Assembly: GCA_903868145.1 (NCBI GenBank)
Contig: CAIPTY010000015.1
Coordinates: 79,029 to 143,028 of the forward strand
Direction of reading: 5' to 3'
Length of the DNA stretch: 64,000 nucleotides
Source of the DNA: an uncultured Desulfuromonadales bacterium
Lineage (GTDB): Bacteria; Desulfobacterota; Desulfuromonadia; Geobacterales; Pseudopelobacteraceae
In this document: positions 1-64,000 of the stretch, piece after piece
Layout of the letters: every line of letters starts with the position of its first letter
Numbering within the stretch: position 1 is the stretch's first letter
Made by a program: the position numbers and the translations under genes
The notes under the pieces: generated by a model
The model's input: the letters and a program-made list of their open reading frames with translations, nothing else
Told to the model about the DNA's origin: nothing
The model's database searches: none

Positions 1-363
1 CTCGTGGGGTGAGTGAATCAGATTGAATCCACAGGGGAAATCAGCATCCGTCAGGCGATCCACCGCCGCTTCCACCTCGGAGAACGGCAGACCGGCGGCT
101 CCGAAGAAACCGGCCATTCCTGCTCGTCCCAACTCCTCTACCATCTGAACGGAGCTGATCCCCTTGGCCATCGAACCACCAAGATAGGGGAACCGTATCC
201 CGACGTCACGACAGAACTCCCGGTCACCAAGCTGCTCCGGCAGCAGCCGGGGAGCGAAAACATGGTGAGGCAGGTTGTCTGATCCGACGGCTGTTACCGT
301 GACAGGTTGAGAAAGCTTTCGGAGCATTTCTCTCAGATTGAGCTCCGTATTTTCGATCTTCAA
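1..363 (-). CDS. PfaD-family flavin enoyl reductase-like protein, 5' part only
   Basis: The gene runs off the left edge; about 121 N-terminal residues are visible on the minus strand. The translation has blocks typical of PfaD proteins: a stretch beginning PYLGGSMAKGISS, then GRAGMAGFFGAAGLP, then GFNLIHSPHE at the edge. PfaD proteins are FMN-binding relatives of 2-nitropropane dioxygenase that act as enoyl reductases in polyunsaturated fatty acid and some polyketide synthases. No ATG opens the frame; a TTG at 363 is the likeliest start, with an internal ATG about 12 codons later as the alternative. It is divergent from argH. If the call is right, the rest of a PUFA or polyketide synthase locus should lie to the left. 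Confidence 0.7.
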   Translation of the reverse strand, partial: MKIENTELNLREMLRKLSQPVTVTAVGSDNLPHHVFAPRLLPEQLGDREFCRDVGIRFPYLGGSMAKGISSVQMVEELGRAGMAGFFGAAGLPFSEVEAAVDRLTDADFPCGFNLIHSPHE

Positions 364-575
364 TTGAATTGACTCATTTCTCAGGGTTCAATACCATGCC
401 CGGCATGGCTTCCGGAGCTTTTCATGAAATAGTGCGTGTTGAAGGAATTTTTACACATATACGAATATGAGGCATCTTACAAGAAAATGACTCGCTTGAA
501 GCGAAAAATGTTAAATTTTCTCCCTGAAATCCGCCCTGTCGCGGTAAGACTTCTCAAAACCACCGTCTCTCCGCT

Positions 576-603
576 TTGATTTTATCTGATTTTCGCGTAT
601 AGT
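576..603 (+). promoter_or_regulatory. Putative sigma70 promoter of argH
   Basis: TTGATT at 576-581 and TATAGT at 598-603 are separated by 16 bases and sit about 45 bases before the argH start. The rest of the 364-647 gap shows no other clear element. Seen in sequence only. Confidence 0.5.
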
Positions 604-647
604 GCGTACCATCAGCATCAATTCCCCGATACAAGGGATACTACACC

Positions 648-2024
648 ATGTCAAAAGACAAGCTCTGGGGCGGTCGTTTTACCCAGCCCACCGACAAATT
701 CGTGGAGGAGTTTACGGCCTCCATTACCTTCGACAAACGCCTGTACCATCAGGATATCCGCGGTTCCGTGGCCCATGCCCGCATGCTGGGGAAGCAGGGT
801 ATCATACCTCTGGATGATGTGGAGCAGATCGTTCATGGCCTTCAAAATATCCTTCAGCAGATCGAGGCTGGCGACTTCGATTTCTCCATCAGCCTTGAAG
901 ACATCCACATGAACATCGAGTCGCGCCTGTCGGCGGCCATCGGCGAAGCGGGCAAGCGCCTGCATACCGGCCGATCACGCAACGATCAGGTTGCCCTGGA
1001 TATTCGCCTCTACCTGCGCGATGAGATCGTTGACATCTCAACCTATCTCGACCTGCTGATCGATGCCCTGCTGAATCAGGCAGAGGCCAACCTGGATACA
1101 CTCATGCCGGGTTTCACCCATCTGCAGACTGCCCAGCCGATCCTGTTCGCCCACCACCTGATGGCATATGTGGAAATGTTCAAGCGCGACAAGGGGCGTC
1201 TGGAGGATTGTCTCAAGCGGCTCAACGTCATGCCACTGGGATCTGGTGCGCTGGCCGGGACGACGTTCCCCATTGATCGGGAATACGTGGCCGAACAGCT
1301 CGATTTTCCGTCAATTACGCGCAATTCGCTGGATGGGGTATCGGACCGCGATTTTTCCCTGGAATTTCTGGCGGATGCTTCGATAATAATGATGCATCTG
1401 TCCCGTTTTTCTGAGGAGTTGATCCTCTGGTCCACCAGTTCATTCCAGTTCATCGAACTTTCGGACGGCTTCTGCACCGGTTCGTCGATTATGCCGCAGA
1501 AGAAGAACCCGGATGTGCCGGAGCTGGTGCGGGGCAAGACCGGGCGGGTATACGGCAATCTGATGGCGCTACTGACCGTAATGAAATCCCTGCCGCTGGC
1601 CTATAATAAGGACATGCAGGAGGACAAGGAGCCACTCTTCGACACCATCGACACAGTTAAGGGGAGCCTGAAAATCTTCGCCGATATGATCCGTGAAATG
1701 CGTGTCAACAGGACGAGCATGCACCGGGCCGCCGGGCTGGGATTCTCTACGGCGACCGATGTGGCCGACTACCTGGTGCGCAAAGGGCTGCCGTTCCGCG
1801 ATGCCCACGAAGCGGTCGGCAGGGCTGTGGCCTATTGCGTGGAGAATGAAATGGATATAACTGCTCTTTCCCTGGCTGAGTGGCAGATTTTTTCAACCAG
1901 AATCGACAGCGATATCTTTGACTGCATTACGGTGGAGGCAAGCGTCAACGCCAGAAATATACCGGGCGGCACGGCGCGGGCCGCCGTGGAGCATGAGATA
2001 CAGAGAGTGCGTGAGGGTAAGTAG
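648..2024 (+). CDS. argH: Argininosuccinate lyase
   Basis: Last step of arginine synthesis: it splits argininosuccinate into arginine and fumarate in the cytoplasm. The 458-residue product has the normal length and the fumarase/aspartase superfamily signature [12 protein letters not shown] near residue 280, plus the N-terminal LWGGRF motif and the [10 protein letters not shown] block near residue 105 typical of ArgH. The ATG at 648 is preceded by AGGGATA. The next gene begins seven bases after the stop, so the two may be co-transcribed although their functions are unrelated. No other arg genes are near. Confidence 0.97.
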
Positions 2025-2030
2025 TTTACG

Positions 2031-2903
2031 ATGTACAGCGATTTTTTCGGTTTCAGTGAAAAACCGTTTACCATTACCCCGAATCCCCGCTTCATCTACC
2101 TGAGCGGCAATCACCGCGAGGCCTTTGGTCGTTTGGTATACGGTGTAGACAACAGCGCCGGTTTTATTGTCATGACCGGTGAGATCGGAACCGGCAAAAC
2201 CACGGTGCTGCGAACCCTGCTGACGCGTCTTGATCCGGGAAAATACAGCAGCGCACTGATATTCAACCCCTGCGTATCGGGTGAACAGTTGCTTGCAAAC
2301 ATCTGCCGTGAATTCAATACGCATGAAACCGGTCAGCCGGATGACAGCAACCTGGATCAGTTAAACCGCTTTCTCCTGGAACAGCATACCGCGGGCCGCA
2401 TCGTTGTCCTGGTAATAGACGAGGCTCAGAATCTTGCGCCGGATGTGCTTGAGCAACTGCGCATGATCTCGAATCTGGAGACGGAGCAGCATAAGCTGAT
2501 CCAGATCATACTGGCAGGACAACCCGAGCTTAATGATGTGCTTGGGCGGCACGATCTCCGCCAGCTGAATCAGCGTGTAGCGGTGCGTTGTCAGTTGACG
2601 CCGATGGATTTTCGGGATACCGGAGAATATATCAGTCACCGCCTGAAGGTCTCGGGATGTCGCATTCCGCAACTCTTTTCCCGGGGCGCCGTCAGGAAGA
2701 TTTACCGGTTTTCCCGCGGCACTCCCCGTCTGATTAACATAGTATGTGAACAGTCGCTGGTTCTGGCCTGGACGCGGGAGAACCCGGAAATTACATCAAC
2801 GATAGTCGAGACGGCTATCAGCGAAGCCGGGCCTGGGGCAGGGCACGGCGGGATAACGCGGCGGTTGCTGGCATGGCTGCTGAGCGGGGTTGGCAGGGTA
2901 TGA
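2031..2903 (+). CDS. ExeA/GspA-like AAA ATPase
   Basis: A 290-residue ATPase that opens with MYSDFFGFSEKPF, the usual start of ExeA/GspA and MshM-type proteins. It has a Walker A motif, TGEIGTGKTT (about residues 46-55), and a Walker B, VVLVIDEAQNL (about 125-135). ExeA works with ExeB to assemble the outer-membrane secretin of type II secretion, using ATP at the inner membrane. The usual C-terminal peptidoglycan-binding region of full ExeA is absent, so this is the short form. The next gene, a GspB-like protein, overlaps its stop, which supports a joint role in secretin or pilus assembly. No secretin gene is in the window. Confidence 0.85.
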   Translation: MYSDFFGFSEKPFTITPNPRFIYLSGNHREAFGRLVYGVDNSAGFIVMTGEIGTGKTTVLRTLLTRLDPGKYSSALIFNPCVSGEQLLANICREFNTHETGQPDDSNLDQLNRFLLEQHTAGRIVVLVIDEAQNLAPDVLEQLRMISNLETEQHKLIQIILAGQPELNDVLGRHDLRQLNQRVAVRCQLTPMDFRDTGEYISHRLKVSGCRIPQLFSRGAVRKIYRFSRGTPRLINIVCEQSLVLAWTRENPEITSTIVETAISEAGPGAGHGGITRRLLAWLLSGVGRV

Positions 2904-3586
2904 GCTATATTCTCGATGCACTTAAAAAACTGGAGCATGAAAAAATCCGGAAGGCTCGTGGAAACGGAATGTCCAGCATAACCGGAGAGCTGTTCAGTAA
3001 TGACGAGCAACGTACTGACGGTGGAGGGATGGGGAAAATCCTGCTGATAGTGGTCTTCGTTGCGCTGGTGACGTTCGGTGCGAGCTGGTTTTTTCTTAAA
3101 CCGGGTAAACGCACAGAAATCGCCAAACCTGGCGCACCGGTTGCACAGCAGCAAGCCGCAGCCCCAGCTGGTGTTCAAACAGCAACCTCTATTGTCCGAC
3201 CCGTGGCGCAGCCTGTGGCCGCACAAGTGCCATTGCCACCCCCGACAGTCGTGACGGTCGCCCCGAAACCGCCCGTTCTCAATAAGGAAGATGTGGCTGC
3301 GCAGGTTACCCCCAGGGAGGTGAGAAAACGGGTGAAAGCTGCACAGCAACAGCCTGCGCCGACCATGGCAACTCCGCCAGGCATACAGCTTTCGGGAATC
3401 GCCTGGCAGGATGACCGCCGTGCCCGCAGAGCGGTCATTAACGGGTTTCTGGTACAGGAGGGGGCGATTATCTCGGGTTCAAAAGTTACGGAGATACTTC
3501 AGGATCGGGTCCGATTTACACTGTCAGGGAGTACCTTCGAGATTCCTCTTGCCATCTCAGCTGATTTGCCCCCTATGGGCAAGTGA
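2900..3586 (+). CDS. GspB/ExeB-like inner-membrane protein
   Basis: A 228-residue protein starting MSYILDALKKLEHEK, a typical GspB N-terminus. One membrane segment lies near residues 45-62 (ILLIVVFVALVTFGASWFF), followed by an Ala/Pro/Gln-rich periplasmic linker and a C-terminal GspB domain (LSGIAWQDDRRARRAVING and on). GspB/ExeB proteins pair with ExeA to place the secretin through the cell wall. The ATG at 2900 overlaps the stop of the ATPase gene (ATGA), so translation is probably coupled. Confidence 0.8.
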   Translation: MSYILDALKKLEHEKIRKARGNGMSSITGELFSNDEQRTDGGGMGKILLIVVFVALVTFGASWFFLKPGKRTEIAKPGAPVAQQQAAAPAGVQTATSIVRPVAQPVAAQVPLPPPTVVTVAPKPPVLNKEDVAAQVTPREVRKRVKAAQQQPAPTMATPPGIQLSGIAWQDDRRARRAVINGFLVQEGAIISGSKVTEILQDRVRFTLSGSTFEIPLAISADLPPMGK

Positions 3587-3618
3587 TAGAGCCACCCGGT
3601 TTAAGGAAAGGTCTGTCC

Positions 3619-4374
3619 ATGCGTATATATGCCGGTTTGTTTTTCGTAACTCTGATCCTCTCAGCCTGCGGTAAAAAGGGGCCCCTGGTCTATCCCGACA
3701 TGCTGGTTCCGGCAGCGCCCGCAGCTGTCAGCGCGCAGCAGTCCGGCAATAATATCAGGTTGACCTTCGGCATTCCTGTCAAAGACCGCTCTGGCCGTCC
3801 CCGTTCCGACGTTGCCGGGATCAAGATCTACAAGCGGGATTTAATGGCGGGTCAGGATAAGGGGTGTACCTCATGCACCGCCGATTTCAACCTTTTCAGG
3901 ACATGGTTTCTTGATGTTCCCGGAGAATCCCAGCGTTTTGGTGACCGCGTGGTGATTCTTGATGGAGGCGTGCAAAGCGGCAGGAGTTACACCTACTCAT
4001 TCAGCGCTTTTGCACACGATGGCACAGAGGGAATCAGATCAGCGCCTGTCACGACCGACGTGGTCTTGCCGCCGTTGCCACCGGTTCTGAGGGCCGTCAG
4101 TTTACCGACCGAGGTCACTCTCGAATTTGTCGGCCTGCCGCTTGCGGGTGAATTTGCGGGTTATAGTCTGTATCGGGTTGTGAAGGGTCAACCATTTCCC
4201 TACCGGCCATATATCTCATCACTGCTCAATGAAAACCGCTTTACTGATATGGGACTGGAGCGGGGAACCACATATATGTACGCTGCCAGGATCGTCGTGC
4301 GCCTTTCAACGGGAGTCCTGGTTGAAAGCGGCCTGTCCGGTGAAGTTGAAGGTAAGTTGCAGGACGACGAATAG
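3619..4374 (+). CDS. Fibronectin-type lipoprotein, unknown role
   Basis: A 251-residue secreted protein. The signal peptide MRIYAGLFFVTLILSAC ends in a lipobox, LSAC, followed by GKKGPL, as in many small LptM-like lipoproteins, but here a long domain follows. Two stretches read like fibronectin type III or similar beta-sandwich repeats (IRLTFGIPVKDRSGRP region; VTLEFVGLPLAGEFAGYSLY region). An ATG at 3619 is chosen because AAGGAAAGG lies just upstream and the signal peptide begins there. It ends the ExeA/GspB unit and is closed by a strong terminator. The precise function is not recognisable. Confidence 0.7.
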   Translation: MRIYAGLFFVTLILSACGKKGPLVYPDMLVPAAPAAVSAQQSGNNIRLTFGIPVKDRSGRPRSDVAGIKIYKRDLMAGQDKGCTSCTADFNLFRTWFLDVPGESQRFGDRVVILDGGVQSGRSYTYSFSAFAHDGTEGIRSAPVTTDVVLPPLPPVLRAVSLPTEVTLEFVGLPLAGEFAGYSLYRVVKGQPFPYRPYISSLLNENRFTDMGLERGTTYMYAARIVVRLSTGVLVESGLSGEVEGKLQDDE

Positions 4375-4391
4375 ACTGCGGTACCGGTTAT

Positions 4392-4438
4392 GAATAACAA
4401 AAAAGGGCATCCCGATCGGGTGCCCTTTTTTGTTATTC
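4392..4438. terminator. Two-way intrinsic terminator
   Basis: Perfect 18-base arms (4392-4409 and 4421-4438) enclose a loop that is itself the palindrome CCCGATCGGG. An A-run on the left and a T-run on the right let it stop transcription from both sides: the lipoprotein gene (+) and atpE (-). Its stem core GGGCATC/GATGCCC resembles the one after nuoN. Confidence 0.92.
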
Positions 4439-4461
4439 AATGTGCTGCCAGTCCGCTGAAA

Positions 4462-4737
4462 TTACTTGGCGCCCAGTTTTGCCAGCTCTTCAGCCAGTTT
4501 CGCATAGGGGTTCGCATACAGAATGATGATGCAGATAACCAGGGCATAGATCGCCAGAGACTCGATCATGGCCAGACCGATCAGCATGGTGGTCGTGATT
4601 TTGCCGGAAGCACCGGGGTTGCGGGAAACGCCTTCAACAGCGCTTTTTACTGCCAGACCCTGACCAATGCCGGTGCCCAGAGTTCCCAGAGCCATACCGA
4701 TACCTGCTGCCAGAACGCACATCGTGAAAAAACTCAT
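4462..4737 (-). CDS. atpE: F0F1 ATP synthase subunit c
   Basis: A 91-residue two-helix proteolipid that forms the rotor ring of ATP synthase in the inner membrane. Helix 1 has the GxGxG packing motif and ends GTGIGQG; helix 2 carries the ion-binding acid in MIESLAIY. The Gln of GIGQG, the Glu-Ser pair and the Tyr four residues on match the sodium-ligand pattern known from Ilyobacter tartaricus c subunit; close Geobacter homologues share it, so sodium use is a hypothesis only. GAGGAGA precedes the ATG. It is the last gene of the hemL-atp minus-strand run; the catalytic F1 genes are not here. Confidence 0.95.
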   Translation of the reverse strand: MSFFTMCVLAAGIGMALGTLGTGIGQGLAVKSAVEGVSRNPGASGKITTTMLIGLAMIESLAIYALVICIIILYANPYAKLAEELAKLGAK

Positions 4738-4801
4738 CTTTACTTCTCCTCTCTCATGGTGGTTGATATCCTAAACGGTATAGGATTTTAAAATATGGAA
4801 A

Positions 4802-5503
4802 TCAGTGAGCCTCTTCCAGAGAACCCTGAATGTAAATCATCGCCAGCAGCATGAAGACAAAGGCCTGAATGAAGGAGACCAGAATCCCCATCAGCATCAT
4901 GGGAAGAGGAATGATCGGTACGAAGAACTTGATGCCCAGGAAAAAGAAACTCATCAAAACCATCTCGTGCCCGAACATGTTGCCGAAAAGACGCAGTGAA
5001 AGCGAAAGAACACGTGACAGATGGCTGACGACTTCAATGACGAGCATGAGGGGAGCCAGCCAGGCGATAGGCCCCATGAAATGCTTGATGTAGTGCGTGC
5101 CATGGTGCTTGATTCCAACCACATGGGTAGAGACAAACACAATGACTGCGCATGCCGCAGTTGTATTGATATTGGCAGTCGGCGGAAAGAATCCGGGGAT
5201 CAGGCCGATCAGGTTGGAGACCAGAATAAAGAGAGCCAGGGTTGCGATCAGCGGGAAGAAAGGCCGACCGTGCTCACCCATGGTCTGCACGATCATATTT
5301 TCAATGCCGTCAACCACAATTTCCATGAAATTTTGCAGGCCGCTCGGAATCGATGTAAGCGCTTTGGTGGCCAGAACGGACACAATCAGCAGAAGGCCGA
5401 TAATGAGCCAGGTATAGGCTATGGCATCGGCGCTCGCATCGTTCAGGTGAAGTGGCGACAGCAGCTTGCGGAAAAATTCCAGAAACAGCAGTGGGTGAAT
5501 CAT
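4802..5503 (-). CDS. atpB: F0F1 ATP synthase subunit a
   Basis: A 233-residue membrane stator subunit that forms the ion half-channels against the c ring. It has five to six hydrophobic helices and the essential arginine in [12 protein letters not shown], with the family end motif near [10 protein letters not shown]. The ATG at 5503 ([10 protein letters not shown]) is preferred to a start 15 codons upstream because AGGAGG sits eight bases before it. It lies 64 bases before atpE. Confidence 0.95.
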
Positions 5504-5507
5504 GGAG

Positions 5508-5894
5508 CTAACCTCCTGCGCACAGGGCGCTGTATAGTGAAAGTGCAATTATGTTTGCTACGATTACGGAAAGCCCCACCAGAAGCCCAGCCACTGAAAA
5601 CCACCCGGAAACAATCACCAGATACAGACACAAACCGGTGATGCAGAGACGTCCCACGAAACGGATTTGAGCGTACAGATTCGGTCGTGCCGGTAACAGA
5701 CCGAGGATGCGTTGAAGAACGAGACGAATCCAGAGGAAGTTGACGATGGCGATAACGCCACCCGCCAGCACTCCCAGGCCGACCTTCGAGTTGAAAAGCG
5801 TGAAGCCGACACATACAAGAACCGCAAGCAGTCCCAGGCTTCCTTTGATGACGACGGCGATCAGGTTATCTTCGTTGATCGCTGCCATCTTCAT
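5508..5894 (-). CDS. atpI: ATP synthase subunit I-like membrane protein
   Basis: A 128-residue protein with four predicted membrane helices, of the subunit I (ATP synthase I) family, which helps assemble the c ring or supply magnesium to F0. Start at 5894 ([10 protein letters not shown]) is supported by GGGAGAG five bases upstream. It overlaps the preceding atpZ-like gene by 29 bases and ends four bases before atpB, as in other split F0 operons of this group. The family is poorly conserved in sequence, so the call leans on size, helix pattern and position. Confidence 0.75.
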
Positions 5895-6108
5895 TTCGGC
5901 TCTCCCGGCGGGCAATCATATAGATATTCTTGAAACCGGCTGCGATGCCGATACAGAGAAAAATGAAAAAGAACCAGGGTTTTGTGCCAAGCCATCCGTC
6001 AACTGTCAAGCCGAGCCAGACACCAATGGCTATCGCTATTGCCACCGAGATGCCCATGCTTGATACTATGGCCAGACTGCTCAGCAGCTCTTTTCTATCA
6101 CGTTCCAT
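5866..6108 (-). CDS. AtpZ/AtpI-family small membrane protein
   Basis: An 80-residue protein with two membrane helices (SLAIVSSMGISVAIAIAIGV and PWFFFIFLCIGIAAGF) divided by a short GLTVDGWLGTKP turn. This is the shape of the AtpZ/AtpI family found at the head of F0 operons, thought to assist ATP synthase assembly or divalent cation uptake. An ATG at 6108 is chosen over a GTG 14 codons upstream since MERDRKELL is the usual type of N-terminus. It opens the atp part of the minus-strand run. Confidence 0.75.
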   Translation of the reverse strand: MERDRKELLSSLAIVSSMGISVAIAIAIGVWLGLTVDGWLGTKPWFFFIFLCIGIAAGFKNIYMIARRESRNEDGSDQRR

Positions 6109-6150
6109 CAAGTATTCACTGAGTGCAGGGGAGCAAAAAACCAGTACCAC

Positions 6151-6177
6151 CTATCACAGTTACCGGGATCGTGTCAA
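6151..6177 (-). promoter_or_regulatory. Possible promoter for the atp genes
   Basis: On the minus strand TTGACA (6177-6172) is followed after 15 bases by TGATAG (6156-6151), in the 84-base gap between hemL and the atpZ-like gene. The spacer is short, so the atp genes may also depend on read-through from hemL. Confidence 0.35.
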
Positions 6178-6192
6178 ATGAAATGAAACCGG

Positions 6193-7479
6193 TCATGCAA
6201 TCAATCTGAAGCACTTCACCGCAGCGGCAATTGTTTTCTCGATATCAGCTTCGCTGTGGGCAGAAGAGACAAAGGCTGTCTCGAACTGAGAAGGGGCGAG
6301 GTAGATCCCCTCGTTCAACATGCCAAGGAAGTACCTGGCAAAAGCCGCGGTATCACACCGGGACGCAGTGGGCCAGTCATAAACCGCTTCCTTGCAGAAG
6401 AAGGCGCAGAACATGCTGCCGACACGGGTTGAATAGATCGGGTAACCGGCGCTCCTGGCCGCGTTGGCGATGCCTTCTGCCACCAGTCTGCTCCTGTCTT
6501 CGAGATTCTGGTAGAAAGCGGGTTGTCTGAGGATGTTAAGGGTGGCGATGCCGGCAGACATTGCAAGGGGATTACCGGAAAGAGTCCCGGCTTGATAGAC
6601 GCCCCCCGAGGGGGATAGTTTCTCCATGATCTCGCGTTTTCCCCCGAACGCCCCAACCGGCAGACCGCCGCCGATGATCTTGCCCAGGGTGGTCATGTCG
6701 GGGGTGACGCCATACAACTCCTGAGCCCCGCCGTAGGCAACGCGGAAGCCGGACATCACCTCATCAAAAATCAGGATTATACCCTCGTTGGTACAGATTT
6801 GCCGCAGTCCCTCCAGGAAGCCTTCCCGTGGCGGAACGGTACCCATGTTGCCAGCCACCGGCTCGATGATGATGCAGGCGATCTGCCCCTTGTTCTGTTT
6901 CGCCAGTTCCCTGACCGATTCGAGAGAATTATACTCCCCGGTCAAAGTGTGTTTTGCAAAATCGGCTGGTACGCCGGGCGAGTCGGGAACGCCGAAGGTG
7001 GCGGCACCGGACCCGGCTTTGACCAGGAGGGCGTCGGAGTGGCCGTGGTAGCAGCCGGAGAATTTGAGGATCTTGTCGCGTCCCGTGTATCCGCGTGCCA
7101 GACGGATGGCGCTCATGGTAGCTTCGGTTCCGGAACTGACCATTCGTACCATCTCGATGGAGGGAACCGCCTCGATGACCATATTGGCCAGGGTTATCTC
7201 CCGTTCTGTGGGCGCGCCGAAACTGGCGCCGTTTTCCACGGTCTGCTTGACGGCGGTCACGACATCGGGGTGACAATGTCCCGCTATCATGGGCCCCCAG
7301 GATCCAACGTAGTCTACGAAGTCGTTGCCGTCCTCATCATAGATATGGCTGCCGGCCGCCTTTTTAATGAATAACGGATCGGCGCCTACAGACTTGAAAG
7401 CCCTGACAGGGCTGTTAACCCCCCCAGGGATGGAGATTCTGGCCTGCTGGAAGAGCAGGCTGGAGCGTTCGTGGTTCAT
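6193..7479 (-). CDS. hemL: Glutamate-1-semialdehyde 2,1-aminomutase
   Basis: Makes 5-aminolevulinate from glutamate-1-semialdehyde in the C5 route to haem, using pyridoxal phosphate. The 428-residue length is normal. Visible family features are the N-terminal [11 protein letters not shown] motif, the [17 protein letters not shown] block and the PLP-lysine region [16 protein letters not shown] near residue 267. Haem supply suits the cytochrome-rich physiology of this group. It is divergent from nuoA with a 258-base shared control region and may be co-transcribed with the atp genes downstream. Confidence 0.96.
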
Positions 7480-7525
7480 ATTCGTGACCTCTGGGCTGGA
7501 AGGGAGAATTCCTAAGTTAATGGCC

Positions 7526-7555
7526 AGTATACCGCAGTCTGGTTAGCATACTGTA
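7526..7555 (-). promoter_or_regulatory. Possible hemL promoter overlapping a palindrome
   Basis: On the minus strand TATACT (7531-7526) could be a -10 box with a weak -35, TACAGT (7555-7550), 18 bases upstream. The -35 lies inside the palindrome at 7546-7558, and the -10 overlaps a further GTATAC half-site (7527-7532). This would fit repression by a palindrome-binding protein. Confidence 0.35.
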
Positions 7556-7558
7556 TGC
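7546..7558. promoter_or_regulatory. Palindromic operator-like site 1
   Basis: GCATACTGTATGC, six-base arms around a single T, in the hemL promoter region. It shares the pattern GYATACWGTATRC with site 2 near nuoA. Confidence 0.55.
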
Positions 7559-7659
7559 ATCTGTGTCAATGGTAAAGATTCAATATTGTTTATTATTTTG
7601 ATGGTTATATGCCATGCTTCCCTTTTTCAGGCTGGATAAAAATAAACGGCAAAAACTGC

Positions 7660-7688
7660 TTGACAAAGCTGGACAGATACCCTATTTT
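7660..7688 (+). promoter_or_regulatory. sigma70 promoter of the nuo operon
   Basis: A consensus -35, TTGACA (7660-7665), and TATTTT (7683-7688) with the ideal 17-base spacer. The nuoA ATG lies 50 bases beyond the -10 box. Confidence 0.7.
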
Positions 7689-7699
7689 TGCTCCGTTTT

Positions 7700-7712
7700 G
7701 TATACAGTATAC
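7700..7712. promoter_or_regulatory. Palindromic operator-like site 2
   Basis: GTATACAGTATAC lies just after the expected nuo transcription start, where a bound repressor would block the polymerase. In Geobacter the regulator HgtR is reported to repress nuo; I cannot say whether this is its site. Confidence 0.55.
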
Positions 7713-7737
7713 TGAAATCGGATGAGGAGGGCATTCA

Positions 7738-8094
7738 ATGCTCGGCGCATATCTACCCATACTGCTGCTGGTTCTTGTGGCGCTCGGTTTCGGCGCCGTT
7801 TCTCTGGTGATGTCGTCGCTGATTGGCCAGAAGAAGTACTCGGCTGTCAAGATGGCTCCCTACGAGAGCGGCTGCGAACCGGTCGGAACCGCCCGGGAGC
7901 GTTTCTCGATCAAATTCTACGTAATCGCAATGCTGTTTATCCTGTTCGATATTGAGGCCGTGTTCCTCTATCCCTGGGCGATACTCTACAAAAAGCTCGG
8001 TCTTTTCGGTCTGGTGGAAATGGGGGTATTCATCGTGATCCTCTTTGTCGGTTACATTTATGTATGGAAAAAAGGAGCACTGGAATGGGAGTAG
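7738..8094 (+). CDS. nuoA: NADH-quinone oxidoreductase subunit A
   Basis: A 118-residue membrane subunit of complex I with three helices. The conserved loop reads [13 protein letters not shown], followed by the second helix [21 protein letters not shown], which holds the family's acidic residues. NuoA packs against NuoH and NuoJ near the quinone site. It is the first gene of the fourteen-gene operon; GAGGAGGGC precedes the ATG. Confidence 0.97.
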
Positions 8095-8600
8095 ACAATC
8101 CGCTTGGCGAAAACATCATCACCACGTCCCTGGACGCGCTCGTCAACTGGTCCCGCAAATCGTCGATCTGGCCTATGACCTTTGGCCTGGCGTGCTGTGC
8201 CATTGAGATGATGGCCACGGGAGCTTCGCACCACGACCTGGATCGTTTCGGGATAATCTTCCGCGCCTCTCCCCGCCAGTCCGACTGTATCATCATTGCA
8301 GGAACGGTCACTAAAAAGATGCTGCCTGTCATCAAAACCGTGTACGAGCAGATGCCGGAGCCGAAATGGGTTATTGCCATGGGTGCCTGTGCATGCTCTG
8401 GGGGTATATTCGATACCTATAGTGTTATTCAGGGTATTGACGAAGCCCTGCCGGTTGATGTCTACATCCCCGGTTGCCCTCCACGCCCCGAAGCGCTCCT
8501 GTTCGGACTGATGAAACTTCAGGACAAGATCATGAGGGAGAAAAACTCGTTCGGTTCGGCGATCGGCCTGGGCGACAGGTATGATTCGGCTGCTGCGTAG
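8085..8600 (+). CDS. nuoB: NADH-quinone oxidoreductase subunit B
   Basis: Holds iron-sulfur cluster N2, which passes electrons to quinone. The 171-residue protein has the tandem Cys pair in [12 protein letters not shown], a third Cys in MGACACSGG and the last in [13 protein letters not shown]. The ATG at 8085 ([11 protein letters not shown]) overlaps the nuoA stop by ten bases and has AAAGGAGC upstream. Confidence 0.97.
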
Positions 8601-8676
8601 TACGATTTTTATGTTGCTTTCCAAGTAGTTGCTACTTTAATCACGATAATCAATTCCCAGAAAAGGGTTGGATGCC

Positions 8677-9165
8677 ATGGCAGAAAACAATCGCGCAGTA
8701 GTCAAGCTGAAGGAAAAATTCGCCGCTTCCATTATTGACGTTGTTGAGTTTCGCGGTGAAGTAACCGTGACGGTCAAGCAGGAAGATATCCTGGAGATCC
8801 TGACTTTTCTCAAACAGTCGCTTCTGTACAACCTGCTCACCGATCTTACGGCGGTTGACTATCTGGGAAAGAAGGAAGAACGTTTCATGCTGGTGTATCA
8901 GCTTTTTTCCATCGCCAACAAGGATCGGTTGCGTATCAAGGCGCCGTTGACTGAGGCAGACGGCCACATTCAGAGCGCAACCCAGGTATGGGCCACCGCA
9001 AACTGGCTTGAGCGCGAGGTGTTTGACCTGTTTGGCATTGTATTCCAGAACCATCCCGATCTGCGTCGCATTCTGATGACAGATGACTGGGTGGGGCATC
9101 CGTTGCGCAAGGACTACCCGCTTCAGGGGCCTGACCGGGAACCTTATAAGGGACGCCTGTCGTAG
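8677..9165 (+). CDS. nuoC: NADH-quinone oxidoreductase subunit C
   Basis: A peripheral-arm subunit that lies between the NuoB/I and NuoD proteins. At 162 residues it is the unfused form, unlike the NuoCD fusion of enterobacteria. The family signature is seen in ANWLEREVFDLFGIVFQNHP and the C-terminal DDWVGHPLRKDYPL. The start at 8677 (MAENNRAVV) has AAAAGGG ten bases upstream. A 76-base gap separates it from nuoB. Confidence 0.95.
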   Translation: MAENNRAVVKLKEKFAASIIDVVEFRGEVTVTVKQEDILEILTFLKQSLLYNLLTDLTAVDYLGKKEERFMLVYQLFSIANKDRLRIKAPLTEADGHIQSATQVWATANWLEREVFDLFGIVFQNHPDLRRILMTDDWVGHPLRKDYPLQGPDREPYKGRLS

Positions 9166-9218
9166 ATAATCTGTTTCATTCCACCACTAGTGCATTTTGA
9201 TCATAGAAGAGGCGATAC

Positions 9219-10391
9219 ATGGCAACTACGGAAAAAATGACATTGAACATGGGACCGCAACACCCCAGTACCCACGGTGTTCTCAGGCTTGTTCTCGAGT
9301 TGGATGGGGAGATCATCACAAAGATCACGCCCGATATCGGCTACCTGCACCGCGGCATCGAAAAGCTCTCCGAGTACCGCACCTATCATCAGATACTCCC
9401 GTTGACCGACCGTCTTGACTACCTGGCTCCCATGAGCAACAACCTGGGATATATTTTGGCTGTTGAAAAGCTGCTGGACATCGAAGTACCCGAACGGGCC
9501 CAGACGATCCGGGTTATCATGGCTGAAATGACTCGTCTGGAATCGCACCTTGTCTGGCTGGCCTGCCATGCCTTGGACATCGGTGCCATGACCGTCTTTC
9601 TGTACGCATTCCGCGAGCGTGAAGTGGTAATGGAGACATACGAATTGATCTCCGGCGCCCGCATGACCTCAAACTTCTTCCGGGCCGGCGGACTTTCCAT
9701 GGACGTGCCGCCGGAGTTTGAAAAGAAGGTGCGCGATTTCGTCGAATCCATGCCGGGCTATCTGGATACCTACGAAGGTCTCCTGACCACCAATCCCATC
9801 TGGCTCATGCGCACCGTTGGCAATGGAGTGATCTCCGCCGAGAATGCTATTGATATCGGCCTGACAGGCCCTGCTCTTCGCGGGTCCGGGGTTGATTGGG
9901 ATATGCGCCGAGACAACTCCTACAGTGGATATGAAAACTACCAGTTCAAGGTGCCGGTAGGCGAGAACTGTGACACCTTTGACCGCTACAAGGTTCGCCT
10001 GGTTGAGATGCGCGAGGCCTGCAAGATCATCAATCAGGCCCTTGACCGCTTGAAGCCCGGCCCCGTGCTGGCAGACTGTCCCCAGATCTGCTACCCGCCC
10101 AAGGAAAGTGTCTATAACTCCATTGAAGGACTGATCCACCACTTCAAGATAGCTTCGGAAGGATACCCGGTGCCCGAAGGTGAGGTTTATCAGGGGGTTG
10201 AGGCTCCGAAGGGTGAACTGGGGTATTACATCGTCAGCGACGGCAGCAGCAAGCCGTATCGCTTGAGGATCCGGCCCCCTTCATTTGTCAATCTGCAGGC
10301 CATCGAGCAGATGTCAACGGGGACCATGATTGCCGATCTGGTGGCTGTAATCGGAACACTTGACATCGTTCTTGGTGAAATTGATAGATAA
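9219..10391 (+). CDS. nuoD: NADH-quinone oxidoreductase subunit D
   Basis: The 49-kDa subunit that forms most of the quinone pocket with NuoB. At 390 residues it is full length. It opens MTLNMGPQHPSTHGVLRL, the classic NuoD signature with the quinone-facing histidine, and has the block HRGIEKLSEYRTYHQ. It belongs to the same fold as [NiFe] hydrogenase large subunits but lacks the nickel cysteines. Confidence 0.97.
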   Translation: MATTEKMTLNMGPQHPSTHGVLRLVLELDGEIITKITPDIGYLHRGIEKLSEYRTYHQILPLTDRLDYLAPMSNNLGYILAVEKLLDIEVPERAQTIRVIMAEMTRLESHLVWLACHALDIGAMTVFLYAFREREVVMETYELISGARMTSNFFRAGGLSMDVPPEFEKKVRDFVESMPGYLDTYEGLLTTNPIWLMRTVGNGVISAENAIDIGLTGPALRGSGVDWDMRRDNSYSGYENYQFKVPVGENCDTFDRYKVRLVEMREACKIINQALDRLKPGPVLADCPQICYPPKESVYNSIEGLIHHFKIASEGYPVPEGEVYQGVEAPKGELGYYIVSDGSSKPYRLRIRPPSFVNLQAIEQMSTGTMIADLVAVIGTLDIVLGEIDR

Positions 10392-10422
10392 CTCCCGCAT
10401 CGATTCAAAGGAGATGGCGCGC

Positions 10423-10932
10423 ATGAGTGAAGTAGTGGCGCAGCAGGCTGAAGAAGAGGAAGTCGTCGTAGATCTTGCCATTGCTGATAAGGTAATAGAT
10501 AAATATATTGATATTCCCGGCAACCTGATGCCGGTTCTGCAGGGCGTCCAGGACGAGTACGGATATGTTCCGCGTGTGGTTGCCGAACATGTGGCCGAGC
10601 GCCTGAATGTATATCCCAGCCAGATCTATGGTGTGCTGACCTTTTATGCCCAGTTTCATCTCAAGCCGCGTGGCCGCTTTATAATTCGTGTCTGCGTCGG
10701 CACCGCCTGCCATGTTCAGGGTGCAACCCGCATAGTTGAGACCTTCTTTGACAAGCTGCATATCGGGCATGCCGAAACCACACCGGACCTTCGCTATACG
10801 TTTGAGAAGGTTGCCTGTCTGGGGGCCTGTGGAATGGCGCCGCTGGCGATGGTGAATGATGCCACCTACGGTGGCATGACCGTACAGAAAGTCGATGAAA
10901 TCGTAACCGATTACAACCAGAGGCCGATATAA
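10423..10932 (+). CDS. nuoE: NADH-quinone oxidoreductase subunit E
   Basis: A thioredoxin-fold [2Fe-2S] subunit (cluster N1a) of the NADH-oxidising module, 169 residues. The cluster cysteines lie in CVGTACHVQGA and CLGACGMAP. An ATG at 10423 is preferred because AAAGGAGA lies eight bases upstream; an ATG at 10414 would overlap that site. Confidence 0.95.
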   Translation: MSEVVAQQAEEEEVVVDLAIADKVIDKYIDIPGNLMPVLQGVQDEYGYVPRVVAEHVAERLNVYPSQIYGVLTFYAQFHLKPRGRFIIRVCVGTACHVQGATRIVETFFDKLHIGHAETTPDLRYTFEKVACLGACGMAPLAMVNDATYGGMTVQKVDEIVTDYNQRPI

Positions 10933-10975
10933 GTAGCATGTAGCTCGAAACTATCCAGCAGGGGACAATTGAGTC

Positions 10976-12757
10976 ATGAGCGAACACGCAGGAATACAGA
11001 TTCTTATCTGTCAGGGAACTGGCGGAATTTCAATGGGTGCCAAAGAAGTTGAGGCGGCTTTCGCAAAGCATCTCTCGGAAAAGGGTCTGAGCGCTGTCGT
11101 CGGCAAACGTTGCGATGTTATCAAGACAGGCTGTCGCGGATTATGCGCCAACGACGTTCTGGTCGACATCATTACGCCCGATCAGGGACGTGTTACCTAC
11201 GATTTTGTCAAGCCCGAAGAGGTAGAGAAGATCATCGACGAACACATTGTCAACAAGACGACAATGGAAAAAAGAAAGGCCAAGCCCTACTATAACCAGT
11301 TTGTTGATGCCCAGATGCGGGTCGTTATGACCGGCTGCGGCCAGATTGATCCTGACAGTATTGACGCCTACAAAGAGGAAGATGGATTTAAGGCGATCGA
11401 AAAGTGTATCAAGAGCATGAAGCCGGAAGAGGTTATTGACGAGGTCAAAAAATCGGGTCTGCGCGGACGCGGCGGCGGCGGATTCCCTACCGGCATGAAA
11501 TGGTCCTTCTGCAAGGCTTCTCCGGGTAATCACAAATATCTGATCTGCAACGCCGATGAAGGTGACCCCGGCGCATTCATGGATCGTTCGCTGCTCGAAG
11601 GCGACCCTTTCTGCATTATTGAAGGGATGATGATTGCGGCATATGCCATCGGTTGCGACTTTGGTTATGTGTACGTGCGCGCCGAGTATCCGCTGGCGGT
11701 GCAACGTCTCCAGCACGCCATCGATGTCTGCTACGAAAAAGGGTATCTGGGTAAGAATATTCAGGGTTGGGGGCTGGATTTCGACATGCGCATCAAGATG
11801 GGTGCTGGTGCTTTCGTCTGTGGCGAGGAGACTGCGCTGATGGCATCCATCGAAGGCCATCGCGGCATGAGCCGCCCGCGCCCCCCGTTTCCGGCAGTCC
11901 GGGGCCTCTGGGGATATCCGACCAACATCAACAATGTTGAGACCTTTGGCAACGTCAGGCACATCATCAACAAGGGTGGCGACTGGTATGCCTCATTGGG
12001 GACCGAAACAACCAAAGGCACAAAGATTTTTGCCGTTACCGGCAAGGTAAAACATACCGGTCTGGTTGAAGTACCTGCCGGCATGAAGGTGCGTGAAGTT
12101 ATCTATGATGTCTGCGGCGGCATAGCCAATAACCGGAAGTTCAAAGCGGTTCAGGCCGGCGGACCTTCCGGAGGATGTATTCCTGCCGATATTCTTGATA
12201 CGCCGGTTGATTATGACTCCCTGATCAAGGCCGGCGCAATGATGGGCTCCGGTGGTCTGGTAGTTATGGATGAAACAACCTGCATGGTTGACGTCTCACG
12301 GTTTTTCCTCAATTTTACCCGGATGGAATCCTGCGGCAAATGTGTCCCGTGCCGTATCGGGCTGAAGGTCATGCTTGACATCCTGGAGCGTATTACCGAA
12401 GGGCGCGGAGAACCGTCTGATATTGAAACTCTGCAGGATCTGGGTATCGCTATAAAGAAAGCGTCTCTCTGCGGCCTGGGGCAAACGGCACCTAACCCGA
12501 TTCTGTCCACGATCAACTATTTCCGTCACGAGTACGAAGCGCACATCAACGACAAGCGCTGCCCGTCAAACTGCTGCAAGGAACTGTTGCTGTGGCAGGT
12601 TGTCGAAGATAAGTGCGTCAAGTGCGGGGCCTGCAAGAAGGCTTGTCCGGTTGAAGCTATCGTATGGGAAAAAGGCCAGTTGGCCTGGCTGGACAAGGAA
12701 AAGTGCACCAAATGCAAGTCCTGTTATGACGCCTGCCGCTTTATGGCTCTCGAATAG
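10976..12757 (+). CDS. nuoF: NADH-quinone oxidoreductase subunit F with ferredoxin tail
   Basis: Binds NADH and FMN and cluster N3. At 593 residues it is longer than enterobacterial NuoF (about 445). In order: an N-terminal thioredoxin-like [2Fe-2S] domain (CQGTGG, CDVIKTGCRGLC), the FMN/NADH core with GLRGRGGGGFPTGMKW and NADEGDPGAFMDR, the [4Fe-4S] motif SCGKCVPCRIG, and a C-terminal two-cluster ferredoxin domain (CVKCGACKKACP, CTKCKSCYDAC). This layout resembles HndC/HoxF-like and Geobacter NuoF proteins. The extra clusters may allow contact with ferredoxin or another carrier; that is inference. Confidence 0.96.
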   Translation: MSEHAGIQILICQGTGGISMGAKEVEAAFAKHLSEKGLSAVVGKRCDVIKTGCRGLCANDVLVDIITPDQGRVTYDFVKPEEVEKIIDEHIVNKTTMEKRKAKPYYNQFVDAQMRVVMTGCGQIDPDSIDAYKEEDGFKAIEKCIKSMKPEEVIDEVKKSGLRGRGGGGFPTGMKWSFCKASPGNHKYLICNADEGDPGAFMDRSLLEGDPFCIIEGMMIAAYAIGCDFGYVYVRAEYPLAVQRLQHAIDVCYEKGYLGKNIQGWGLDFDMRIKMGAGAFVCGEETALMASIEGHRGMSRPRPPFPAVRGLWGYPTNINNVETFGNVRHIINKGGDWYASLGTETTKGTKIFAVTGKVKHTGLVEVPAGMKVREVIYDVCGGIANNRKFKAVQAGGPSGGCIPADILDTPVDYDSLIKAGAMMGSGGLVVMDETTCMVDVSRFFLNFTRMESCGKCVPCRIGLKVMLDILERITEGRGEPSDIETLQDLGIAIKKASLCGLGQTAPNPILSTINYFRHEYEAHINDKRCPSNCCKELLLWQVVEDKCVKCGACKKACPVEAIVWEKGQLAWLDKEKCTKCKSCYDACRFMALE

Positions 12758-12811
12758 AATAAAGATCTTCGCTCCGCGAACGCACGGTCAAACACACTGA
12801 CAGAGGTTGAG

Positions 12812-15286
12812 ATGCTTAATCTGACGATAGACGACAAACAGGTAACTGCCCCCAAAAACTCCACCATTTACGATGCCGCCAAGCTGAACGGGATCAAGAT
12901 ACCCATTCTGTGCCATGACAAGAAACTCAAGCCGTTTGGTGCCTGTCGCATGTGCCTGGTTGAAGTGGAACAGATGAAAGGCCGCCAGATCCCCGCCTGT
13001 ACGACGCCTGTAACCGAAGGGATGATCATCCGCACCGCTACACCCGATATTATCAAGGCCCGCAAGATGGTACTCGAACTGCTGCTGCTCAATCATCCCA
13101 TCGATTGCCCGATCTGCGACAAGGCCGGCGACTGCGATCTGCAGAATCTGACCTACGAGTACAAGGTCGATGCCAACCGCTTTACCGACGAAAAATTCCA
13201 GCATGAAATCGACTATAATAATCCGCTGATCGAGCGGGATATGAACCGCTGCGTTTTATGCGGCAAGTGTGCCCGTATCTGCGACGAGATCGTCGGCTTC
13301 GGCGCATTGACCTTCATCAGTCGCGGCATAGAGACCAAGATCGGCTGTGAATTCGACGAGGCACTCAATTGTGAGTTCTGCGGTTCATGCGTATCGGTCT
13401 GTCCGGTGGGCTCTCTGCTGGCCCGCCCTTTCAAATTCAAGGCTCGCTTCTGGTCGCTTACCAAGCAGAAATCCGTTTGCGGTTACTGCGGCACCGGCTG
13501 TAACCTGACCCTTGGTGTCAAGGACAATAAAGTGTTGACGACACTGTATGACGAAAATCAGGGTTTCCACAACGGCCAGCTCTGCTGCCGGGGGCGTTTC
13601 GGCTACCAGTTCATCAACAGCGATAAGCGGCTGACGAAACCGCTGGTTCGCAAAAACGGTGTACTGGTGGAGTCAACCTGGGACGAGGCTCTGGATGCCG
13701 TGGCTGCACGACTGAAGGGTGCCGGCTCATCTGTCGCCGCGCTTGCAACACCACGACTCACGAACGAAGAACTGCTGCTTTTCAAAAAGCTGATGGTTGC
13801 ATCCGGGTCGAATAATTTTGATCATTCAGCCGGATATGCCCACGCTGCACTGACGGCCGGTTTTGCCCGCAGTTTCGGATCAACAGCCGCCCCCTCGACA
13901 ATTCTCGATATCCAGAAGAGCAGCCTGCTACTGGTGATCAAGACGGATGCCTACGAAACCCATCCGGTGGTCGGTTTCGAGATCAACATGGCGGTAAAAA
14001 ACCGCGAAGCCAGGTTGAGCATCCTGTCCGACAAGCGCGGCAAGCTTTCCAAACTTCCCGATGCAAAAACTCTGGTTCATGTTCCGGGGACTGAAATTGC
14101 CGTTCTCAACTCTCTTGCCAGGATCATTCTGGACGATAAACTCACTGTTGACTCTGCCGCAGCCCTCCCCGGCTATGCAGAACTGGTTTCATCGCTGGCG
14201 CCCTTTACGCCTGAGGCGGTTGAGAGCCAGAGCGGTATTTCCGCAGCCGATCTCAGGCAACTTGCCACCACATATGCCACAACCGAAAAGGCGCTGATAA
14301 TATTTCCCATCGGCCAGGCATACCCCGGCCACAACGCCGCGCTTGCAACAGCCGTGGCCAATCTGGCGATCCTGACGGGCAAACTGGGGACAGAGGGGGC
14401 GGGTGTTCTCTGCCTGTCCGAGAAGAACAATAGCCAGGGTGCGGTGGACATGGGCTTCTACCCTGTTGATGGCGGTTCTGACGCGTCACTGATACTTGAC
14501 GGTTGCAGCGCAGGATCGATCAAGACTTTGTTCGTCGCCGGTGAAAACCCGCTGATCTCGTACCCCGATCACGCCAGAGTCAAATCGGCGCTGGACAAGG
14601 TGGAATGCCTGATTGTCTCGGATCTTTTCCTGACCGAGACCGCGGCCATGGCCGATGTAGTCCTGCCTGCCTGCTCCTTTGCTGAAAAGGAAGGCACGTT
14701 TACCGCCACTGATCGCCGTATCCAGCATATCAAGCCTGCCATCAGGAAGGTTGGTCAGAGTCGCTCCGATTTTGATATTTTCTCCGCTCTGATCACACGA
14801 CTGGGGGGGGAGGCGCCGGCAACTCCTTCGGCTTTGTTCGCCGAAATTGCTGCCTCCGTTCCCGGATATGCCGGCATGAGCTACATCACTCTCGGTGAGG
14901 AAGGCAGCTTTGCACCGGTCGAGGTAAAACCGGTACTGACAGCGGCAACTGCTGCCACGATGCCTGCCTGCGCGGCGGGAACATTCGCCCTGCTGACCGG
15001 CAGCGCCCTGTACCATAACGGCACGCTGTCCCAATACGGTGAGGGGCCGATGCACGTCTGTCCGGAAGGGTATCTGGAAATCTCCCGCGGCGACGCGGCC
15101 ACCATGAAAATCGGAGAAAATGACCTGCTGACGGTAACCTCCGACACCGGAAACATGAAACTCAAGGCTCGCATCACTCCGCGCATGCCGCAGGGGGTTG
15201 TCTTCACCCCCTATCACTTCAGTGGTAATCCCGTTAACCGGATCTGGAGCGGAGCCGCTGTCACCGGCGTAACGCTGGCGAAGTAA
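12812..15286 (+). CDS. nuoG: NADH-quinone oxidoreductase subunit G
   Basis: The largest peripheral subunit, 824 residues. The N-terminal [2Fe-2S] domain has CHDKKLKPFGACRMC; next come the His-Cys cluster HPIDCPICDKAGDC, two ferredoxin motifs (CVLCGKCARIC, CEFCGSCVSVCP) and CGYCGTGC, a molybdopterin-family cluster corresponding to N7. The C-terminal half is a formate-dehydrogenase-like fold without an evident cofactor-binding active site. A run of eight G at about 14802 is in frame and does not break the gene. Confidence 0.96.
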   Translation: MLNLTIDDKQVTAPKNSTIYDAAKLNGIKIPILCHDKKLKPFGACRMCLVEVEQMKGRQIPACTTPVTEGMIIRTATPDIIKARKMVLELLLLNHPIDCPICDKAGDCDLQNLTYEYKVDANRFTDEKFQHEIDYNNPLIERDMNRCVLCGKCARICDEIVGFGALTFISRGIETKIGCEFDEALNCEFCGSCVSVCPVGSLLARPFKFKARFWSLTKQKSVCGYCGTGCNLTLGVKDNKVLTTLYDENQGFHNGQLCCRGRFGYQFINSDKRLTKPLVRKNGVLVESTWDEALDAVAARLKGAGSSVAALATPRLTNEELLLFKKLMVASGSNNFDHSAGYAHAALTAGFARSFGSTAAPSTILDIQKSSLLLVIKTDAYETHPVVGFEINMAVKNREARLSILSDKRGKLSKLPDAKTLVHVPGTEIAVLNSLARIILDDKLTVDSAAALPGYAELVSSLAPFTPEAVESQSGISAADLRQLATTYATTEKALIIFPIGQAYPGHNAALATAVANLAILTGKLGTEGAGVLCLSEKNNSQGAVDMGFYPVDGGSDASLILDGCSAGSIKTLFVAGENPLISYPDHARVKSALDKVECLIVSDLFLTETAAMADVVLPACSFAEKEGTFTATDRRIQHIKPAIRKVGQSRSDFDIFSALITRLGGEAPATPSALFAEIAASVPGYAGMSYITLGEEGSFAPVEVKPVLTAATAATMPACAAGTFALLTGSALYHNGTLSQYGEGPMHVCPEGYLEISRGDAATMKIGENDLLTVTSDTGNMKLKARITPRMPQGVVFTPYHFSGNPVNRIWSGAAVTGVTLAK

Positions 15287-15336
15287 TCTAACGCAATGTT
15301 CTCGGATTATTTTATAAACCAAGGAAAGAGGGACAG

Positions 15337-16404
15337 ATGGATATCGTGATATTAGGACTGCCGATGATGTATTACATCGCCATGGTTGCCAAGGTCCTGG
15401 TGGCGTTTGTCTTCGTGCTGCTGACCGTGGCCTACGCCACCTACGCCGAACGAAAGATCATTGGACATATGCAGGTACGTCTGGGGCCCATGCGCACCGG
15501 CTGGCATGGCTTGCTACAGCCGATCGCCGACGGGGTGAAACTCTTTTTCAAGGAAGAGATTGTCCCTTCGCAGGCCAGCACCTTTGCGTTTCTGGTCGCT
15601 CCACTGATCGCCCTCATCCCCGCCTTTATCACCTTCGCAGTCATTCCGTTCGGCGGCGTGATCGAGGTGGCTGGCTACAAGATTCCTCTTCAGATTGCCG
15701 CCTATTTTGATACGACCGCAGGCAAGGTTTTTGATGTAAATGTGGGCGTGCTGTATATCCTGGCCATGTCGTCTCTGGGCGTGTACGGTATTGTGCTTGC
15801 CGGTTGGGCATCCAACAGCAAATATTCGCTGCTGGGTGGTCTGAGAGCCTCGGCCCAGATGATCTCCTACGAGTTGTCGGCCGGTCTGTCGATCGTTGCG
15901 GTTTTCATGCTCTCGGGAACCCTGTCTATGAACGAGATAGTCAAGCTTCAATCCGGTCTTGGCGGTTTTGAATGGTACGTATTCAAGCAGCCGCTTGCCT
16001 TCGTCATGTTCTTCATCTGCTCGATTGCGGAGATCAATCGAACCCCCTTCGACCTTCCCGAGGCTGAAACCGAACTGGTATCAGGTTTTTGCACCGAGTA
16101 TTCGAGCATGAAATACGCCATGTTCTTCATGGCTGAATACGCCAACATGGTTACCGTATGCGCCCTGACCACCACCCTGTTCCTGGGGGGCTGGAATGGC
16201 CCGCTGGCAACAACGATACCACTGCTTGGCCCGGTCTATTTCGTGGCCAAGGTGTACTTCCTTATTTTCTTCTGCATGTGGCTGCGTGCAACGGTACCCC
16301 GATACCGCTACGACCAGTTGATGCACCTCGGCTGGAAGGTGTTTATACCTCTGGCACTGCTCAACATAGTCGTCACCGGTATCTGGAACTTTATCATTCA
16401 GTAA
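15337..16404 (+). CDS. nuoH: NADH-quinone oxidoreductase subunit H
   Basis: An eight-helix membrane subunit that forms the floor of the quinone tunnel. The 355-residue protein has the signatures YAERKIIGHMQVRLGP (about residues 32-47) and the acidic loop EINRTPFDLPEAETELVSGF (about 231-250). GGAAAGAGGG precedes the ATG. Confidence 0.97.
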   Translation: MDIVILGLPMMYYIAMVAKVLVAFVFVLLTVAYATYAERKIIGHMQVRLGPMRTGWHGLLQPIADGVKLFFKEEIVPSQASTFAFLVAPLIALIPAFITFAVIPFGGVIEVAGYKIPLQIAAYFDTTAGKVFDVNVGVLYILAMSSLGVYGIVLAGWASNSKYSLLGGLRASAQMISYELSAGLSIVAVFMLSGTLSMNEIVKLQSGLGGFEWYVFKQPLAFVMFFICSIAEINRTPFDLPEAETELVSGFCTEYSSMKYAMFFMAEYANMVTVCALTTTLFLGGWNGPLATTIPLLGPVYFVAKVYFLIFFCMWLRATVPRYRYDQLMHLGWKVFIPLALLNIVVTGIWNFIIQ

Positions 16405-16441
16405 GGTCAGAACCACGTAATCCAAGAACAAGGACGGAATC

Positions 16442-16855
16442 ATGAATCCGATCAAAACGTTTGTGCCGATCATTAACGGCCTTAAAATCACGCTGGGACA
16501 TATGTTCAAGAAGCCGATCACCCTTCAGTACCCGGATGAGAGGCCCAAGGTTGCAACCAGGTTCAGGGGTCTGCATGCGTTGAATGTTTCCCACAACAAG
16601 GCGAAATGTGTGGCGTGCTATCTCTGCCCCACGGTCTGTCCGGCTAAGTGCATTACCGTTGAGGCTGGCGAGGACGCTAACCATGACAAGTTTGCCTCCG
16701 TGTACGAGATCGATATGCTGCGTTGCATCTTCTGCGGCTACTGTGTCGAGGCCTGCCCGGTTGACGCAATCAAAATGACGGGAGAGTTTGAGCTGGCAAA
16801 CTATCGCCGCGAAGATTTTGTCTACTCCAAGGAACGTCTCTTAGAAAAGAAATAA
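16442..16855 (+). CDS. nuoI: NADH-quinone oxidoreductase subunit I
   Basis: A 137-residue 8Fe ferredoxin-type subunit with clusters N6a and N6b. Both motifs are clear: CVACYLCPTVCP near residue 58 and CIFCGYCVEACP near 97. It links NuoG electrons to NuoB. It follows nuoH at 37 bases and precedes nuoJ at 11 bases. Confidence 0.96.
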   Translation: MNPIKTFVPIINGLKITLGHMFKKPITLQYPDERPKVATRFRGLHALNVSHNKAKCVACYLCPTVCPAKCITVEAGEDANHDKFASVYEIDMLRCIFCGYCVEACPVDAIKMTGEFELANYRREDFVYSKERLLEKK

Positions 16856-16866
16856 AGGAGCAGTAC

Positions 16867-17370
16867 ATGGAAACACTTTTCTTTGCATTTATCTCGCTGG
16901 TGGCGATAGTGTCGGCGATACTGGTGGTCGGCTGCAGAAATCCGATCAACAGCGCGCTGGCACTGGTTATGACCTTCTTCTGTCTGGCGACCTACTATGT
17001 CATGCTTGATGCGCCGTTCATGGCCGCCGTTCAGGTAATGGTCTATGCCGGCGCCATCATGGTACTGATAGTCTTCACCATCATGCTGCTCAACATCAGG
17101 GTCAACGCCTCCAAGATCGCCACGCACAAGCTGGTGCTTGGTTCAGCTATCGGATTTTTCACCCTGCTTAATACGATCGTCATCATTCTCAAAAGTCGTG
17201 CGGCACTTCCCAATGGCCCCTACAGTTCCACCGTCATCAAGCAGGTTGGTCACACGGAACTGATCGGTCGCGAGATGTTCACCAACTTCCTGCTGCCGTT
17301 CGAGATCACATCGATCCTGTTGCTGGTGGCCATTGTTGGCGCTGTTATTCTGGCCAAGAAAAAAATCTAG
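16867..17370 (+). CDS. nuoJ: NADH-quinone oxidoreductase subunit J
   Basis: A 167-residue, five-helix membrane subunit. The third helix holds the conserved VQVMVYAGAIMVLIVFTIML, whose pi-bulge tyrosine region couples quinone reduction to proton movement. AAAGGAGC precedes the ATG. Confidence 0.96.
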   Translation: METLFFAFISLVAIVSAILVVGCRNPINSALALVMTFFCLATYYVMLDAPFMAAVQVMVYAGAIMVLIVFTIMLLNIRVNASKIATHKLVLGSAIGFFTLLNTIVIILKSRAALPNGPYSSTVIKQVGHTELIGREMFTNFLLPFEITSILLLVAIVGAVILAKKKI

Positions 17371-17388
17371 ACTGAGGGATATACAATT

Positions 17389-17691
17389 ATGGAAAACCTG
17401 AACGGTTATCTCATCATCAGCGCGATCCTCTTCTCCATCGGCACGGTTGGCGTACTTGTGCGCAAAAATGCCATCGTCATCTTCATGTGCATCGAAATGA
17501 TGCTGAATGCGGTCAACCTGACGTTTGTGGCGTTGTCCCGGCACCTGGGCAATCTTGACGGCCAGGTCTTCGTCTTTTTCATCATGACGGTGGCAGCTGC
17601 CGAAGCCGCCGTCGGCCTTGCTCTGATGATCGCATTCTACAACAACAAAGAGTCGATTGATGTCGATGACATGAATCTGATGAAGTGGTAA
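17389..17691 (+). CDS. nuoK: NADH-quinone oxidoreductase subunit K
   Basis: A 100-residue, three-helix membrane subunit of complex I. The two conserved membrane glutamates lie in [12 protein letters not shown] and [14 protein letters not shown]. It sits between nuoJ and nuoL, the usual order. Confidence 0.96.
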
Positions 17692-17743
17692 TTTTCAACA
17701 GTCTCTACAGACAACGTTTAGTGATTGAATAAAGGAGTCTCAC

Positions 17744-19738
17744 ATGCTTGACAACGTATGGCTGATCCCGCTCTTCCCGCTTATCGGATTCCTGATCAAC
17801 GGATTCTTCGGGAAGAAGATCAAGAACGAGGCTGTTATCGGCGGCATCGGTACGCTGGCGATCTTCGCGTCATTCCTGGTGTCATGCGGCATCCTGCTGC
17901 AGATGATCGGGCTCCCCCCCGAGCAGAGGGTATTTGAAAAAGTGCTCTTTCCGTGGATCCATTCCGGTGCTTTCAAGGCCGACATGGCTTTCCTGGTTGA
18001 TCCGCTCTCCTGCGTCATGATCATGGTCGTAACCGGTGTCGGTTCCTTGATACATCTGTATTCCATCGGCTACATGCATGGCGAGGAGGGTTTCTACCGC
18101 TTCTTTGCCTATCTGAACCTGTTCTGCATGTCCATGCTGCTGCTGGTGCTGGGTAACAACATGCTCGTCATGTTCATCGGATGGGAAGGGGTCGGCCTCT
18201 GTTCCTACCTGCTGATCGGCTACTATTTCCACAAAAAATCCGCCGGTGACGCTGCCAAGAAGGCCTTTGTCATGAACCGCGTCGGCGACTTCGGGTTTCT
18301 GATCGGTCTGTTTACTCTCTACTGGTGGCTCGGAAGCAACCACAACATCTGGACCATCAACTTCACCGAGATCAAGGCGGCATCCAACCTGCTCCCCTAC
18401 GGTGGTGTCGTGACCGTGGCAACCCTCTGCTTTTTTGTCGGAGCAACCGGTAAATCAGCCCAGATACCGCTTTTTACCTGGCTGCCTGACGCCATGGAAG
18501 GCCCGACTCCGGTATCAGCCCTGATCCACGCGGCCACAATGGTAACTGCCGGTGTCTACATGATCGCACGCATGAGCTTTGTCTTTATCAAGGCACCGGA
18601 AACCATGATGATTGTTGCATGCGTCGGTGCCGCAACCGCGATTTTTGCAGCAACTATCGGCACGGCACAGAACGACATCAAGCGTGTACTGGCATATTCG
18701 ACAGTGTCGCAACTCGGCTTCATGTTTCTTGCCATGGGTGTCGGAGCTTTTACCGCCGGTATCTTCCATCTCATGACCCATGCTTTCTTCAAGGCCTGCC
18801 TGTTCCTCGGTTCCGGTTCGGTCATCCACGCCATGCATTATGCCCTGCACAAAGGTCACCTCCATGACGACGCCCAGGACATGCGAAACATGGGTGGTTT
18901 GAAAAAAGCGATGCCGATCACCTTTCTGACGTTCTTTGTATCAACCATTGCCATCGCAGGTATCCCGGGCTTCTCAGGCTTTTTCTCGAAAGACGAGATT
19001 CTCTGGCAGGCCTTTGCAAATCCCTTCCACGGCGGACTCAATATCATCCTCTGGGGTATCGGCGCAGTCGCGGCGTGCTTCACCGCCTTCTACATGTTCC
19101 GCCTGGTATTCATGACCTTTTTCGGCGAGTGCCGCATCAACGCCAAAGTCAAGGACCATCTGCACGAATCGCCGCTGGTCATCACCATCCCACTGATGGT
19201 TCTCGGTTTCCTGGCCGTAGTCGGCGGTTACATCGGCATGCCCAAACTGCTGGGAATGCTCCCCAACTACTTTGAACACTGGCTTGAGCCGGTCTTCGCA
19301 CTTGCCAATGAATACGGGGCTAAATATGCTCACAGCGGCGGACATCACAATCCTGCTCTTGAATGGGGCTTGATGGGTCTGTCCGTTGTCATCGCGCTGG
19401 TAGGTATATCCATCGCCTTCACCATGTATGTCAAAAATACCGAACTGCCCGGAAAATTCACCGCTACCTTCCCCGCGCTGCACCGAGCGGTTTACAACAA
19501 ATGGTATGTGGATGAACTGTACGACTACCTGTTTGTCAACCCCTGCAAAGCGTTCGGACAGTTTCTCTGGAAAGGTTTTGACGTCATCGTCATAGATGGT
19601 GCAGTAAACGGTGTCGCAGGCGTAGTGATGGCCTTCAGCGGGGTCTTCCGGTATATCCAGTCAGGACTTATCCACAACTATGCCTGGTCCATGGCCTTTG
19701 GTGTGGTTGTGATGCTGGGCTACTACGTTTTCAAGTAA
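17744..19738 (+). CDS. nuoL: NADH-quinone oxidoreductase subunit L
   Basis: The most distal antiporter-like proton channel of complex I, 664 residues, with about 16 helices. Family blocks are GWEGVGLCSYLLIG (helix 5 glutamate), TWLPDAMEGPTPVSALIHAATMV split over helix 7-8, and the C-terminal lateral helix region. AAAGGAG precedes the ATG. Confidence 0.96.
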   Translation: MLDNVWLIPLFPLIGFLINGFFGKKIKNEAVIGGIGTLAIFASFLVSCGILLQMIGLPPEQRVFEKVLFPWIHSGAFKADMAFLVDPLSCVMIMVVTGVGSLIHLYSIGYMHGEEGFYRFFAYLNLFCMSMLLLVLGNNMLVMFIGWEGVGLCSYLLIGYYFHKKSAGDAAKKAFVMNRVGDFGFLIGLFTLYWWLGSNHNIWTINFTEIKAASNLLPYGGVVTVATLCFFVGATGKSAQIPLFTWLPDAMEGPTPVSALIHAATMVTAGVYMIARMSFVFIKAPETMMIVACVGAATAIFAATIGTAQNDIKRVLAYSTVSQLGFMFLAMGVGAFTAGIFHLMTHAFFKACLFLGSGSVIHAMHYALHKGHLHDDAQDMRNMGGLKKAMPITFLTFFVSTIAIAGIPGFSGFFSKDEILWQAFANPFHGGLNIILWGIGAVAACFTAFYMFRLVFMTFFGECRINAKVKDHLHESPLVITIPLMVLGFLAVVGGYIGMPKLLGMLPNYFEHWLEPVFALANEYGAKYAHSGGHHNPALEWGLMGLSVVIALVGISIAFTMYVKNTELPGKFTATFPALHRAVYNKWYVDELYDYLFVNPCKAFGQFLWKGFDVIVIDGAVNGVAGVVMAFSGVFRYIQSGLIHNYAWSMAFGVVVMLGYYVFK

Positions 19739-19775
19739 ATGATACTCTGCAATTTGCATAAAGGAGCATGAATTC

Positions 19776-21389
19776 ATGAGTAACCTATTAAGCCTGACGA
19801 CATTCCTGCCGGTACTGGGTGTCCTGCTGCTGCTGTTCATCCCCAAGGACAGCAAGGGAACGTTGCGTAATGTGACTTTCGCTACAACAGTAGTGACCTT
19901 CCTGGTATCGCTGCCGATTATGTTTGGCTTCCAGACCAACGCTGAATTCCAGTTTGTAGAGAATGTACCCTGGATCGCAGCCGGGCCATTTAAAATGCGC
20001 TACTTCATCGGTATCGACGGCATCAGCCTCTGGCTTGTCATGCTTACGACCTTCATCATGCCGATTGCCGTACTTTCCACCTACACCGCCGTCGAGGAGA
20101 AGGTGAAAGAGTACATGATACTGCTGTTGCTGCTTGAAACCGGCATGCTGGGCGCATTCATATCCCTCGACATGTTCCTCTTCTACATTTTCTGGGAAGT
20201 CATGCTGATTCCCATGTACTTCATGATCGGCATCTGGGGTGGCAAGAACAGAATCTACGCCGCTGTAAAGTTCTTCATTTACACAATGGTCGGCTCCTTG
20301 CTGATGCTGGTAGCCCTTATGTACCTTTACTTCAAAGGGCTTGAAGCCGGGTTTACCAATTTTGGCCTGCTGCAGTTTTTCAACCTGAACCTTCCACTGT
20401 CAACGCAGACCTGGCTGTTCCTGGCATTCGCTTTGGCGTTTGCCATCAAGGTTCCCATGTTTCCCCTCCATACCTGGTTGCCGGATGCCCATACCGAAGC
20501 GCCAACGGCCGGTTCCGTGATCCTGGCTGCAATACTCCTGAAAATGGGCACCTACGGCTATGTCCGTTTTGCCATACCACTGTTTCCTGAAGCGGCTCAC
20601 AAATTTGCGCCCCTGATTGCCACTCTGGCCGTCATCGGCATCATCTACGCCGCGCTTGTAGCCATGGTACAGGAGGATGTCAAGAAGCTCGTAGCCTATT
20701 CATCAGTGGCTCATCTCGGCTTCGTCATGCTGGGTGTCTTCGCTTTCAATGTTGAAGGAATAACCGGCGGCATGCTTCAGATGATCAACCACGGCATCTC
20801 CACCGGAGCGCTCTTTCTTATCGTCGGTTTCATTTACGAACGACGGCATACCCGCCTGATTACCGATTTCGGCGGACTCTCCAAACAGATGCCGGTCTTT
20901 GCCACCATTTTCATGATTGTCACGTTTTCCTCAATCGGGCTCCCAGGAACAAACGGATTTGTCGGCGAGTTCCTTGTTTTGATCGGCGCGTTTGAAAGCC
21001 AGTTGCGCTGGTGGACGGTTATCGCCTCCAGTGGTGTGATTCTGTCGGCGGTTTACATGCTCTGGGTCTTCCAGAGAGTCATGTTTGGCGAGTTGGATAA
21101 CCCGAAAAACCAAAAACTGGCAGATTTGAATGCCCGCGAAATCAGCATAATGGTTCCGCTGATCATCATGATCTTTGTTATGGGAATCTATCCGAAGCCC
21201 TTTATCGATACGATGGAACCGGCGATAAAAAAGCTGGTTTCCCAGGTGCGGACGACCAGAATGTCAGCCCGGAGTGATTCTCTGCCTGCAATTCCGGCAG
21301 GGCATCCCGGAATGCCTGCGGCGCCCGCTTCAGCTCCATTGCCTGAAGGGCACGCGCCGTCAGCAGTGAATCCTCATCATCCCCAGTGA
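19776..21389 (+). CDS. nuoM: NADH-quinone oxidoreductase subunit M
   Basis: Antiporter-like proton channel, 537 residues. The helix 5 glutamate lies in FYIFWEVMLIPMYF and the conserved lysine/His region in FPLHTWLPDAHTEAPTAGS. After the last helix there is an odd tail of about 50 residues rich in Pro, Ala and His (starting near QVRTTRMSARSDS), which is not part of the usual fold and ends ...HAPSAVNPHHPQ. Confidence 0.95.
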   Translation: MSNLLSLTTFLPVLGVLLLLFIPKDSKGTLRNVTFATTVVTFLVSLPIMFGFQTNAEFQFVENVPWIAAGPFKMRYFIGIDGISLWLVMLTTFIMPIAVLSTYTAVEEKVKEYMILLLLLETGMLGAFISLDMFLFYIFWEVMLIPMYFMIGIWGGKNRIYAAVKFFIYTMVGSLLMLVALMYLYFKGLEAGFTNFGLLQFFNLNLPLSTQTWLFLAFALAFAIKVPMFPLHTWLPDAHTEAPTAGSVILAAILLKMGTYGYVRFAIPLFPEAAHKFAPLIATLAVIGIIYAALVAMVQEDVKKLVAYSSVAHLGFVMLGVFAFNVEGITGGMLQMINHGISTGALFLIVGFIYERRHTRLITDFGGLSKQMPVFATIFMIVTFSSIGLPGTNGFVGEFLVLIGAFESQLRWWTVIASSGVILSAVYMLWVFQRVMFGELDNPKNQKLADLNAREISIMVPLIIMIFVMGIYPKPFIDTMEPAIKKLVSQVRTTRMSARSDSLPAIPAGHPGMPAAPASAPLPEGHAPSAVNPHHPQ

Positions 21390-21430
21390 TTACAACAGAC
21401 ACGAGTCAATACGACCGGAGGATATTTTAG

Positions 21431-22912
21431 ATGGAAGCACTTTCGTTCCAGCAAGCTCTTCAGCAGTCAATACTATCTGCCAACCTGATTCCGATCCTTC
21501 CGGAGATACTTCTCTCCGTACTCGCCATGGTTCTGCTGCTCGTCAATGTATTCGCGCCGGCCGGCCAGAAATCGTATCTGAACTACATCAGTTTCTTCGG
21601 GATAGTGGTCACAGGCATACTGGTGGCGGTCGGCTGGGGAGGGCACATTGAGAGCTTCAGCGGTTCGGTTGTCCTGGACAACTTTGCCACGTTCTTCAAA
21701 TTAATCTTTCTGGTTTCGGCCGGACTCGCCATTCTCATAGCAGACCAGTACATGGAGCGCGAAGGTTGTAATCACGGGGAACTCTACCCGCTGATTCTCT
21801 TCACGGTTGTCGGAATGATGCTGATGGCATCGGGCACCGATCTGATGACCATATTCCTTGGTCTCGAGGTCATGTCCGTTTCACTGTACGTGCTGGCAGG
21901 TTTCAACCGGGGCAGCATCAAATCAAATGAGGCCGGTCTCAAATACTTCCTTCTGGGCGCTTTCTCCACCGGCTTTCTCCTGTACGGCATGGCGCTGATC
22001 TATGGCGCTACCGGCACGACCCGTATCGCCAAAATTGCTGTGCAGGTTGGACAGATGAGTCTTCCTTCCGCCAATATCATGCTCCTGGCTGGCATGCTGC
22101 TGATGCTGACAGGCTTTGCCTTTAAGGTGGCGGCAGCTCCGTTCCATATGTGGACCCCCGATGTGTATGAAGGAGCACCAACACCAATTACCGCATTTAT
22201 GTCGGCCGGCCCGAAGGCCGCAGGGTTCGCGGCAGCGTTGCGGATATTTCTGGTCGCCCTCCCCACCATGCAGGTAGAGTGGAGTCAGGTGTTCTGGGTT
22301 CTGGCCGTTCTGACCATGACGGTCGGAAACATAACCGCGCTCCGCCAGGATAACATCAAGCGCATGCTGGCCTATTCATCAATTGCCCATGCCGGTTATG
22401 CACTGGTGGGCTTTGCCGCCGGTAACCCCACCGGTACCGCAGGCATACTGTTCTACATGCTCTCATATTCATTCATGAACATCGGCGCATTTGCCATCAT
22501 TATTCTGGTAGGTAAAAAGGGTGAGTCAAACGGAACCGTTCAGGATTTTGCCGGTTTTGGAGTCAAGCACCCTGTCCTGGCGGTTGCCATGTCGATCTTT
22601 CTGTTTTCACTGGCAGGCATGCCACCAACGGCTGGTTTTATCGGCAAATTCTACCTGTTCTCCGGCGCAGTACAGAAGGGCTATATCTGGCTTGCTATTA
22701 TCGGTGTACTCAATAGCGCAGCTTCGGTCTACTACTACCTGCGGGTAATGGTCTATATGTACATGAAGGATTCGACCGAGGAGTTTGACTGGATGCAGCT
22801 GACAGTTCCCATGGCGCTCTGCGTCGCAATTGCTGTTGCCGGCTCCCTGATACCCGGTATCGTACCATCGTTCATTCTGCAGTTTGCACAGCAGGCGGTA
22901 CGTTTGATTTGA
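21431..22912 (+). CDS. nuoN: NADH-quinone oxidoreductase subunit N
   Basis: The third antiporter-like subunit, 493 residues, nearest the NuoK/J/A/H cluster. It carries LGLEVMSVSLYVLAGFNR (helix 5 glutamate) and FHMWTPDVYEGAPTPITAFM. It closes the operon and is followed by a strong terminator 25 bases after the stop. Confidence 0.96.
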   Translation: MEALSFQQALQQSILSANLIPILPEILLSVLAMVLLLVNVFAPAGQKSYLNYISFFGIVVTGILVAVGWGGHIESFSGSVVLDNFATFFKLIFLVSAGLAILIADQYMEREGCNHGELYPLILFTVVGMMLMASGTDLMTIFLGLEVMSVSLYVLAGFNRGSIKSNEAGLKYFLLGAFSTGFLLYGMALIYGATGTTRIAKIAVQVGQMSLPSANIMLLAGMLLMLTGFAFKVAAAPFHMWTPDVYEGAPTPITAFMSAGPKAAGFAAALRIFLVALPTMQVEWSQVFWVLAVLTMTVGNITALRQDNIKRMLAYSSIAHAGYALVGFAAGNPTGTAGILFYMLSYSFMNIGAFAIIILVGKKGESNGTVQDFAGFGVKHPVLAVAMSIFLFSLAGMPPTAGFIGKFYLFSGAVQKGYIWLAIIGVLNSAASVYYYLRVMVYMYMKDSTEEFDWMQLTVPMALCVAIAVAGSLIPGIVPSFILQFAQQAVRLI

Positions 22913-22936
22913 TTGCGGCCGCTCCAATCCGAAATG

Positions 22937-22969
22937 AAAAGGGCATCTCCGACGGGGATGCCCTTTTTT
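22937..22969 (+). terminator. Intrinsic terminator of the nuo operon
   Basis: A ten-pair stem (22941-22950 with 22954-22963, one G-U pair) with a GAC loop and six T after it. The stem core is shared with the terminator at 4392-4438. It may also serve the minus-strand DUF2288 gene, as A-runs lie on the left. Confidence 0.92.
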
Positions 22970-23001
22970 CGAGTAAAGTTTTTGCCGCGCCAGAATAAAG
23001 C

Positions 23002-23304
23002 TCAATGAAAAGTGGGAGTTCGCTCCTGAATCAAAACGTACGGGCTGACAATCAGCATGGAAAACTTCTTCTGCCCCTGGTCATCCCAATGACGGATTTG
23101 AGAGCCTGAAGGCTTGCCGATCTTGCCACGGTTGATCCACTCCTGAATGACATCCGTATCGTCATGTGCGACTTTTAGCGCCGCCTCTGCCAGATCAATA
23201 CTGTCATCAATCAGAACCAGAGCACCACGTTCCAGGTGAGCCCTCAGCCAGCTCCATTCCGCTTCATCTACGGCCAACGCCAGTTCTTCTTTCTCCGGTA
23301 TCAT
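23002..23304 (-). CDS. DUF2288 family protein
   Basis: A 100-residue soluble protein. The central block WSWLRAHLERGALVLIDDS, then AHDDTDVIQEWINRGKIGKPS and the end FSMLIVSPYVLIQE match what I know of DUF2288, a widespread family without known function. Start at 23304 (MIPEKEELALAV) is backed by AGAGGAGA five bases upstream. It lies 40 bases from the glycosyltransferase gene and could be its operon partner. Confidence 0.75.
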   Translation of the reverse strand: MIPEKEELALAVDEAEWSWLRAHLERGALVLIDDSIDLAEAALKVAHDDTDVIQEWINRGKIGKPSGSQIRHWDDQGQKKFSMLIVSPYVLIQERTPTFH

Positions 23305-23344
23305 GGAGTCTCCTCTGTGAATACATTCAGGATAATCGGATGTA

Positions 23345-24355
23345 TCAGGAAACACAGATAAAGTCGAGCCCTTCCTGAAGCCCGTGGTGAGCAATCAGGG
23401 TCCTGAACTGTTCTCGGGCCCCGCGTACACCGATGGCGACCAGAATTTTGTCCTCAAGAGCCCCAATCATGTCTGGATGGACAACCGCGGCTCCATGGAG
23501 ATTTCTCCCCACTTTTCGAGGATCAACGTCAAGCCAGGCGGAAACGCCGATATTCTCATCTCTGAGCAGGCGCTGCCAGGCCCGCCCTTCCTGCCCGGCG
23601 CCCGCAATGACAACACGGTCAACATCTGAAAGAAAACTATTTTTCAGATGGTACATTTTGCAGTTCCTGAATGCGACAGCAGAATACTCATCCATTGTTC
23701 GCGTCGCGCGTTCAGGATGATCCCGCCAGAAAAAAAGGACCTCGGGCAATCTGGCGAAACGGATGCCGGCCCGGGCCAATCGTAACCAGAGATCGTAATC
23801 CTCTGCCCAGCCGCAATTGCGGTAACCCCCCACCTGCTCCAGCAGATCTCTGCGGCAGACGATACTGGGATGGACGAACGGCGATTCCACACACAGGTCC
23901 CGCATGATACTGTCATGACAGTCAAGAGCATTCTGCCAGGTTTCGTAGGCAATCATGCCCGGTCTGAGCCTCCTGCGGGGAAAATGACGGAAATTGCAGG
24001 CAACCAGGCCCACCTCGGGGTGACTGTCAAGGTATGCGACCTGGAGTTCCAGACGCCGCGGGTGGCAGACATCGTCACCGTCCATGCGCGCCACCAGAGG
24101 GGCTCTACAGACTGCCAGCCCGGCAGCCAGAGCCGGCACCAATCCCCTGTCGGCGGGGCGAAGTACCCGAACCCGAGAATCCCGATGTCCGGCGGCGGCG
24201 AGGATCGCAGGCGATGCGTCACTCGAAGCATCATCGACTGCAATCAGTTCCCACTCTGAGAAGGTTTGTTGAAAAAGTGACGCCAATGCAGCGGGAAGAA
24301 ACTGCTCCTCATTGCGAACCGGCATAATAATTGAGACGCGGGGTTGAGCGTGCAT
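23345..24355 (-). CDS. Family 2 glycosyltransferase with a Rossmann-like C-terminal domain
   Basis: A 336-residue protein. The first 230 residues form a GT-A glycosyltransferase: VSIIMPVRNEEQFLPAAL at the start, the DDAS motif, and the metal-binding MDGDD near residue 90. The last 95 residues (VDRVVIAGAGQEGRAWQRLL onward) read like a nucleotide-binding Rossmann domain of the PglD type, with a GAGQEG turn and a VHPDMIG segment. It likely adds a sugar to a surface glycan, with the tail adding a second, unknown activity. Donor and acceptor cannot be told. Confidence 0.8.
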   Translation of the reverse strand: MHAQPRVSIIMPVRNEEQFLPAALASLFQQTFSEWELIAVDDASSDASPAILAAAGHRDSRVRVLRPADRGLVPALAAGLAVCRAPLVARMDGDDVCHPRRLELQVAYLDSHPEVGLVACNFRHFPRRRLRPGMIAYETWQNALDCHDSIMRDLCVESPFVHPSIVCRRDLLEQVGGYRNCGWAEDYDLWLRLARAGIRFARLPEVLFFWRDHPERATRTMDEYSAVAFRNCKMYHLKNSFLSDVDRVVIAGAGQEGRAWQRLLRDENIGVSAWLDVDPRKVGRNLHGAAVVHPDMIGALEDKILVAIGVRGAREQFRTLIAHHGLQEGLDFICVS

Positions 24356-24366
24356 GAGGCACCCGA

Positions 24367-25128
24367 TCAGCGGAAATTCTGCCAGATCAGCCTGGCAGTG
24401 ATGAGCAGCACCATGGTAATGAATACCGGACGGATAAAGCGGGTTCCTCTATTGACCACCAGCCGGGCGCCAATACGGGCTCCAATGAACTGGCCGATTC
24501 CCATCACCAGACCTTCGCGCCAGAGGACCGAACCACCGATGCTGAAAAAGAGCAGCGAGATGAAGTTACTGGTGAAATTCATCACCTTGGTGTAACCGGT
24601 CGCCTTAGTCATGTTAAACCCCAGGCCGAGCATAAGCGCCATAACCCAGAATGAACCGGTGCCGGGTCCGAAGAAGCCATCGTAGAAACCAAGGGTACTG
24701 CCTGCAAGAAAAAAGAACAGGAGTGGCCCCATCCGGGGATGAATGTCATGCAGGCCGAGGCGGGGCGTCAACAGGGTGTAGACCACAATTGCCAGCAGCA
24801 GCCAGGGAATGACAAGTCTCAGAAATCCGGGATCCAGCAACTGAACAACCCAGGTGCCGAAGCCGGCTCCCAGGGCAGTGAAGGCGATGCCTGTCCTGCA
24901 TTCACCCAGCCTGACGGTCCCGGCCCGGATAAAGGTCAGCATGGCGCTGCCCGAACCGAAGCTGGCCTGAAGCTTGTTGGTACCCAAGGCCACCTGTGGC
25001 GGCAGACCTATGCCCAGCAGTACGGGAATGGTAATCAGGCCTCCTCCGCCCGCTATTGCATCCACCAGACCGGCTGTAAGACCGGCGACGAAGAGAAGTG
25101 GAAATAACAGTATGTGCTGATGCATCAT
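24367..25128 (-). CDS. TauE/SafE (TSUP) family permease
   Basis: A 253-residue inner-membrane protein with about eight helices. The N-terminal repeat GLVDAIAGGGGLITIPVLL and LGTNKLQASFGSGSAMLTF, and the second-half match GFYDGFFGPGTGSFW followed by KATGYTKVMNFTSNF, are diagnostic of the TSUP family, which moves sulfite, sulfoacetate or related anions. Substrate is unknown here. It ends 11 bases before the glycosyltransferase gene starts, so the three minus-strand genes may form one unit. Confidence 0.88.
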   Translation of the reverse strand: MMHQHILLFPLLFVAGLTAGLVDAIAGGGGLITIPVLLGIGLPPQVALGTNKLQASFGSGSAMLTFIRAGTVRLGECRTGIAFTALGAGFGTWVVQLLDPGFLRLVIPWLLLAIVVYTLLTPRLGLHDIHPRMGPLLFFFLAGSTLGFYDGFFGPGTGSFWVMALMLGLGFNMTKATGYTKVMNFTSNFISLLFFSIGGSVLWREGLVMGIGQFIGARIGARLVVNRGTRFIRPVFITMVLLITARLIWQNFR

Positions 25129-25259
25129 TCTCTCCTCCCGGTCACCGGCTTTCGACCTTCGAGAGAGACCGACGACGGAAAAACGGCGGAACAGGAATTC
25201 GCTTGACTATAGTCGGAAAAATCAACGAGGATGCGGAATAAACGTATAGGACACTACGA

Positions 25260-25919
25260 GTGAACAGTCAATCATTCCACAAAAACTCCACCCTTGCAGC
25301 TATTGCGGACCGGCTTGAACGCCTCCAGCATCATGAATGTAGCGGAACAGACCGCACCCGCGCGGCCGTGGCCATGATTCTGCGAGAGGCGGGAGGTGAT
25401 CTGGAGATACTCTTTATTGAGCGGGCTCGAGATGAGAGGGATCCCTGGTCCGGTCATCTGGCATTTCCGGGAGGCAAGGTAGAGCAGGGCGAGAACCCCC
25501 GTCAAGCCGCAGAGCGCGAAACATGGGAAGAGATTGGTCTTGATCTGCAGTCAGCCTCTTTTCTGGGTCAGTTCCCTGATATTGTCGGGGCTAACCTGCC
25601 GGTCAGGGTTTCATGTTTTGTCTACGGGATCAACACCGCGCCGCTTGATATGGTGGCAAACGCAGAGGTGCACGATATGTTCTGGGTCAGTCTGGCTGAA
25701 ATAGCTGATACGGAACGACATTTGACGACGATGGTCGGATTTTCCGGAACATCAATGGAGGTTCCGGCCATAATCCTTCCGCAACCGGACAAACCGGTGC
25801 TCTGGGGCATAACCTACCGTCTGGTGATGTATCTCCTGGAGGAGACGTCCGGGAGTGCCTCCTCAGAGCCTCTTCCCGATCCGTTTAAGCAGCAGGGAAT
25901 TCAGCACAACCGAAACTGA
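25260..25919 (+). CDS. Nudix hydrolase, CoA-pyrophosphatase-like
   Basis: A 219-residue protein with a full Nudix box: GGKVEQGENPRQAAERETWEE followed by IGL, about residues 71-94. A UPF0035-like pattern around it (GHLAFPGG before the box) suggests the NudL/CoA pyrophosphatase group, which cleaves CoA or similar dinucleotides. The start is a GTG at 25260; no better ATG is present. The 3' end overlaps the convergent copper ATPase gene by 57 bases. Confidence 0.85.
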   Translation: MNSQSFHKNSTLAAIADRLERLQHHECSGTDRTRAAVAMILREAGGDLEILFIERARDERDPWSGHLAFPGGKVEQGENPRQAAERETWEEIGLDLQSASFLGQFPDIVGANLPVRVSCFVYGINTAPLDMVANAEVHDMFWVSLAEIADTERHLTTMVGFSGTSMEVPAIILPQPDKPVLWGITYRLVMYLLEETSGSASSEPLPDPFKQQGIQHNRN

Positions 25920-28094
25920 TGAAAGAGCCATGGCCAGCCCCGCATATTCAGGTTTGAGGATGAAACCGTAGCGCGCCAGCATTCCTGCGGCTACCGGTAT
26001 GCCGAGGATGTTGTAGAAAAGCGCCCAGAACAGGTTCTGCTTGACCTTTGACAGGGTCGCGCGCCCGATTTTAATTGCCCTGCACACATCCATCAGATCG
26101 TCGCGCATGAGGATGATATCACCGGTCTCCCTGGCCACATCCGTGCCGCCGCCAATGGCAATGCCGATCTCGGCCTGAGCCAGGGCAGGGGCATCGTTGA
26201 TGCCGTCACCAACCATACCGGTGATCATCTTGCGCTGCTGGTATTCCTTGACAACTTTCTGCTTGCGTTCCGGCAGAACCTCGGCTTCATAGGTGTCAAC
26301 ACCGGCCTGTTGTGCAACCATGGCTGCAACGTCAGCATGGTCGCCGGTGATCATGCAGGTCTTGATTCCCATGCGCTTGATCTCGCTGATGGCAGCGGCG
26401 GAATTGGGTTTGAGTGTATCAGCGAAGGCAGCAATGCCGACCAGGGTCGTTCCGGCAGCCACGTACATAAGTGATTTGCCCGACTCAGCCAGAGCTGCCG
26501 CCTTGTCCGCCAGCGGAGCCAGCGAGATTCCTTCCTCTTCCAGCAGCCGTTCATTGCCGACCGCCAGACGAAACCCCCCGTAGTTGCAGGTTATGCCATA
26601 GCCACCACGCTCTTCATAGTCATCCGCTTCACCGGCCTTGATTCCTGCCTTTTCAGCCGCCGTCATGGCCGCTTTCGCAAGCGGATGCGTCGAATGGGCC
26701 TCGGCGGTGGCCAGGCATTCCAGCAGGCGACTGGGGTCAACATGACGGCTCACCGGGATCAGGTCTGTCATTGTCGGCGTGCCGGTTGTCAAGGTGCCGG
26801 TCTTGTCAATCAGCAGTACCTGAAGGCGGGAGATAATCTCCAGAGCAGACCCTTTTTTTACCAGAATTCCCCGGTTCAGGGCAACCGCGCTACCGACCAT
26901 GATGGCCGTCGGCGTTGCCAGTCCCATGGCGCAGGGGCATGAGATGACGATTACCGTCACGGCAAACCTGAAAGCGGTCAGAAAATCGGAATGGAGGACG
27001 AAGAACCAGCAGATGAATGTAGCCACAGCAAGAATGATGACGGTCGGTACAAACCAGGCCGATACCCTGTCTGCAAAGCGCTGGATGGGCGCCTTGTCCG
27101 CCTGCGCTTCGCGTACCATCCTGACGATCTGTGACAGCAGGGTGGCCTCGCCGACCCGCGTGGCTCGAATCTTCAGCACGCCACTCTTGCTGATAGTGGC
27201 TCCGATAACTGCATCGCCGACATTTTTCATCACCGGCATCGCTTCACCGCTGACCATGGCCTCGTTTACGGCGCTGCTGCCTTCAATGACCTCGCCATCC
27301 ACCGGTATGGTTTCACCGGGACGCACCAGCACCACATCATCCACGCGGAGAATGGAAGCCGGCACCTCTTTTTCAGCAGTTCCTGTCACCAGTCGGGCCC
27401 TGTCGGTCTGGAGGCGCAGCAGGTGATGCAGGGTCTCTGTTGCCTTGCCGCGTGCGCGGGTCTCCAGGTATTTACCCAGACTGATGAAGGCTATCAGCAT
27501 GGCCGAAGTCTCGAAAAACACTTCCCGGCCGGGTCCGAGAAAACCGGTATACGCCAGAAGTGAGTAGAAATAGGCGGCCGATGTTCCCAATGCAACCAGC
27601 ACATCCATGTTGGCGCTGCGATTCCTGAGCGCGTTCAGCGCCCCCCGGTAAAACGTCAGGCCGGCCGAGAACTGAACCAGTGTGGCCAGGACGAAATTGA
27701 GCTGCATTATGGCCCGGTTGCCGTGCATGCCCATGGTGAACATGATGGGTAACGAGGCCGCCAGCGCAAAGATGAACCAGTTACGCTGAATGCGTGTGTC
27801 ATTGACGGTTGCCGACTCCGCATCCCGCAATTCAACCGGCGTGTAACCGGCTGAATGCACCAGACCGAAAACATTTGAGACCGTCAGGCGTTGGGGATCG
27901 AAACGGACAAAAGCTGATTCTGTAGTCAGGTTGACGATGGCGGTGCTGACGGCGGGATGAGCCAGCAGTTTTTTCTCCAGCGTGTTGACACAGGCCGCGC
28001 AGTGCAGGCCGCGCACTCCGAAGATGGTTTCGGCGGTGGGCTCAGGGGGGATGTCTATAAGGTCCGATGTCACGGATTCGTGTTGTTCACTCAA
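25863..28094 (-). CDS. copA: Copper-type P1B ATPase
   Basis: A heavy-metal exporting ATPase of about 743 residues. One N-terminal metal-binding domain has GLHCAAC; then come the membrane CPC motif in VISCPCAMGLATP, the phosphorylation site DKTGTLTTG, and the hinge GDGINDAP. CPC with GxxCxxC points to Cu(I) export. I prefer a TTG at 28094, which overlaps the upstream gene's stop as TTGA and has GGAG upstream; a start at 28127 would add 11 residues inside the previous gene. It probably is co-translated with the permease before it. Confidence 0.9.
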   Translation of the reverse strand: MSEQHESVTSDLIDIPPEPTAETIFGVRGLHCAACVNTLEKKLLAHPAVSTAIVNLTTESAFVRFDPQRLTVSNVFGLVHSAGYTPVELRDAESATVNDTRIQRNWFIFALAASLPIMFTMGMHGNRAIMQLNFVLATLVQFSAGLTFYRGALNALRNRSANMDVLVALGTSAAYFYSLLAYTGFLGPGREVFFETSAMLIAFISLGKYLETRARGKATETLHHLLRLQTDRARLVTGTAEKEVPASILRVDDVVLVRPGETIPVDGEVIEGSSAVNEAMVSGEAMPVMKNVGDAVIGATISKSGVLKIRATRVGEATLLSQIVRMVREAQADKAPIQRFADRVSAWFVPTVIILAVATFICWFFVLHSDFLTAFRFAVTVIVISCPCAMGLATPTAIMVGSAVALNRGILVKKGSALEIISRLQVLLIDKTGTLTTGTPTMTDLIPVSRHVDPSRLLECLATAEAHSTHPLAKAAMTAAEKAGIKAGEADDYEERGGYGITCNYGGFRLAVGNERLLEEEGISLAPLADKAAALAESGKSLMYVAAGTTLVGIAAFADTLKPNSAAAISEIKRMGIKTCMITGDHADVAAMVAQQAGVDTYEAEVLPERKQKVVKEYQQRKMITGMVGDGINDAPALAQAEIGIAIGGGTDVARETGDIILMRDDLMDVCRAIKIGRATLSKVKQNLFWALFYNILGIPVAAGMLARYGFILKPEYAGLAMALSSVSVVLNSLLLKRIGKRL

Positions 28095-29152
28095 TGTCTG
28101 AAATCTCCATTGATAAAATGTCCCCACGCAATCTTCATTGCGGATGCGATGGGGAGAGCAAGCAGGATACCCCAGAATCCCAGGAGTTCACCAAGGGCCA
28201 TCACCATGATGATGGTCACCAGCGGATTGAGATTCATGGATTTTTTGAATACCAGCGGCTTAACGATATAGCCTTCAAGGAAGTAGATCACTCCGAAAAC
28301 AAAGCCGATCTTTACCAGAATACCCACGGTCTGGTACTTGAACCACGCGAAGAACAGTGCCGGAAGGACGGCTATGATCACCCCGATAAAGGGCATGATC
28401 GAAGCTGCCCCCGCGAAGATGCCGCAGAAGAGCGGGTGGGGTATGTCCATGACATAGAGTGCCGGAGAGGCAAGCACTGCCACAATGATTGACACGATCA
28501 CCTGGCCCCGGAGATAACCGCCGATGCTGCTGTTTACCTCATTGCCGATGCCGGTCAGGATGTCGCGGCGATGTTCGGGGAGCCATGAGGAGACCGTCTT
28601 CATAATGAGCCGTTTGTAGTACAGCATGAAGAAGACCAGGATCGGTGAGAGCACAATGTTGAAAATGTTGAAGAAGATGCGGGTGCCAAACGTATAGACC
28701 ATTGCGCCCGCCTGTTCCGCCGCCTTGTCCACATTACCCGAGAACGTGTCGATCAGCCACTGGATCTCCTCAGAGCCGTGCTGTGACGGCAGTCGTGTTT
28801 TCCAGTCAAGCGCGATCAGCTTGATCTTCTGGATATACAGCGGGAGATCCCGAATGAAGCTGTCCCAGTTGATCGTAATCATCGGAACCATGAACGTCAG
28901 AAAAAAAACCGTCATAATGCCCAGAACTATGTACAGGAAAATCAGGACGTAGATGCGCCTGACGCCACGTTCCTCGGCTTTCAGCACGATCGGATCCAGC
29001 AGGTAGGCGATGACCCACGAGAGCAGAAAACAGGAGATGGTGTGCTGCAGGGCGTAGCCTGCCGCCGTCAGCAGGCAGAGAACCAGTATTGCGGCGATCA
29101 AACCACCGTAATTGCTCCGCGAGTGGTGCTGTCCGAGCGGCGAGTGGTGCAT
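28091..29152 (-). CDS. AI-2E family transporter
   Basis: A 353-residue inner-membrane protein of the AI-2E (PerM/TqsA) family, with N-terminal helices, a central soluble part, and the C-terminal family blocks GIFAGAASIMPFIGVIIAVLPA and LNPLVTIIMVMALGELLGFWGI. Members export small molecules or exchange sodium and protons; the name does not prove autoinducer transport. It is stop-start coupled to copA and follows the UPF0158 gene by seven bases. Confidence 0.87.
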   Translation of the reverse strand: MHHSPLGQHHSRSNYGGLIAAILVLCLLTAAGYALQHTISCFLLSWVIAYLLDPIVLKAEERGVRRIYVLIFLYIVLGIMTVFFLTFMVPMITINWDSFIRDLPLYIQKIKLIALDWKTRLPSQHGSEEIQWLIDTFSGNVDKAAEQAGAMVYTFGTRIFFNIFNIVLSPILVFFMLYYKRLIMKTVSSWLPEHRRDILTGIGNEVNSSIGGYLRGQVIVSIIVAVLASPALYVMDIPHPLFCGIFAGAASIMPFIGVIIAVLPALFFAWFKYQTVGILVKIGFVFGVIYFLEGYIVKPLVFKKSMNLNPLVTIIMVMALGELLGFWGILLALPIASAMKIAWGHFINGDFRH

Positions 29153-29159
29153 AGGCGCC

Positions 29160-29615
29160 TCAAATCTGAACGGTCAGCATTGATTTTGTCTCCATTGTGA
29201 ACAGGTCATGCTCTTCGAGCCAGTGTTTGACTCTACTGGTGAAAAAATCATCCTTCATTTCCATAAGTTTTTCGTGTTCATCCGGATAAAAGGAGAGAAC
29301 ATCGTTGAAATTTGCGTACGGCCTCCGCCCGGCCAGGGAATTCCTCAAGAGCGCCTGGAGTTCCCTGTCTTCCATCGATGCGACAAAATCCAGCAGAAGC
29401 TGCCGTTCGATGCCGTAGTCAAATCGCGGGATCTCCAGAAACCGCTCCTGATTGTTCTCCATCTGCCGCCAGAAGTTGTCGTCTTCCATCGCGGCCGGTA
29501 CGAAAAAAATCTCGCCGGTGAATCGGTCGAGAAAATACACCCGGTCACCCTTACCGCTGGTAAAAGCGTCCATCAGCTCTCCCCAGACTATTTCCACGTT
29601 ATGTATGAAAGCCAT
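29160..29615 (-). CDS. UPF0158 family protein
   Basis: A 151-residue soluble acidic protein. Features such as DRVYFLDRFTGEIFFVP near the N-terminus, the FLEIPRFDYGIERQLLLDF block and the C-terminal WLEEHDL fit the UPF0158 family of unknown function. The ATG at 29615 (MAFIHNVEIV) has GAGAGAGG eight bases before it. It heads the run of three minus-strand genes that ends with copA, and is divergent from the LpxH-like gene. Confidence 0.7.
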   Translation of the reverse strand: MAFIHNVEIVWGELMDAFTSGKGDRVYFLDRFTGEIFFVPAAMEDDNFWRQMENNQERFLEIPRFDYGIERQLLLDFVASMEDRELQALLRNSLAGRRPYANFNDVLSFYPDEHEKLMEMKDDFFTSRVKHWLEEHDLFTMETKSMLTVQI

Positions 29616-29674
29616 GGCGGCGACCTCTCTCTTCTCTATTGACTTCTTCGGGGAGTGACAGCACAATCCCGTTC

Positions 29675-30403
29675 ATGCGTACGATCTTGCTTGCCGATGC
29701 CCATCTGGTATCGCCGGATGACCACAACTACCAGCTTCTCCTGCGTTTTCTGCGCGAGCGGGAAGCCGATACGGAAACCCTCTTCATTATGGGGGACCTG
29801 TTTGATTTCTGGATGGGCTTCCCCTCAAATCCCTTCAGTCAGTATGCTCCCGTTATAGACGCGCTCGAAAGACTGAAACAAAGCGGCTGCCGACTGGTGT
29901 ATTTTGAGGGCAACCATGATTTCCACCTGGGCACTGTCTTCAGCAGCCGTCTGGGGGCAGAGATCCATACCGCCCCGAAAATCATGACGATCCAGGGGAA
30001 GCGTTTTTTGCTCTGTCACGGAGATCAGATAAACAGGTCGGATTACGGGTATCGACTGCTACGGCTGTTGCTGCATAATCGTCTTGCGCATGCCGCAGTC
30101 AACTTTTTCCCCCCTGCCCTGGCACTGCGGATCAGGGATCGGCTCCAGCACACCAGCCGGGCCAGCTATCAGGTCAACAGCGGTCGTTGGGATTATCAGG
30201 CCATCATCTGCGATTTTGCCGCTTCCGTAAAAGAGCAGGGCTGCGACGGCCTGATAACTGGCCACTTCCATCTGGCATTCCGCGAAGAACTGCAGCAAGC
30301 ACCTTTCGTGATTCTCTCCCTGGGTGACTGGATGGACCAGTTCACCTTTGGCGAACTGGTTGCTGGTGAACTGCAGCTGCACACCTACGCGCCTAGCGCC
30401 TGA
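29675..30403 (+). CDS. lpxH: UDP-2,3-diacylglucosamine diphosphatase-like metallophosphoesterase
   Basis: A 242-residue calcineurin-like phosphoesterase. The metal-binding motifs are ADAHL, GDLFDFWMG, EGNHDFHLG, LLCHGDQIN and GHFHLAF. The pattern and length fit LpxH, which splits UDP-diacylglucosamine to lipid X in lipid A synthesis at the inner membrane; the GNHD in place of the classic GNRD makes an LpxH2-like or related enzyme possible. The ATG at 29675 is chosen because the fold begins there. Its 3' end overlaps the convergent transpeptidase gene by 11 bases. Confidence 0.75.
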   Translation: MRTILLADAHLVSPDDHNYQLLLRFLREREADTETLFIMGDLFDFWMGFPSNPFSQYAPVIDALERLKQSGCRLVYFEGNHDFHLGTVFSSRLGAEIHTAPKIMTIQGKRFLLCHGDQINRSDYGYRLLRLLLHNRLAHAAVNFFPPALALRIRDRLQHTSRASYQVNSGRWDYQAIICDFAASVKEQGCDGLITGHFHLAFREELQQAPFVILSLGDWMDQFTFGELVAGELQLHTYAPSA

Positions 30404-31757
30404 AAAACTCCTCCAGCGCCTGTTCCCCCACCTGGGACGACTTTATTTTCCATTTATCATGATTGATGACCAGCGCCACCAGGGCGATCTTCGGATTGTT
30501 CGCAGGGGCAAATGCTGCAAACCAGGAATAATGGCCGCGCGGGTCGCTGCCGTTGATGGATCCGGTTTTAGCGGCGATCTCCACATTGAGTAGTGGGCGG
30601 CCACGCCGGTCATGAAAGGCCTTTCGAGATGTTCCGCTGGTGACGGTACTGGAGAGCATGCGCCTGAGCGATACCGCTGTCTCGGGAGTAACCAGGCGGC
30701 GTACCTCCCGGAGGGTGAAGGTCTCCTGCTGCGTCCCTCGTGCGTCAGTTATGCTGTCGACCAGGCCGGGCGCCATCATCATCCCGCCATTGGCTATGGC
30801 AGCCATCATAACGGCGGCGTGCAGGGGTGATATTTTTACCTCCCGGTCGAGCCCTGCACCCATCAGCATCAACTCCAGGCTGCCCTGGGGTTCGGCAGCC
30901 CTGCTTTCCCTGGCTGGCGTCCCCGGCAGGAGCGTCTGGTTAAAACCGAACCGGTTGACGCACTCCATGACGGAAGCTTTGCCGACGATATCACAGGCCA
31001 GGCGACCGTAAACCGGATTGATGGATTTGCCCATGGCGAATGTCACATCCATACGGTTATTTTTACCCCTGGGGGTTGCGGCCCATTTACGGGGATTCTC
31101 CGAGTAGGAGTTGCCACGGAACTCGATCACGGTTTCGGGCGTTATTTTTTTAGCCTCCAGGGCGGCCGAGGCGATAATGATCTTGAAGAGAGAGGCCATG
31201 GGGTAGAGTTCAAAAAAAGAACCCTGAGACCACGAGGGATCTGCGGATGAGTGGGACGTCATGGCCAGAATACGTCCTGTCGCCGGCTCGATTGCCACAA
31301 ATGCACCGTAGGGAACCTGGCTCTCCGCCAGAAAATCGTGGACACGTTTCTGCAAACCACCATTGATCGTGTAATGAAGCACCTGGCCATCCGCCGTCTT
31401 CGCCGTCAATTGATCAGAAGAACCTGTAGCACTTCCAAGGAGGTTACTGGCTGCTTCAAAGGTGCTGACCGGTGGGGCTTTTGCCGCCTCAGCTACAGAG
31501 CGAACCCATGAAGTGGCCCCCTTAACGGCTTTGGGAGTTTTCTGAAAGACGTAAACAGAGCATGGTGTCAGCGCCAGCACAACAGCAACAAACAGAAGGA
31601 GATACTTGAGCTGCTCGCGACGCTTGCCGGTGGGCATGGACAAACGCGGGAAAAATCGTCCCCCCGGGCGCTTGATTTTTCTATTTCCGTTACCGTATCG
31701 GGAAAAAGCGGTTTCGGGGGCACGTTTTCTTGAGGATAGATGTTTAAGTTCCTGCAT
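30393..31757 (-). CDS. Penicillin-binding transpeptidase
   Basis: A 454-residue protein with a cytoplasmic basic N-terminus, one membrane helix (about residues 50-68) and a periplasmic transpeptidase domain. The three active-site motifs are visible: ASLFK (SxxK), SIN (SxN) and KTGS. It has the class B style with GRILAMTSHSS ahead of the serine, but no long dimerisation domain, so it is shorter than PBP2 or PBP3. It likely makes peptidoglycan cross-links, perhaps in a specialised setting. Confidence 0.85.
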   Translation of the reverse strand: MQELKHLSSRKRAPETAFSRYGNGNRKIKRPGGRFFPRLSMPTGKRREQLKYLLLFVAVVLALTPCSVYVFQKTPKAVKGATSWVRSVAEAAKAPPVSTFEAASNLLGSATGSSDQLTAKTADGQVLHYTINGGLQKRVHDFLAESQVPYGAFVAIEPATGRILAMTSHSSADPSWSQGSFFELYPMASLFKIIIASAALEAKKITPETVIEFRGNSYSENPRKWAATPRGKNNRMDVTFAMGKSINPVYGRLACDIVGKASVMECVNRFGFNQTLLPGTPARESRAAEPQGSLELMLMGAGLDREVKISPLHAAVMMAAIANGGMMMAPGLVDSITDARGTQQETFTLREVRRLVTPETAVSLRRMLSSTVTSGTSRKAFHDRRGRPLLNVEIAAKTGSINGSDPRGHYSWFAAFAPANNPKIALVALVINHDKWKIKSSQVGEQALEEFFRR

Positions 31758-31831
31758 GGCATTCCGAGGTGTACATGATGAGTTGAACTATACAGACAAG
31801 TCAGAGACTTTGTCAATCAATGAGGGCTTTG

Positions 31832-32860
31832 TCAGAACGTGTTAATTCGGTTGATAAATGCCATCAGCAGGCCGTAGTGGTGATGGTCGAAGAGCATGGA
31901 GATGCGTGGGAGCGCCACCAGATCAGGTTCGTCGAGCTCTTCGGGAAAGGCTTCGCAGGAGCGGATACCCTCTTTTCCCACCCGCAGCTCAGGGAACTCG
32001 TCTTCCAGCGTGGCGATATTCTGCGGCGAAAGCGGCGTATTGAGCCGGATCACCAGGCGGCGATCGATAAATCGCATGGAGTGATAGACCCGGTAGAAGG
32101 TGTCGATGACCTCCACGGCCTCCTGCTCATTCTTGGTGATGGTGAAAAGTGAAAAGTCCTCACCCGAGATGAATCCCTTGACCAGCAGGCTCTCCTTTAT
32201 AAAATCGCAAAAACGCTCCCAGTACCCATCGGCGTCATCTATCAAAATCAAGGGTTTTGGTGATGTCTTGCCGGTCTGTATGAGCGTAAAGACTTCCATG
32301 GCCTCGTCCAGAGTGCCGAATCCCCCCGGAAAAACCGTTACGGCATCGGCCTCCTTGACGAAGGCGACCTTACGGTTGAAGAAGTACTTGTAGGTCAGCA
32401 GTCGGGGATTTCGCATCATGACCGGATTGGGTTTCTGCTCAAAGGGAAGACGGATATTGACGGCGAACGAATTCTCGCTCCCCGCCCCCTCGTTACCGGC
32501 CTGCATGATACCGGGGCCGCCGCCCGTAATGATCATGTATCCCTTATCCGCCAGGCTCTTGCTGAACCGGATGCATTTCAGATACATTTCATCGTCTGGT
32601 CTGGTGCGCGCCGAGCCGAAAATGGTAACTTTTTTACGGTCACGGTACGGACCGAACACCCGTGCGGTGAAGCGCATCTCCCGCAGTGTGCGGTTGATCA
32701 GTTTCAGGTCGGCCAGATAATCGGTTTCCTGTCCTGTTTTAAGGGTGGAAAGCAGCATTTCACGGATGATCTGTGGCTGATGGATGTTGCCCGCAGTTTC
32801 GATCAGGCGGGTTATAAGTTCATCAATCGTCTGATTGTCGTGGGAGAAACTAGTCTCCAT
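31832..32860 (-). CDS. LOG family protein, possible nucleotide 5'-monophosphate phosphoribohydrolase
   Basis: A 342-residue protein with the LOG/lysine-decarboxylase-like motif GGGPGIMQAGNEGA and PGGFGTLDE, which bind the nucleotide and hold the catalytic residues. Enzymes of this family release the base from nucleoside monophosphates (PpnN, LOG). Extra segments at both ends make it longer than the 190-residue plant LOG type and nearer to the PpnN-like class. The start at 32860 (METSFSHDNQ) has GAGGTGG upstream. Confidence 0.8.
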   Translation of the reverse strand: METSFSHDNQTIDELITRLIETAGNIHQPQIIREMLLSTLKTGQETDYLADLKLINRTLREMRFTARVFGPYRDRKKVTIFGSARTRPDDEMYLKCIRFSKSLADKGYMIITGGGPGIMQAGNEGAGSENSFAVNIRLPFEQKPNPVMMRNPRLLTYKYFFNRKVAFVKEADAVTVFPGGFGTLDEAMEVFTLIQTGKTSPKPLILIDDADGYWERFCDFIKESLLVKGFISGEDFSLFTITKNEQEAVEVIDTFYRVYHSMRFIDRRLVIRLNTPLSPQNIATLEDEFPELRVGKEGIRSCEAFPEELDEPDLVALPRISMLFDHHHYGLLMAFINRINTF

Positions 32861-33042
32861 TGACGCCACCTCAATGTTCTTGCTGGACTTGATTGGAGCG
32901 CTAAAGGTATCACAGGTTGCCTGCCATTGCAAATGCGGTGGAATCAAGAGATTTCGCTTTCGGTGGATCAAGCACTGTTTTTGATTTTATAAGTTGTTTG
33001 TGTCTACTCTACCCAGGAGCTAACCCTGCTTAAAACAAGCGC

Positions 33043-33071
33043 TTGCATTCGATCCTGACGTATAGTAGTAT
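33043..33071 (+). promoter_or_regulatory. Putative promoter of the PpiD-like gene
   Basis: TTGCAT (33043-33048) and TAGTAT (33066-33071) with a 17-base spacer. Transcription would begin near 33078, right at a hairpin. Confidence 0.4.
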
Positions 33072-33079
33072 CCGCCTTC

Positions 33080-33098
33080 ACGCCGCCTGTAGCGGCGT
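33080..33098 (+). promoter_or_regulatory. Hairpin at the predicted 5' end of the PpiD-like mRNA
   Basis: Seven-base GC-rich arms, ACGCCGC and GCGGCGT, with a five-base loop, followed by TTTTA. It could be a 5' stabilising stem or a weak attenuator about 40 bases before the start codon. Confidence 0.45.
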
Positions 33099-33136
33099 TT
33101 TACATGGAAATCACCTGGGTAAGGAGCTTCTCTGTC

Positions 33137-34726
33137 ATGCTGGATGTCATGCGCAAGCAAAAAAACTCGATCATCATCAAGGTTGTCTTTGTCATTATCG
33201 TTCTGTCGTTTGTCGGCACCATGTTCCTTGTATGGGGTGAGGGAAGAAGCGGCATGCGGGGAGGCAGTCTCGGGTATGCCGCCAAGGTCGACGGCAGCAA
33301 GATCACCCTGGAAGAATACCAGAGTTCCTATCAGCGTATCCGCAACATCTACCAGCAGATTTATGGTCAATCCCTGCCGGCCGATATGGAGAAGACGCTG
33401 GGGCTGAGAAAAATGGCGCTCGACAGCCTGATCGACAACTTTCTGGTCAGGAAGGAAGCCAAGACCATGGGGATTACGGTTTCCAAGGAAGATGTGTCGA
33501 ACGCCATTGCCGCCATGCCCACATTCCAGAAAGACGGCGCCTTCAGTTTTGATCTCTATATCCAGTTATTGAAAAGCAACCGCATGACCCCAAAGGATTT
33601 TGAGGTGGGGCAGAAGGATGAACTCATCCTCAAGAAGGCCCGCCAGGCCATAAAGGACAAGGCAACTGTCAGTGATGAAGAGGCTCTGGCTCGCTTCAAA
33701 AGGGATAACGACAAGGTAGAGCTTGAGTATGCCGCATTTGCCCCCATGGATGTGATTGGGGAGGTAAAGCTGACCGATGCCGACCTGAATGACTATCTGC
33801 AAAAGAATCAGGCCGAATTCAAGACACCCGAGAAGGTCTCTGTTTCCTACATTCTGCTTGATCCCGCGAGCCAGGCGTCCAAACTGACGGTGACGGAAGA
33901 TGAGATTCAGACCTACTACCAGAAAAACATCGACAAGTTCCAGGGTAAGGATGGCATCCAGCCGCTGAAGGACGTCAAGGAGAGAGCCAGGGCGGAAGCA
34001 CTGAAGCAGAAGGGCGCCAAGCAGGCTTTTGAGCTGGCCGCCGACACCCTGTACAAGAATATCAAGTCCGGTGATCTGAATCTGATAGCCGGACAGCTCA
34101 AGCTGAAAATCCAGGAGACCCCCGTCTTTGCAGCAGCGAACCCTGCCGAGTCTCTGGCCGGAGAGGCCGCCGTTATCAAGAAGGCCTTTGAACTGAAACA
34201 AGGTGAACTTGGCGGACCGGTAGAGACTGCCAAAGGTATATACATCCTTAAGATAAAAGAGCGCAAAGAGGCCGTTGTGCCCCCGTTGTCCGAGATCAAG
34301 GCTGCCGTAGAGCAGAAAGCCAGAGGGGTGAAGTCTGTGGAGCTGGCTCAGAAAAAGACTGAAGATGCCGCCAGACAGCTTGTATCAAAGGCGACCATCA
34401 AGACGCAACCTACCGGTAGTTTTGCTTATTCAGCTCAAGGCGATGTACCGGGCATCGGCAATTCCCCCGATTTGATGGAAGCCGCCTTCAAGCTGACCCC
34501 GGCCTCTCCCGCAGCCGCAACCCCCTTCAAGGTCGGAGGTCGCTGGTATGCCGTGCGCCTCAAACAGCGTACTGAGGCTCCCAAGGCGGATTTCGACAAG
34601 ACCCGTGAAGAGCTGAAAAAGAAAATGCTCCCCAGGAAGCAGGAAGAAACTCTGGAAAATTGGATCAAGGATCTCAGAACAAAGGTAAAAATCGAAATCA
34701 ACCAGGCGCTTATCGCGGATAAATAG
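33137..34726 (+). CDS. PpiD/SurA-like periplasmic folding factor
   Basis: A 529-residue membrane-anchored protein: [16 protein letters not shown], one N-terminal helix, then a SurA N-terminal chaperone domain ([20 protein letters not shown] near residue 48). PpiD-type proteins help outer-membrane and secreted proteins fold. I do not see the parvulin active-site block in the middle (no HILV or GGDLG-type segment), so it may be a chaperone without isomerase activity. The start at 33137 has AAGGAGC upstream. purC follows by ten bases, so both may be on one transcript. Confidence 0.78.
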
Positions 34727-34736
34727 GAGGATTAAT

Positions 34737-35627
34737 ATGTCACAACTTGTCATGCAGACAGATTTTCCCGGCCTTAACCTGACCGCCCGTGGCAAGGTGC
34801 GAGACATCTACGATCTGGGCGATACCCTGCTAATGGTCACGACTGATCGCATCTCGGCCTTTGATGTCATCATGAATGAGCCAATCCCGGACAAGGGCTT
34901 TGTACTGACCCAGATTTCGGCTTTCTGGTTCCGCCAGATGGCGGATATTGTCCCCAATCACATCATCTCGACCGATGTGGCCGAGTATCCTGCCGTGTGT
35001 CAACCCTACGCGGAGGTGCTGAAGGGTCGCTCAATGTGGGTGAGGAAGGCACAACCGCTGGCTGCCGAGTGCATCGTGCGCGGGTACGTGTCCGGTTCCG
35101 GCTGGAAGGATTATAAGGCAAACGGATCCATCTGCGGCATTCAACTACCGTCGGGACTCAAGGAGTCCGACCGTCTGGCGGAACCTATATTCACGCCATC
35201 AACCAAGGCCGAACTCGGCACCCATGACGAGAATATCTCTTTTGATCAGATGGTTGCGCAGTGTGGTCGCGATCTGGCTGAGCAGGCGCGTGACTACACC
35301 CTGAAGATCTATTCCCGTGCCCGTGACCTGGCTGCCGGGAAGGGGATCATCATCGCCGATACCAAGTTCGAGTTTGGCGTTTTTGAAGACAGGCTGATCA
35401 TTATCGATGAGTGCATGACCCCGGACTCCAGCCGTTTCTGGCCGCAGGATCAGTATCAGCCAGGGGGGGCGCAGCCCAGTTTTGACAAGCAGTTCCTGCG
35501 GGACTATCTGGAAACCCTCGACTGGGGCAAGACCGCTCCGGCGCCTCCGCTGCCGGCCGAGATTATTGAAAAGACCGCCCAGAAATACCGGGAGGCGCTG
35601 CACCGTATTGCCGGAATAACGGTTTAG
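34737..35627 (+). CDS. purC: SAICAR synthase
   Basis: Purine synthesis step joining aspartate to CAIR with ATP. The 296-residue length fits the longer bacterial/yeast type. Visible motifs are [13 protein letters not shown] near the N-terminus, [25 protein letters not shown] and [28 protein letters not shown] precedes the ATG. Confidence 0.96.
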
Positions 35628-35778
35628 CCTGAAAAGAGGTGCGTGCTGCCGCGTGCACCAGCGCTGTTTTTGAGAAAATTATTCTGCCGCGCTGGAAAAT
35701 TCAAAACCCTGTGTTATACTTCCGTTGTGCAGCGCAGATGCCTGCATCGACCTTACAGGGAGAGGAAGGGACAGCGAC

Positions 35779-35958
35779 ATGAAACTGGACCAGATAAAGG
35801 TAATCGCCGCCCAGCATGGTATCAAGGCGGGGAAGATGAAGAAAGCAGATCTGGTGCGAGCCATTCAGCAGGCCGAAAAAAACGATTCCTGCTTTGATAC
35901 GGGCCAGGCAGGCAGTTGCGGGCAGGACGCTTGCCTGTGGCGCGAGGACTGCGGCTGA
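35779..35958 (+). CDS. Small SAP-like, cysteine-rich protein
   Basis: A 59-residue protein starting MKLDQIKVIAAQHGIKAGK. The first 35 residues look like a SAP/Rho-N helix-turn-helix (KKADLVRAIQQAE), a nucleic-acid-binding fold; the tail has four Cys in CFDTGQAGSCGQDACLW and EDCG, which could bind a metal. GGAGAGGAAGGGA lies upstream. No partner is nearby (convergent to the Lon-like gene). A small DNA- or RNA-binding regulator is a guess. Confidence 0.6.
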   Translation: MKLDQIKVIAAQHGIKAGKMKKADLVRAIQQAEKNDSCFDTGQAGSCGQDACLWREDCG

Positions 35959-36093
35959 GCAGTGAATTGCTGAACCAAATTTCCTGAAACGACAGCGTCA
36001 GACAGCAGCCTGTTTTTCCGCGCACCCAGGCACCTTCTGCGGTTCAACTCCTGTTTGGGTCGTAGAAGACGATCCTTTCTGCCACATCGCCCG

Positions 36094-38526
36094 TCACTTG
36101 CCATCTGCAGCCTTGCGCGATTTTGTCCTGTGCCCGTCCTCCTCAGCCTGCATACATTCCGACATCGTTTTTAATCGTTCATCAACCAGATGGAAGATGC
36201 TCTTTTTGGGGAACTTGCCGCGTTTGTCGAGTTGCCCTGCTTTGACGCCCGTCAGGATTTCGATCCCCTGCTCGATAGTCTCCACACTCCAGACATGAAA
36301 CTTCCCGCCTGCAACAGCCTCTTGCACTTCATCATTCAGCATAAGGTGCCGCTCATTGGCCTTGGGAATAATAACCCCCTGGTGACCGGTCAGCCCCTGT
36401 GCGGAACAGACGGCAAAGAAACCTTCTATCTTGAAATTTACGCCCCCGATCGGTTGTATCATGCCGCGCTGGTTGACACTGCCGGTTACGGCAATGTCCT
36501 GTCTGATCGGCACACCTGAAAGCGCCGACAGCAGGGCGTACAGCTCGGTGGATGAGGCGCTGTCCCCCTCGATGCCGTCGTATGACTGCTCGAAACAGAT
36601 GGAAGCGGACAGCGACAGGGGGCGCTCTGTGGCGAAGGTGCCCCCCAGAAAACCCGTAAGTATCATCACCCCCTTGTCATGGATCGGCCCGGAGAGTTTA
36701 ACTTCGCGCTCGATATTGACCATGCCGGCCTGGCCGGTATAGACCCGTGCGGTGATGCGGGATGGACGCCCGAAGGTATGATCCCCCAGAGTGATCACCG
36801 AAAGACCGTTGATCTGGCCGACCACCGTGCCATCCGTATCAACCATGATCGTACCGTCTTCGAACAGTTCGTGCATGCGCTCCTCGATGCGGTTGACCCG
36901 GTACTCCTTTTCCTCGACTGCCCTGAGCACATCAGTCCCCGTCACCAGGGCATGGCCGTCCTTCCTGGCCCAGAAACTTGCTTCGCGTATGAAATCGGCA
37001 ATTTCCATGAAGTGTGAGGAAAATTTATGCTGGTCCTCCACCATGCGTGAGGTCTGCTCCAGCAGGCGGGAGACGCCGCTGCGGTCGAAGTGCAAAAGAT
37101 TCTCGCTGCGGCAGAGCGTGGCAACGAACAGGGCGTAGTCACGCATGATCTCGGGGGTGCGGGTAAGGCGGCTGTCAAATTCCGCTTTGACCTTGAAGAA
37201 CTTGCGATAATCCGGATCGCGGTGGAACAGCAGGTAATAGATCCAGGGCGTTCCGATCAGGATTATCTTGGTTTGCAGCGGAACGGCCTCAGGTTTGAGT
37301 GTCACCATCGTCATGAAGCGGTACTGTTCCAGAACATCCTCGATCCTGATCTCGCCGGTGCGGATGCAGCGTTTGAGAGCGTCCCAAACGTACGGATTGA
37401 TCAAAACCTCGTGGGCGTCGATCACCAGATATCCACCATTGGCGCGGTGCAGCGCACCGGCCCGGATCATTGTGAAATCGGTCACTGCCGCTCCGCCATA
37501 CTGCATGGCATGTTCGATGCGGCCAAACAGGTTATTATAGGTGGGGTTCGATTCAAACACCACCGGGGATCCGGCAGTCTCCCTGTTGTCGACCAGCACG
37601 TTGACGTCGAAACGCTCGAAGGTCGGTTCCTGGCGGGCCATCTTGATGCCCGGAATCTGTGGCTGGTTGGCCTGCGGCTTAAAATCGTCCAGGCTGTTCA
37701 GTATGTCCTCCTGAACGGCCTCCAGATAGGATATTACCTTGTCCAGACCGGCGTATTTTTTCCGGAGCGGATCCAGGCGGTGCCCCAGGCAGGACATCCC
37801 CAGATCACGATCCGCCTTGAAAAGCGCTTCCTTGGTCTCCTTCTCGTTGTCACGGACATTTCTCAGTACCTCATTCAGCTTTTCGGACAGCTTTTTACCG
37901 GTCAGGTCCAGCTTTTCCCGTTTTTTCTCCGTCAGCGCATCGTATTCCTCCTGGGTGTAGTTGCGACCACTCTTCAGGGGGACAATCACCAACCCTGAAA
38001 CCGTTCGCTGCAGGGCGAACCCCTGTTGCTCAGCATTCTTTTCCAACTCGTGGAACAGGTCGTTGTTGCATTTCTGGTTCTCGTTCAGGATTTCTGAACG
38101 GTGCGACTCGTAATCAGGGCTTTCCAGGGCCTTGGGAATATCCTTTTTGAAAGCCTCCACCAGTTCCTTCATGTCTGTTGCGAGTTCGCCACCCATCCCG
38201 GCCGGAAGCGAGAGGGAAACTGATGAGTCACTGTCCTTAAAGTTGTTGACGTAGAGCCAGTCGCATGGTTTTGGTTCGTCAGCGGCACGTTTCTGGAGAA
38301 TATTGCGGATGGTGGAGGTGCGGCTGGTTCCGGTCTCACCGGCAATGTAGAGGTTAAAGCCGGTTTCCTCCATCCCCAGGCCGAACTCGATGGCACGCAG
38401 CGCGCGCTTCTGGCCGATGGCACAGTCCAGGTCGGGCAGTTCCTCAGTGGTCTCAAAGTCGAACAGGTCAGTGTCACAGGTCCAGCAGAGGTTTTCCACA
38501 GGTATGCAGCAGTTCTTGAGTGCCAT
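36094..38526 (-). CDS. Lon-like ATP-dependent protease (LonB-like, AAA plus S16 domains)
   Basis: An 810-residue protein of the type with an AAA module split by a long helical insert (about residues 130-290) and a C-terminal Lon protease domain. The Walker A region reads GETGTSRTST, with Arg where Lys is usual. The catalytic dyad is Ser656 in GDSASS and Lys699 in VNFKIEG, 43 residues apart as in E. coli Lon. N-terminal CCIPVENLCWTC is cysteine-rich. The ATG at 38526 has GAAGGAG upstream. It likely degrades damaged or regulatory proteins. Confidence 0.88.
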   Translation of the reverse strand: MALKNCCIPVENLCWTCDTDLFDFETTEELPDLDCAIGQKRALRAIEFGLGMEETGFNLYIAGETGTSRTSTIRNILQKRAADEPKPCDWLYVNNFKDSDSSVSLSLPAGMGGELATDMKELVEAFKKDIPKALESPDYESHRSEILNENQKCNNDLFHELEKNAEQQGFALQRTVSGLVIVPLKSGRNYTQEEYDALTEKKREKLDLTGKKLSEKLNEVLRNVRDNEKETKEALFKADRDLGMSCLGHRLDPLRKKYAGLDKVISYLEAVQEDILNSLDDFKPQANQPQIPGIKMARQEPTFERFDVNVLVDNRETAGSPVVFESNPTYNNLFGRIEHAMQYGGAAVTDFTMIRAGALHRANGGYLVIDAHEVLINPYVWDALKRCIRTGEIRIEDVLEQYRFMTMVTLKPEAVPLQTKIILIGTPWIYYLLFHRDPDYRKFFKVKAEFDSRLTRTPEIMRDYALFVATLCRSENLLHFDRSGVSRLLEQTSRMVEDQHKFSSHFMEIADFIREASFWARKDGHALVTGTDVLRAVEEKEYRVNRIEERMHELFEDGTIMVDTDGTVVGQINGLSVITLGDHTFGRPSRITARVYTGQAGMVNIEREVKLSGPIHDKGVMILTGFLGGTFATERPLSLSASICFEQSYDGIEGDSASSTELYALLSALSGVPIRQDIAVTGSVNQRGMIQPIGGVNFKIEGFFAVCSAQGLTGHQGVIIPKANERHLMLNDEVQEAVAGGKFHVWSVETIEQGIEILTGVKAGQLDKRGKFPKKSIFHLVDERLKTMSECMQAEEDGHRTKSRKAADGK

Positions 38527-38609
38527 CAAAGACTCCTTCAAATAATTAGTGACTCCCTGGTTTTAGGCGAGGTCGCCCCGGTTTTAGTTGCTTTGTGAAT
38601 CCAGATTCA

Positions 38610-39410
38610 TCACGCGATACAACTGCCGTTGTCCGCATGTCGGTCGATTGTCGCGACAGCCAGCGCTAGGGCCTCTGCAGCCGCCTCGTCGACGGGAATC
38701 GTCGCTGCCAGGGCTGCGATATGACCGCGTTGCTGCAACAGGCGGTAGGATGAGCGGAAGTTCAGATCATAGACCCAGGATATTTGCAGCAGCTTGAAAT
38801 CGTTCAGCGTCCTGACATCCTCCAGGCGGATGACCCGACCGGCGGCAAGCTCGCTGACACAGGCCGGAGTCACCTCGGGGAGATCGGAAAAACCGAGCGT
38901 TACCGCCGATGGGCGCAGGTTATCCGGCTGACGGAAGTAATCCAGAAAAACCCGCCAGATGTCCAGTTTGTCGGCATCGCGTATCAGGCGGATAAAGAGC
39001 GGTGTCGGCGATCTGAAACGAAGCGGCAGCGCCAGCAGATTGTGAAAGCGGATCGCTTCTTCGATCAGCAGCCGTTCAGCAGGCGAGAGTCCTTTGAGAA
39101 TATCCTGTTTGCGAAGCACCTCTATTCCAAGGCGTGCATGGTTGTCGGAATCACTGTCGCGGAATGTTCGCCAGCGTCGAAACTGGGGAAAGCGCCCCAC
39201 ATCGTGCAGCAGCGCGACCGCATCGGCGATTCGGGCCTCGTCAGCTCCCACTTCCTCACCTGCCGCCAGGAGCCCCATAACCTCGCATACCTTGCGGGTG
39301 TGTTCCATCTTGAGCAGGATGTTTCTGTGCCCTTCCTCGTCGATATCATCAAAGGTCTGGACGTAGGTGTCAAACCAGTGGTGGAGTCTGTCCAGTTGCG
39401 TTTGATCCAT
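38610..39410 (-). CDS. HD-domain phosphohydrolase
   Basis: A 266-residue protein of the HD superfamily. The metal-binding residues are in KMEHTRKV, ALLHDVGRFPQF and, further on, EAIRFHN and IRDADKLD, a full H...HD...H...D set. Substrate may be a nucleotide or cyclic nucleotide. Start at 39410 (MDQTQLDRLHHW) follows AGGAAC. It is divergent from ligA with 86 bases between starts. Confidence 0.82.
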   Translation of the reverse strand: MDQTQLDRLHHWFDTYVQTFDDIDEEGHRNILLKMEHTRKVCEVMGLLAAGEEVGADEARIADAVALLHDVGRFPQFRRWRTFRDSDSDNHARLGIEVLRKQDILKGLSPAERLLIEEAIRFHNLLALPLRFRSPTPLFIRLIRDADKLDIWRVFLDYFRQPDNLRPSAVTLGFSDLPEVTPACVSELAAGRVIRLEDVRTLNDFKLLQISWVYDLNFRSSYRLLQQRGHIAALAATIPVDEAAAEALALAVATIDRHADNGSCIA

Positions 39411-39451
39411 GGCTGTTCCTGGTAAGGGGATGATTGAAATTATGCGCATAA

Positions 39452-41533
<2,082 letters not shown>

Positions 41534-41574
41534 TACTAAAACAGTTTGACTGTTGAAACAGAAAGGAACGGTGC

Positions 41575-42477
41575 TTGGACAAGGCAGCGATGATGATCAA
41601 GGCCAGAAGGCTGGTCAGGGATGTGGACGATCTCCCTACTATCCCGGTGATTGTTTCAAAGATAATCGGCATGCTTGATGAAGGCGATGCCGATTCCGAT
41701 GCGATTGCTGATCTGATGCTCTCGGATCAGGTGCTGGCGGCCCGTATTGTCCGCCTGGTAAACTCTCCACTGTACCGCCCCGCCTCGGAGATAACCTCGG
41801 TAAAGAGGGCGTTGATGTACCTGGGTTTCAAAAGCGTGCGCGAGATGCTTCAGACCAGCTACTTTGTCAACGCCTTCAAGGGTCGCAAAGAGGCCTTTGA
41901 CATCAGAATCTTCTGGATCCACTCATTTACCGTTGGAGCCATCTCCCGGCGTATCGCCGGCAAGGTGGGCTATCACGACGACGAAAAAGCCCATCTTGTG
42001 GGGATCATCCACGATATCGGCAAGGTATTCCTTGGCCATTACTGCACGGATGAATATGCCGCCATGCTTGAAACGATCCGCGAGCGGCCTGTTACGACGT
42101 ATCAGGCGGAGATCGAGGCCTTCGGCACCAGTCATTGCGAAGTAGGGCTCTGTCTTGCCCAGCGCTGGGGTTTTCCACCGGTCTACACTGATATTATTTC
42201 ACACCACCACAACTCGGTAATGGCCACGGAGGATCCGCTCCTGACCGCGGTCGTCACCCTGGCCGATTATTGCAGCCTGATCCGCACACCCGCGAGCGGT
42301 ATTGCCCAGGCCACAGAAGCCGGCCATTCGGAGGAGAGCGCCTGGTCTGTCCTCAGACAGTTGAGCAACAAGCCGTTGCCTGGGGATTTCAAGGATTTCA
42401 TGCTACAGCTTGATGGCGATTTTGAGGCGACGTCAAATGAGGTCAGGCAACTGTTTGACAGTATGGCCGTACGTTAA
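41575..42477 (+). CDS. HDOD domain signalling protein
   Basis: A 300-residue HDOD protein: LPTIPVIVSKIIGMLDEGDA at the start, LSDQVLAARIVRLVNSPLY, KRALMYLGFKSVREM, and the HD-like HLVGIIHDIGKVFLGHY. HDOD proteins act in signalling networks tied to two-component or cyclic-di-GMP systems. The start is a TTG at 41575 with AAAGGAAC upstream; an ATG five codons later is possible. It has no attached GGDEF or EAL domain. Confidence 0.85.
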   Translation: MDKAAMMIKARRLVRDVDDLPTIPVIVSKIIGMLDEGDADSDAIADLMLSDQVLAARIVRLVNSPLYRPASEITSVKRALMYLGFKSVREMLQTSYFVNAFKGRKEAFDIRIFWIHSFTVGAISRRIAGKVGYHDDEKAHLVGIIHDIGKVFLGHYCTDEYAAMLETIRERPVTTYQAEIEAFGTSHCEVGLCLAQRWGFPPVYTDIISHHHNSVMATEDPLLTAVVTLADYCSLIRTPASGIAQATEAGHSEESAWSVLRQLSNKPLPGDFKDFMLQLDGDFEATSNEVRQLFDSMAVR

Positions 42478-42494
42478 TTTTACGGGAGGTAATC

Positions 42495-43220
42495 ATGTCG
42501 GAAGAATCATCAGTGTCCTGCTCACAATGCGCCACAGTCTGGCAAAAATGCGGAACGACGAACTGCTGGAGCGGTGATCCCGATACGGCACCCCCCAAGC
42601 CGGGCTATTGCCCTTCTGAAAATTATGGTGACGTGGTCACCGACAGTTTCAATGAATACCGGGGCGACAGTGAGGATGCCCGCATCGCCTTTGTCGCAGC
42701 AAAGGTTGAAGGGCTCTGTTATCAGCCGGTACCGGGCAGTGATGCCGTAAATGCACGCTGGACCCGTGTGGAGGATACCATCGCCTTTGCCAGGTTGATG
42801 GGGTACAAAAAAATCGGCATGGCAACCTGTATCGGCCTGCTGGACGAGGCCGAACGGCTGGCGGCCATCCTGCGTGCCCAGGGTTTTGAGCCCCAGAGCG
42901 TCTGCTGCAAGGCCGGCAGTATCGATAAACTGGAACTGGGGCTTGCCGAAACCGACAAGGTCAGGCCGGGCACTTTCGAGCCGGCCTGCAACCCGATTGC
43001 CCAAGCGGAGATCTGCAACCGCCTGGAGACCGACATGAATATCATCGTCGGGCTGTGTGTCGGCCACGACATGCTGTTCAACAAGCATTCCAAAGCCCCG
43101 GTTACGACGCTGATCGTCAAGGATCGGGTTACCGGGCACAACCCCATCGCCGTGTTGTACGGTCAGAATTTTTATTACAAGCGTTTGCAGAAACAGCTGG
43201 TGCTGCCTGAGAACGCCTAA
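42495..43220 (+). CDS. DUF1847 family cysteine-rich protein
   Basis: A 241-residue soluble protein. The N-terminus is rich in cysteines (CSQCATVWQKCGTTNCW, then GYCP), a likely metal-binding knuckle. The remaining domain includes YKKIGMATCIGLLDEAERLA and IIVGLCVGHDMLF, as in DUF1847 proteins, common in anaerobes and of unknown function. GGGAGG precedes the ATG, 17 bases after the HDOD gene, so they may be co-transcribed. Confidence 0.75.
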   Translation: MSEESSVSCSQCATVWQKCGTTNCWSGDPDTAPPKPGYCPSENYGDVVTDSFNEYRGDSEDARIAFVAAKVEGLCYQPVPGSDAVNARWTRVEDTIAFARLMGYKKIGMATCIGLLDEAERLAAILRAQGFEPQSVCCKAGSIDKLELGLAETDKVRPGTFEPACNPIAQAEICNRLETDMNIIVGLCVGHDMLFNKHSKAPVTTLIVKDRVTGHNPIAVLYGQNFYYKRLQKQLVLPENA

Positions 43221-43231
43221 CATCCCCCCCC

Positions 43232-43263
43232 TTGACATCTGAAAAATCGTCATTATTTTTCAG
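43232..43263 (+). promoter_or_regulatory. hsp20 promoter with an overlapping inverted repeat
   Basis: TTGACA (43232-43237) and TATTTT (43254-43259), 16 bases apart. A perfect nine-base inverted repeat, CTGAAAAAT and ATTTTTCAG (43239-43247, 43255-43263), covers the spacer and -10, as an operator would. It is not CIRCE. Confidence 0.5.
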
Positions 43264-43315
43264 GTATAGACGGGCTTAGCGCCCCAAAATCTCGTGATGC
43301 AGGGAGGAAACGGCC

Positions 43316-43768
43316 ATGGCACTCGTAAAGTACAGCCCATTGAGAGAACTGCGCACCATGCAGGAGCAGATGAACCGGCTCCTGAACGTGTCCTGGAACC
43401 ACGATATTCCAGGCGAGGACATGAAGGATGGGATCTGGCAGCCGTCAGTCGACATCTATGAAACGGCTGATTCCATCGTGATCAAGGCGGAGTTGCCGGA
43501 TGTGGATCAGAAGGATATTGATGTCCGCATCGAAGACAACACCCTGACGCTTAAGGGTGAGCGCAAACACGAAGGGGAGGTTAAGAAGGAGAACTACCAC
43601 CGCATCGAGCGATATTTCGGCACGTTCCAGCGCAGCTTCAGCCTGCCGGCAACGGTCGATCAGGAAAATGTCGGTGCTGTCTGTGAAAAAGGGGTTTTGA
43701 CCATAACGCTTCCGAAAAAGGAAGAGACCAAACCCAAACAGATCAATGTTGCCGTCAAACAGGCCTGA
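43316..43768 (+). CDS. Small heat-shock protein, Hsp20 family
   Basis: A 150-residue alpha-crystallin-type chaperone that holds unfolding proteins. The domain runs from WQPSVDIYETADSIVIKAEL to the end, with the A-x-x-x-n-GVLTI motif as CEKGVLTITLPKK and the C-terminal interaction tail PKQINV (I-x-V). AGGGAGGAAAC precedes the ATG. A clear terminator follows. Confidence 0.94.
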   Translation: MALVKYSPLRELRTMQEQMNRLLNVSWNHDIPGEDMKDGIWQPSVDIYETADSIVIKAELPDVDQKDIDVRIEDNTLTLKGERKHEGEVKKENYHRIERYFGTFQRSFSLPATVDQENVGAVCEKGVLTITLPKKEETKPKQINVAVKQA

Positions 43769-43770
43769 AT

Positions 43771-43803
43771 GAAAAGAGCCGGGGAAACCCGGCTCTTTTC
43801 GTA
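43771..43803. terminator. Intrinsic terminator after hsp20
   Basis: Perfect 13-base arms (43771-43783, 43788-43800) with a GAAA tetraloop, A-run before and T-run after. It can serve hsp20 (+) and tatA (-). Confidence 0.92.
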
Positions 43804-43825
43804 ACGTTCGTGCCCATCTGAAAAA

Positions 43826-44119
43826 TCAGGAAGAATGGGGGGTGTCCTTTTTCTCTTCAGTATGCAGTGGCGTCTGTGCGGCGGGGTATATGTGCTCATC
43901 GTGCGCTGTTGTTGAGACCTGACCGGGGGGAGTTGCACTCTTCTCCTCGGTCTTGCGGGACTCTTCCTGAACGTTGCGCTGAAAGTCCTCGGAAGCTTTT
44001 TTGAATTCTGCCAGACCTTTCCCCAGAGACCGTGCCAGATCGGGAAGCTTTTGAGGACCGATCACCAGCAGGGCAATGACAAGTATTATGATGAGTTCAG
44101 GCACACCTATTCCAAACAT
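43826..44119 (-). CDS. tatA: Twin-arginine translocase TatA/TatB-type subunit
   Basis: A 97-residue protein: [33 protein letters not shown] gives the single membrane helix, the FG hinge and the amphipathic helix typical of Tat pore proteins. The tail is charged and longer than TatA of the basic type, so TatB cannot be ruled out. ATG at 44119 follows AAGGAGG at six bases. No tatC is nearby. Confidence 0.85.
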
Positions 44120-44203
44120 GAACAACCTCCTTCACCACAGCATGGTGTCCGGGCATTAAAACGGTAAATCGTCTGCTTGGCAATAAAAATCGTATTTTTC
44201 CGC

Positions 44204-44231
44204 TTGCCATTTTATTCCCCTGTGCTACTAT
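44204..44231 (+). promoter_or_regulatory. Putative promoter of dusB and the NtrB/NtrC pair
   Basis: TTGCCA (44204-44209) and TACTAT (44226-44231), 16-base spacer, 64 bases before the dusB start. Confidence 0.45.
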
Positions 44232-44295
44232 GCACAAAAATTAGGCATAAACACGCAGTTTTCCAGCCCATCCCCCGCATGTCGTATCGCTGATA

Positions 44296-45285
44296 ATGTT
44301 GAAATCATTGAAAATAGCTGGCCTGATCCTGCCGCACAATGTGGTGCTTGCTCCTCTGGCTGGAATCACCAATCTGCCCTTCCGCATCCTCTGCCGCCGT
44401 GAAGGCGCTGCTTTGGCCTATACGGAAATGGTCAGCGTCAATGGCCTGGTGCGTGATGGAGCGAATACGTTGGCGCTCCTGAAAAGTCTGCCCGAAGACA
44501 GACCGCTTGCTATCCAGCTCTTTGGTGATACGCCGCAACATCTGGCAGAGGCTGCTCGAATGGTTGAAGGGCACGGTGACCTGCTGGACATCAACATGGG
44601 ATGTCCCGTACGCAAGGTAGTCAATACCGGCGCAGGAAGCGCCCTGCTGAAGGAACCTGCGAAAATCGCGGAGATTGTCCGGGCGGTTCGGGCGGTTACC
44701 CCGCTACCCCTGACAATCAAGATCCGCTCCGGATGGCAGTGTGGCGACGACACCTTCCGTGAGGTAGGGAAGATCGCCGAGTCGGAAGGATGTGACGCCA
44801 TCACCCTGCATCCACGCAGCCGTTCCCAGATGTTCTCGGGCCGGGCCGCATGGGATCAGCTTGCGGAACTCAAGCAGCGTGTCTCCATCCCCGTGATCGG
44901 CAGCGGAGACCTTTTTGATGCCGGGGACTGTCTCCGCATGCTGCGGGAAACCGGCTGCGATGGTGTGATGATCGCTCGCGGCGCGCTGGGGGCTCCCTGG
45001 ATCTTCCGGCAGGTGAGGGAACTGGCTGAAAGCGGGTCTGTAACCGCCGTAACCGGTTTTCAGAGAGCCGAGGCGATGCGGAAACACCTGCGCCTGTTTT
45101 GCGATGAATCGGGAGAGATTGTTGCCGTGCGCGAGATGAAAAAACATGTCGGCTGGTACGCCCGGGGATTCGCAGGTGCGGCCGATATCCGACGATCCGC
45201 CAATACTGCCCGCAATCTTGAAGATCTCATGAATTTGATTGAAAGGATTGCCGCGGTTTCCCATGAGCATTATGACCACATCTGA
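44296..45285 (+). CDS. dusB: tRNA-dihydrouridine synthase
   Basis: An FMN enzyme of 329 residues that reduces uridines in tRNA with NADPH. The start LAPLAGITNLPFRILCR, the catalytic Cys in DINMGCPVRKVVNTGAGSAL, the TIKIRSGW strand and VIGSGDLFDAGD with GVMIARGALGAPWIF are all DusB-like. As in many bacteria dusB is next to regulator genes; here the sensor kinase gene begins inside its last 23 bases. Confidence 0.94.
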   Translation: MLKSLKIAGLILPHNVVLAPLAGITNLPFRILCRREGAALAYTEMVSVNGLVRDGANTLALLKSLPEDRPLAIQLFGDTPQHLAEAARMVEGHGDLLDINMGCPVRKVVNTGAGSALLKEPAKIAEIVRAVRAVTPLPLTIKIRSGWQCGDDTFREVGKIAESEGCDAITLHPRSRSQMFSGRAAWDQLAELKQRVSIPVIGSGDLFDAGDCLRMLRETGCDGVMIARGALGAPWIFRQVRELAESGSVTAVTGFQRAEAMRKHLRLFCDESGEIVAVREMKKHVGWYARGFAGAADIRRSANTARNLEDLMNLIERIAAVSHEHYDHI

Positions 45286-46381
45286 TCACGTTCCTGAAAT
45301 GCCTGGATTTCCCGGTGACTATGTTACCACCGTCATCGACAGTGTCGGTGATGGTGTGATTGTTGTGGGCAGTGACGGAGTGATTACCCTCTACAATCCG
45401 GCAGCGGAGGAGATTACCGGTTTTTCCCGGCGCCATGCCCTGGGAACAGCCTTTGAGAAACTCTTCTCGCTGGAGACGACGCTCCTTGATGTGGTTACCA
45501 AGACTCTCCGCACGGGCATTACCATTTCGGATCACGAGAATGTGGTTGTCCGTTCCACCGGCAAGGTCAAACCGGTTGCAGTGACCTGCTACCCGCTTGT
45601 ACTGGCTGATGGAGAACATATCGGCGCCATTCTGACCATCAAGGATATCACCTATATTCGTGAGCTTGAAGCTGCCGTGCGCCAGGCGGACCGGCTCTCG
45701 ACCCTTGGCACCCTGGCGGCCGGTCTGGCCCACGAGGTCAAGAACCCGCTGGGCGGCATCAAGGGTGCGGCGCAACTGCTGGAACAGGAATTAACGCCCG
45801 ATAGCGAGATGCGGGAGTATACCCGGGTCATGATCCGCGAAACCGAACGGATTGACCGTATTATGAGGGAACTGCTGGATCTGGCGTCACCCCGGGGGTT
45901 GAAACTCTCACCCGTCAACCTGCACAAGGTGCTGGGTGATATTATGCTCCTGCAGAAACAGGCGATCGGTTCCCGGGATATCACCTTTTTCAAACAGTTT
46001 GATCCGAGCATACCGCCGATCATGGCCGATGAAGAGATGTTGATCAGGCTGTTTCTCAACCTGGTGCGCAACTCCATAGATGCCATGGGGGAGACCGGCA
46101 GTCTTACCGTGGTGAGTCGCGTGCTCTCTGACTACAGCATGTCGCAGAATGATCGCCGCTCCCGCATGGTGGCGGTGGAGGTAATTGATGACGGACCCGG
46201 CATTCCGCCTGAAGACCTGGAGAATATCTGGACGCCGTTTTTCAGCAGCAAACCCACCGGTACCGGCCTGGGTCTGACCATCTGTCACAAGATCGTTGCG
46301 GAACACCGTGGCATGATCAAGGTTGAGTCGGATATGGGACATGGAACCAGGTTCACCGTGCTGTTGCCGCTTGTGCAGTAA
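45263..46381 (+). CDS. NtrB-like PAS sensor histidine kinase
   Basis: A 372-residue cytoplasmic kinase with a PAS domain (VIDSVGDGVIVVGSDGVITLYN), an HisKA domain with the phospho-acceptor in AAGLAHEVKNPLGG, and a HATPase domain (N box NLVRNSIDAM, G1 DDGPGIP, G2 GTGLGL). The order and the NtrC-type partner immediately downstream point to nitrogen or a like sigma54-linked signal. The start at 45263 overlaps dusB. Confidence 0.9.
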   Translation: MSIMTTSDHVPEMPGFPGDYVTTVIDSVGDGVIVVGSDGVITLYNPAAEEITGFSRRHALGTAFEKLFSLETTLLDVVTKTLRTGITISDHENVVVRSTGKVKPVAVTCYPLVLADGEHIGAILTIKDITYIRELEAAVRQADRLSTLGTLAAGLAHEVKNPLGGIKGAAQLLEQELTPDSEMREYTRVMIRETERIDRIMRELLDLASPRGLKLSPVNLHKVLGDIMLLQKQAIGSRDITFFKQFDPSIPPIMADEEMLIRLFLNLVRNSIDAMGETGSLTVVSRVLSDYSMSQNDRRSRMVAVEVIDDGPGIPPEDLENIWTPFFSSKPTGTGLGLTICHKIVAEHRGMIKVESDMGHGTRFTVLLPLVQ

Positions 46382-46401
46382 TAATAGAGAGAGGTTTCAA
46401 A

Positions 46402-47844
46402 ATGTCATTAAGACGAATACTGGTGGCCGATGATGAAGAGAGTATGCGCTGGGTTTTGTCCAAGGCGCTCAAGCGCAAAGGGTTCAGCGTCGATCTGGCC
46501 CATGACGGTCGTCAGGCTCTGGCCCTGATCCAGGACAACAGCTATGACCTGGCGATTCTTGACATCAAGATGCCGGGGATAAATGGTCTCGACCTGCTTG
46601 ATAAGGTTTGCGAACTGAAAAAAGAGCTGCTGGTGGTGATTATGACCGCCGAGGCCAGCATGAAAAATGCCGTTGAGGCCATGAAACGGGGCGCATACGA
46701 CTATATCACCAAGCCCTTTGATCTGGATGTGATCGACGCAATCATTGAGAAGGTTACCCGTGCCCGGGATATTGCCGGGCAGGTTACCATGCTCAAGCAT
46801 GAACTCAAGGAACGCTATCAGGTTGAGAAGAACATCATCGGCAACTCGGCAGCCATGCGTGAAGTTTATAAAACCATCGGCAAGGTTGCTGCCAGTGATG
46901 TGACCGTCCTGGTTCAGGGCGAATCCGGAACCGGGAAGGAGCTGGTTGCGCGGGCGGTTCATTTCAACTCCGGTCGACTCGGCAAACCGTTCATCGCGAT
47001 CAACTGTGCCGCTATCCCCAAGGAGCTGCTGGAAAGCGAGCTGTTCGGCAGTGAAAAAGGGGCTTTCACCGGCGCGGTGGAGCGCAAACTGGGCAAATTC
47101 GAGCAGGCCAATCATGGGACACTTTTCCTGGACGAGATCGGCGATATGCCGCTGGATCTGCAGGCCAAGATTCTGCGGGTGCTTCAGGAGCGCGAGGTAA
47201 CCCGTACCGGCGGCAACCAGAGCATTGCGGTGGATGTCCGCATCGTTGCCGCCACCAACCAGGAACTGCTGGAAAAGGTACGCGCCAGGGAGTTCCGTGA
47301 AGACCTCTATTACCGGCTGAATGTGGTGCCGATAAATCTGGTGGCCTTGCGGGACCGGCGCGATGACATCCCCCTGCTGGTGCATTATTTCCTGAACCGC
47401 ATCTGCTCCGAGATGGATGTACAGACAAAACAGTGCACAGAAGAAGCCATGGCGCTGCTCGGCGCATACTCATGGCCGGGCAATGTCCGCGAGCTGGAAA
47501 ACGCCATAAAGCGGGCCGTTATCCTGTCCAGCGATGCCCTGCTGACACCGGCCGATTTTTCGGGACTTGAGCCTGTTTCGACGGAACGTGCGACTGCATC
47601 TCCTGATGCCTCGCTGGAGGTCATCGTAGATGCGAAACTGCGGTCGTGCCTGAATGGCGTGGAACAACTGGAAAAGGGAGAAATTCACAGCATGGTTCTG
47701 GAGCAGGTCGAGCGACCGCTGATCCGCCTGATTCTGGAAAAGACCCGCTGGAATCAGGTCAAGGCGGCAGATATTCTGGGCATCAACCGCAATACGCTGC
47801 GCAAGAAGATACATGAGCTCGGCATCGAGCTGAAACGGGATTGA
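46402..47844 (+). CDS. NtrC-like sigma54-dependent response regulator
   Basis: A 480-residue activator: receiver domain with phospho-acceptor Asp54 (AILDIKMPG), AAA domain with Walker A GESGTGKE and the sigma54-contact loop GAFTGA, and a C-terminal Fis-type helix-turn-helix (AADILGINRNTLRKKI). It activates sigma54 promoters when phosphorylated, presumably by the kinase 20 bases upstream. Confidence 0.95.
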   Translation: MSLRRILVADDEESMRWVLSKALKRKGFSVDLAHDGRQALALIQDNSYDLAILDIKMPGINGLDLLDKVCELKKELLVVIMTAEASMKNAVEAMKRGAYDYITKPFDLDVIDAIIEKVTRARDIAGQVTMLKHELKERYQVEKNIIGNSAAMREVYKTIGKVAASDVTVLVQGESGTGKELVARAVHFNSGRLGKPFIAINCAAIPKELLESELFGSEKGAFTGAVERKLGKFEQANHGTLFLDEIGDMPLDLQAKILRVLQEREVTRTGGNQSIAVDVRIVAATNQELLEKVRAREFREDLYYRLNVVPINLVALRDRRDDIPLLVHYFLNRICSEMDVQTKQCTEEAMALLGAYSWPGNVRELENAIKRAVILSSDALLTPADFSGLEPVSTERATASPDASLEVIVDAKLRSCLNGVEQLEKGEIHSMVLEQVERPLIRLILEKTRWNQVKAADILGINRNTLRKKIHELGIELKRD

Positions 47845-47871
47845 GGGATTTACCCTCGGAATGGAGGCGAT

Positions 47872-48438
47872 ATGTCGCTGAAAGACAGGTTTTTTCTGGA
47901 GCGGGACAAGGCTGTGCTGGTGGTGATCGATGTGCAGGAAAAGCTCACACTGGCCATGGATCACAAGGTGCTGCACAAGTTGACGAAAAACATCTCCATT
48001 CTGCTGGAGAGCGCTGCTGAGCTGAAGGTGCCGGTGCTGATCACCGAACAGTACGTCAAGGGACTGGGGGCAACCCTGCCGGAGTTGAAGGAGAAAGCCG
48101 CCGGTGCGCCCTGCTATGAGAAGATGGCTTTCAGTTGCTTCGGCAGTACGGAGTTTGTAGCAAAACTCAGGGAAACCGGTCGCACCCAGATTGTCATCAC
48201 CGGCATGGAAACCCATGTCTGTGTGTTGCAGACCGTGATCGAGCTGCGCGATGCCGGTTTCGAAGTGCATCTGGTGAAAGATGCAGTCATGAGCAGGAAC
48301 AAGCTCAACTGGGAGACCGCAGTCGAGGCAATGACTCTGGCCGGTGCCGTTCCGACTTCGACAGAATCCGTCCTGTTCCAGCTGTTGAAGGTAGCCGGAA
48401 CCGACGAATTCAAGAAGCTCTCCAAGCTGGTACGCTGA
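47872..48438 (+). CDS. Isochorismatase-family hydrolase
   Basis: A 188-residue cysteine hydrolase. The fold starts LVVIDVQEKL (catalytic Asp), has a Lys in the GAPCYEKMAFSCF region and the nucleophile in GMETHVCVLQT. Family members cleave nicotinamide, isochorismate or similar small amides; substrate unknown. ATG is preceded by GGAGGCG, 27 bases after the regulator gene. Confidence 0.88.
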   Translation: MSLKDRFFLERDKAVLVVIDVQEKLTLAMDHKVLHKLTKNISILLESAAELKVPVLITEQYVKGLGATLPELKEKAAGAPCYEKMAFSCFGSTEFVAKLRETGRTQIVITGMETHVCVLQTVIELRDAGFEVHLVKDAVMSRNKLNWETAVEAMTLAGAVPTSTESVLFQLLKVAGTDEFKKLSKLVR

Positions 48439-48447
48439 TTTTCAGGC

Positions 48448-49797
48448 GTGAAGTCCACCCACCACCTCCGCCCTCTGGCCGGTCCGTGGCACATCGCAGG
48501 ATGTGACCGGTCCGGTTTTTCGGGGGCGGTGGTCATTCCCGCCCTGGCAGAAAGCGCCAATCTCTTCGCCACACTCGATTCACTGGCGGCCAACCCGCCT
48601 GAGCTTCTCTCACGTTTTCTGATCCTGATAGTCGTCAACCATCGAGAAGACGCTGCTGTACGGGACAAGGCCGACAATTGTGCATCCCTGGCTCTGCTGC
48701 GTGACGCCGCAGCCCGCTATGCGCCGCTCTGTCTGGCATGGATTGATGCCGCTTCTCCCGGATATGAACTGCCCGTAAAAAAGGGGGGAGTCGGTCTGGC
48801 GCGCCGGATCGGGCTGGATCTTTCACTCCGGCGGCTCGATGCTTCCCGGTGTGACCCGATCCTGATCAGTCTGGATGCCGATACGCTCGTCCGTCCGGAC
48901 TATCTGTCAGCCTTGCTGCGGCATTTTGACGAAAGCGCCCGCGGAGCAGCCGTGATCCCTTTCCTTCACCAGCCCGGCGTCACCCCGCAGGCAAACAGCG
49001 CCATCGTGCGCTACGAACTCTATCTGCGCAGTTACGTGTTCGGTCTCAGGCTGGCCGGTTCACCGTATGCGTTTCACTCCGTCGGCAGCGCCATGGCCTG
49101 CCGGGCCAGCGCCTACGTGAAAATCGGAGGGATGAACAGCCGCAGCGCCGGTGAGGACTTCTATTTCCTGCAACAACTCGCCCGGACCGTCGGAGTTGAC
49201 CAGCTCGGCGGAACGGTGGTCTATCCTGCTGCACGGGCCTCTCATCGCGTTCCGTTCGGCACCGGTCGCAGCGTCTCGCGGATACTGGAATGCGGTGACA
49301 GTGAGGTTCTGTTTTATCACACCGGCTGTTTTCGTATCCTCTGTGACTGGCTGGCTCTGGTATCACGTTATCGCGATGAAGAGGCCGATCTTTTGATGAA
49401 GCGGGCCGGAGACACTTCCCGCGATCTGGCGGACTACCTCGAACTGAACGGGTTCCGGGAGGTGTGGCCGAAGCTCCGGAAAAACAATCCATCATCAACA
49501 GCACTTTTTGCGGCTTTCAACGGCTGGTTTGACGGATTGAAGACCATGAAGCTGATTCATCACCTGTCCGGCGTCAGGTATCCCCGCTGCGAACCGGAGG
49601 AGTCATTGTCCGAACTGCTGCAATGGGGCGGGCTGGATGCCGTTGGCGGGGTTGAAGGGGGACTGGAGATTTTACGCAGGCAGCAGTTGGGCGGTGACTA
49701 TGAGCTGGAATTACCAGATATACTCACGGGCGATCTCCCGTTTATCCTTGCCGGCCAGGATATGCATCACCCTGATCTGCTTCAGTTTGAGCGGTGA
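48448..49797 (+). CDS. Glycosyltransferase-like protein, family 2
   Basis: A 449-residue protein. The GT-A core shows AVVIPALAESANLFATLDSL, LILIVVNHRED, LISLDADTLVRPDYL (DxD motif) and an acceptor-side GEDFYFLQQL. The C-terminal 150 residues are not recognisable. A GTG at 48448, ten bases after the preceding stop, is the only early start. Its 3' end overlaps the convergent gene by 87 bases. Confidence 0.7.
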   Translation: MKSTHHLRPLAGPWHIAGCDRSGFSGAVVIPALAESANLFATLDSLAANPPELLSRFLILIVVNHREDAAVRDKADNCASLALLRDAAARYAPLCLAWIDAASPGYELPVKKGGVGLARRIGLDLSLRRLDASRCDPILISLDADTLVRPDYLSALLRHFDESARGAAVIPFLHQPGVTPQANSAIVRYELYLRSYVFGLRLAGSPYAFHSVGSAMACRASAYVKIGGMNSRSAGEDFYFLQQLARTVGVDQLGGTVVYPAARASHRVPFGTGRSVSRILECGDSEVLFYHTGCFRILCDWLALVSRYRDEEADLLMKRAGDTSRDLADYLELNGFREVWPKLRKNNPSSTALFAAFNGWFDGLKTMKLIHHLSGVRYPRCEPEESLSELLQWGGLDAVGGVEGGLEILRRQQLGGDYELELPDILTGDLPFILAGQDMHHPDLLQFER

Positions 49798-51675
49798 GAG
49801 GGACCCGAGCGGGATATACACGATCTTCCGGTCAAGCCGGGCGGCCATCTGTTTGAAGATGCTGCGGGGCGGCCTGCCCGCCACGTAGACAACGTGCTTT
49901 TCCGGTGAGTAGTCCAGAGCCGCCATCAGCAGCACTTCGGCCTGTGACATGCTCCCGCGGTAATCGGGGTCGTTCCAGACATCCATCATGCGCCGGGGCG
50001 GATAGGAGAGCAGAAAACCACCGTATTCGCAGCGGCAGATGCCGGGGCCGACGATATTCTCGGCCGGATCGGTGGCATAGAAAGCCATGTCAGATTCCTG
50101 CTCGTGTTCCCCCAGCCAGGTCATACTGTAGGGGAATTTTTTGCTGCCGCGATCATCGTCAAAAATCACCACCACGCACCCCACCCCGCCTTTGGCCCGC
50201 TGCTTCTCCCGGACATAGATCGAGCCTTCGTGGATATTTCGCAGAGTCTCCCGCAGATCGATGCCGTCAAGCATGGATGAGGTGAACTTTTCGCAGCGGG
50301 TCAGCTCTTCGGAGAGCTGCATGCTCCCTCTGCGCTTGAGGAAATGCCCGTATCCTTCGATGGCCAGATCTTCGGGCGGATAGGAGCAGATCGAGGGATC
50401 ATCGAACCCTTCAAGCCATTCACCGGGGTGCCGCTCGCGCCTGCGCTTGAGAAAACCCAGGTGCGACAGCCCCTTGTGGCGTTTCTGGCGGGGGCGGAAA
50501 CGGATCTGGCGGCTGCCCCCCCAGATCTCTTCGGGCGAGATGCTGATCGTTGCCAGGTCGCTCTCGACGTTCTGCCAGGGATGGAAGGTAGCCAGACGAT
50601 AGAAGGCGTAGGCGAAGTTATCGTCGACGCAGCCTCGGGCGGCGGCCAGAAGTTGAAACAGGTCGGGCAGCAGCATACCGCACGACAGGGCGTAGTTTCG
50701 CGCAAAGCGGAAGAAGGCCCGTTTCTGCCAGACCCGGATGGTTTCGCCGGTCTCCTGACGATACTGCCGCGCCGCCTGACCGAAGAGCAGATAGATGATG
50801 CGCTGCCGATCGGGAAATGTGCCCTCCGACCCCAGGCGACGGGCGCTGCCCCGGATGGCATCGTCCAGCAGCCGCTCCTCGGGGATATCCTGCCTGCCGC
50901 CGTTAATAAGCTCCAGCGCGTGAAAGCGTTTGCGCAAGCCGTTCGCCTGCTCGACAGGTTCGGCGGGCAACGCTGAGCGCCGGTATTCGTAGATCGCCGC
51001 GAGAAACGGGAACTCGGCCATGATCTCGCGGCAGGAATCCGGGTGCAGATTCCAGACCGTGACCCCGTCGCGCCGGATCCGTTCCAGCGGCGCGGCCTGC
51101 GGGAGGTCGAACATACCCCGGATCCGTTCCAGATGCGCCATGCCGCAGATAAACAGTATGCGCTCATGACGCTTTGACAACTGCTGCAGGCGAAAGGCCA
51201 TGCCCTGTTCACGGCGCAAGTCCTCCCGTCCGGGAGATTCCTTGCCTCTCGCGCCCAGATATTCGCGGTAATAGGCCGTCAGTCCGATGCGGCAGATGCT
51301 GTAGGAGTCGGGCAGATGATCGGGGATGCGGGGATACCCGTCTATGTCCAGATCGATCAGATGGAGAGGTATGTCTAACTCCAAGGCTTGTCGGCCCCCC
51401 TCAACCAGGGGGTCGGCGGACTCCACCAGCAGATAGGTTGTCCCGGTTGGTTTTTTACCGGCACCGCTCGGATAGCTTATGACCGAGACCTGCGGCAGCC
51501 TGCCCAGCGCCCTCAGAAATGGTGCTTCGAGGGTTGCAGGGAGTTCTATGGCAATTGCATCCGGCCTGATCTGCCGTACAGCCTGACGCACCAATTGGGC
51601 AAACTCCATGCGATAATGCAGTACCGGCAGGGCATGGATCGGGCCGAAATGCTCCAGGTACAAGCGGTGCGGCAT
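49711..51675 (-). CDS. Unknown 654-residue protein paired with MoxR
   Basis: The N-terminus, LYLEHFGPIHALPV, then PDAIAIELPATLEAPFL and later LFICGMAHLERIRGMF, resembles TraB/ChaN-like or DUF5682 proteins, which often accompany MoxR ATPases. No catalytic function can be named. The rest is charged and mostly helical, with a GVGCVVVIFDDDRGSKKFPY segment. It starts three bases after the MoxR stop (same strand), so they are an operon. Confidence 0.45.
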   Translation of the reverse strand: MPHRLYLEHFGPIHALPVLHYRMEFAQLVRQAVRQIRPDAIAIELPATLEAPFLRALGRLPQVSVISYPSGAGKKPTGTTYLLVESADPLVEGGRQALELDIPLHLIDLDIDGYPRIPDHLPDSYSICRIGLTAYYREYLGARGKESPGREDLRREQGMAFRLQQLSKRHERILFICGMAHLERIRGMFDLPQAAPLERIRRDGVTVWNLHPDSCREIMAEFPFLAAIYEYRRSALPAEPVEQANGLRKRFHALELINGGRQDIPEERLLDDAIRGSARRLGSEGTFPDRQRIIYLLFGQAARQYRQETGETIRVWQKRAFFRFARNYALSCGMLLPDLFQLLAAARGCVDDNFAYAFYRLATFHPWQNVESDLATISISPEEIWGGSRQIRFRPRQKRHKGLSHLGFLKRRRERHPGEWLEGFDDPSICSYPPEDLAIEGYGHFLKRRGSMQLSEELTRCEKFTSSMLDGIDLRETLRNIHEGSIYVREKQRAKGGVGCVVVIFDDDRGSKKFPYSMTWLGEHEQESDMAFYATDPAENIVGPGICRCEYGGFLLSYPPRRMMDVWNDPDYRGSMSQAEVLLMAALDYSPEKHVVYVAGRPPRSIFKQMAARLDRKIVYIPLGSLSPLKLKQIRVMHILAGKDKREIAREYIW

Positions 51676-51678
51676 CGG

Positions 51679-52497
51679 TCAGCCCAGGTATGGCAGGGCT
51701 TCATCGCCCAGTATGCGTTGGACAGAGAGCTTGAGAAGGTCGGTGGCTGGCTGCGAACCTGCGGCAGCCATCTTGAGGGCGTAGCGCGCGATGTTGATGC
51801 CGTCCCGCACGGAATAAAGCTCATCCGCACGGTGGGAACGCTGGAGGAAGGTTACCACGTAGGAGAGAATCTCCCCGTCGGAAAACGGCAGGTTCTCCTT
51901 CAGAATCTGCAGTTCCTCATCGGCCTCGGGAAAATCTATGTAGATCTGTGGTTGCAGGCGGGAGTGAATGTATTCGGGCAGCTCGAAGGTCGAGGCATCC
52001 TCGTTCATGGTGACCACAATCCGGAAATCCTGCTGAGCCGGGATGCGCAGGCCGGTGACGATCGATTCCACATAGCGGCGGTCGTCCAGCAGGGGCGCCA
52101 GGGAGGCCCAGGCCTTTTCGCTCATGCGGTTGCCCTCGTCCAGAATCAGCACGCCGCCTGACAGCATGGCCGATACAAGAGAAGACGCGCTGTACTGGAT
52201 TTTGCCATCCGGGCCGATCACCGGCGAGATGATCAGGTCCTCGGGCCGGGTGTCCATGGTTGCCTGGTAGAGGAATACCGGCCGGCCCAGGCTTATGGCA
52301 GCGGCGTACGCCAGGGTGGTTTTCCCGACCCCCGGCTTGCCCACCAGTCGCGGGTTGAAGGGGATGTCACGCTCATCAATGACCATCCAGGCCGCCAGCA
52401 ACTGCCGCAGCAGTTCATCCTGCCCGACCCATTTCAGGGGGAGTTCCACGGAACCGGCCAGAGAGAGAGTTATGCCGTCAATGGTTGTCTGCTTCAT
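51679..52497 (-). CDS. MoxR-family AAA ATPase
   Basis: A 272-residue ATPase: Walker A GKPGVGKTTLAYAAAI, Walker B GGVLILDEGNRM, sensor 1 VTMNED and an arginine-finger region SRLQPQIYIDFPEADEE. MoxR proteins act as chaperones in metal or cofactor insertion, often with VWA-domain partners; the partner here is the unknown downstream protein. ATG at 52497 is chosen because the AAA fold begins there and AGGGAAATCG is upstream. Confidence 0.85.
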   Translation of the reverse strand: MKQTTIDGITLSLAGSVELPLKWVGQDELLRQLLAAWMVIDERDIPFNPRLVGKPGVGKTTLAYAAAISLGRPVFLYQATMDTRPEDLIISPVIGPDGKIQYSASSLVSAMLSGGVLILDEGNRMSEKAWASLAPLLDDRRYVESIVTGLRIPAQQDFRIVVTMNEDASTFELPEYIHSRLQPQIYIDFPEADEELQILKENLPFSDGEILSYVVTFLQRSHRADELYSVRDGINIARYALKMAAAGSQPATDLLKLSVQRILGDEALPYLG

Positions 52498-52692
52498 ATC
52501 GATTTCCCTATCCTTAATTTTCTTGTCACGTATCCTGCCGACCCGTTGTAACGCACCCCACGGGATGATGCAAGAGAGATTGCCTCTGCGCAAAAAAACT
52601 TCCTTCGCTTTCATTCTGTGGCCGGCCATGCTATAAAGGCTTCCATGGAGAGATCCGGCTTGAAACACCGGTATCAGACGGGAGGCATTGCC

Positions 52693-52995
52693 ATGCTTAA
52701 AGAAAAAATTATGAAAATGGTGTTCAACCACAAAATGGAGAGGTACGCCCGAATGCTCAAGCTCGAAATCAGCAGGGATGACAAGTCCATTTTACTGGAA
52801 GTTCTGCCGAATGGCGAAAGCAACCCGATCCAGATCACCATCGGACACTACGAAATTCTGACGGGTGAAAAGAATGGAATCCGAATCAGCCATATTCGTA
52901 CCTCACGGCAATGGATGACGGAACTGATCCAGACCCTTGCTCCCGAGCATTTCATTGCCTTTGAAAATGTCAAGCTGTTGAAACTGATCCTCTGA
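52693..52995 (+). CDS. Small conserved-looking protein, unknown
   Basis: A 100-residue basic protein starting MLKEKIMKMVFNHKMER. It is soluble, with beta-rich ISRDDKSILLEVLPNGE and ITIGHYEILTG stretches. No family is recognised. GGGAGGC precedes the ATG at 52693. It lies upstream of the magnetosome-like cluster on the same strand but is separated from it by a 226-base gap with a promoter, so it is probably a separate unit. Confidence 0.6.
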   Translation: MLKEKIMKMVFNHKMERYARMLKLEISRDDKSILLEVLPNGESNPIQITIGHYEILTGEKNGIRISHIRTSRQWMTELIQTLAPEHFIAFENVKLLKLIL

Positions 52996-53043
52996 GCGGA
53001 AGACCGCTAGAACCTCTTAAAGTATTGATATTGTTTGAATTTA

Positions 53044-53056
53044 CCCCCCCCCCCCC
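53044..53056 (+). repeat. Run of 13 C upstream of the cluster promoter
   Basis: Thirteen consecutive C, 45 bases before the -35 box of the next promoter. Such tracts slip in replication and are error-prone in sequencing. Confidence 0.85.
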
Positions 53057-53100
53057 CTGACTTCACCTCAAAAATAAACACAGTTTTATTAAAAACAGTA

Positions 53101-53130
53101 TTGACTTGTCCGCGATAAAAAGGCTATCAG
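53101..53130 (+). promoter_or_regulatory. Putative promoter of the magnetosome-like cluster
   Basis: TTGACT (53101-53106) and TATCAG (53125-53130), 18-base spacer, about 90 bases before the first start codon of the cluster. Confidence 0.45.
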
Positions 53131-53221
53131 TGTTATTCGTCGTGTACAATTTTCCCGTCAATAATCTGCATTAATCTGCACAACCGATCATCATGTTAAC
53201 ACCTTGAAAGGAGTAATGAAT

Positions 53222-53806
53222 ATGGGTAAAACAGGGGTTTTTTTCAAAGGTTTGCTCAATGGTGTGGCAACGATGCTGAATGCAAGCGGTTCCGCACTCG
53301 TTTCCATGTATGACACGGGGGAGTTTGTGGTCAATCGTGCCCGCACGGCTGTGCTTCCCTGCGAAAAAGCACGGCTTGAACGGAGGATAAAAGAGTACGG
53401 CACCAGAATACTGGCTCTCCAGTATGAGATCGGCAAGGAAAGCGCCCGCTGTTCGGATCCCTCCGAGGTGGTTGAATCGCTGGAATTGCGGGCCAATATC
53501 GCGAGGGTGAGGGATTGCGAAGCCGAAATTGAAACAATGAAGCGGCGTCTGCTCGAAATTGCCGAATCAAAAGAGGCGGCCAAAGCAGAGAAGAAGGCGA
53601 AAAAAAATAAAAAAAAGAAAACGGCCCCCGCCACAGTGACACAGGAAACCGCCGATGAATCCCCGGTAGCCGAAGCTCAGACGGTTGTTTCCCCGGCAGT
53701 CGAAGCGCCTGCCGTGACCGAAGAGGAGCCAGTCGCTGAAAAGAAGGAGGATGCTGATATATGTCAGGCCTCTGACTGTTCCTGTGGCACCCATGCTTCT
53801 GCGTGA
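53222..53806 (+). CDS. Coiled-coil protein A of the magnetosome-like cluster
   Basis: A 194-residue protein: a mildly hydrophobic N-terminus (KGLLNGVATMLNASGSALVS), then a charged helical region (EKARLERRIKEYGTRILAL to MKRRLLEIAESKEAAKAEKK), a Lys-rich strip and an acidic Ala/Val/Pro/Glu tail ending with three Cys. The helical core resembles that of the gene at 58082, so the two are paralogues. Phasin-like size and shape suggest binding to a membrane or granule surface, which is inference. The ATG at 53222 has AAAGGAG eight bases upstream. Confidence 0.7.
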   Translation: MGKTGVFFKGLLNGVATMLNASGSALVSMYDTGEFVVNRARTAVLPCEKARLERRIKEYGTRILALQYEIGKESARCSDPSEVVESLELRANIARVRDCEAEIETMKRRLLEIAESKEAAKAEKKAKKNKKKKTAPATVTQETADESPVAEAQTVVSPAVEAPAVTEEEPVAEKKEDADICQASDCSCGTHASA

Positions 53807-53870
53807 GCGTGCCGCTCACCGGCGCGTAAAATTTACAGACCATCCACGTAACTCCTTATACTGATAGTGC

Positions 53871-53898
53871 TTGACTTTGAGTCGGCCATATTTTAAAA
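53871..53898 (+). promoter_or_regulatory. Weak promoter-like site before the VWA gene
   Basis: TTGACT (53871-53876) and TTAAAA (53893-53898), 16-base spacer, in the 129-base gap after coiled-coil protein A. Confidence 0.3.
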
Positions 53899-53935
53899 CG
53901 GTACACTCAAAATATTGCCGTGGAGCACGTAACGC

Positions 53936-54703
53936 ATGGAAGCACTGGATGAAAAGAAGGAAAAGCTGTTCCGCAAGATACGTGAGCGGGAGGAACATCT
54001 AAAAAACGACCGTCTTTTTGTGAATTCCACGCTTGATATCGTATTTGCCATTGATACCACCGGCAGCATGGATCCGTTCATAAACGAGGTTCAGGACAAC
54101 ATCCACCGCATCATCGAAGACATCCTCGAATTCTCGCAGGGAGTCAGAATGGGCGTTGTTGCCTACAAAGATCACGGCGATGAAGGCGAAGACGAGTTTT
54201 ATCTGACGAAAATACTGCCGCTGACCTTTGATAAAAAAGAGATCATTCAGTTTGTCCGTTCTCCCGATCTGCACATCGGCGAGGGGGGTGACGGCCCGGA
54301 AGCGGTTGAATGCGCCCTGTATGAAGCTGTTAACTTCAACTGGAGTTCATCGGCTCCCAAGGTCGTGGTACTTGTCGGAGACAAGCCTCCGCACGGTGTC
54401 ATCGACAGCTTTCGCGCCTGTAACCGGATGCGCGATTACCGCAAGGAAGTCGAGGCGCTGAAAAACAAGGGGGTCAGGATTTATCCGATCCTCTGCAACA
54501 AGATCCAGGAGACCGAGGGCAGCTTCCGCTGGATGGCGCAGGAAACGGGGGGAGAGTTCATCTATCTCCACGAGATATCCAACCTGAGTGACCTGCTGAT
54601 CGGGATCTGCCTGAAGGAGACCGGTAAATTGTCCCTGTTCAAGAACAAGCTGATCGCGTACGGCGAGACCTTGCGGATTGAGCATATCAAGCTGCTTGAA
54701 TAA
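53936..54703 (+). CDS. Von Willebrand factor A domain protein
   Basis: A 255-residue cytoplasmic protein. A charged helical start (EALDEKKEKLFRKIREREEH) leads into a VWA domain with the metal-dependent adhesion motif DTTGS (in IVFAIDTTGSMDPF), the conserved Thr/Asp region GGDGPEAVECALYEA and the strand VVVLVGDKPPHG. It likely mediates metal-dependent protein contacts. Its place between coiled-coil genes and mamK suggests an assembly or linking job; no mam name is known to me. Confidence 0.8.
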   Translation: MEALDEKKEKLFRKIREREEHLKNDRLFVNSTLDIVFAIDTTGSMDPFINEVQDNIHRIIEDILEFSQGVRMGVVAYKDHGDEGEDEFYLTKILPLTFDKKEIIQFVRSPDLHIGEGGDGPEAVECALYEAVNFNWSSSAPKVVVLVGDKPPHGVIDSFRACNRMRDYRKEVEALKNKGVRIYPILCNKIQETEGSFRWMAQETGGEFIYLHEISNLSDLLIGICLKETGKLSLFKNKLIAYGETLRIEHIKLLE

Positions 54704-54728
54704 CGGCTGTTCGAAAAAGGAGCCTGTT

Positions 54729-56372
54729 TTGAATACCAAAAATTCAACTATGACTTCCAATGATTTTGCCGATCACGAAAACGGTCTGGCGCGGGTCGGA
54801 AAATACACCGCGGCCACGCTGGAGTTTGCCAGTCTGGCTGCCTCGGGGATATACAAGGCAGGCGAGGCGGGCTTCAGGCAGCTTTTTACCGGCAAGAAGT
54901 CGTCGAAGCGCAGTGAGAGCGTTCCAAAGGTTATGAAAAATGTCTTTGTGGAAACGGTTAATGAAACTGCCTTGGCCGAGAGGCTTAATCCATCGGGCGT
55001 CGCTTCGGTGTCCGGTCTTGAAAAGATTGCTGATCTGGAAAGAATGATCGAGATCGAAAAACGGATCAATCTGAAAAAGATGGCTGATCTGGAAGGGATG
55101 ATCGAGCTTGAGAAGCGGAACAACACTGAAAAGATAACCGAGTTGGAGAAACTGATCAATCTGGAAAAAAGAACCGACCTTGAGCAGCGCAACGACCTCC
55201 AGAAAATGATCGATCTGGAAAAAAGGAACAATCTTGAAAAGGTGCATGAGCTGGAAAGCCGGATTGAGATAGAGAAACAGAATAATAGAGAAAAGATGAA
55301 CGATCTTGAGAAGATCGCCGAGCTTGAAAAAAAGATCGAGTTTGATAAAATTGCGGAACTGGAAAAAAGAATTACAAGGGAAAGCAGGGCTGACGGGAAT
55401 ACAGCCGACGCGGGCAGGGTTGTGGGGCTTGAAGGCCGGATCGAACTGGAACGGATGACCAATCTCCAGAAGATGAGTGAGCTTGAGAGCAGGCTTGAGC
55501 GCGAGAGCAGGAGTATTCTTGAGAAACTGGTGGACCTTGAAGCCAGGATTCATCCTGAATCAGCCGCCTCCTCGTTTTCGACCCTGTCGAGCAGTTCCGA
55601 CATTGAAAAGATCGTCGAGCTTGAAAAGCGGCTTGAGCAGGAAAGAAGGAACAACCTGGAAAAGCGGCTTGATCTGCAGAACAAAATTGAAACGGACAAA
55701 AAGAGCAGCTCGGAAAAAATAAGCGTACTGGAAAAACGCCTGGCCAGCCTTGACGGGAGGCTGCAGGCGATTGAAAACAGAGGCCCGCACTCCCTTCATG
55801 TCATGGCTGAAATGGCGGCCATCGACAAGGCTCGCGCTGCTGAAACCCAGGAACTGGAAAGGCTGGTGGTTCTGAAGGCCAGGGATGAAAGCAAAGCGTT
55901 GGAAGCTCAGGCCGAACAGGGGCGATTGGCGGCACTCAAGGCGATAGAAGACCTCAATGCTGCCGAAGCAGCGGCGCTAGTGGCTGAACAGGAACGCAAC
56001 ACGGTATCGGGGACGGTGACGTCCGCACCACCGAAAAAAGGCGTCGTAAAAAATGCTGCCTGGAAGAAAGAGCAGGAACGGCTGGCCGCGGAAAAAGCCG
56101 AGAATGAACGCCGCGCTGCACTGAAGGTTGAAGAGAGCCGCAAAATTGCCAAGGCTGCGGCGGCGGTTGCCGAGGAGGCGCGGGTAATCGCACAGAGACT
56201 GGAAGAGGAACGCCTGGCCGCAGCTGCCGAGGCCACTGAAAAAGCCCGTACGAAATTCGCGGTTCTTGGCAGGCAGAGTATTTTGGGCGGTCTGGTCGAA
56301 ACCAATAAAACATACCATGAAAATAAATCCGTTTCTGGAACTAAAAAAACAAAGGGGGGAACACTTAAATGA
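54729..56372 (+). CDS. Long helical repeat protein upstream of mamK
   Basis: About 547 residues. After a short N-terminal region with a possible membrane-binding helix (YTAATLEFASLAASGIYKAG), residues 99-347 are built mainly from an 18-residue repeat of the form K-h-x-(D/E)-L-E-x-x-I-x-h-E-x-x-x-N-x-E in three blocks. The last 180 residues are an Ala/Glu/Lys-rich single helix with a short Pro-rich break. A TTG start at 54729 is preferred since AAAAAGGAG sits six bases upstream; an ATG at 54750 lacks such a site. Just ahead of mamK, it could be a magnetosome-filament linker like MamJ or the Mad coiled-coil proteins; this is by position and shape only. Confidence 0.75.
   Translation: MNTKNSTMTSNDFADHENGLARVGKYTAATLEFASLAASGIYKAGEAGFRQLFTGKKSSKRSESVPKVMKNVFVETVNETALAERLNPSGVASVSGLEKIADLERMIEIEKRINLKKMADLEGMIELEKRNNTEKITELEKLINLEKRTDLEQRNDLQKMIDLEKRNNLEKVHELESRIEIEKQNNREKMNDLEKIAELEKKIEFDKIAELEKRITRESRADGNTADAGRVVGLEGRIELERMTNLQKMSELESRLERESRSILEKLVDLEARIHPESAASSFSTLSSSSDIEKIVELEKRLEQERRNNLEKRLDLQNKIETDKKSSSEKISVLEKRLASLDGRLQAIENRGPHSLHVMAEMAAIDKARAAETQELERLVVLKARDESKALEAQAEQGRLAALKAIEDLNAAEAAALVAEQERNTVSGTVTSAPPKKGVVKNAAWKKEQERLAAEKAENERRAALKVEESRKIAKAAAAVAEEARVIAQRLEEERLAAAAEATEKARTKFAVLGRQSILGGLVETNKTYHENKSVSGTKKTKGGTLK
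55023..55769 (+). repeat. 54-base / 18-residue coding repeats
   Basis: Six full units and a partial in register from 55023 to 55385, two and a half units from 55416 to 55550, and three from 55608 to 55769. Example unit: KMADLEGMIELEKRNNTE. DNA copies have diverged, so this is an old protein repeat. Confidence 0.85.
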
Positions 56373-56623
56373 GTGACGTGACCGCTGAGAAAGAATCTTC
56401 TGAAAGTTGTGGATGTTCATTTGTTGATGCTGACACCGTATACCGGGCTGGATCAATCGTTGGGAAAACGGCCGCCGGGCTTGGTCTGGGTGTCGTCGCA
56501 GGGATAGGCACGGTAATCGTGGCATCCGCTGTTGAGGTGCTGGTGCCGGCTTTTCTGGTATTGAAGGCTTTTGGGTTGACCGGTGGAGCGCTGGGCTTTT
56601 TACAGGGGCTCAAAAAAAGTTAA
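56369..56623 (+). CDS. Small glycine-rich membrane protein
   Basis: An 84-residue protein. After an acidic start with SCGCS, two hydrophobic segments rich in Gly and Ala follow (TAAGLGLGVVAGIGTVIVAS and a second around VLVPAFLVLKAFGLTGGAL). Gly-rich small membrane proteins are common among magnetosome proteins (Mms5/6, MamG, MamD type), but the exact LG repeat is not seen. ATG overlaps the stop of the repeat protein gene (ATGA) and follows AAGGGGGGAA. Confidence 0.65.
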   Translation: MSDVTAEKESSESCGCSFVDADTVYRAGSIVGKTAAGLGLGVVAGIGTVIVASAVEVLVPAFLVLKAFGLTGGALGFLQGLKKS

Positions 56624-56634
56624 TCGGCACGCCC

Positions 56635-56663
56635 TTGAGTGTACGTGAAATCCGTGGTATCTC
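56635..56663 (+). promoter_or_regulatory. Weak promoter-like site before mamK
   Basis: TTGAGT (56635-56640) and TATCTC (56658-56663), 17-base spacer. It could give mamK and the genes after it their own expression. Confidence 0.3.
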
Positions 56664-56733
56664 ATATATCTGTTAACACATTTCCCGCTGGGCCTTAAGT
56701 GCTTCAGTGCTGAGTAAAGGGAGGACGCAAATT

Positions 56734-57792
56734 ATGGCTGAACAGAAGGTTTTGAATGTGGGGATTGATTTTGGCACATCAAAGAGTGTGATTGCCTGTG
56801 ATAACGGCTTGCGGATATGTGTTCCGAGCTATGTCGGTTTTCCGAAAGACACCATATCGAAAAAAATGCTGGGAAAAGATGTGCTTTTTGGAGAGGAAGC
56901 TCTCAAGCACCGCCTGGCTCTGGACCTCTACAGACCCCTGGATGTGGGAGTTCTGAAGTATTCCAGCGAACCTGAGAAATTTCCGGCCGAATACCGGCAG
57001 ACCACGGATATCGCCCGGCGCCTGCTGGAGCATCTGATCAATCTGGTAACCGAAGGGAAGCCGGAAGAATATTCGATCCGTGGCGTCATCGGAACGCCTG
57101 CCCTGGCGACCCAGAAAAATAATCAGGCATTGATCGAAATAGCGGAAGGCCTGCTGGATTCGGTTCTGATCGCCTCCGAACCCTTTGCGGTTGCCTTCGG
57201 CCTGAACATGCTGAATAACACGCTGATTATTGATATCGGCGCCGGCACGACCGACCTCTGTCGCATGCACGGTTCCTTCCCGACGGAAGAGGATCAGATT
57301 ACCGCCAGCAAGGCTGGCGACTATGTGGACCAGGTGCTGTTTAGCCTGGTGGCAAACAAGTATCCGGAAGCAAATTTCACCGTCAACATGATCAAGAATT
57401 TCAAGGAAGACAATGCGGTTATTTCCGGCAATGACGAAAAATTGCTGATAACCCTTCCGATCAAGGGCAAGCCGACCGAGCTTGATGTGACGGACGAGCT
57501 GAAGCAGGCCTGTCGTTCGATAGTTGTGGAGATTGTGGCCGGTATCGATCACCTTGTCTCCACCTACGATCCGGAGTTCCAGGACGAGTTGAAGGAAAAC
57601 ATCATCCTTGCCGGTGGCGGCAGTCAGATCATCGGCTTGCGCGAAGAGATCGAGCGGCATATGAATGAGAGCCTTGGTTATGGAAAGGTACGGAAAGTGA
57701 CCGATTCTGTCTATGCCGGGGCTAATGGCGCGCTGATGCTGTGCAAGGAGATGCCAGAAGAGTACTGGTCCGAATTGAATCAGCCTGCGTAA
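56734..57792 (+). CDS. mamK: MamK-like bacterial actin
   Basis: A 352-residue actin homologue; MamK forms filaments that line up magnetosomes. Phosphate 1 is IDFGTSKSVIACDNG, phosphate 2 IDIGAGTTDLCRMHG, adenosine motif LAGGGSQIIGL. Beyond the shared actin motifs, several stretches look specifically like MamK as I remember it: SYVGFPKD, DQITASKAGDYVDQVL, DVTDELKQACRSIV, and the end EMPEEYWSELNQ. ATG at 56734 has AAAGGGAGG upstream; a GTG at 56707 would add nine residues. Closely followed by mamL. Confidence 0.9.
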   Translation: MAEQKVLNVGIDFGTSKSVIACDNGLRICVPSYVGFPKDTISKKMLGKDVLFGEEALKHRLALDLYRPLDVGVLKYSSEPEKFPAEYRQTTDIARRLLEHLINLVTEGKPEEYSIRGVIGTPALATQKNNQALIEIAEGLLDSVLIASEPFAVAFGLNMLNNTLIIDIGAGTTDLCRMHGSFPTEEDQITASKAGDYVDQVLFSLVANKYPEANFTVNMIKNFKEDNAVISGNDEKLLITLPIKGKPTELDVTDELKQACRSIVVEIVAGIDHLVSTYDPEFQDELKENIILAGGGSQIIGLREEIERHMNESLGYGKVRKVTDSVYAGANGALMLCKEMPEEYWSELNQPA

Positions 57793-57825
57793 GTGTCTTT
57801 TCAAAAATTAGAACTGGTACCGTAT

Positions 57826-58041
57826 ATGAAATATCTGGTTTCGCTCATTTGCCTGTTCCTGTTTCTGGCGGTTATCTTTCTTGACCAGAACAGCACCCCT
57901 GTGCCGATGAAGATCATCATCGGGAACCCGCACGGGATCAGGCTCAGCCTGATTATCATAGTCAGCATGCTGATTGGAATGCTTCTGGCAATTGGCGGCA
58001 TGCTGCTGATTAAAAAAGTGCAGACAAAGAACAAGAGCTAG
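57826..58041 (+). CDS. mamL: MamL-like membrane protein (LapA fold)
   Basis: About 71 residues with two membrane helices and a basic tail (KKVQTKNKS), like MamL, which shapes the magnetosome membrane in magnetospirilla. The pattern FLDQNSTPVPMKIIIGNPHG between helices is that of LapA/DUF1049 proteins. The start is uncertain: ATG at 57826, or GTG at 57793 directly after the mamK stop; neither has a strong ribosome site. A plain LapA protein is the alternative, but the position next to mamK favours MamL. Confidence 0.7.
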   Translation: MKYLVSLICLFLFLAVIFLDQNSTPVPMKIIIGNPHGIRLSLIIIVSMLIGMLLAIGGMLLIKKVQTKNKS

Positions 58042-58081
58042 CACGAAAAACTGCGTAAAATAACGAATGAAGGGTGGTAGT

Positions 58082-58444
58082 ATGGCTGCAGATTTGAGGT
58101 ATAACCTTCAACATGTTGGAGACACTTTTGCCAGTGTGCTTGAAAAAACGGTTGATCTGGCAAAAAACAGCGCGCGCGGCATTTTTGTGACCTATGACAT
58201 CAATAGACTCGAGCGCACCAAGCGTAATCTGCTCCGCGAAATAGGCGGGCGGGTGGCGCACCTGGCGAGCGAAGGCCTTACCGATGTGAGGCGGGATGAC
58301 AAGCTTGCTTCGCTTATGGCCGAACTCGCTGCTATCGACAAGGAAATTCAGTCCCATCAGGTCAAACGTGACGAGATGCTGAAGTCGTGTTCATCCAGAA
58401 CGCCTGCCACCGAATGTTCCTCTGAAAATCAGACAAAGGAGTAA
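58082..58444 (+). CDS. Coiled-coil protein B, paralogue of protein A
   Basis: A 120-residue helical protein. RLERTKRNLLREIGGRVAHL, then DDKLASLMAELAAIDKEIQSH mirrors RLERRIKEYGTRILALQYEI and the following helix of the gene at 53222; it lacks the acidic tail of that protein. An ATG at 58082 (MAADLRYNL) has AGGGTGG upstream and is preferred to 58067. Position between mamL and mamP. Function unknown. Confidence 0.7.
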   Translation: MAADLRYNLQHVGDTFASVLEKTVDLAKNSARGIFVTYDINRLERTKRNLLREIGGRVAHLASEGLTDVRRDDKLASLMAELAAIDKEIQSHQVKRDEMLKSCSSRTPATECSSENQTKE

Positions 58445-58447
58445 ACC

Positions 58448-58618
58448 ATGTCAAAAGTCCTGTTGGGCGTTTTTGTAGGCGTTTTTGTGGGTGCCTTCAC
58501 CTATGAGCTAATCAACAAGCTGAATCCGGATCTGGTCAGAAAATTTGAAGCCAAGGCCTCTGAAAAAATCAACGATCTGCTCGATACCGAGAGTGAGAAC
58601 GTGGTGCGACCGGCCTGA
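58448..58618 (+). CDS. Small single-span membrane protein
   Basis: A 56-residue protein: MSKVLLGVFVGVFVGAFTYEL forms one Gly/Val-rich helix, followed by a charged tail with KFEAKASEKINDLLD. The shape recalls YtxH-type or small magnetosome proteins, though no family is assigned. CAAAGGAG lies upstream. Its stop overlaps the mamP start by one base (TGATG), so translation is coupled. Confidence 0.65.
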   Translation: MSKVLLGVFVGVFVGAFTYELINKLNPDLVRKFEAKASEKINDLLDTESENVVRPA

Positions 58619-59664
58619 TGAAGTACATAAAGCATTTGGCAAATCCCATATTCATGTTTCTGTTGGTCTGTACGTTTGCCTATACCTATTTTTTCTATCT
58701 TGGCGACAATGGCCCGCGCAAGAAACGGGATGCTGAGAATGGGAAACCGGTCAGGGTTGTACCGAATCCGGTAGTTTCTGTTGGAACACAGCCAACCGTG
58801 GTAGACGCCAACCCCTTTAACTTGCGCGGCAAGCCCGGACAGCCCGCTCTGGATGCTGACAATCCATTCAGTATACGCACTGCGCAACCGGCGGTTCCGG
58901 CACCGGACGAAGAAAATCCCTTCAACCTCGGAAGAGGCAGGGGGCAGATGGCCACTCCGGGGGGAGAACAGTTCTTCAACCAGCAGAATCGCCAGCACCC
59001 TCTGGTCATGCCCGAAGAGAATCCCTTTGCCCCCACGCGACGCAAGAAGGTCAATATGCCTCCGAGCCAGGCCCAGAATCCCTTCGGTGTGGCACCGGCA
59101 GCGGCTGTGCCACAGGAACCGACCGGTAAGTTCGTGCTGGAAGGACACTGGATCGGGCTGGAGGTGATTCCCCTTACTCCGGCCATCGCCAAGGCCAATA
59201 ATATCCCGACCAACATCCGGGGTGTGCTTATTGACGAGGTCACGCTGGTGTCCGCCAATGCTGGTATCCAGGCGGTTGACGTCATAACCGCCATCAACGA
59301 CGCGCCGGTAGTTGACCTGCGCTCGTTCAGGCTGGCCACAAAGCCGGTAGCGCTTTCCACACAGGCGACGGTCACCGTTTATCGCAACGGAACCTACCGG
59401 AATATCCCCGTCGTTGCGGCCGAGGAACTTGGGATCGCACAGTTGGAAGGCGCCCCTATGATACTGGCGACCGCCCGCAGTCCGCATGCTTATTACGGCC
59501 CGTGTGTAAACTGTCATGCCATTTCAAAAACGCCTACCAATACCAACCAGATGGCGAAAGATATGGGCGATGCGCTCACAAAGATTGCGCCAAACATTCG
59601 TCGGGGAACTCTCGCCCCTCACCGGGACAGAGGCGCCTGTAGCACATGTCACGTAATTCTCTGA
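58618..59664 (+). CDS. mamP: MamP-like PDZ and magnetochrome protein
   Basis: A 348-residue protein anchored by one N-terminal helix (about residues 8-28). A 130-residue linker holds five NPF motifs (ANPFNL, DNPFSI, ENPFNL, ENPFAP, QNPFGV). A PDZ domain spans about residues 172-262 (GVLIDEVTLVSANAGIQAVD). The end has two c-type haem sites of the magnetochrome pattern: SPHAYYGPCVNCHAI (Cys296, Cys299, His300) and APHRDRGACSTCHVI (Cys341, Cys344, His345). In magnetospirilla MamP oxidises iron to balance the Fe(II)/Fe(III) ratio for magnetite. The long NPF linker is unusual. Confidence 0.9.
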   Translation: MKYIKHLANPIFMFLLVCTFAYTYFFYLGDNGPRKKRDAENGKPVRVVPNPVVSVGTQPTVVDANPFNLRGKPGQPALDADNPFSIRTAQPAVPAPDEENPFNLGRGRGQMATPGGEQFFNQQNRQHPLVMPEENPFAPTRRKKVNMPPSQAQNPFGVAPAAAVPQEPTGKFVLEGHWIGLEVIPLTPAIAKANNIPTNIRGVLIDEVTLVSANAGIQAVDVITAINDAPVVDLRSFRLATKPVALSTQATVTVYRNGTYRNIPVVAAEELGIAQLEGAPMILATARSPHAYYGPCVNCHAISKTPTNTNQMAKDMGDALTKIAPNIRRGTLAPHRDRGACSTCHVIL

Positions 59665-60563
59665 CCCCGTGCGGTAGCACAGAAACGTCGGAATGTATCG
59701 CCTGCTCGAAAAAAGTAGGCTGGTTTGCCGTCTATGCCAACCTTGCTCTGGCACTGTTCAAGGCCTTTATCGGCTATATCAGCGGCAGTAAGGCAATACT
59801 GGCCGACTCGCTGTTCTCGTTCAAGGACTTTGTGACGTCCCTGGTTGTCGTTGCCGGCATCAAGGTATCCGGGAAGCCGGCTGACGAGAATCATCCCTAC
59901 GGGCATGGCAAGATAGAGTTCGTTGCGATGCTGATCATGAGCATCCTGCTGATCATCGCAACCACATTTTTGTTCATACATTCCGTCAAAGGGATCTGGC
60001 AGAGTTTTCACGGTGAGACCTACGTCCCGAAGTTTATTGCCTTCTGGGCGGCAATAATTTCTGTTATTGCCAACTACAAGATTTCGACCTATCTGCAATG
60101 CGTCGGCGAGAAGCTCAAAAGTCCGGCGGTCCTGGCTAATGCCAAGCACAGCCATTCTGACGCAATCTCATCGGCGCTGGTTGCGGGTGGTGTACTCGGC
60201 ACGCGTCTCGGTTTCTTTTTTCTCGACCCTCTGGTGGCCGCGGTTGAAACCGTTGACCTCATGCGCCTCAGTATTTCCATGTTCAAGGAATCGCTGCACG
60301 GTCTGTTTGATGCTTCTGTCGATGCGGAAATTCTGGGTAAGATCGAAGCAACCGCGCGGCTGGTTCCCGGTGTTCGTAGGGTGTCGCGGGTGACAGCCCG
60401 CCAGTTGGGACAGAGCATCTGGATTGATATTACGATAAAGGTAGATCACCACCTCAGCCACCAGGATGGGCATTTGATAGGCCTCCATGTCAAGGAGAGT
60501 CTTCACGGCCTGTTCAATAATGTTTCGGGAGTTCACCTGACCGTAGAACCATTCATGCCATGA
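59646..60563 (+). CDS. mamM: MamM-like cation diffusion facilitator
   Basis: A 305-residue CDF protein that would carry iron into the vesicle, probably as a complex with MamB. N-terminal CIACSKKVGWF resembles MamM's CxxC start; the helix 2 site reads LADSLFSFKD, with Phe where MamM has Tyr46, and helix 5 reads KHSHSD (His and Asp kept). Loop motif HPYGHGKIEF is identical in style to MamM. The C-terminal cytoplasmic domain is present (IWIDITIKVD, with the Trp that binds metal in MamM). The start overlaps mamP by 19 bases. Confidence 0.9.
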   Translation: MSRNSLTPCGSTETSECIACSKKVGWFAVYANLALALFKAFIGYISGSKAILADSLFSFKDFVTSLVVVAGIKVSGKPADENHPYGHGKIEFVAMLIMSILLIIATTFLFIHSVKGIWQSFHGETYVPKFIAFWAAIISVIANYKISTYLQCVGEKLKSPAVLANAKHSHSDAISSALVAGGVLGTRLGFFFLDPLVAAVETVDLMRLSISMFKESLHGLFDASVDAEILGKIEATARLVPGVRRVSRVTARQLGQSIWIDITIKVDHHLSHQDGHLIGLHVKESLHGLFNNVSGVHLTVEPFMP

Positions 60564-61222
60564 ACGAAAGTAACTGGCTTGCAAAACTTTTTTCGGTCAG
60601 CGGAGCATCATTCAGTTCTATCCAAAGTAATGTCCGTGAGTTGTTGCGCAACTATGATCTTGAGCATGGCGGAAAGCCGAGACGCTATGCCTCGTATAAC
60701 GTCAGCAGCAGGCTGATCAGGAAGGCAGCCTTCAAAACGGGAGCTTTTGGCGGCTTGGTAAGCGCGCCGGCAACTCTTCCGGGTATCGGTACACTGGGCA
60801 CTCTGTTCGTGAGTATCAGCGCTGACATGGCCTATCTGATCAGGACCCAGATCGAGCTCTGTTACGCCATATCCGTTGCCTATGACGTGGAGATGGATCT
60901 GGACGAGTTAAAGGCTGTGACCGTTGCACTGCTCGGTTTTTCCGGCAGCGCCGAGGCGGTCAAGGGGGTTGCGGCCCGGAGTCTGCGCAGCGTTATTGAC
61001 GAGCTTACCAGGGTCTACATAAGCAAGGGAGTCCCTGATTCGGCGGCAGAAATTTCTGCCAGACTGTTGCCACGATACGCCGGAAGGGCATACAAAATAC
61101 TCCCGTTTCTGGGAATGCCCCTGTCCGCGTCCATAAATATCACGTCTACCATGATGGTAGGTAATCAGGCCCGTAAATACTTCAGCACCTGGGAAGAATT
61201 CCCGGAGCCTCTGGCGGAGTAA
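60560..61222 (+). CDS. EcsC-like protein in the magnetosome-like cluster
   Basis: A 220-residue protein. The Ala/Gly-rich TLPGIGTLGTLFVSISADMA block, followed by an IELCYAIS helix, and the later MPLSASINITSTMMVGNQAR resemble the EcsC family, of unknown function and usually membrane-linked. It has a four-base ATGA overlap with mamM, so it is surely translated in the same unit. I cannot assign a mam or mad name. Confidence 0.6.
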   Translation: MNESNWLAKLFSVSGASFSSIQSNVRELLRNYDLEHGGKPRRYASYNVSSRLIRKAAFKTGAFGGLVSAPATLPGIGTLGTLFVSISADMAYLIRTQIELCYAISVAYDVEMDLDELKAVTVALLGFSGSAEAVKGVAARSLRSVIDELTRVYISKGVPDSAAEISARLLPRYAGRAYKILPFLGMPLSASINITSTMMVGNQARKYFSTWEEFPEPLAE

Positions 61223-61228
61223 TCAGGT

Positions 61229-61774
61229 TTGAAAATTACCAGGCTGCATGTCATGTTGTTCGCACTTTCGTGGTGTTGTATCGCTTTGCCGGCCCGGTTG
61301 GTTCATAACGAGTTCGTGGATGAAGAACACCGTCTCCACATCGCTTTTGGCAAGCTGGAAGTTGAAAAGAAACGCCGCCAGGAGCTGGTTGCTCAATGTA
61401 TCGAAGCCGTGCAGAGCTATCGGGATCTGGAACAGAGGATTCACCGTAAGATCGTCGAACTGAACGGCCAGACCCATCGACGCGGGACGGTCGCTCTCAA
61501 GACTGAGAACCTCACCAGCATCATTGGCCTGATTGGTGAAATGGAGATACTGCTGGAGCGGTTTCCGACTCTGCGATCAAAGGATCCCTATGCGCTTTTG
61601 ATGGAAACGATCCAGCACGCGGGTCTGCGGGTCACGAACGCCCGCTTGGAGTTTAACAAGAGAATCTACGAATACAACGTAATGTGCAGGATGTTTCCCT
61701 ATCGGGGCTTTGCCATGATTTTCGGGTTTGACGAGGTCTTATACACGGACCATCTGGGGCACAAGGCATTGTAG
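61229..61774 (+). CDS. mamQ: MamQ-like LemA-family protein
   Basis: A 181-residue LemA-type protein: one N-terminal helix and a long four-helix bundle outside. LemA features are VEKKRRQELVAQCIEAVQSY, ERFPTLRSKDPYALLMETI and the end YNVMCRMFPYRGFAMIFGF. MamQ is a LemA protein needed for vesicle formation. The start is a TTG at 61229 (MKITRLHVML) or an ATG at 61253. A stray LemA protein is possible in other settings, but here it lies between mamM and mamB. Confidence 0.8.
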   Translation: MKITRLHVMLFALSWCCIALPARLVHNEFVDEEHRLHIAFGKLEVEKKRRQELVAQCIEAVQSYRDLEQRIHRKIVELNGQTHRRGTVALKTENLTSIIGLIGEMEILLERFPTLRSKDPYALLMETIQHAGLRVTNARLEFNKRIYEYNVMCRMFPYRGFAMIFGFDEVLYTDHLGHKAL

Positions 61775-61825
61775 TGTTTATTGGAGCAATCGCTTGAACC
61801 ACGTATTTGCAACGAAAAAGGACGT

Positions 61826-62533
61826 ATGAAATTTCCCGAATGTGAAAGCTGCGGCACTAAATCGGCGCGATGGAGCTTCGTCGGTAACCTGCTTGCCGCT
61901 ATCTTTAAGGTTGTGCTCGGAACCATTACGGGCAGTAAGGGACTGGTGGCTGACGGGGTGCATTCCGGAGCGGACGCCCTGTCCTCACTGTTGATCCTTG
62001 TGGCGCTCAACATTTCCGGTCGCCCGCCAAGTGAGCGTCACCCGTTCGGCTATGGCAAGGTGGAGTACATCAGCACCCTCTGCGCCAGCCTGTTTCTGTT
62101 TGTGGGCGCCAGCAGCATTTTTGTCGATGCGTTGCACACATTCGGACAGGGTGTGCAGAAAGTCCCCTCAAATGCTGCCTTGCTGGCTACTCTGCTGTCA
62201 CTGGTATTCAGTTATCTCATGTATACTTCCAACAAGTGCGCCGGCACCCAGCTCGGCAGTCCGGCGCTGCTTGCGGATTCAAATGAGAGTAAGGCCGACA
62301 GCATTTCGTCACTCGCCGTTCTCTGTGGGCTTATCGGCACCAAGATGGGTTTTGTCTACGCTGATACGGCAGCAGCGGCCTTTGTATCGCTGTTCATCTT
62401 TCGCATGAGCGTAGAGATGTTTTTTCAGGGGATTCACGGCCTGATAGATACCGCCATGGACAAAGAGGACATTGACCGTATTACCGTCGTGAGCCTGACC
62501 ATCGACGGCGTAGAGGGGGGGTCAGATCGGTAA
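61826..62533 (+). CDS. mamB: MamB-like cation diffusion facilitator, truncated by frameshift
   Basis: The first 235 residues match MamB. It starts MKFPECESCGTKSARWSF (MamB has a similar CxxC beginning), has the ADGVHSGAD metal site in helix 2, HPFGYGKVEY, and SNESKADSIS in helix 5, and six membrane helices. The reading frame runs into a stop after seven G at 62515-62521; the missing C-terminal domain continues in another frame to 62718. A one-base gain or two-base loss would give a ~297-residue protein, the normal MamB length. ATG at 61826 has AAAAAGGAC upstream. Confidence 0.85.
   Translation: MKFPECESCGTKSARWSFVGNLLAAIFKVVLGTITGSKGLVADGVHSGADALSSLLILVALNISGRPPSERHPFGYGKVEYISTLCASLFLFVGASSIFVDALHTFGQGVQKVPSNAALLATLLSLVFSYLMYTSNKCAGTQLGSPALLADSNESKADSISSLAVLCGLIGTKMGFVYADTAAAAFVSLFIFRMSVEMFFQGIHGLIDTAMDKEDIDRITVVSLTIDGVEGGSDR
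62515..62521 (+). repeat. G7 tract at the mamB frameshift
   Basis: Seven consecutive G at the exact place where the CDF reading frame changes. Eight (or five) G would restore the gene. Confidence 0.9.
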
Positions 62534-62718
62534 AGAGTCGCCGCATGGGCCAGAAAAGCTGGGTTGATATCATCATTGATGTATCCATGAAGAAGAGTGT
62601 CCTGGATACCCATATCATCTCCGAACACGTACGCGAACTTATTATGGAAAATGTTGACGGAATTGCCGGTGTATCGGTAAGTACCTTTCCCATCAACAAA
62701 TGGGGGATAGGCATTTGA
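62522..62718 (+). pseudogene. C-terminal domain of the mamB-like gene in the shifted frame
   Basis: Reads MGQKSWVDIIIDVSMKKSV and on to GVSVSTFPINKWGIGI, the cytoplasmic CDF domain, aligning with the mamM C-terminus (GQSIWIDITIKVD). It would be made only by frameshifting, a tract-length change or internal start at 62545. Its stop overlaps the next gene. Sequencing error is an alternative. Confidence 0.8.
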
Positions 62719-63119
62719 TTCGAAATCCGGAAGAGGTAAGTGAACTATGCGGGATGCTGTCGATGGTTTTGTTTGTTTCGGCCAATGCCTATTATCCGGC
62801 GAGACTGATAGCAAACAGGTTCAAGCCATGGTCGCGTGAAACAACCCTTTTTTTCAAGAAGTATCTTGATATCCACATGCTGCTCAACCTGATTGCACTG
62901 TTTACGTTGACTCTGCACGGCCACTATGCACCGGCAGATGAGCGTAACATTATACTTTCAGCCAGTTTCGTACTGACAGTCTGGCTGGTGTTCGCCGGTT
63001 TGCTGATGCGCTACAATGTCTTCCACAGCATGAAAAAGCAGATGCGCCTGATCCACACCCAGCAGACCCTGTTCGTAGTCTGGCTGATTCTGATACTTCT
63101 GGGACATTCAATCGGTTGA
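62715..63119 (+). CDS. Four-helix membrane protein with paired histidines
   Basis: About 135 residues, four hydrophobic helices. Histidines lie as H-x13-H in DIHMLLNLIALFTLTLHGH and as H-x16-H in IHTQQTLFVVWLILILLGH, on two different helices, a pattern that can ligate two b-type haems as in ferric-reductase-like or cytochrome b561 domains. It could pass electrons to or from the periplasm-side magnetochromes. Start may be ATG 62700 or TTG 62715, the latter overlapping the stop of the shifted mamB frame (TTTGA) and following GGGGG. Confidence 0.65.
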   Translation: MIRNPEEVSELCGMLSMVLFVSANAYYPARLIANRFKPWSRETTLFFKKYLDIHMLLNLIALFTLTLHGHYAPADERNIILSASFVLTVWLVFAGLLMRYNVFHSMKKQMRLIHTQQTLFVVWLILILLGHSIG

Positions 63120-63170
63120 GCGAGAGCCACCGGTTTCAACCTACACTAACAACATCTTACGGAGGCAGGC

Positions 63171-63815
63171 ATGGATTTAAAAGTTGATTTAAGCGAGTTC
63201 CAGTATTTTTTCAAGGTTATCTCCAAAAACACCGTGAAACTGATCGACAAATCGGTTGATGCCTACAACAGCATGTTGGAGCTTGATCCCGAAGAGTCGA
63301 AAGAGATTCACCTGGGCATGGGAGAAAATCTGGAAAAAAAGGGGAACTACGAAGGAGCCATCAGGATCTATGACAAGATTCTGCTTACCGACCCGAATAA
63401 TGTCTCCGCACTCTTCAAACTGGGAAAAATCTACACACAACTGGGGCTGCTCAACAAAGCCATCGAAGTGCTGAGAAAGGTAACCGTTCTTGACAGAAAC
63501 TTTGCCGAGGCATTCTATCTGCTCGGCTCGGCGCTTTTTTCCGTCGATGAAAACAGGGAGGCGCTGGACGCCCTCAACCGTGTAATAGAGCTTAATCCGG
63601 GCAATGCTGATGCTTTCTACAAACTCGGCCTTATCAACGATGCACTTCTCAAGCCGGATTCCTCAATTGAGGCATACCTGAAGGCCATCACCTTCCGGCC
63701 GGATTTTGTCAAGGCTTACCAGAGTCTCGGATTTGCCTACGAAGCAAAGGGTATGCGGGATGAGGCGGTTAAATACTTTAAGAAATCGCTGGAACTGGAA
63801 GAGAAGAACAAGTAA
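63171..63815 (+). CDS. mamA: MamA-like TPR protein
   Basis: A 214-residue protein with five or so TPR repeats (for example GNYEGAIRIYDKILLTDPNN, GLLNKAIEVLRKVTVLD, MRDEAVKYFKKSLELEEKN), close to the 217 residues of MamA. MamA coats magnetosomes and is a protein-binding scaffold. The order of repeats and the long pre-TPR helix resemble MamA more than generic TPR proteins. GGAGGCAGGC precedes the ATG. Confidence 0.85.
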   Translation: MDLKVDLSEFQYFFKVISKNTVKLIDKSVDAYNSMLELDPEESKEIHLGMGENLEKKGNYEGAIRIYDKILLTDPNNVSALFKLGKIYTQLGLLNKAIEVLRKVTVLDRNFAEAFYLLGSALFSVDENREALDALNRVIELNPGNADAFYKLGLINDALLKPDSSIEAYLKAITFRPDFVKAYQSLGFAYEAKGMRDEAVKYFKKSLELEEKNK

Positions 63816-63869
63816 TTCAACCGCACCATTTACCATACAAAGGGAAATAAACTTCAAGGAGGAGTTCAC

Positions 63870-64000
63870 ATGTTAAGCATCGTTTTCGGTCTCATTGCAA
63901 TCTGCCTCGGCTTCTGGGGTCTGATCAAGTACTGGTGGTACATGGTCGATCTGCTGGTCGCCATTCTGCCCCTCGTTCTGATATTCAGCGGTATCGTCGC
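63870..64000 (+). CDS. mamI: MamI-like small membrane protein, cut by the window end
   Basis: The first 43 residues are visible. FGLIAICLGFWGLIKYWWYM then LVAILPLVLIFSGIV closely follows the MamI pattern of two helices with a double-Trp between them. MamI is required for magnetosome vesicle formation. AAGGAGG seven bases upstream supports the start. The 3' end lies beyond 64000. Confidence 0.85.
   Translation, partial: MLSIVFGLIAICLGFWGLIKYWWYMVDLLVAILPLVLIFSGIV

Follow-up and report, generated by a model that had tools for sequence, protein, structure and literature searches.

Magnetosome gene clusters with mam, mad and man genes have been described in three Pelobacteraceae (UBA8499) MAGs by Uzun et al. 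2020 (PMC7449369), and the consulted sections of Uzun 2020 and 2022 both report such clusters in this family; the sequence-only reading of the locus studied here had taken its group to be one not known as magnetotactic, which is thereby corrected. Pelobacteraceae is the name used for the family in the literature. Two of the three MAGs are G026 and G038 of our family set. Compared, like the systems below, through the consulted sections of the cited papers, these clusters share with our locus the family, the gene order from mad10 onward and a sister branch. They differ in that our genome belongs to a different genus (in the tool's grouping) and has a long coiled-coil gene (g3) and a mamB frameshift. 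The Nitrospirota man1-mad26 cluster (PMC8353452, PMC9376291) has the same backbone from mamK to mamQ, followed by mamO-Cter and mad23, whereas our locus has an upstream vWA gene, has feoB and DtxR/FeoA joined to it, and yielded no man3. Possibly g1 and g3 stand in place of mad24-26 of that cluster. Desulfovibrio magneticus RS-1 (PMC12748827) is alike in mad10, in mad23 and in having coiled-coil proteins by which crystals are ordered into chains, but the RS-1-type gene order differs from ours (PMC9840458).

The DNA analysed (the window) is a 64,000-nucleotide stretch of a 143-kb contig. A run of 15 genes, all on the + strand, fills positions 53222-64000, and neighbouring genes overlap (e.g., mamP/mamM, 59646 versus 59664, and mamM/mad31, 60560 versus 60563). 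We conclude, at a probability of about 0.88, that the locus is a mam-mad-man magnetosome cluster of a Geobacter-related bacterium, and that it likely directs the formation of magnetite crystals enclosed in membrane, on a MamK filament. Observed directly are the genes and their order, the tree position and the continuation on a second contig; the magnetosome gene set is near-complete, and magnetic crystals are likely, as predicted from the genes. The genes are as follows.

53222..53806, + strand: g1, 194 aa, soluble; 38% identity over 113 columns with the N-terminus of the Mad23-like protein of contig C78
53936..54703, + strand: g2, vWA protein of 255 aa lacking a membrane segment; MIDAS residues D40, T42, S44 and D149; Pfam VWA 4.5e-13
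54750..56372, + strand: g3, long coiled coil with repeated ELEK-type heptads
56369..56623, + strand: g4, glycine-rich protein, 84 aa, two hydrophobic stretches; man1 position (position per PMC9376291)
56734..57792, + strand: mamK, actin-like filament protein; NCBIfam MamK 452.5 bits (cut-off 400), and tree
57793..58041, + strand: man2-position gene, LapA-like small membrane protein, by position; earlier called MamL
58082..58444, + strand: mad10, by position; 120 aa, soluble; same-position matches in other clusters
58618..59664, + strand: mamP, PDZ and two magnetochromes, CxxCH at residues 296 and 341; Pfam MCR 3.2e-15
59646..60563, + strand: mamM, CDF transporter; NCBIfam 377.4 bits (cut-off 350)
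60560..61222, + strand: mad31, EcsC-like; 5 of 120 relatives among the matches listed are named Magnetosome protein Mad31
61229..61774, + strand: mamQ-2, LemA family; Pfam LemA 2.1e-19, NCBIfam MamQ 1.1e-12 (under cut-off)
61781..62533, + strand: mamB, 5' part; CDF membrane domain, terminated by a frameshift
62515..62718, + strand: mamB, 3' part; out-of-frame C-terminal domain, starting at the G7 run (62515-62521)
62700..63119, + strand: mad2, by position; membrane protein with four long predicted helices and conserved H59, H73, H119 and H136
63171..63815, + strand: mamA, TPR protein; NCBIfam MamA 144.3 bits, top match, under the cut-off of 200
63870..64000, + strand: mamI, cut by the contig end, resuming on C78

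The right edge of the window (64000) is the end of its contig, and the cluster extends past it onto C78 of the same genome, to which an exact 141-base overlap joins it. After mamI, C78 carries mamE, mamQ, two further genes, mamO-Cter, a mad23-like gene, feoB and DtxR/FeoA (ORFs, L133). The core genes mamA, B, M, K, P, Q, E and I (core list of PMC7449369) are clustered, with mamE and a second mamQ on C78, mamB frameshifted, and mamI recognised by tblastn and position. The sequence-only reading, which had named eight core mam genes, holds in that all are present on the + strand with overlaps, but its MamL is Man2/MamL-like, its MamB is a frameshifted product of 250 aa and its MamI is incomplete, running off the contig. 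The genes that it left without names number seven rather than eight: Mad31, Mad10, Mad2, the vWA protein, the coiled coil, the glycine-rich membrane protein and the protein resembling the Mad23-like N-terminus. The same genome contains two flagellin matches. Promoter and terminator counts showed no excess over shuffles, and no tRNA anchor was seen in the window.

Profile searches support these names to different degrees. MamK, which retains its nucleotide motifs, and MamM both exceed their curated NCBIfam cut-offs, as does the FeoB encoded next to the cluster. MamP (210.9 bits, cut-off 300), MamA, the truncated MamB (197.2, cut-off 350) and MamQ (47.9, cut-off 250) fall under theirs, yet each has the named family as its top match; MamE and MamO on C78 also lie under the cut-offs. 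Pfam places a magnetochrome domain in MamP, and the MamE triad (H152, D186 and S261) is present. The mamO gene comprises the TauE part only, matching MamO model positions 370-647 (E 1.7e-10, under cut-off), and the cluster has no further ORF for a MamO protease; mamO-Cter, the TauE form that is on the Nitrospirota list, would supply the mamO of the set. The product of 57793-58041 has no NCBIfam match and a sub-threshold LapA match, and it occupies the place of man2 in Nitrospirota clusters, hence the name Man2/MamL-like. By tblastn (E 1e-3), g3 has no match in the other loci examined. No man3 was recognised between mad10 and mamP, which are separated by just 173 bases.

The order mamK-man2-mad10-mamP-mamM-mad31-mamQ-mamB-mad2-mamA-mamI-mamE is that of the man-type (Nitrospirota/Thermodesulfobacteriota) subgroup, and MamP, MamQ, MamB, MamA and MamI are arranged with MamK and MamM as published for Nitrospirota magnetosome clusters. 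In a tree of ten joined proteins from 25 clusters, the window groups with nine clusters of its own family (SH-aLRT 100). The MamK tree (69 rows), in which resolution is poor at depth (22 starred among 65 inner branches), unites the window with P0002-P0004 at a support of 100, and this group adjoins the other MamKs of the family at 92; the window MamK lies among MamKs of known clusters, separate from four MreB sequences from the family. P0003, a TPA Desulfuromonadales protein to which the window MamK is 85% identical, is likely, by elimination, from the third Pelobacteraceae MAG of Uzun 2020. The proposal of a true magnetosome-type cluster is borne out, and in both trees the genes nest within magnetotactic branches.

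That generic CDF, LemA, TPR and actin-like genes merely resemble mam genes has a negligible chance of being correct: every one of these folds is common by itself, but MamK and MamM exceed their family cut-offs, magnetochrome domains are present, and the gene order and trees match magnetosome clusters and refute this reading. The outcome that had been named in advance as telling against a magnetosome cluster, genes falling outside the Mam families among generic CDF, LemA and TPR proteins, does not occur, since the ten-protein tree sets the window beside the nine family clusters. A product of greigite or another mineral instead of magnetite is improbable. Certain Deltaproteobacteria clusters are assigned to greigite (PMC7449369), but our locus falls with man-type clusters, whose Pelobacteraceae members the same source, in the sections consulted, places in a magnetite subgroup. 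With gene set and tree place both matching that group, the other mineral or distinct compartment that had also been suggested is not needed.

The magnetosome cluster might also be a recently inactivated relic, in a strain that no longer forms magnetosomes, though this is unlikely. In this assembly mamB is frameshifted at a seven-G run (window 62515-62521), which detaches the C-terminal domain and leaves a MamB of only 250 aa, compared with 289-313 aa in 21/21 other clusters with a MamB match of at least 250 bits; absence is also common in the family, MamK being without a match in 67 of the 76 genomes. Against loss, a different frame still encodes the detached domain in conserved form, the remaining cluster genes have open frames, and the break sits in a run at which assembly or sequencing can easily slip. 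An error of binning or assembly, by which the cluster would come from another organism in the sample, is very improbable, even for a draft genome in 103 contigs: the same contig carries two genes with 72-87% identical family copies, the tetranucleotide profile of the cluster correlates with that of the rest of the contig at 0.85, and MamK and Mad31 proteins that are 93-95% identical fall in protein clusters whose longest contig is a different one (299 kb).

MamK is patchily distributed, occurring in 9 of the 76 family genomes and absent from three of the four in the window's genus. The joined proteins are 57.5-59.9% identical to the clusters of eight other family genomes, and the window cluster is slightly nearer to one Nitrospirota cluster than to those of its own family, which points, provided that the Nitrospirota bin is correct, to an exchange of the cluster across phyla. 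Independent acquisition by the window's genus was considered, the cluster having diverged from those of its family far more than the marker proteins have, yet it is not borne out, since the log-identity ratio of cluster to markers in eight window-family pairs (2.36-2.61) falls inside the range of 28 pairs within genus g7 (1.10-3.19). Since rpoB was matched in just 20 of 27 genomes, and neither in that of the window nor in the other three of its genus, gyrB and IF-2 served as markers instead; G003, with an odd long branch, entered no pair, G118 was omitted as split, G001 lacked gyrB and G120 contributed gyrB alone. On one flank, the MoxR-type ATPase gene adjoining the cluster recurs in 11 of 13 relatives' genomes, and the aldo/keto reductase of the far side in two of 13. 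No clean empty insertion site was shown in relatives through these flanks, because the neighbours differ across the nine compared stretches.

The roles of the Mam and Mad families are largely known from established work on them. In the proposed mechanism, MamI, MamQ and MamB would curve the inner membrane into a vesicle, which MamA would coat and which MamM with MamB, together with the cluster's own FeoB, would load with iron. Protein processing and control of the Fe(II)/Fe(III) ratio would fall to MamE, which has a protease triad and a single magnetochrome, and to MamP with its two magnetochromes, perhaps assisted by Mad2, a predicted membrane b-type cytochrome. The crystals would be aligned by MamK together with Mad10, the coiled coils and the Mad23-like protein, and the soluble g2 is predicted to take part in this positioning layer through metal-dependent protein binding.

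The vWA gene lies inside the cluster in the same nine genomes that have MamK (9/9, in the family of 76 genomes). Its product has no hydrophobic segment in a simple hydropathy scan, a predicted structure with a pLDDT of 89 and MIDAS residues (DxTxS) invariant in 44/44 aligned sequences. McaA of Magnetospirillum magneticum AMB-1 likewise has a vWA domain with MIDAS residues and works with McaB and MamK in magnetosome placement (PMC9512821). Compared by features and not by descent, g2 lacks the signal peptide, membrane segment and tail of McaA, which is predicted to have a periplasmic vWA domain and a cytoplasmic C-terminus and whose motif is given as DxSxS (PMC9512821). We tentatively suggest, as a possibility that we do not favour, that g2 is an obligate but so far unrecognised component of the magnetosome of the Pelobacteraceae type, linking MamK, Mad10/Mad23-like proteins and crystals by metal-dependent adhesion. 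As a cytoplasmic protein it would be the counterpart of McaA, independent of it, and would have moved between Desulfuromonadia and Nitrospirota along with the entire cluster.

This kind of cluster has been known in the family since 2020, with the vWA gene as a regularly present extra gene predicted to arrange crystals. New here are the co-occurrence of that gene with MamK, the slightly closer Nitrospirota cluster and the mamB frameshift at the seven-G run. The locus adds a magnetosome cluster from a lineage related to Geobacter, situated on a long contig that also bears clear genes of the family. Two of its parts are testable, the vWA gene that accompanies MamK in the family and Mad2. If Mad2 is the membrane cytochrome that it likely is, this would suggest why the RS-1 mad2 mutant fails to mineralise normally (cited in PMC8353452). 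The locus may also be a further case of whole-cluster exchange between phyla, on which published views differ, inheritance being regarded as mainly vertical (PMC7602337) or as horizontal (PMC9376291).

We conclude that the window, with its continuation on a second contig, carries a genuine, nearly complete magnetosome gene cluster, and we infer its mechanism from its gene families. In the window it forms a single run of plus-strand genes with short gaps and overlaps (53222-64000), the one-strand packing described in the sequence-only reading. Among the genes named in that reading, mamK and mamM both exceed the curated NCBIfam cut-offs; mamP, mamB, mamA, and mamQ are recognized by NCBIfam but score below the cut-off, and the gene called mamL occupies the man2 position and has no match beyond a weak one to LapA. 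Pfam domains include magnetochrome in MamP, LemA in MamQ, and CDF in MamM and MamB. The names man2, mad10, mad2, mamQ-2, mad23-like, and mamO-Cter reflect position or domain, and Mad31 is a name taken from database entries. Five copies of an NPF motif occur in the N-terminal spacer of MamP (58800-59115); of three relatives compared with it, two carry two copies each and one carries none. The cluster is adjoined by a gene pair conserved in family genomes (49711-52731), a MoxR-type ATPase with a 654-aa partner.

The source genome is a draft (3.8 Mb, 103 contigs, 97% complete), and mamI is cut by the end of contig C15, whose last base is also the window's last. When this genome was searched for MamE, the match lay at the beginning of a second contig, C78, whose first 141 bases are identical to the last 141 of the window. 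Together, the two stretches give a cluster of about 20 kb. The genes on C78 (L133, the locus read there) are, in order:

Start of C78: rest of mamI, continuing the gene cut in the window
C78 273-2051, after mamI: mamE
After mamE: mamQ
After mamQ: beta-propeller-like protein
L133 3992-4858: 288-aa protein, C-terminal weak DnaJ-like (J-domain) match, relatives in five other compared loci
After the 288-aa protein: TauE protein with a match to MamO's C-terminal region (mamO-Cter)
After the TauE gene: Mad23-like protein, weak HEAT match
After the mad23-like gene: feoB
L133 8982-9644, feoA position: DtxR-like regulator (metal-binding domain of the iron-dependent repressor type) fused to a FeoA domain

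Minus-strand sensor genes lie beyond the DtxR/FeoA gene, which may switch the cluster in response to iron. The combined order matches that printed for Nitrospirota clusters in PMC9376291 and PMC8353452.

The window's MamB stops at 250 aa, immediately past a G7 tract (62515-62521), and its C-terminal domain continues in another frame to 62718, aligning well with relatives; in each of the 21 further clusters that have a match to MamB, the protein is 289 to 313 aa long. This frame change may be an error, a recent loss or decay, or slippage. In Mad2, H59, H73, and H136 are kept in 17/17 sequences and H119 in 15/17. The predicted model (pLDDT, 90.7) has four long helices; H59 and H73 share one of them, and H119 and H136 share a second, a spacing that we take to resemble that of two-heme b cytochromes. 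A mad2 mutant of RS-1 formed rare, odd particles without a magnetic response, according to work cited in PMC8353452.

The gene g2 (53936-54703) encodes a vWA protein. Its distribution in the family is that of MamK: both occur in 9 of 76 genomes, the same nine, and g2 always lies within 5 kb of mamK (9/9). Among 277 genomes of the class, a sample searched in part for MamK, g2 is again confined to these nine. It also occurs in the two Nitrospirota clusters that fall in this branch (L024 and L026) but in none of the other Nitrospirota loci compared, several of which are cut near mamK. D40, T42, S44, and D149 are invariant in all 44 aligned relatives, which were taken from the best 120 of 179. The predicted fold (pLDDT, 89; pTM, 0.84) resembles integrin beta chains (best Foldseek E value, 7.7e-10; TM score, about 0.6). 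Other vWA relatives among the matches listed bear Syntrophales, Acidobacteriota, and Nitrospirota names, with a Phormidium at 44%, and we claim no magnetosome specificity for this wider family. Our literature search pairing magnetosomes with von Willebrand or VWA met, the McaA work apart, unrelated papers; one of these deals with vWA genes that neighbor FtsZ-like genes and mentions MamK only in passing. The architecture of McaA, as given in PMC9512821, differs from that of g2; g2 may work like McaA, although we do not claim that it is one.

The sequence-only reading did not know this group as magnetotactic, but mam, mad, and man genes have been reported from three Pelobacteraceae MAGs, which were assigned to a magnetite subgroup near Nitrospirota (Uzun et al. 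2020, PMC7449369). Two of these, MAG_13126_9_058 and MAG_21600_9_004, are G026 and G038 in our comparison. Our literature search on magnetosomes or magnetotaxis in Desulfuromonadales, Geobacter relatives, and Pelobacteraceae, with most subscription journals outside its scope, met this paper, PMC9376291, two sediment studies, and one lake study, whose passages name magnetotactic bacteria in a reference only.

The same reading looked to nesting for support, and the window's ten-protein set indeed falls among magnetosome clusters. After removal of loci repeating the same genomes, the joined tree (10 proteins, at least 4 required, 25 of 50 locus sets retained; quick search with SH-aLRT support, no bootstrap) groups the window with nine clusters of g7, another genus of its family, as their sister (eight genomes; support, 100). 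L024 (FK1.bin72) and L026 (4_1_Jan_SF_Bin16) join next, at 99 and 100, and the remaining Nitrospirota clusters form the opposite side; seven Nitrospirota rows, that of L026 among them, carry a long-branch flag. The MamK tree, with poorly resolved deep branches, agrees at lower support (88 to 92) and places P0002, P0003, and P0004 nearest to the window's MamK (support, 100).

The window's cluster proteins are 61.0% identical to those of FK1.bin72 (G113), whereas gyrB and IF-2 are 53.6% identical; against eight family genomes, the corresponding values are 57.5 to 59.9% and 80.1 to 81.7%. Over columns common to the window and L024, identity to the window is 61.0% for L024 and 57.5 to 60.4% for the nine family clusters. 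Single genes are mixed: MamK, MamM, and MamP are nearer L024, and the vWA protein is nearer its own family. By rpoB, G113 and G114 group firmly with Nitrospirota. The G113 cluster is closer to the window's than to those of "Ca. Magnetominusculus" (52.9%) and "Ca. Magnetobacterium" (52.6%). Because the clusters are near and the markers far apart, transfer between phyla is implied, provided that the Nitrospirota genomes were binned correctly; Uzun et al. 2022 (PMC9376291) argue for such movement of these clusters. However, since the Nitrospirota cluster contigs are short (13.4 and 11.1 kb), they may be misbinned. Tetranucleotides do not settle this, as L024 is about equally similar to G113 (0.65) and the window's contig (0.64), and L026 resembles the window's contig (0.69) more than the sample of its own genome (0.62).

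The curated MamK cut-off is passed by 6 of 97 genomes, a set that includes the window's own. Family genomes G110 (L134/L135) and G111 (L137/L138), both drafts with 6 to 7% contamination, have two MamK genes each. The 9 of 76 family genomes with MamK (E < 1e-60) comprise 1 of the 4 from the window's genus and 8 of the 39 from g7. Rates of divergence inside the family are compatible with a single ancestral cluster that was lost many times.
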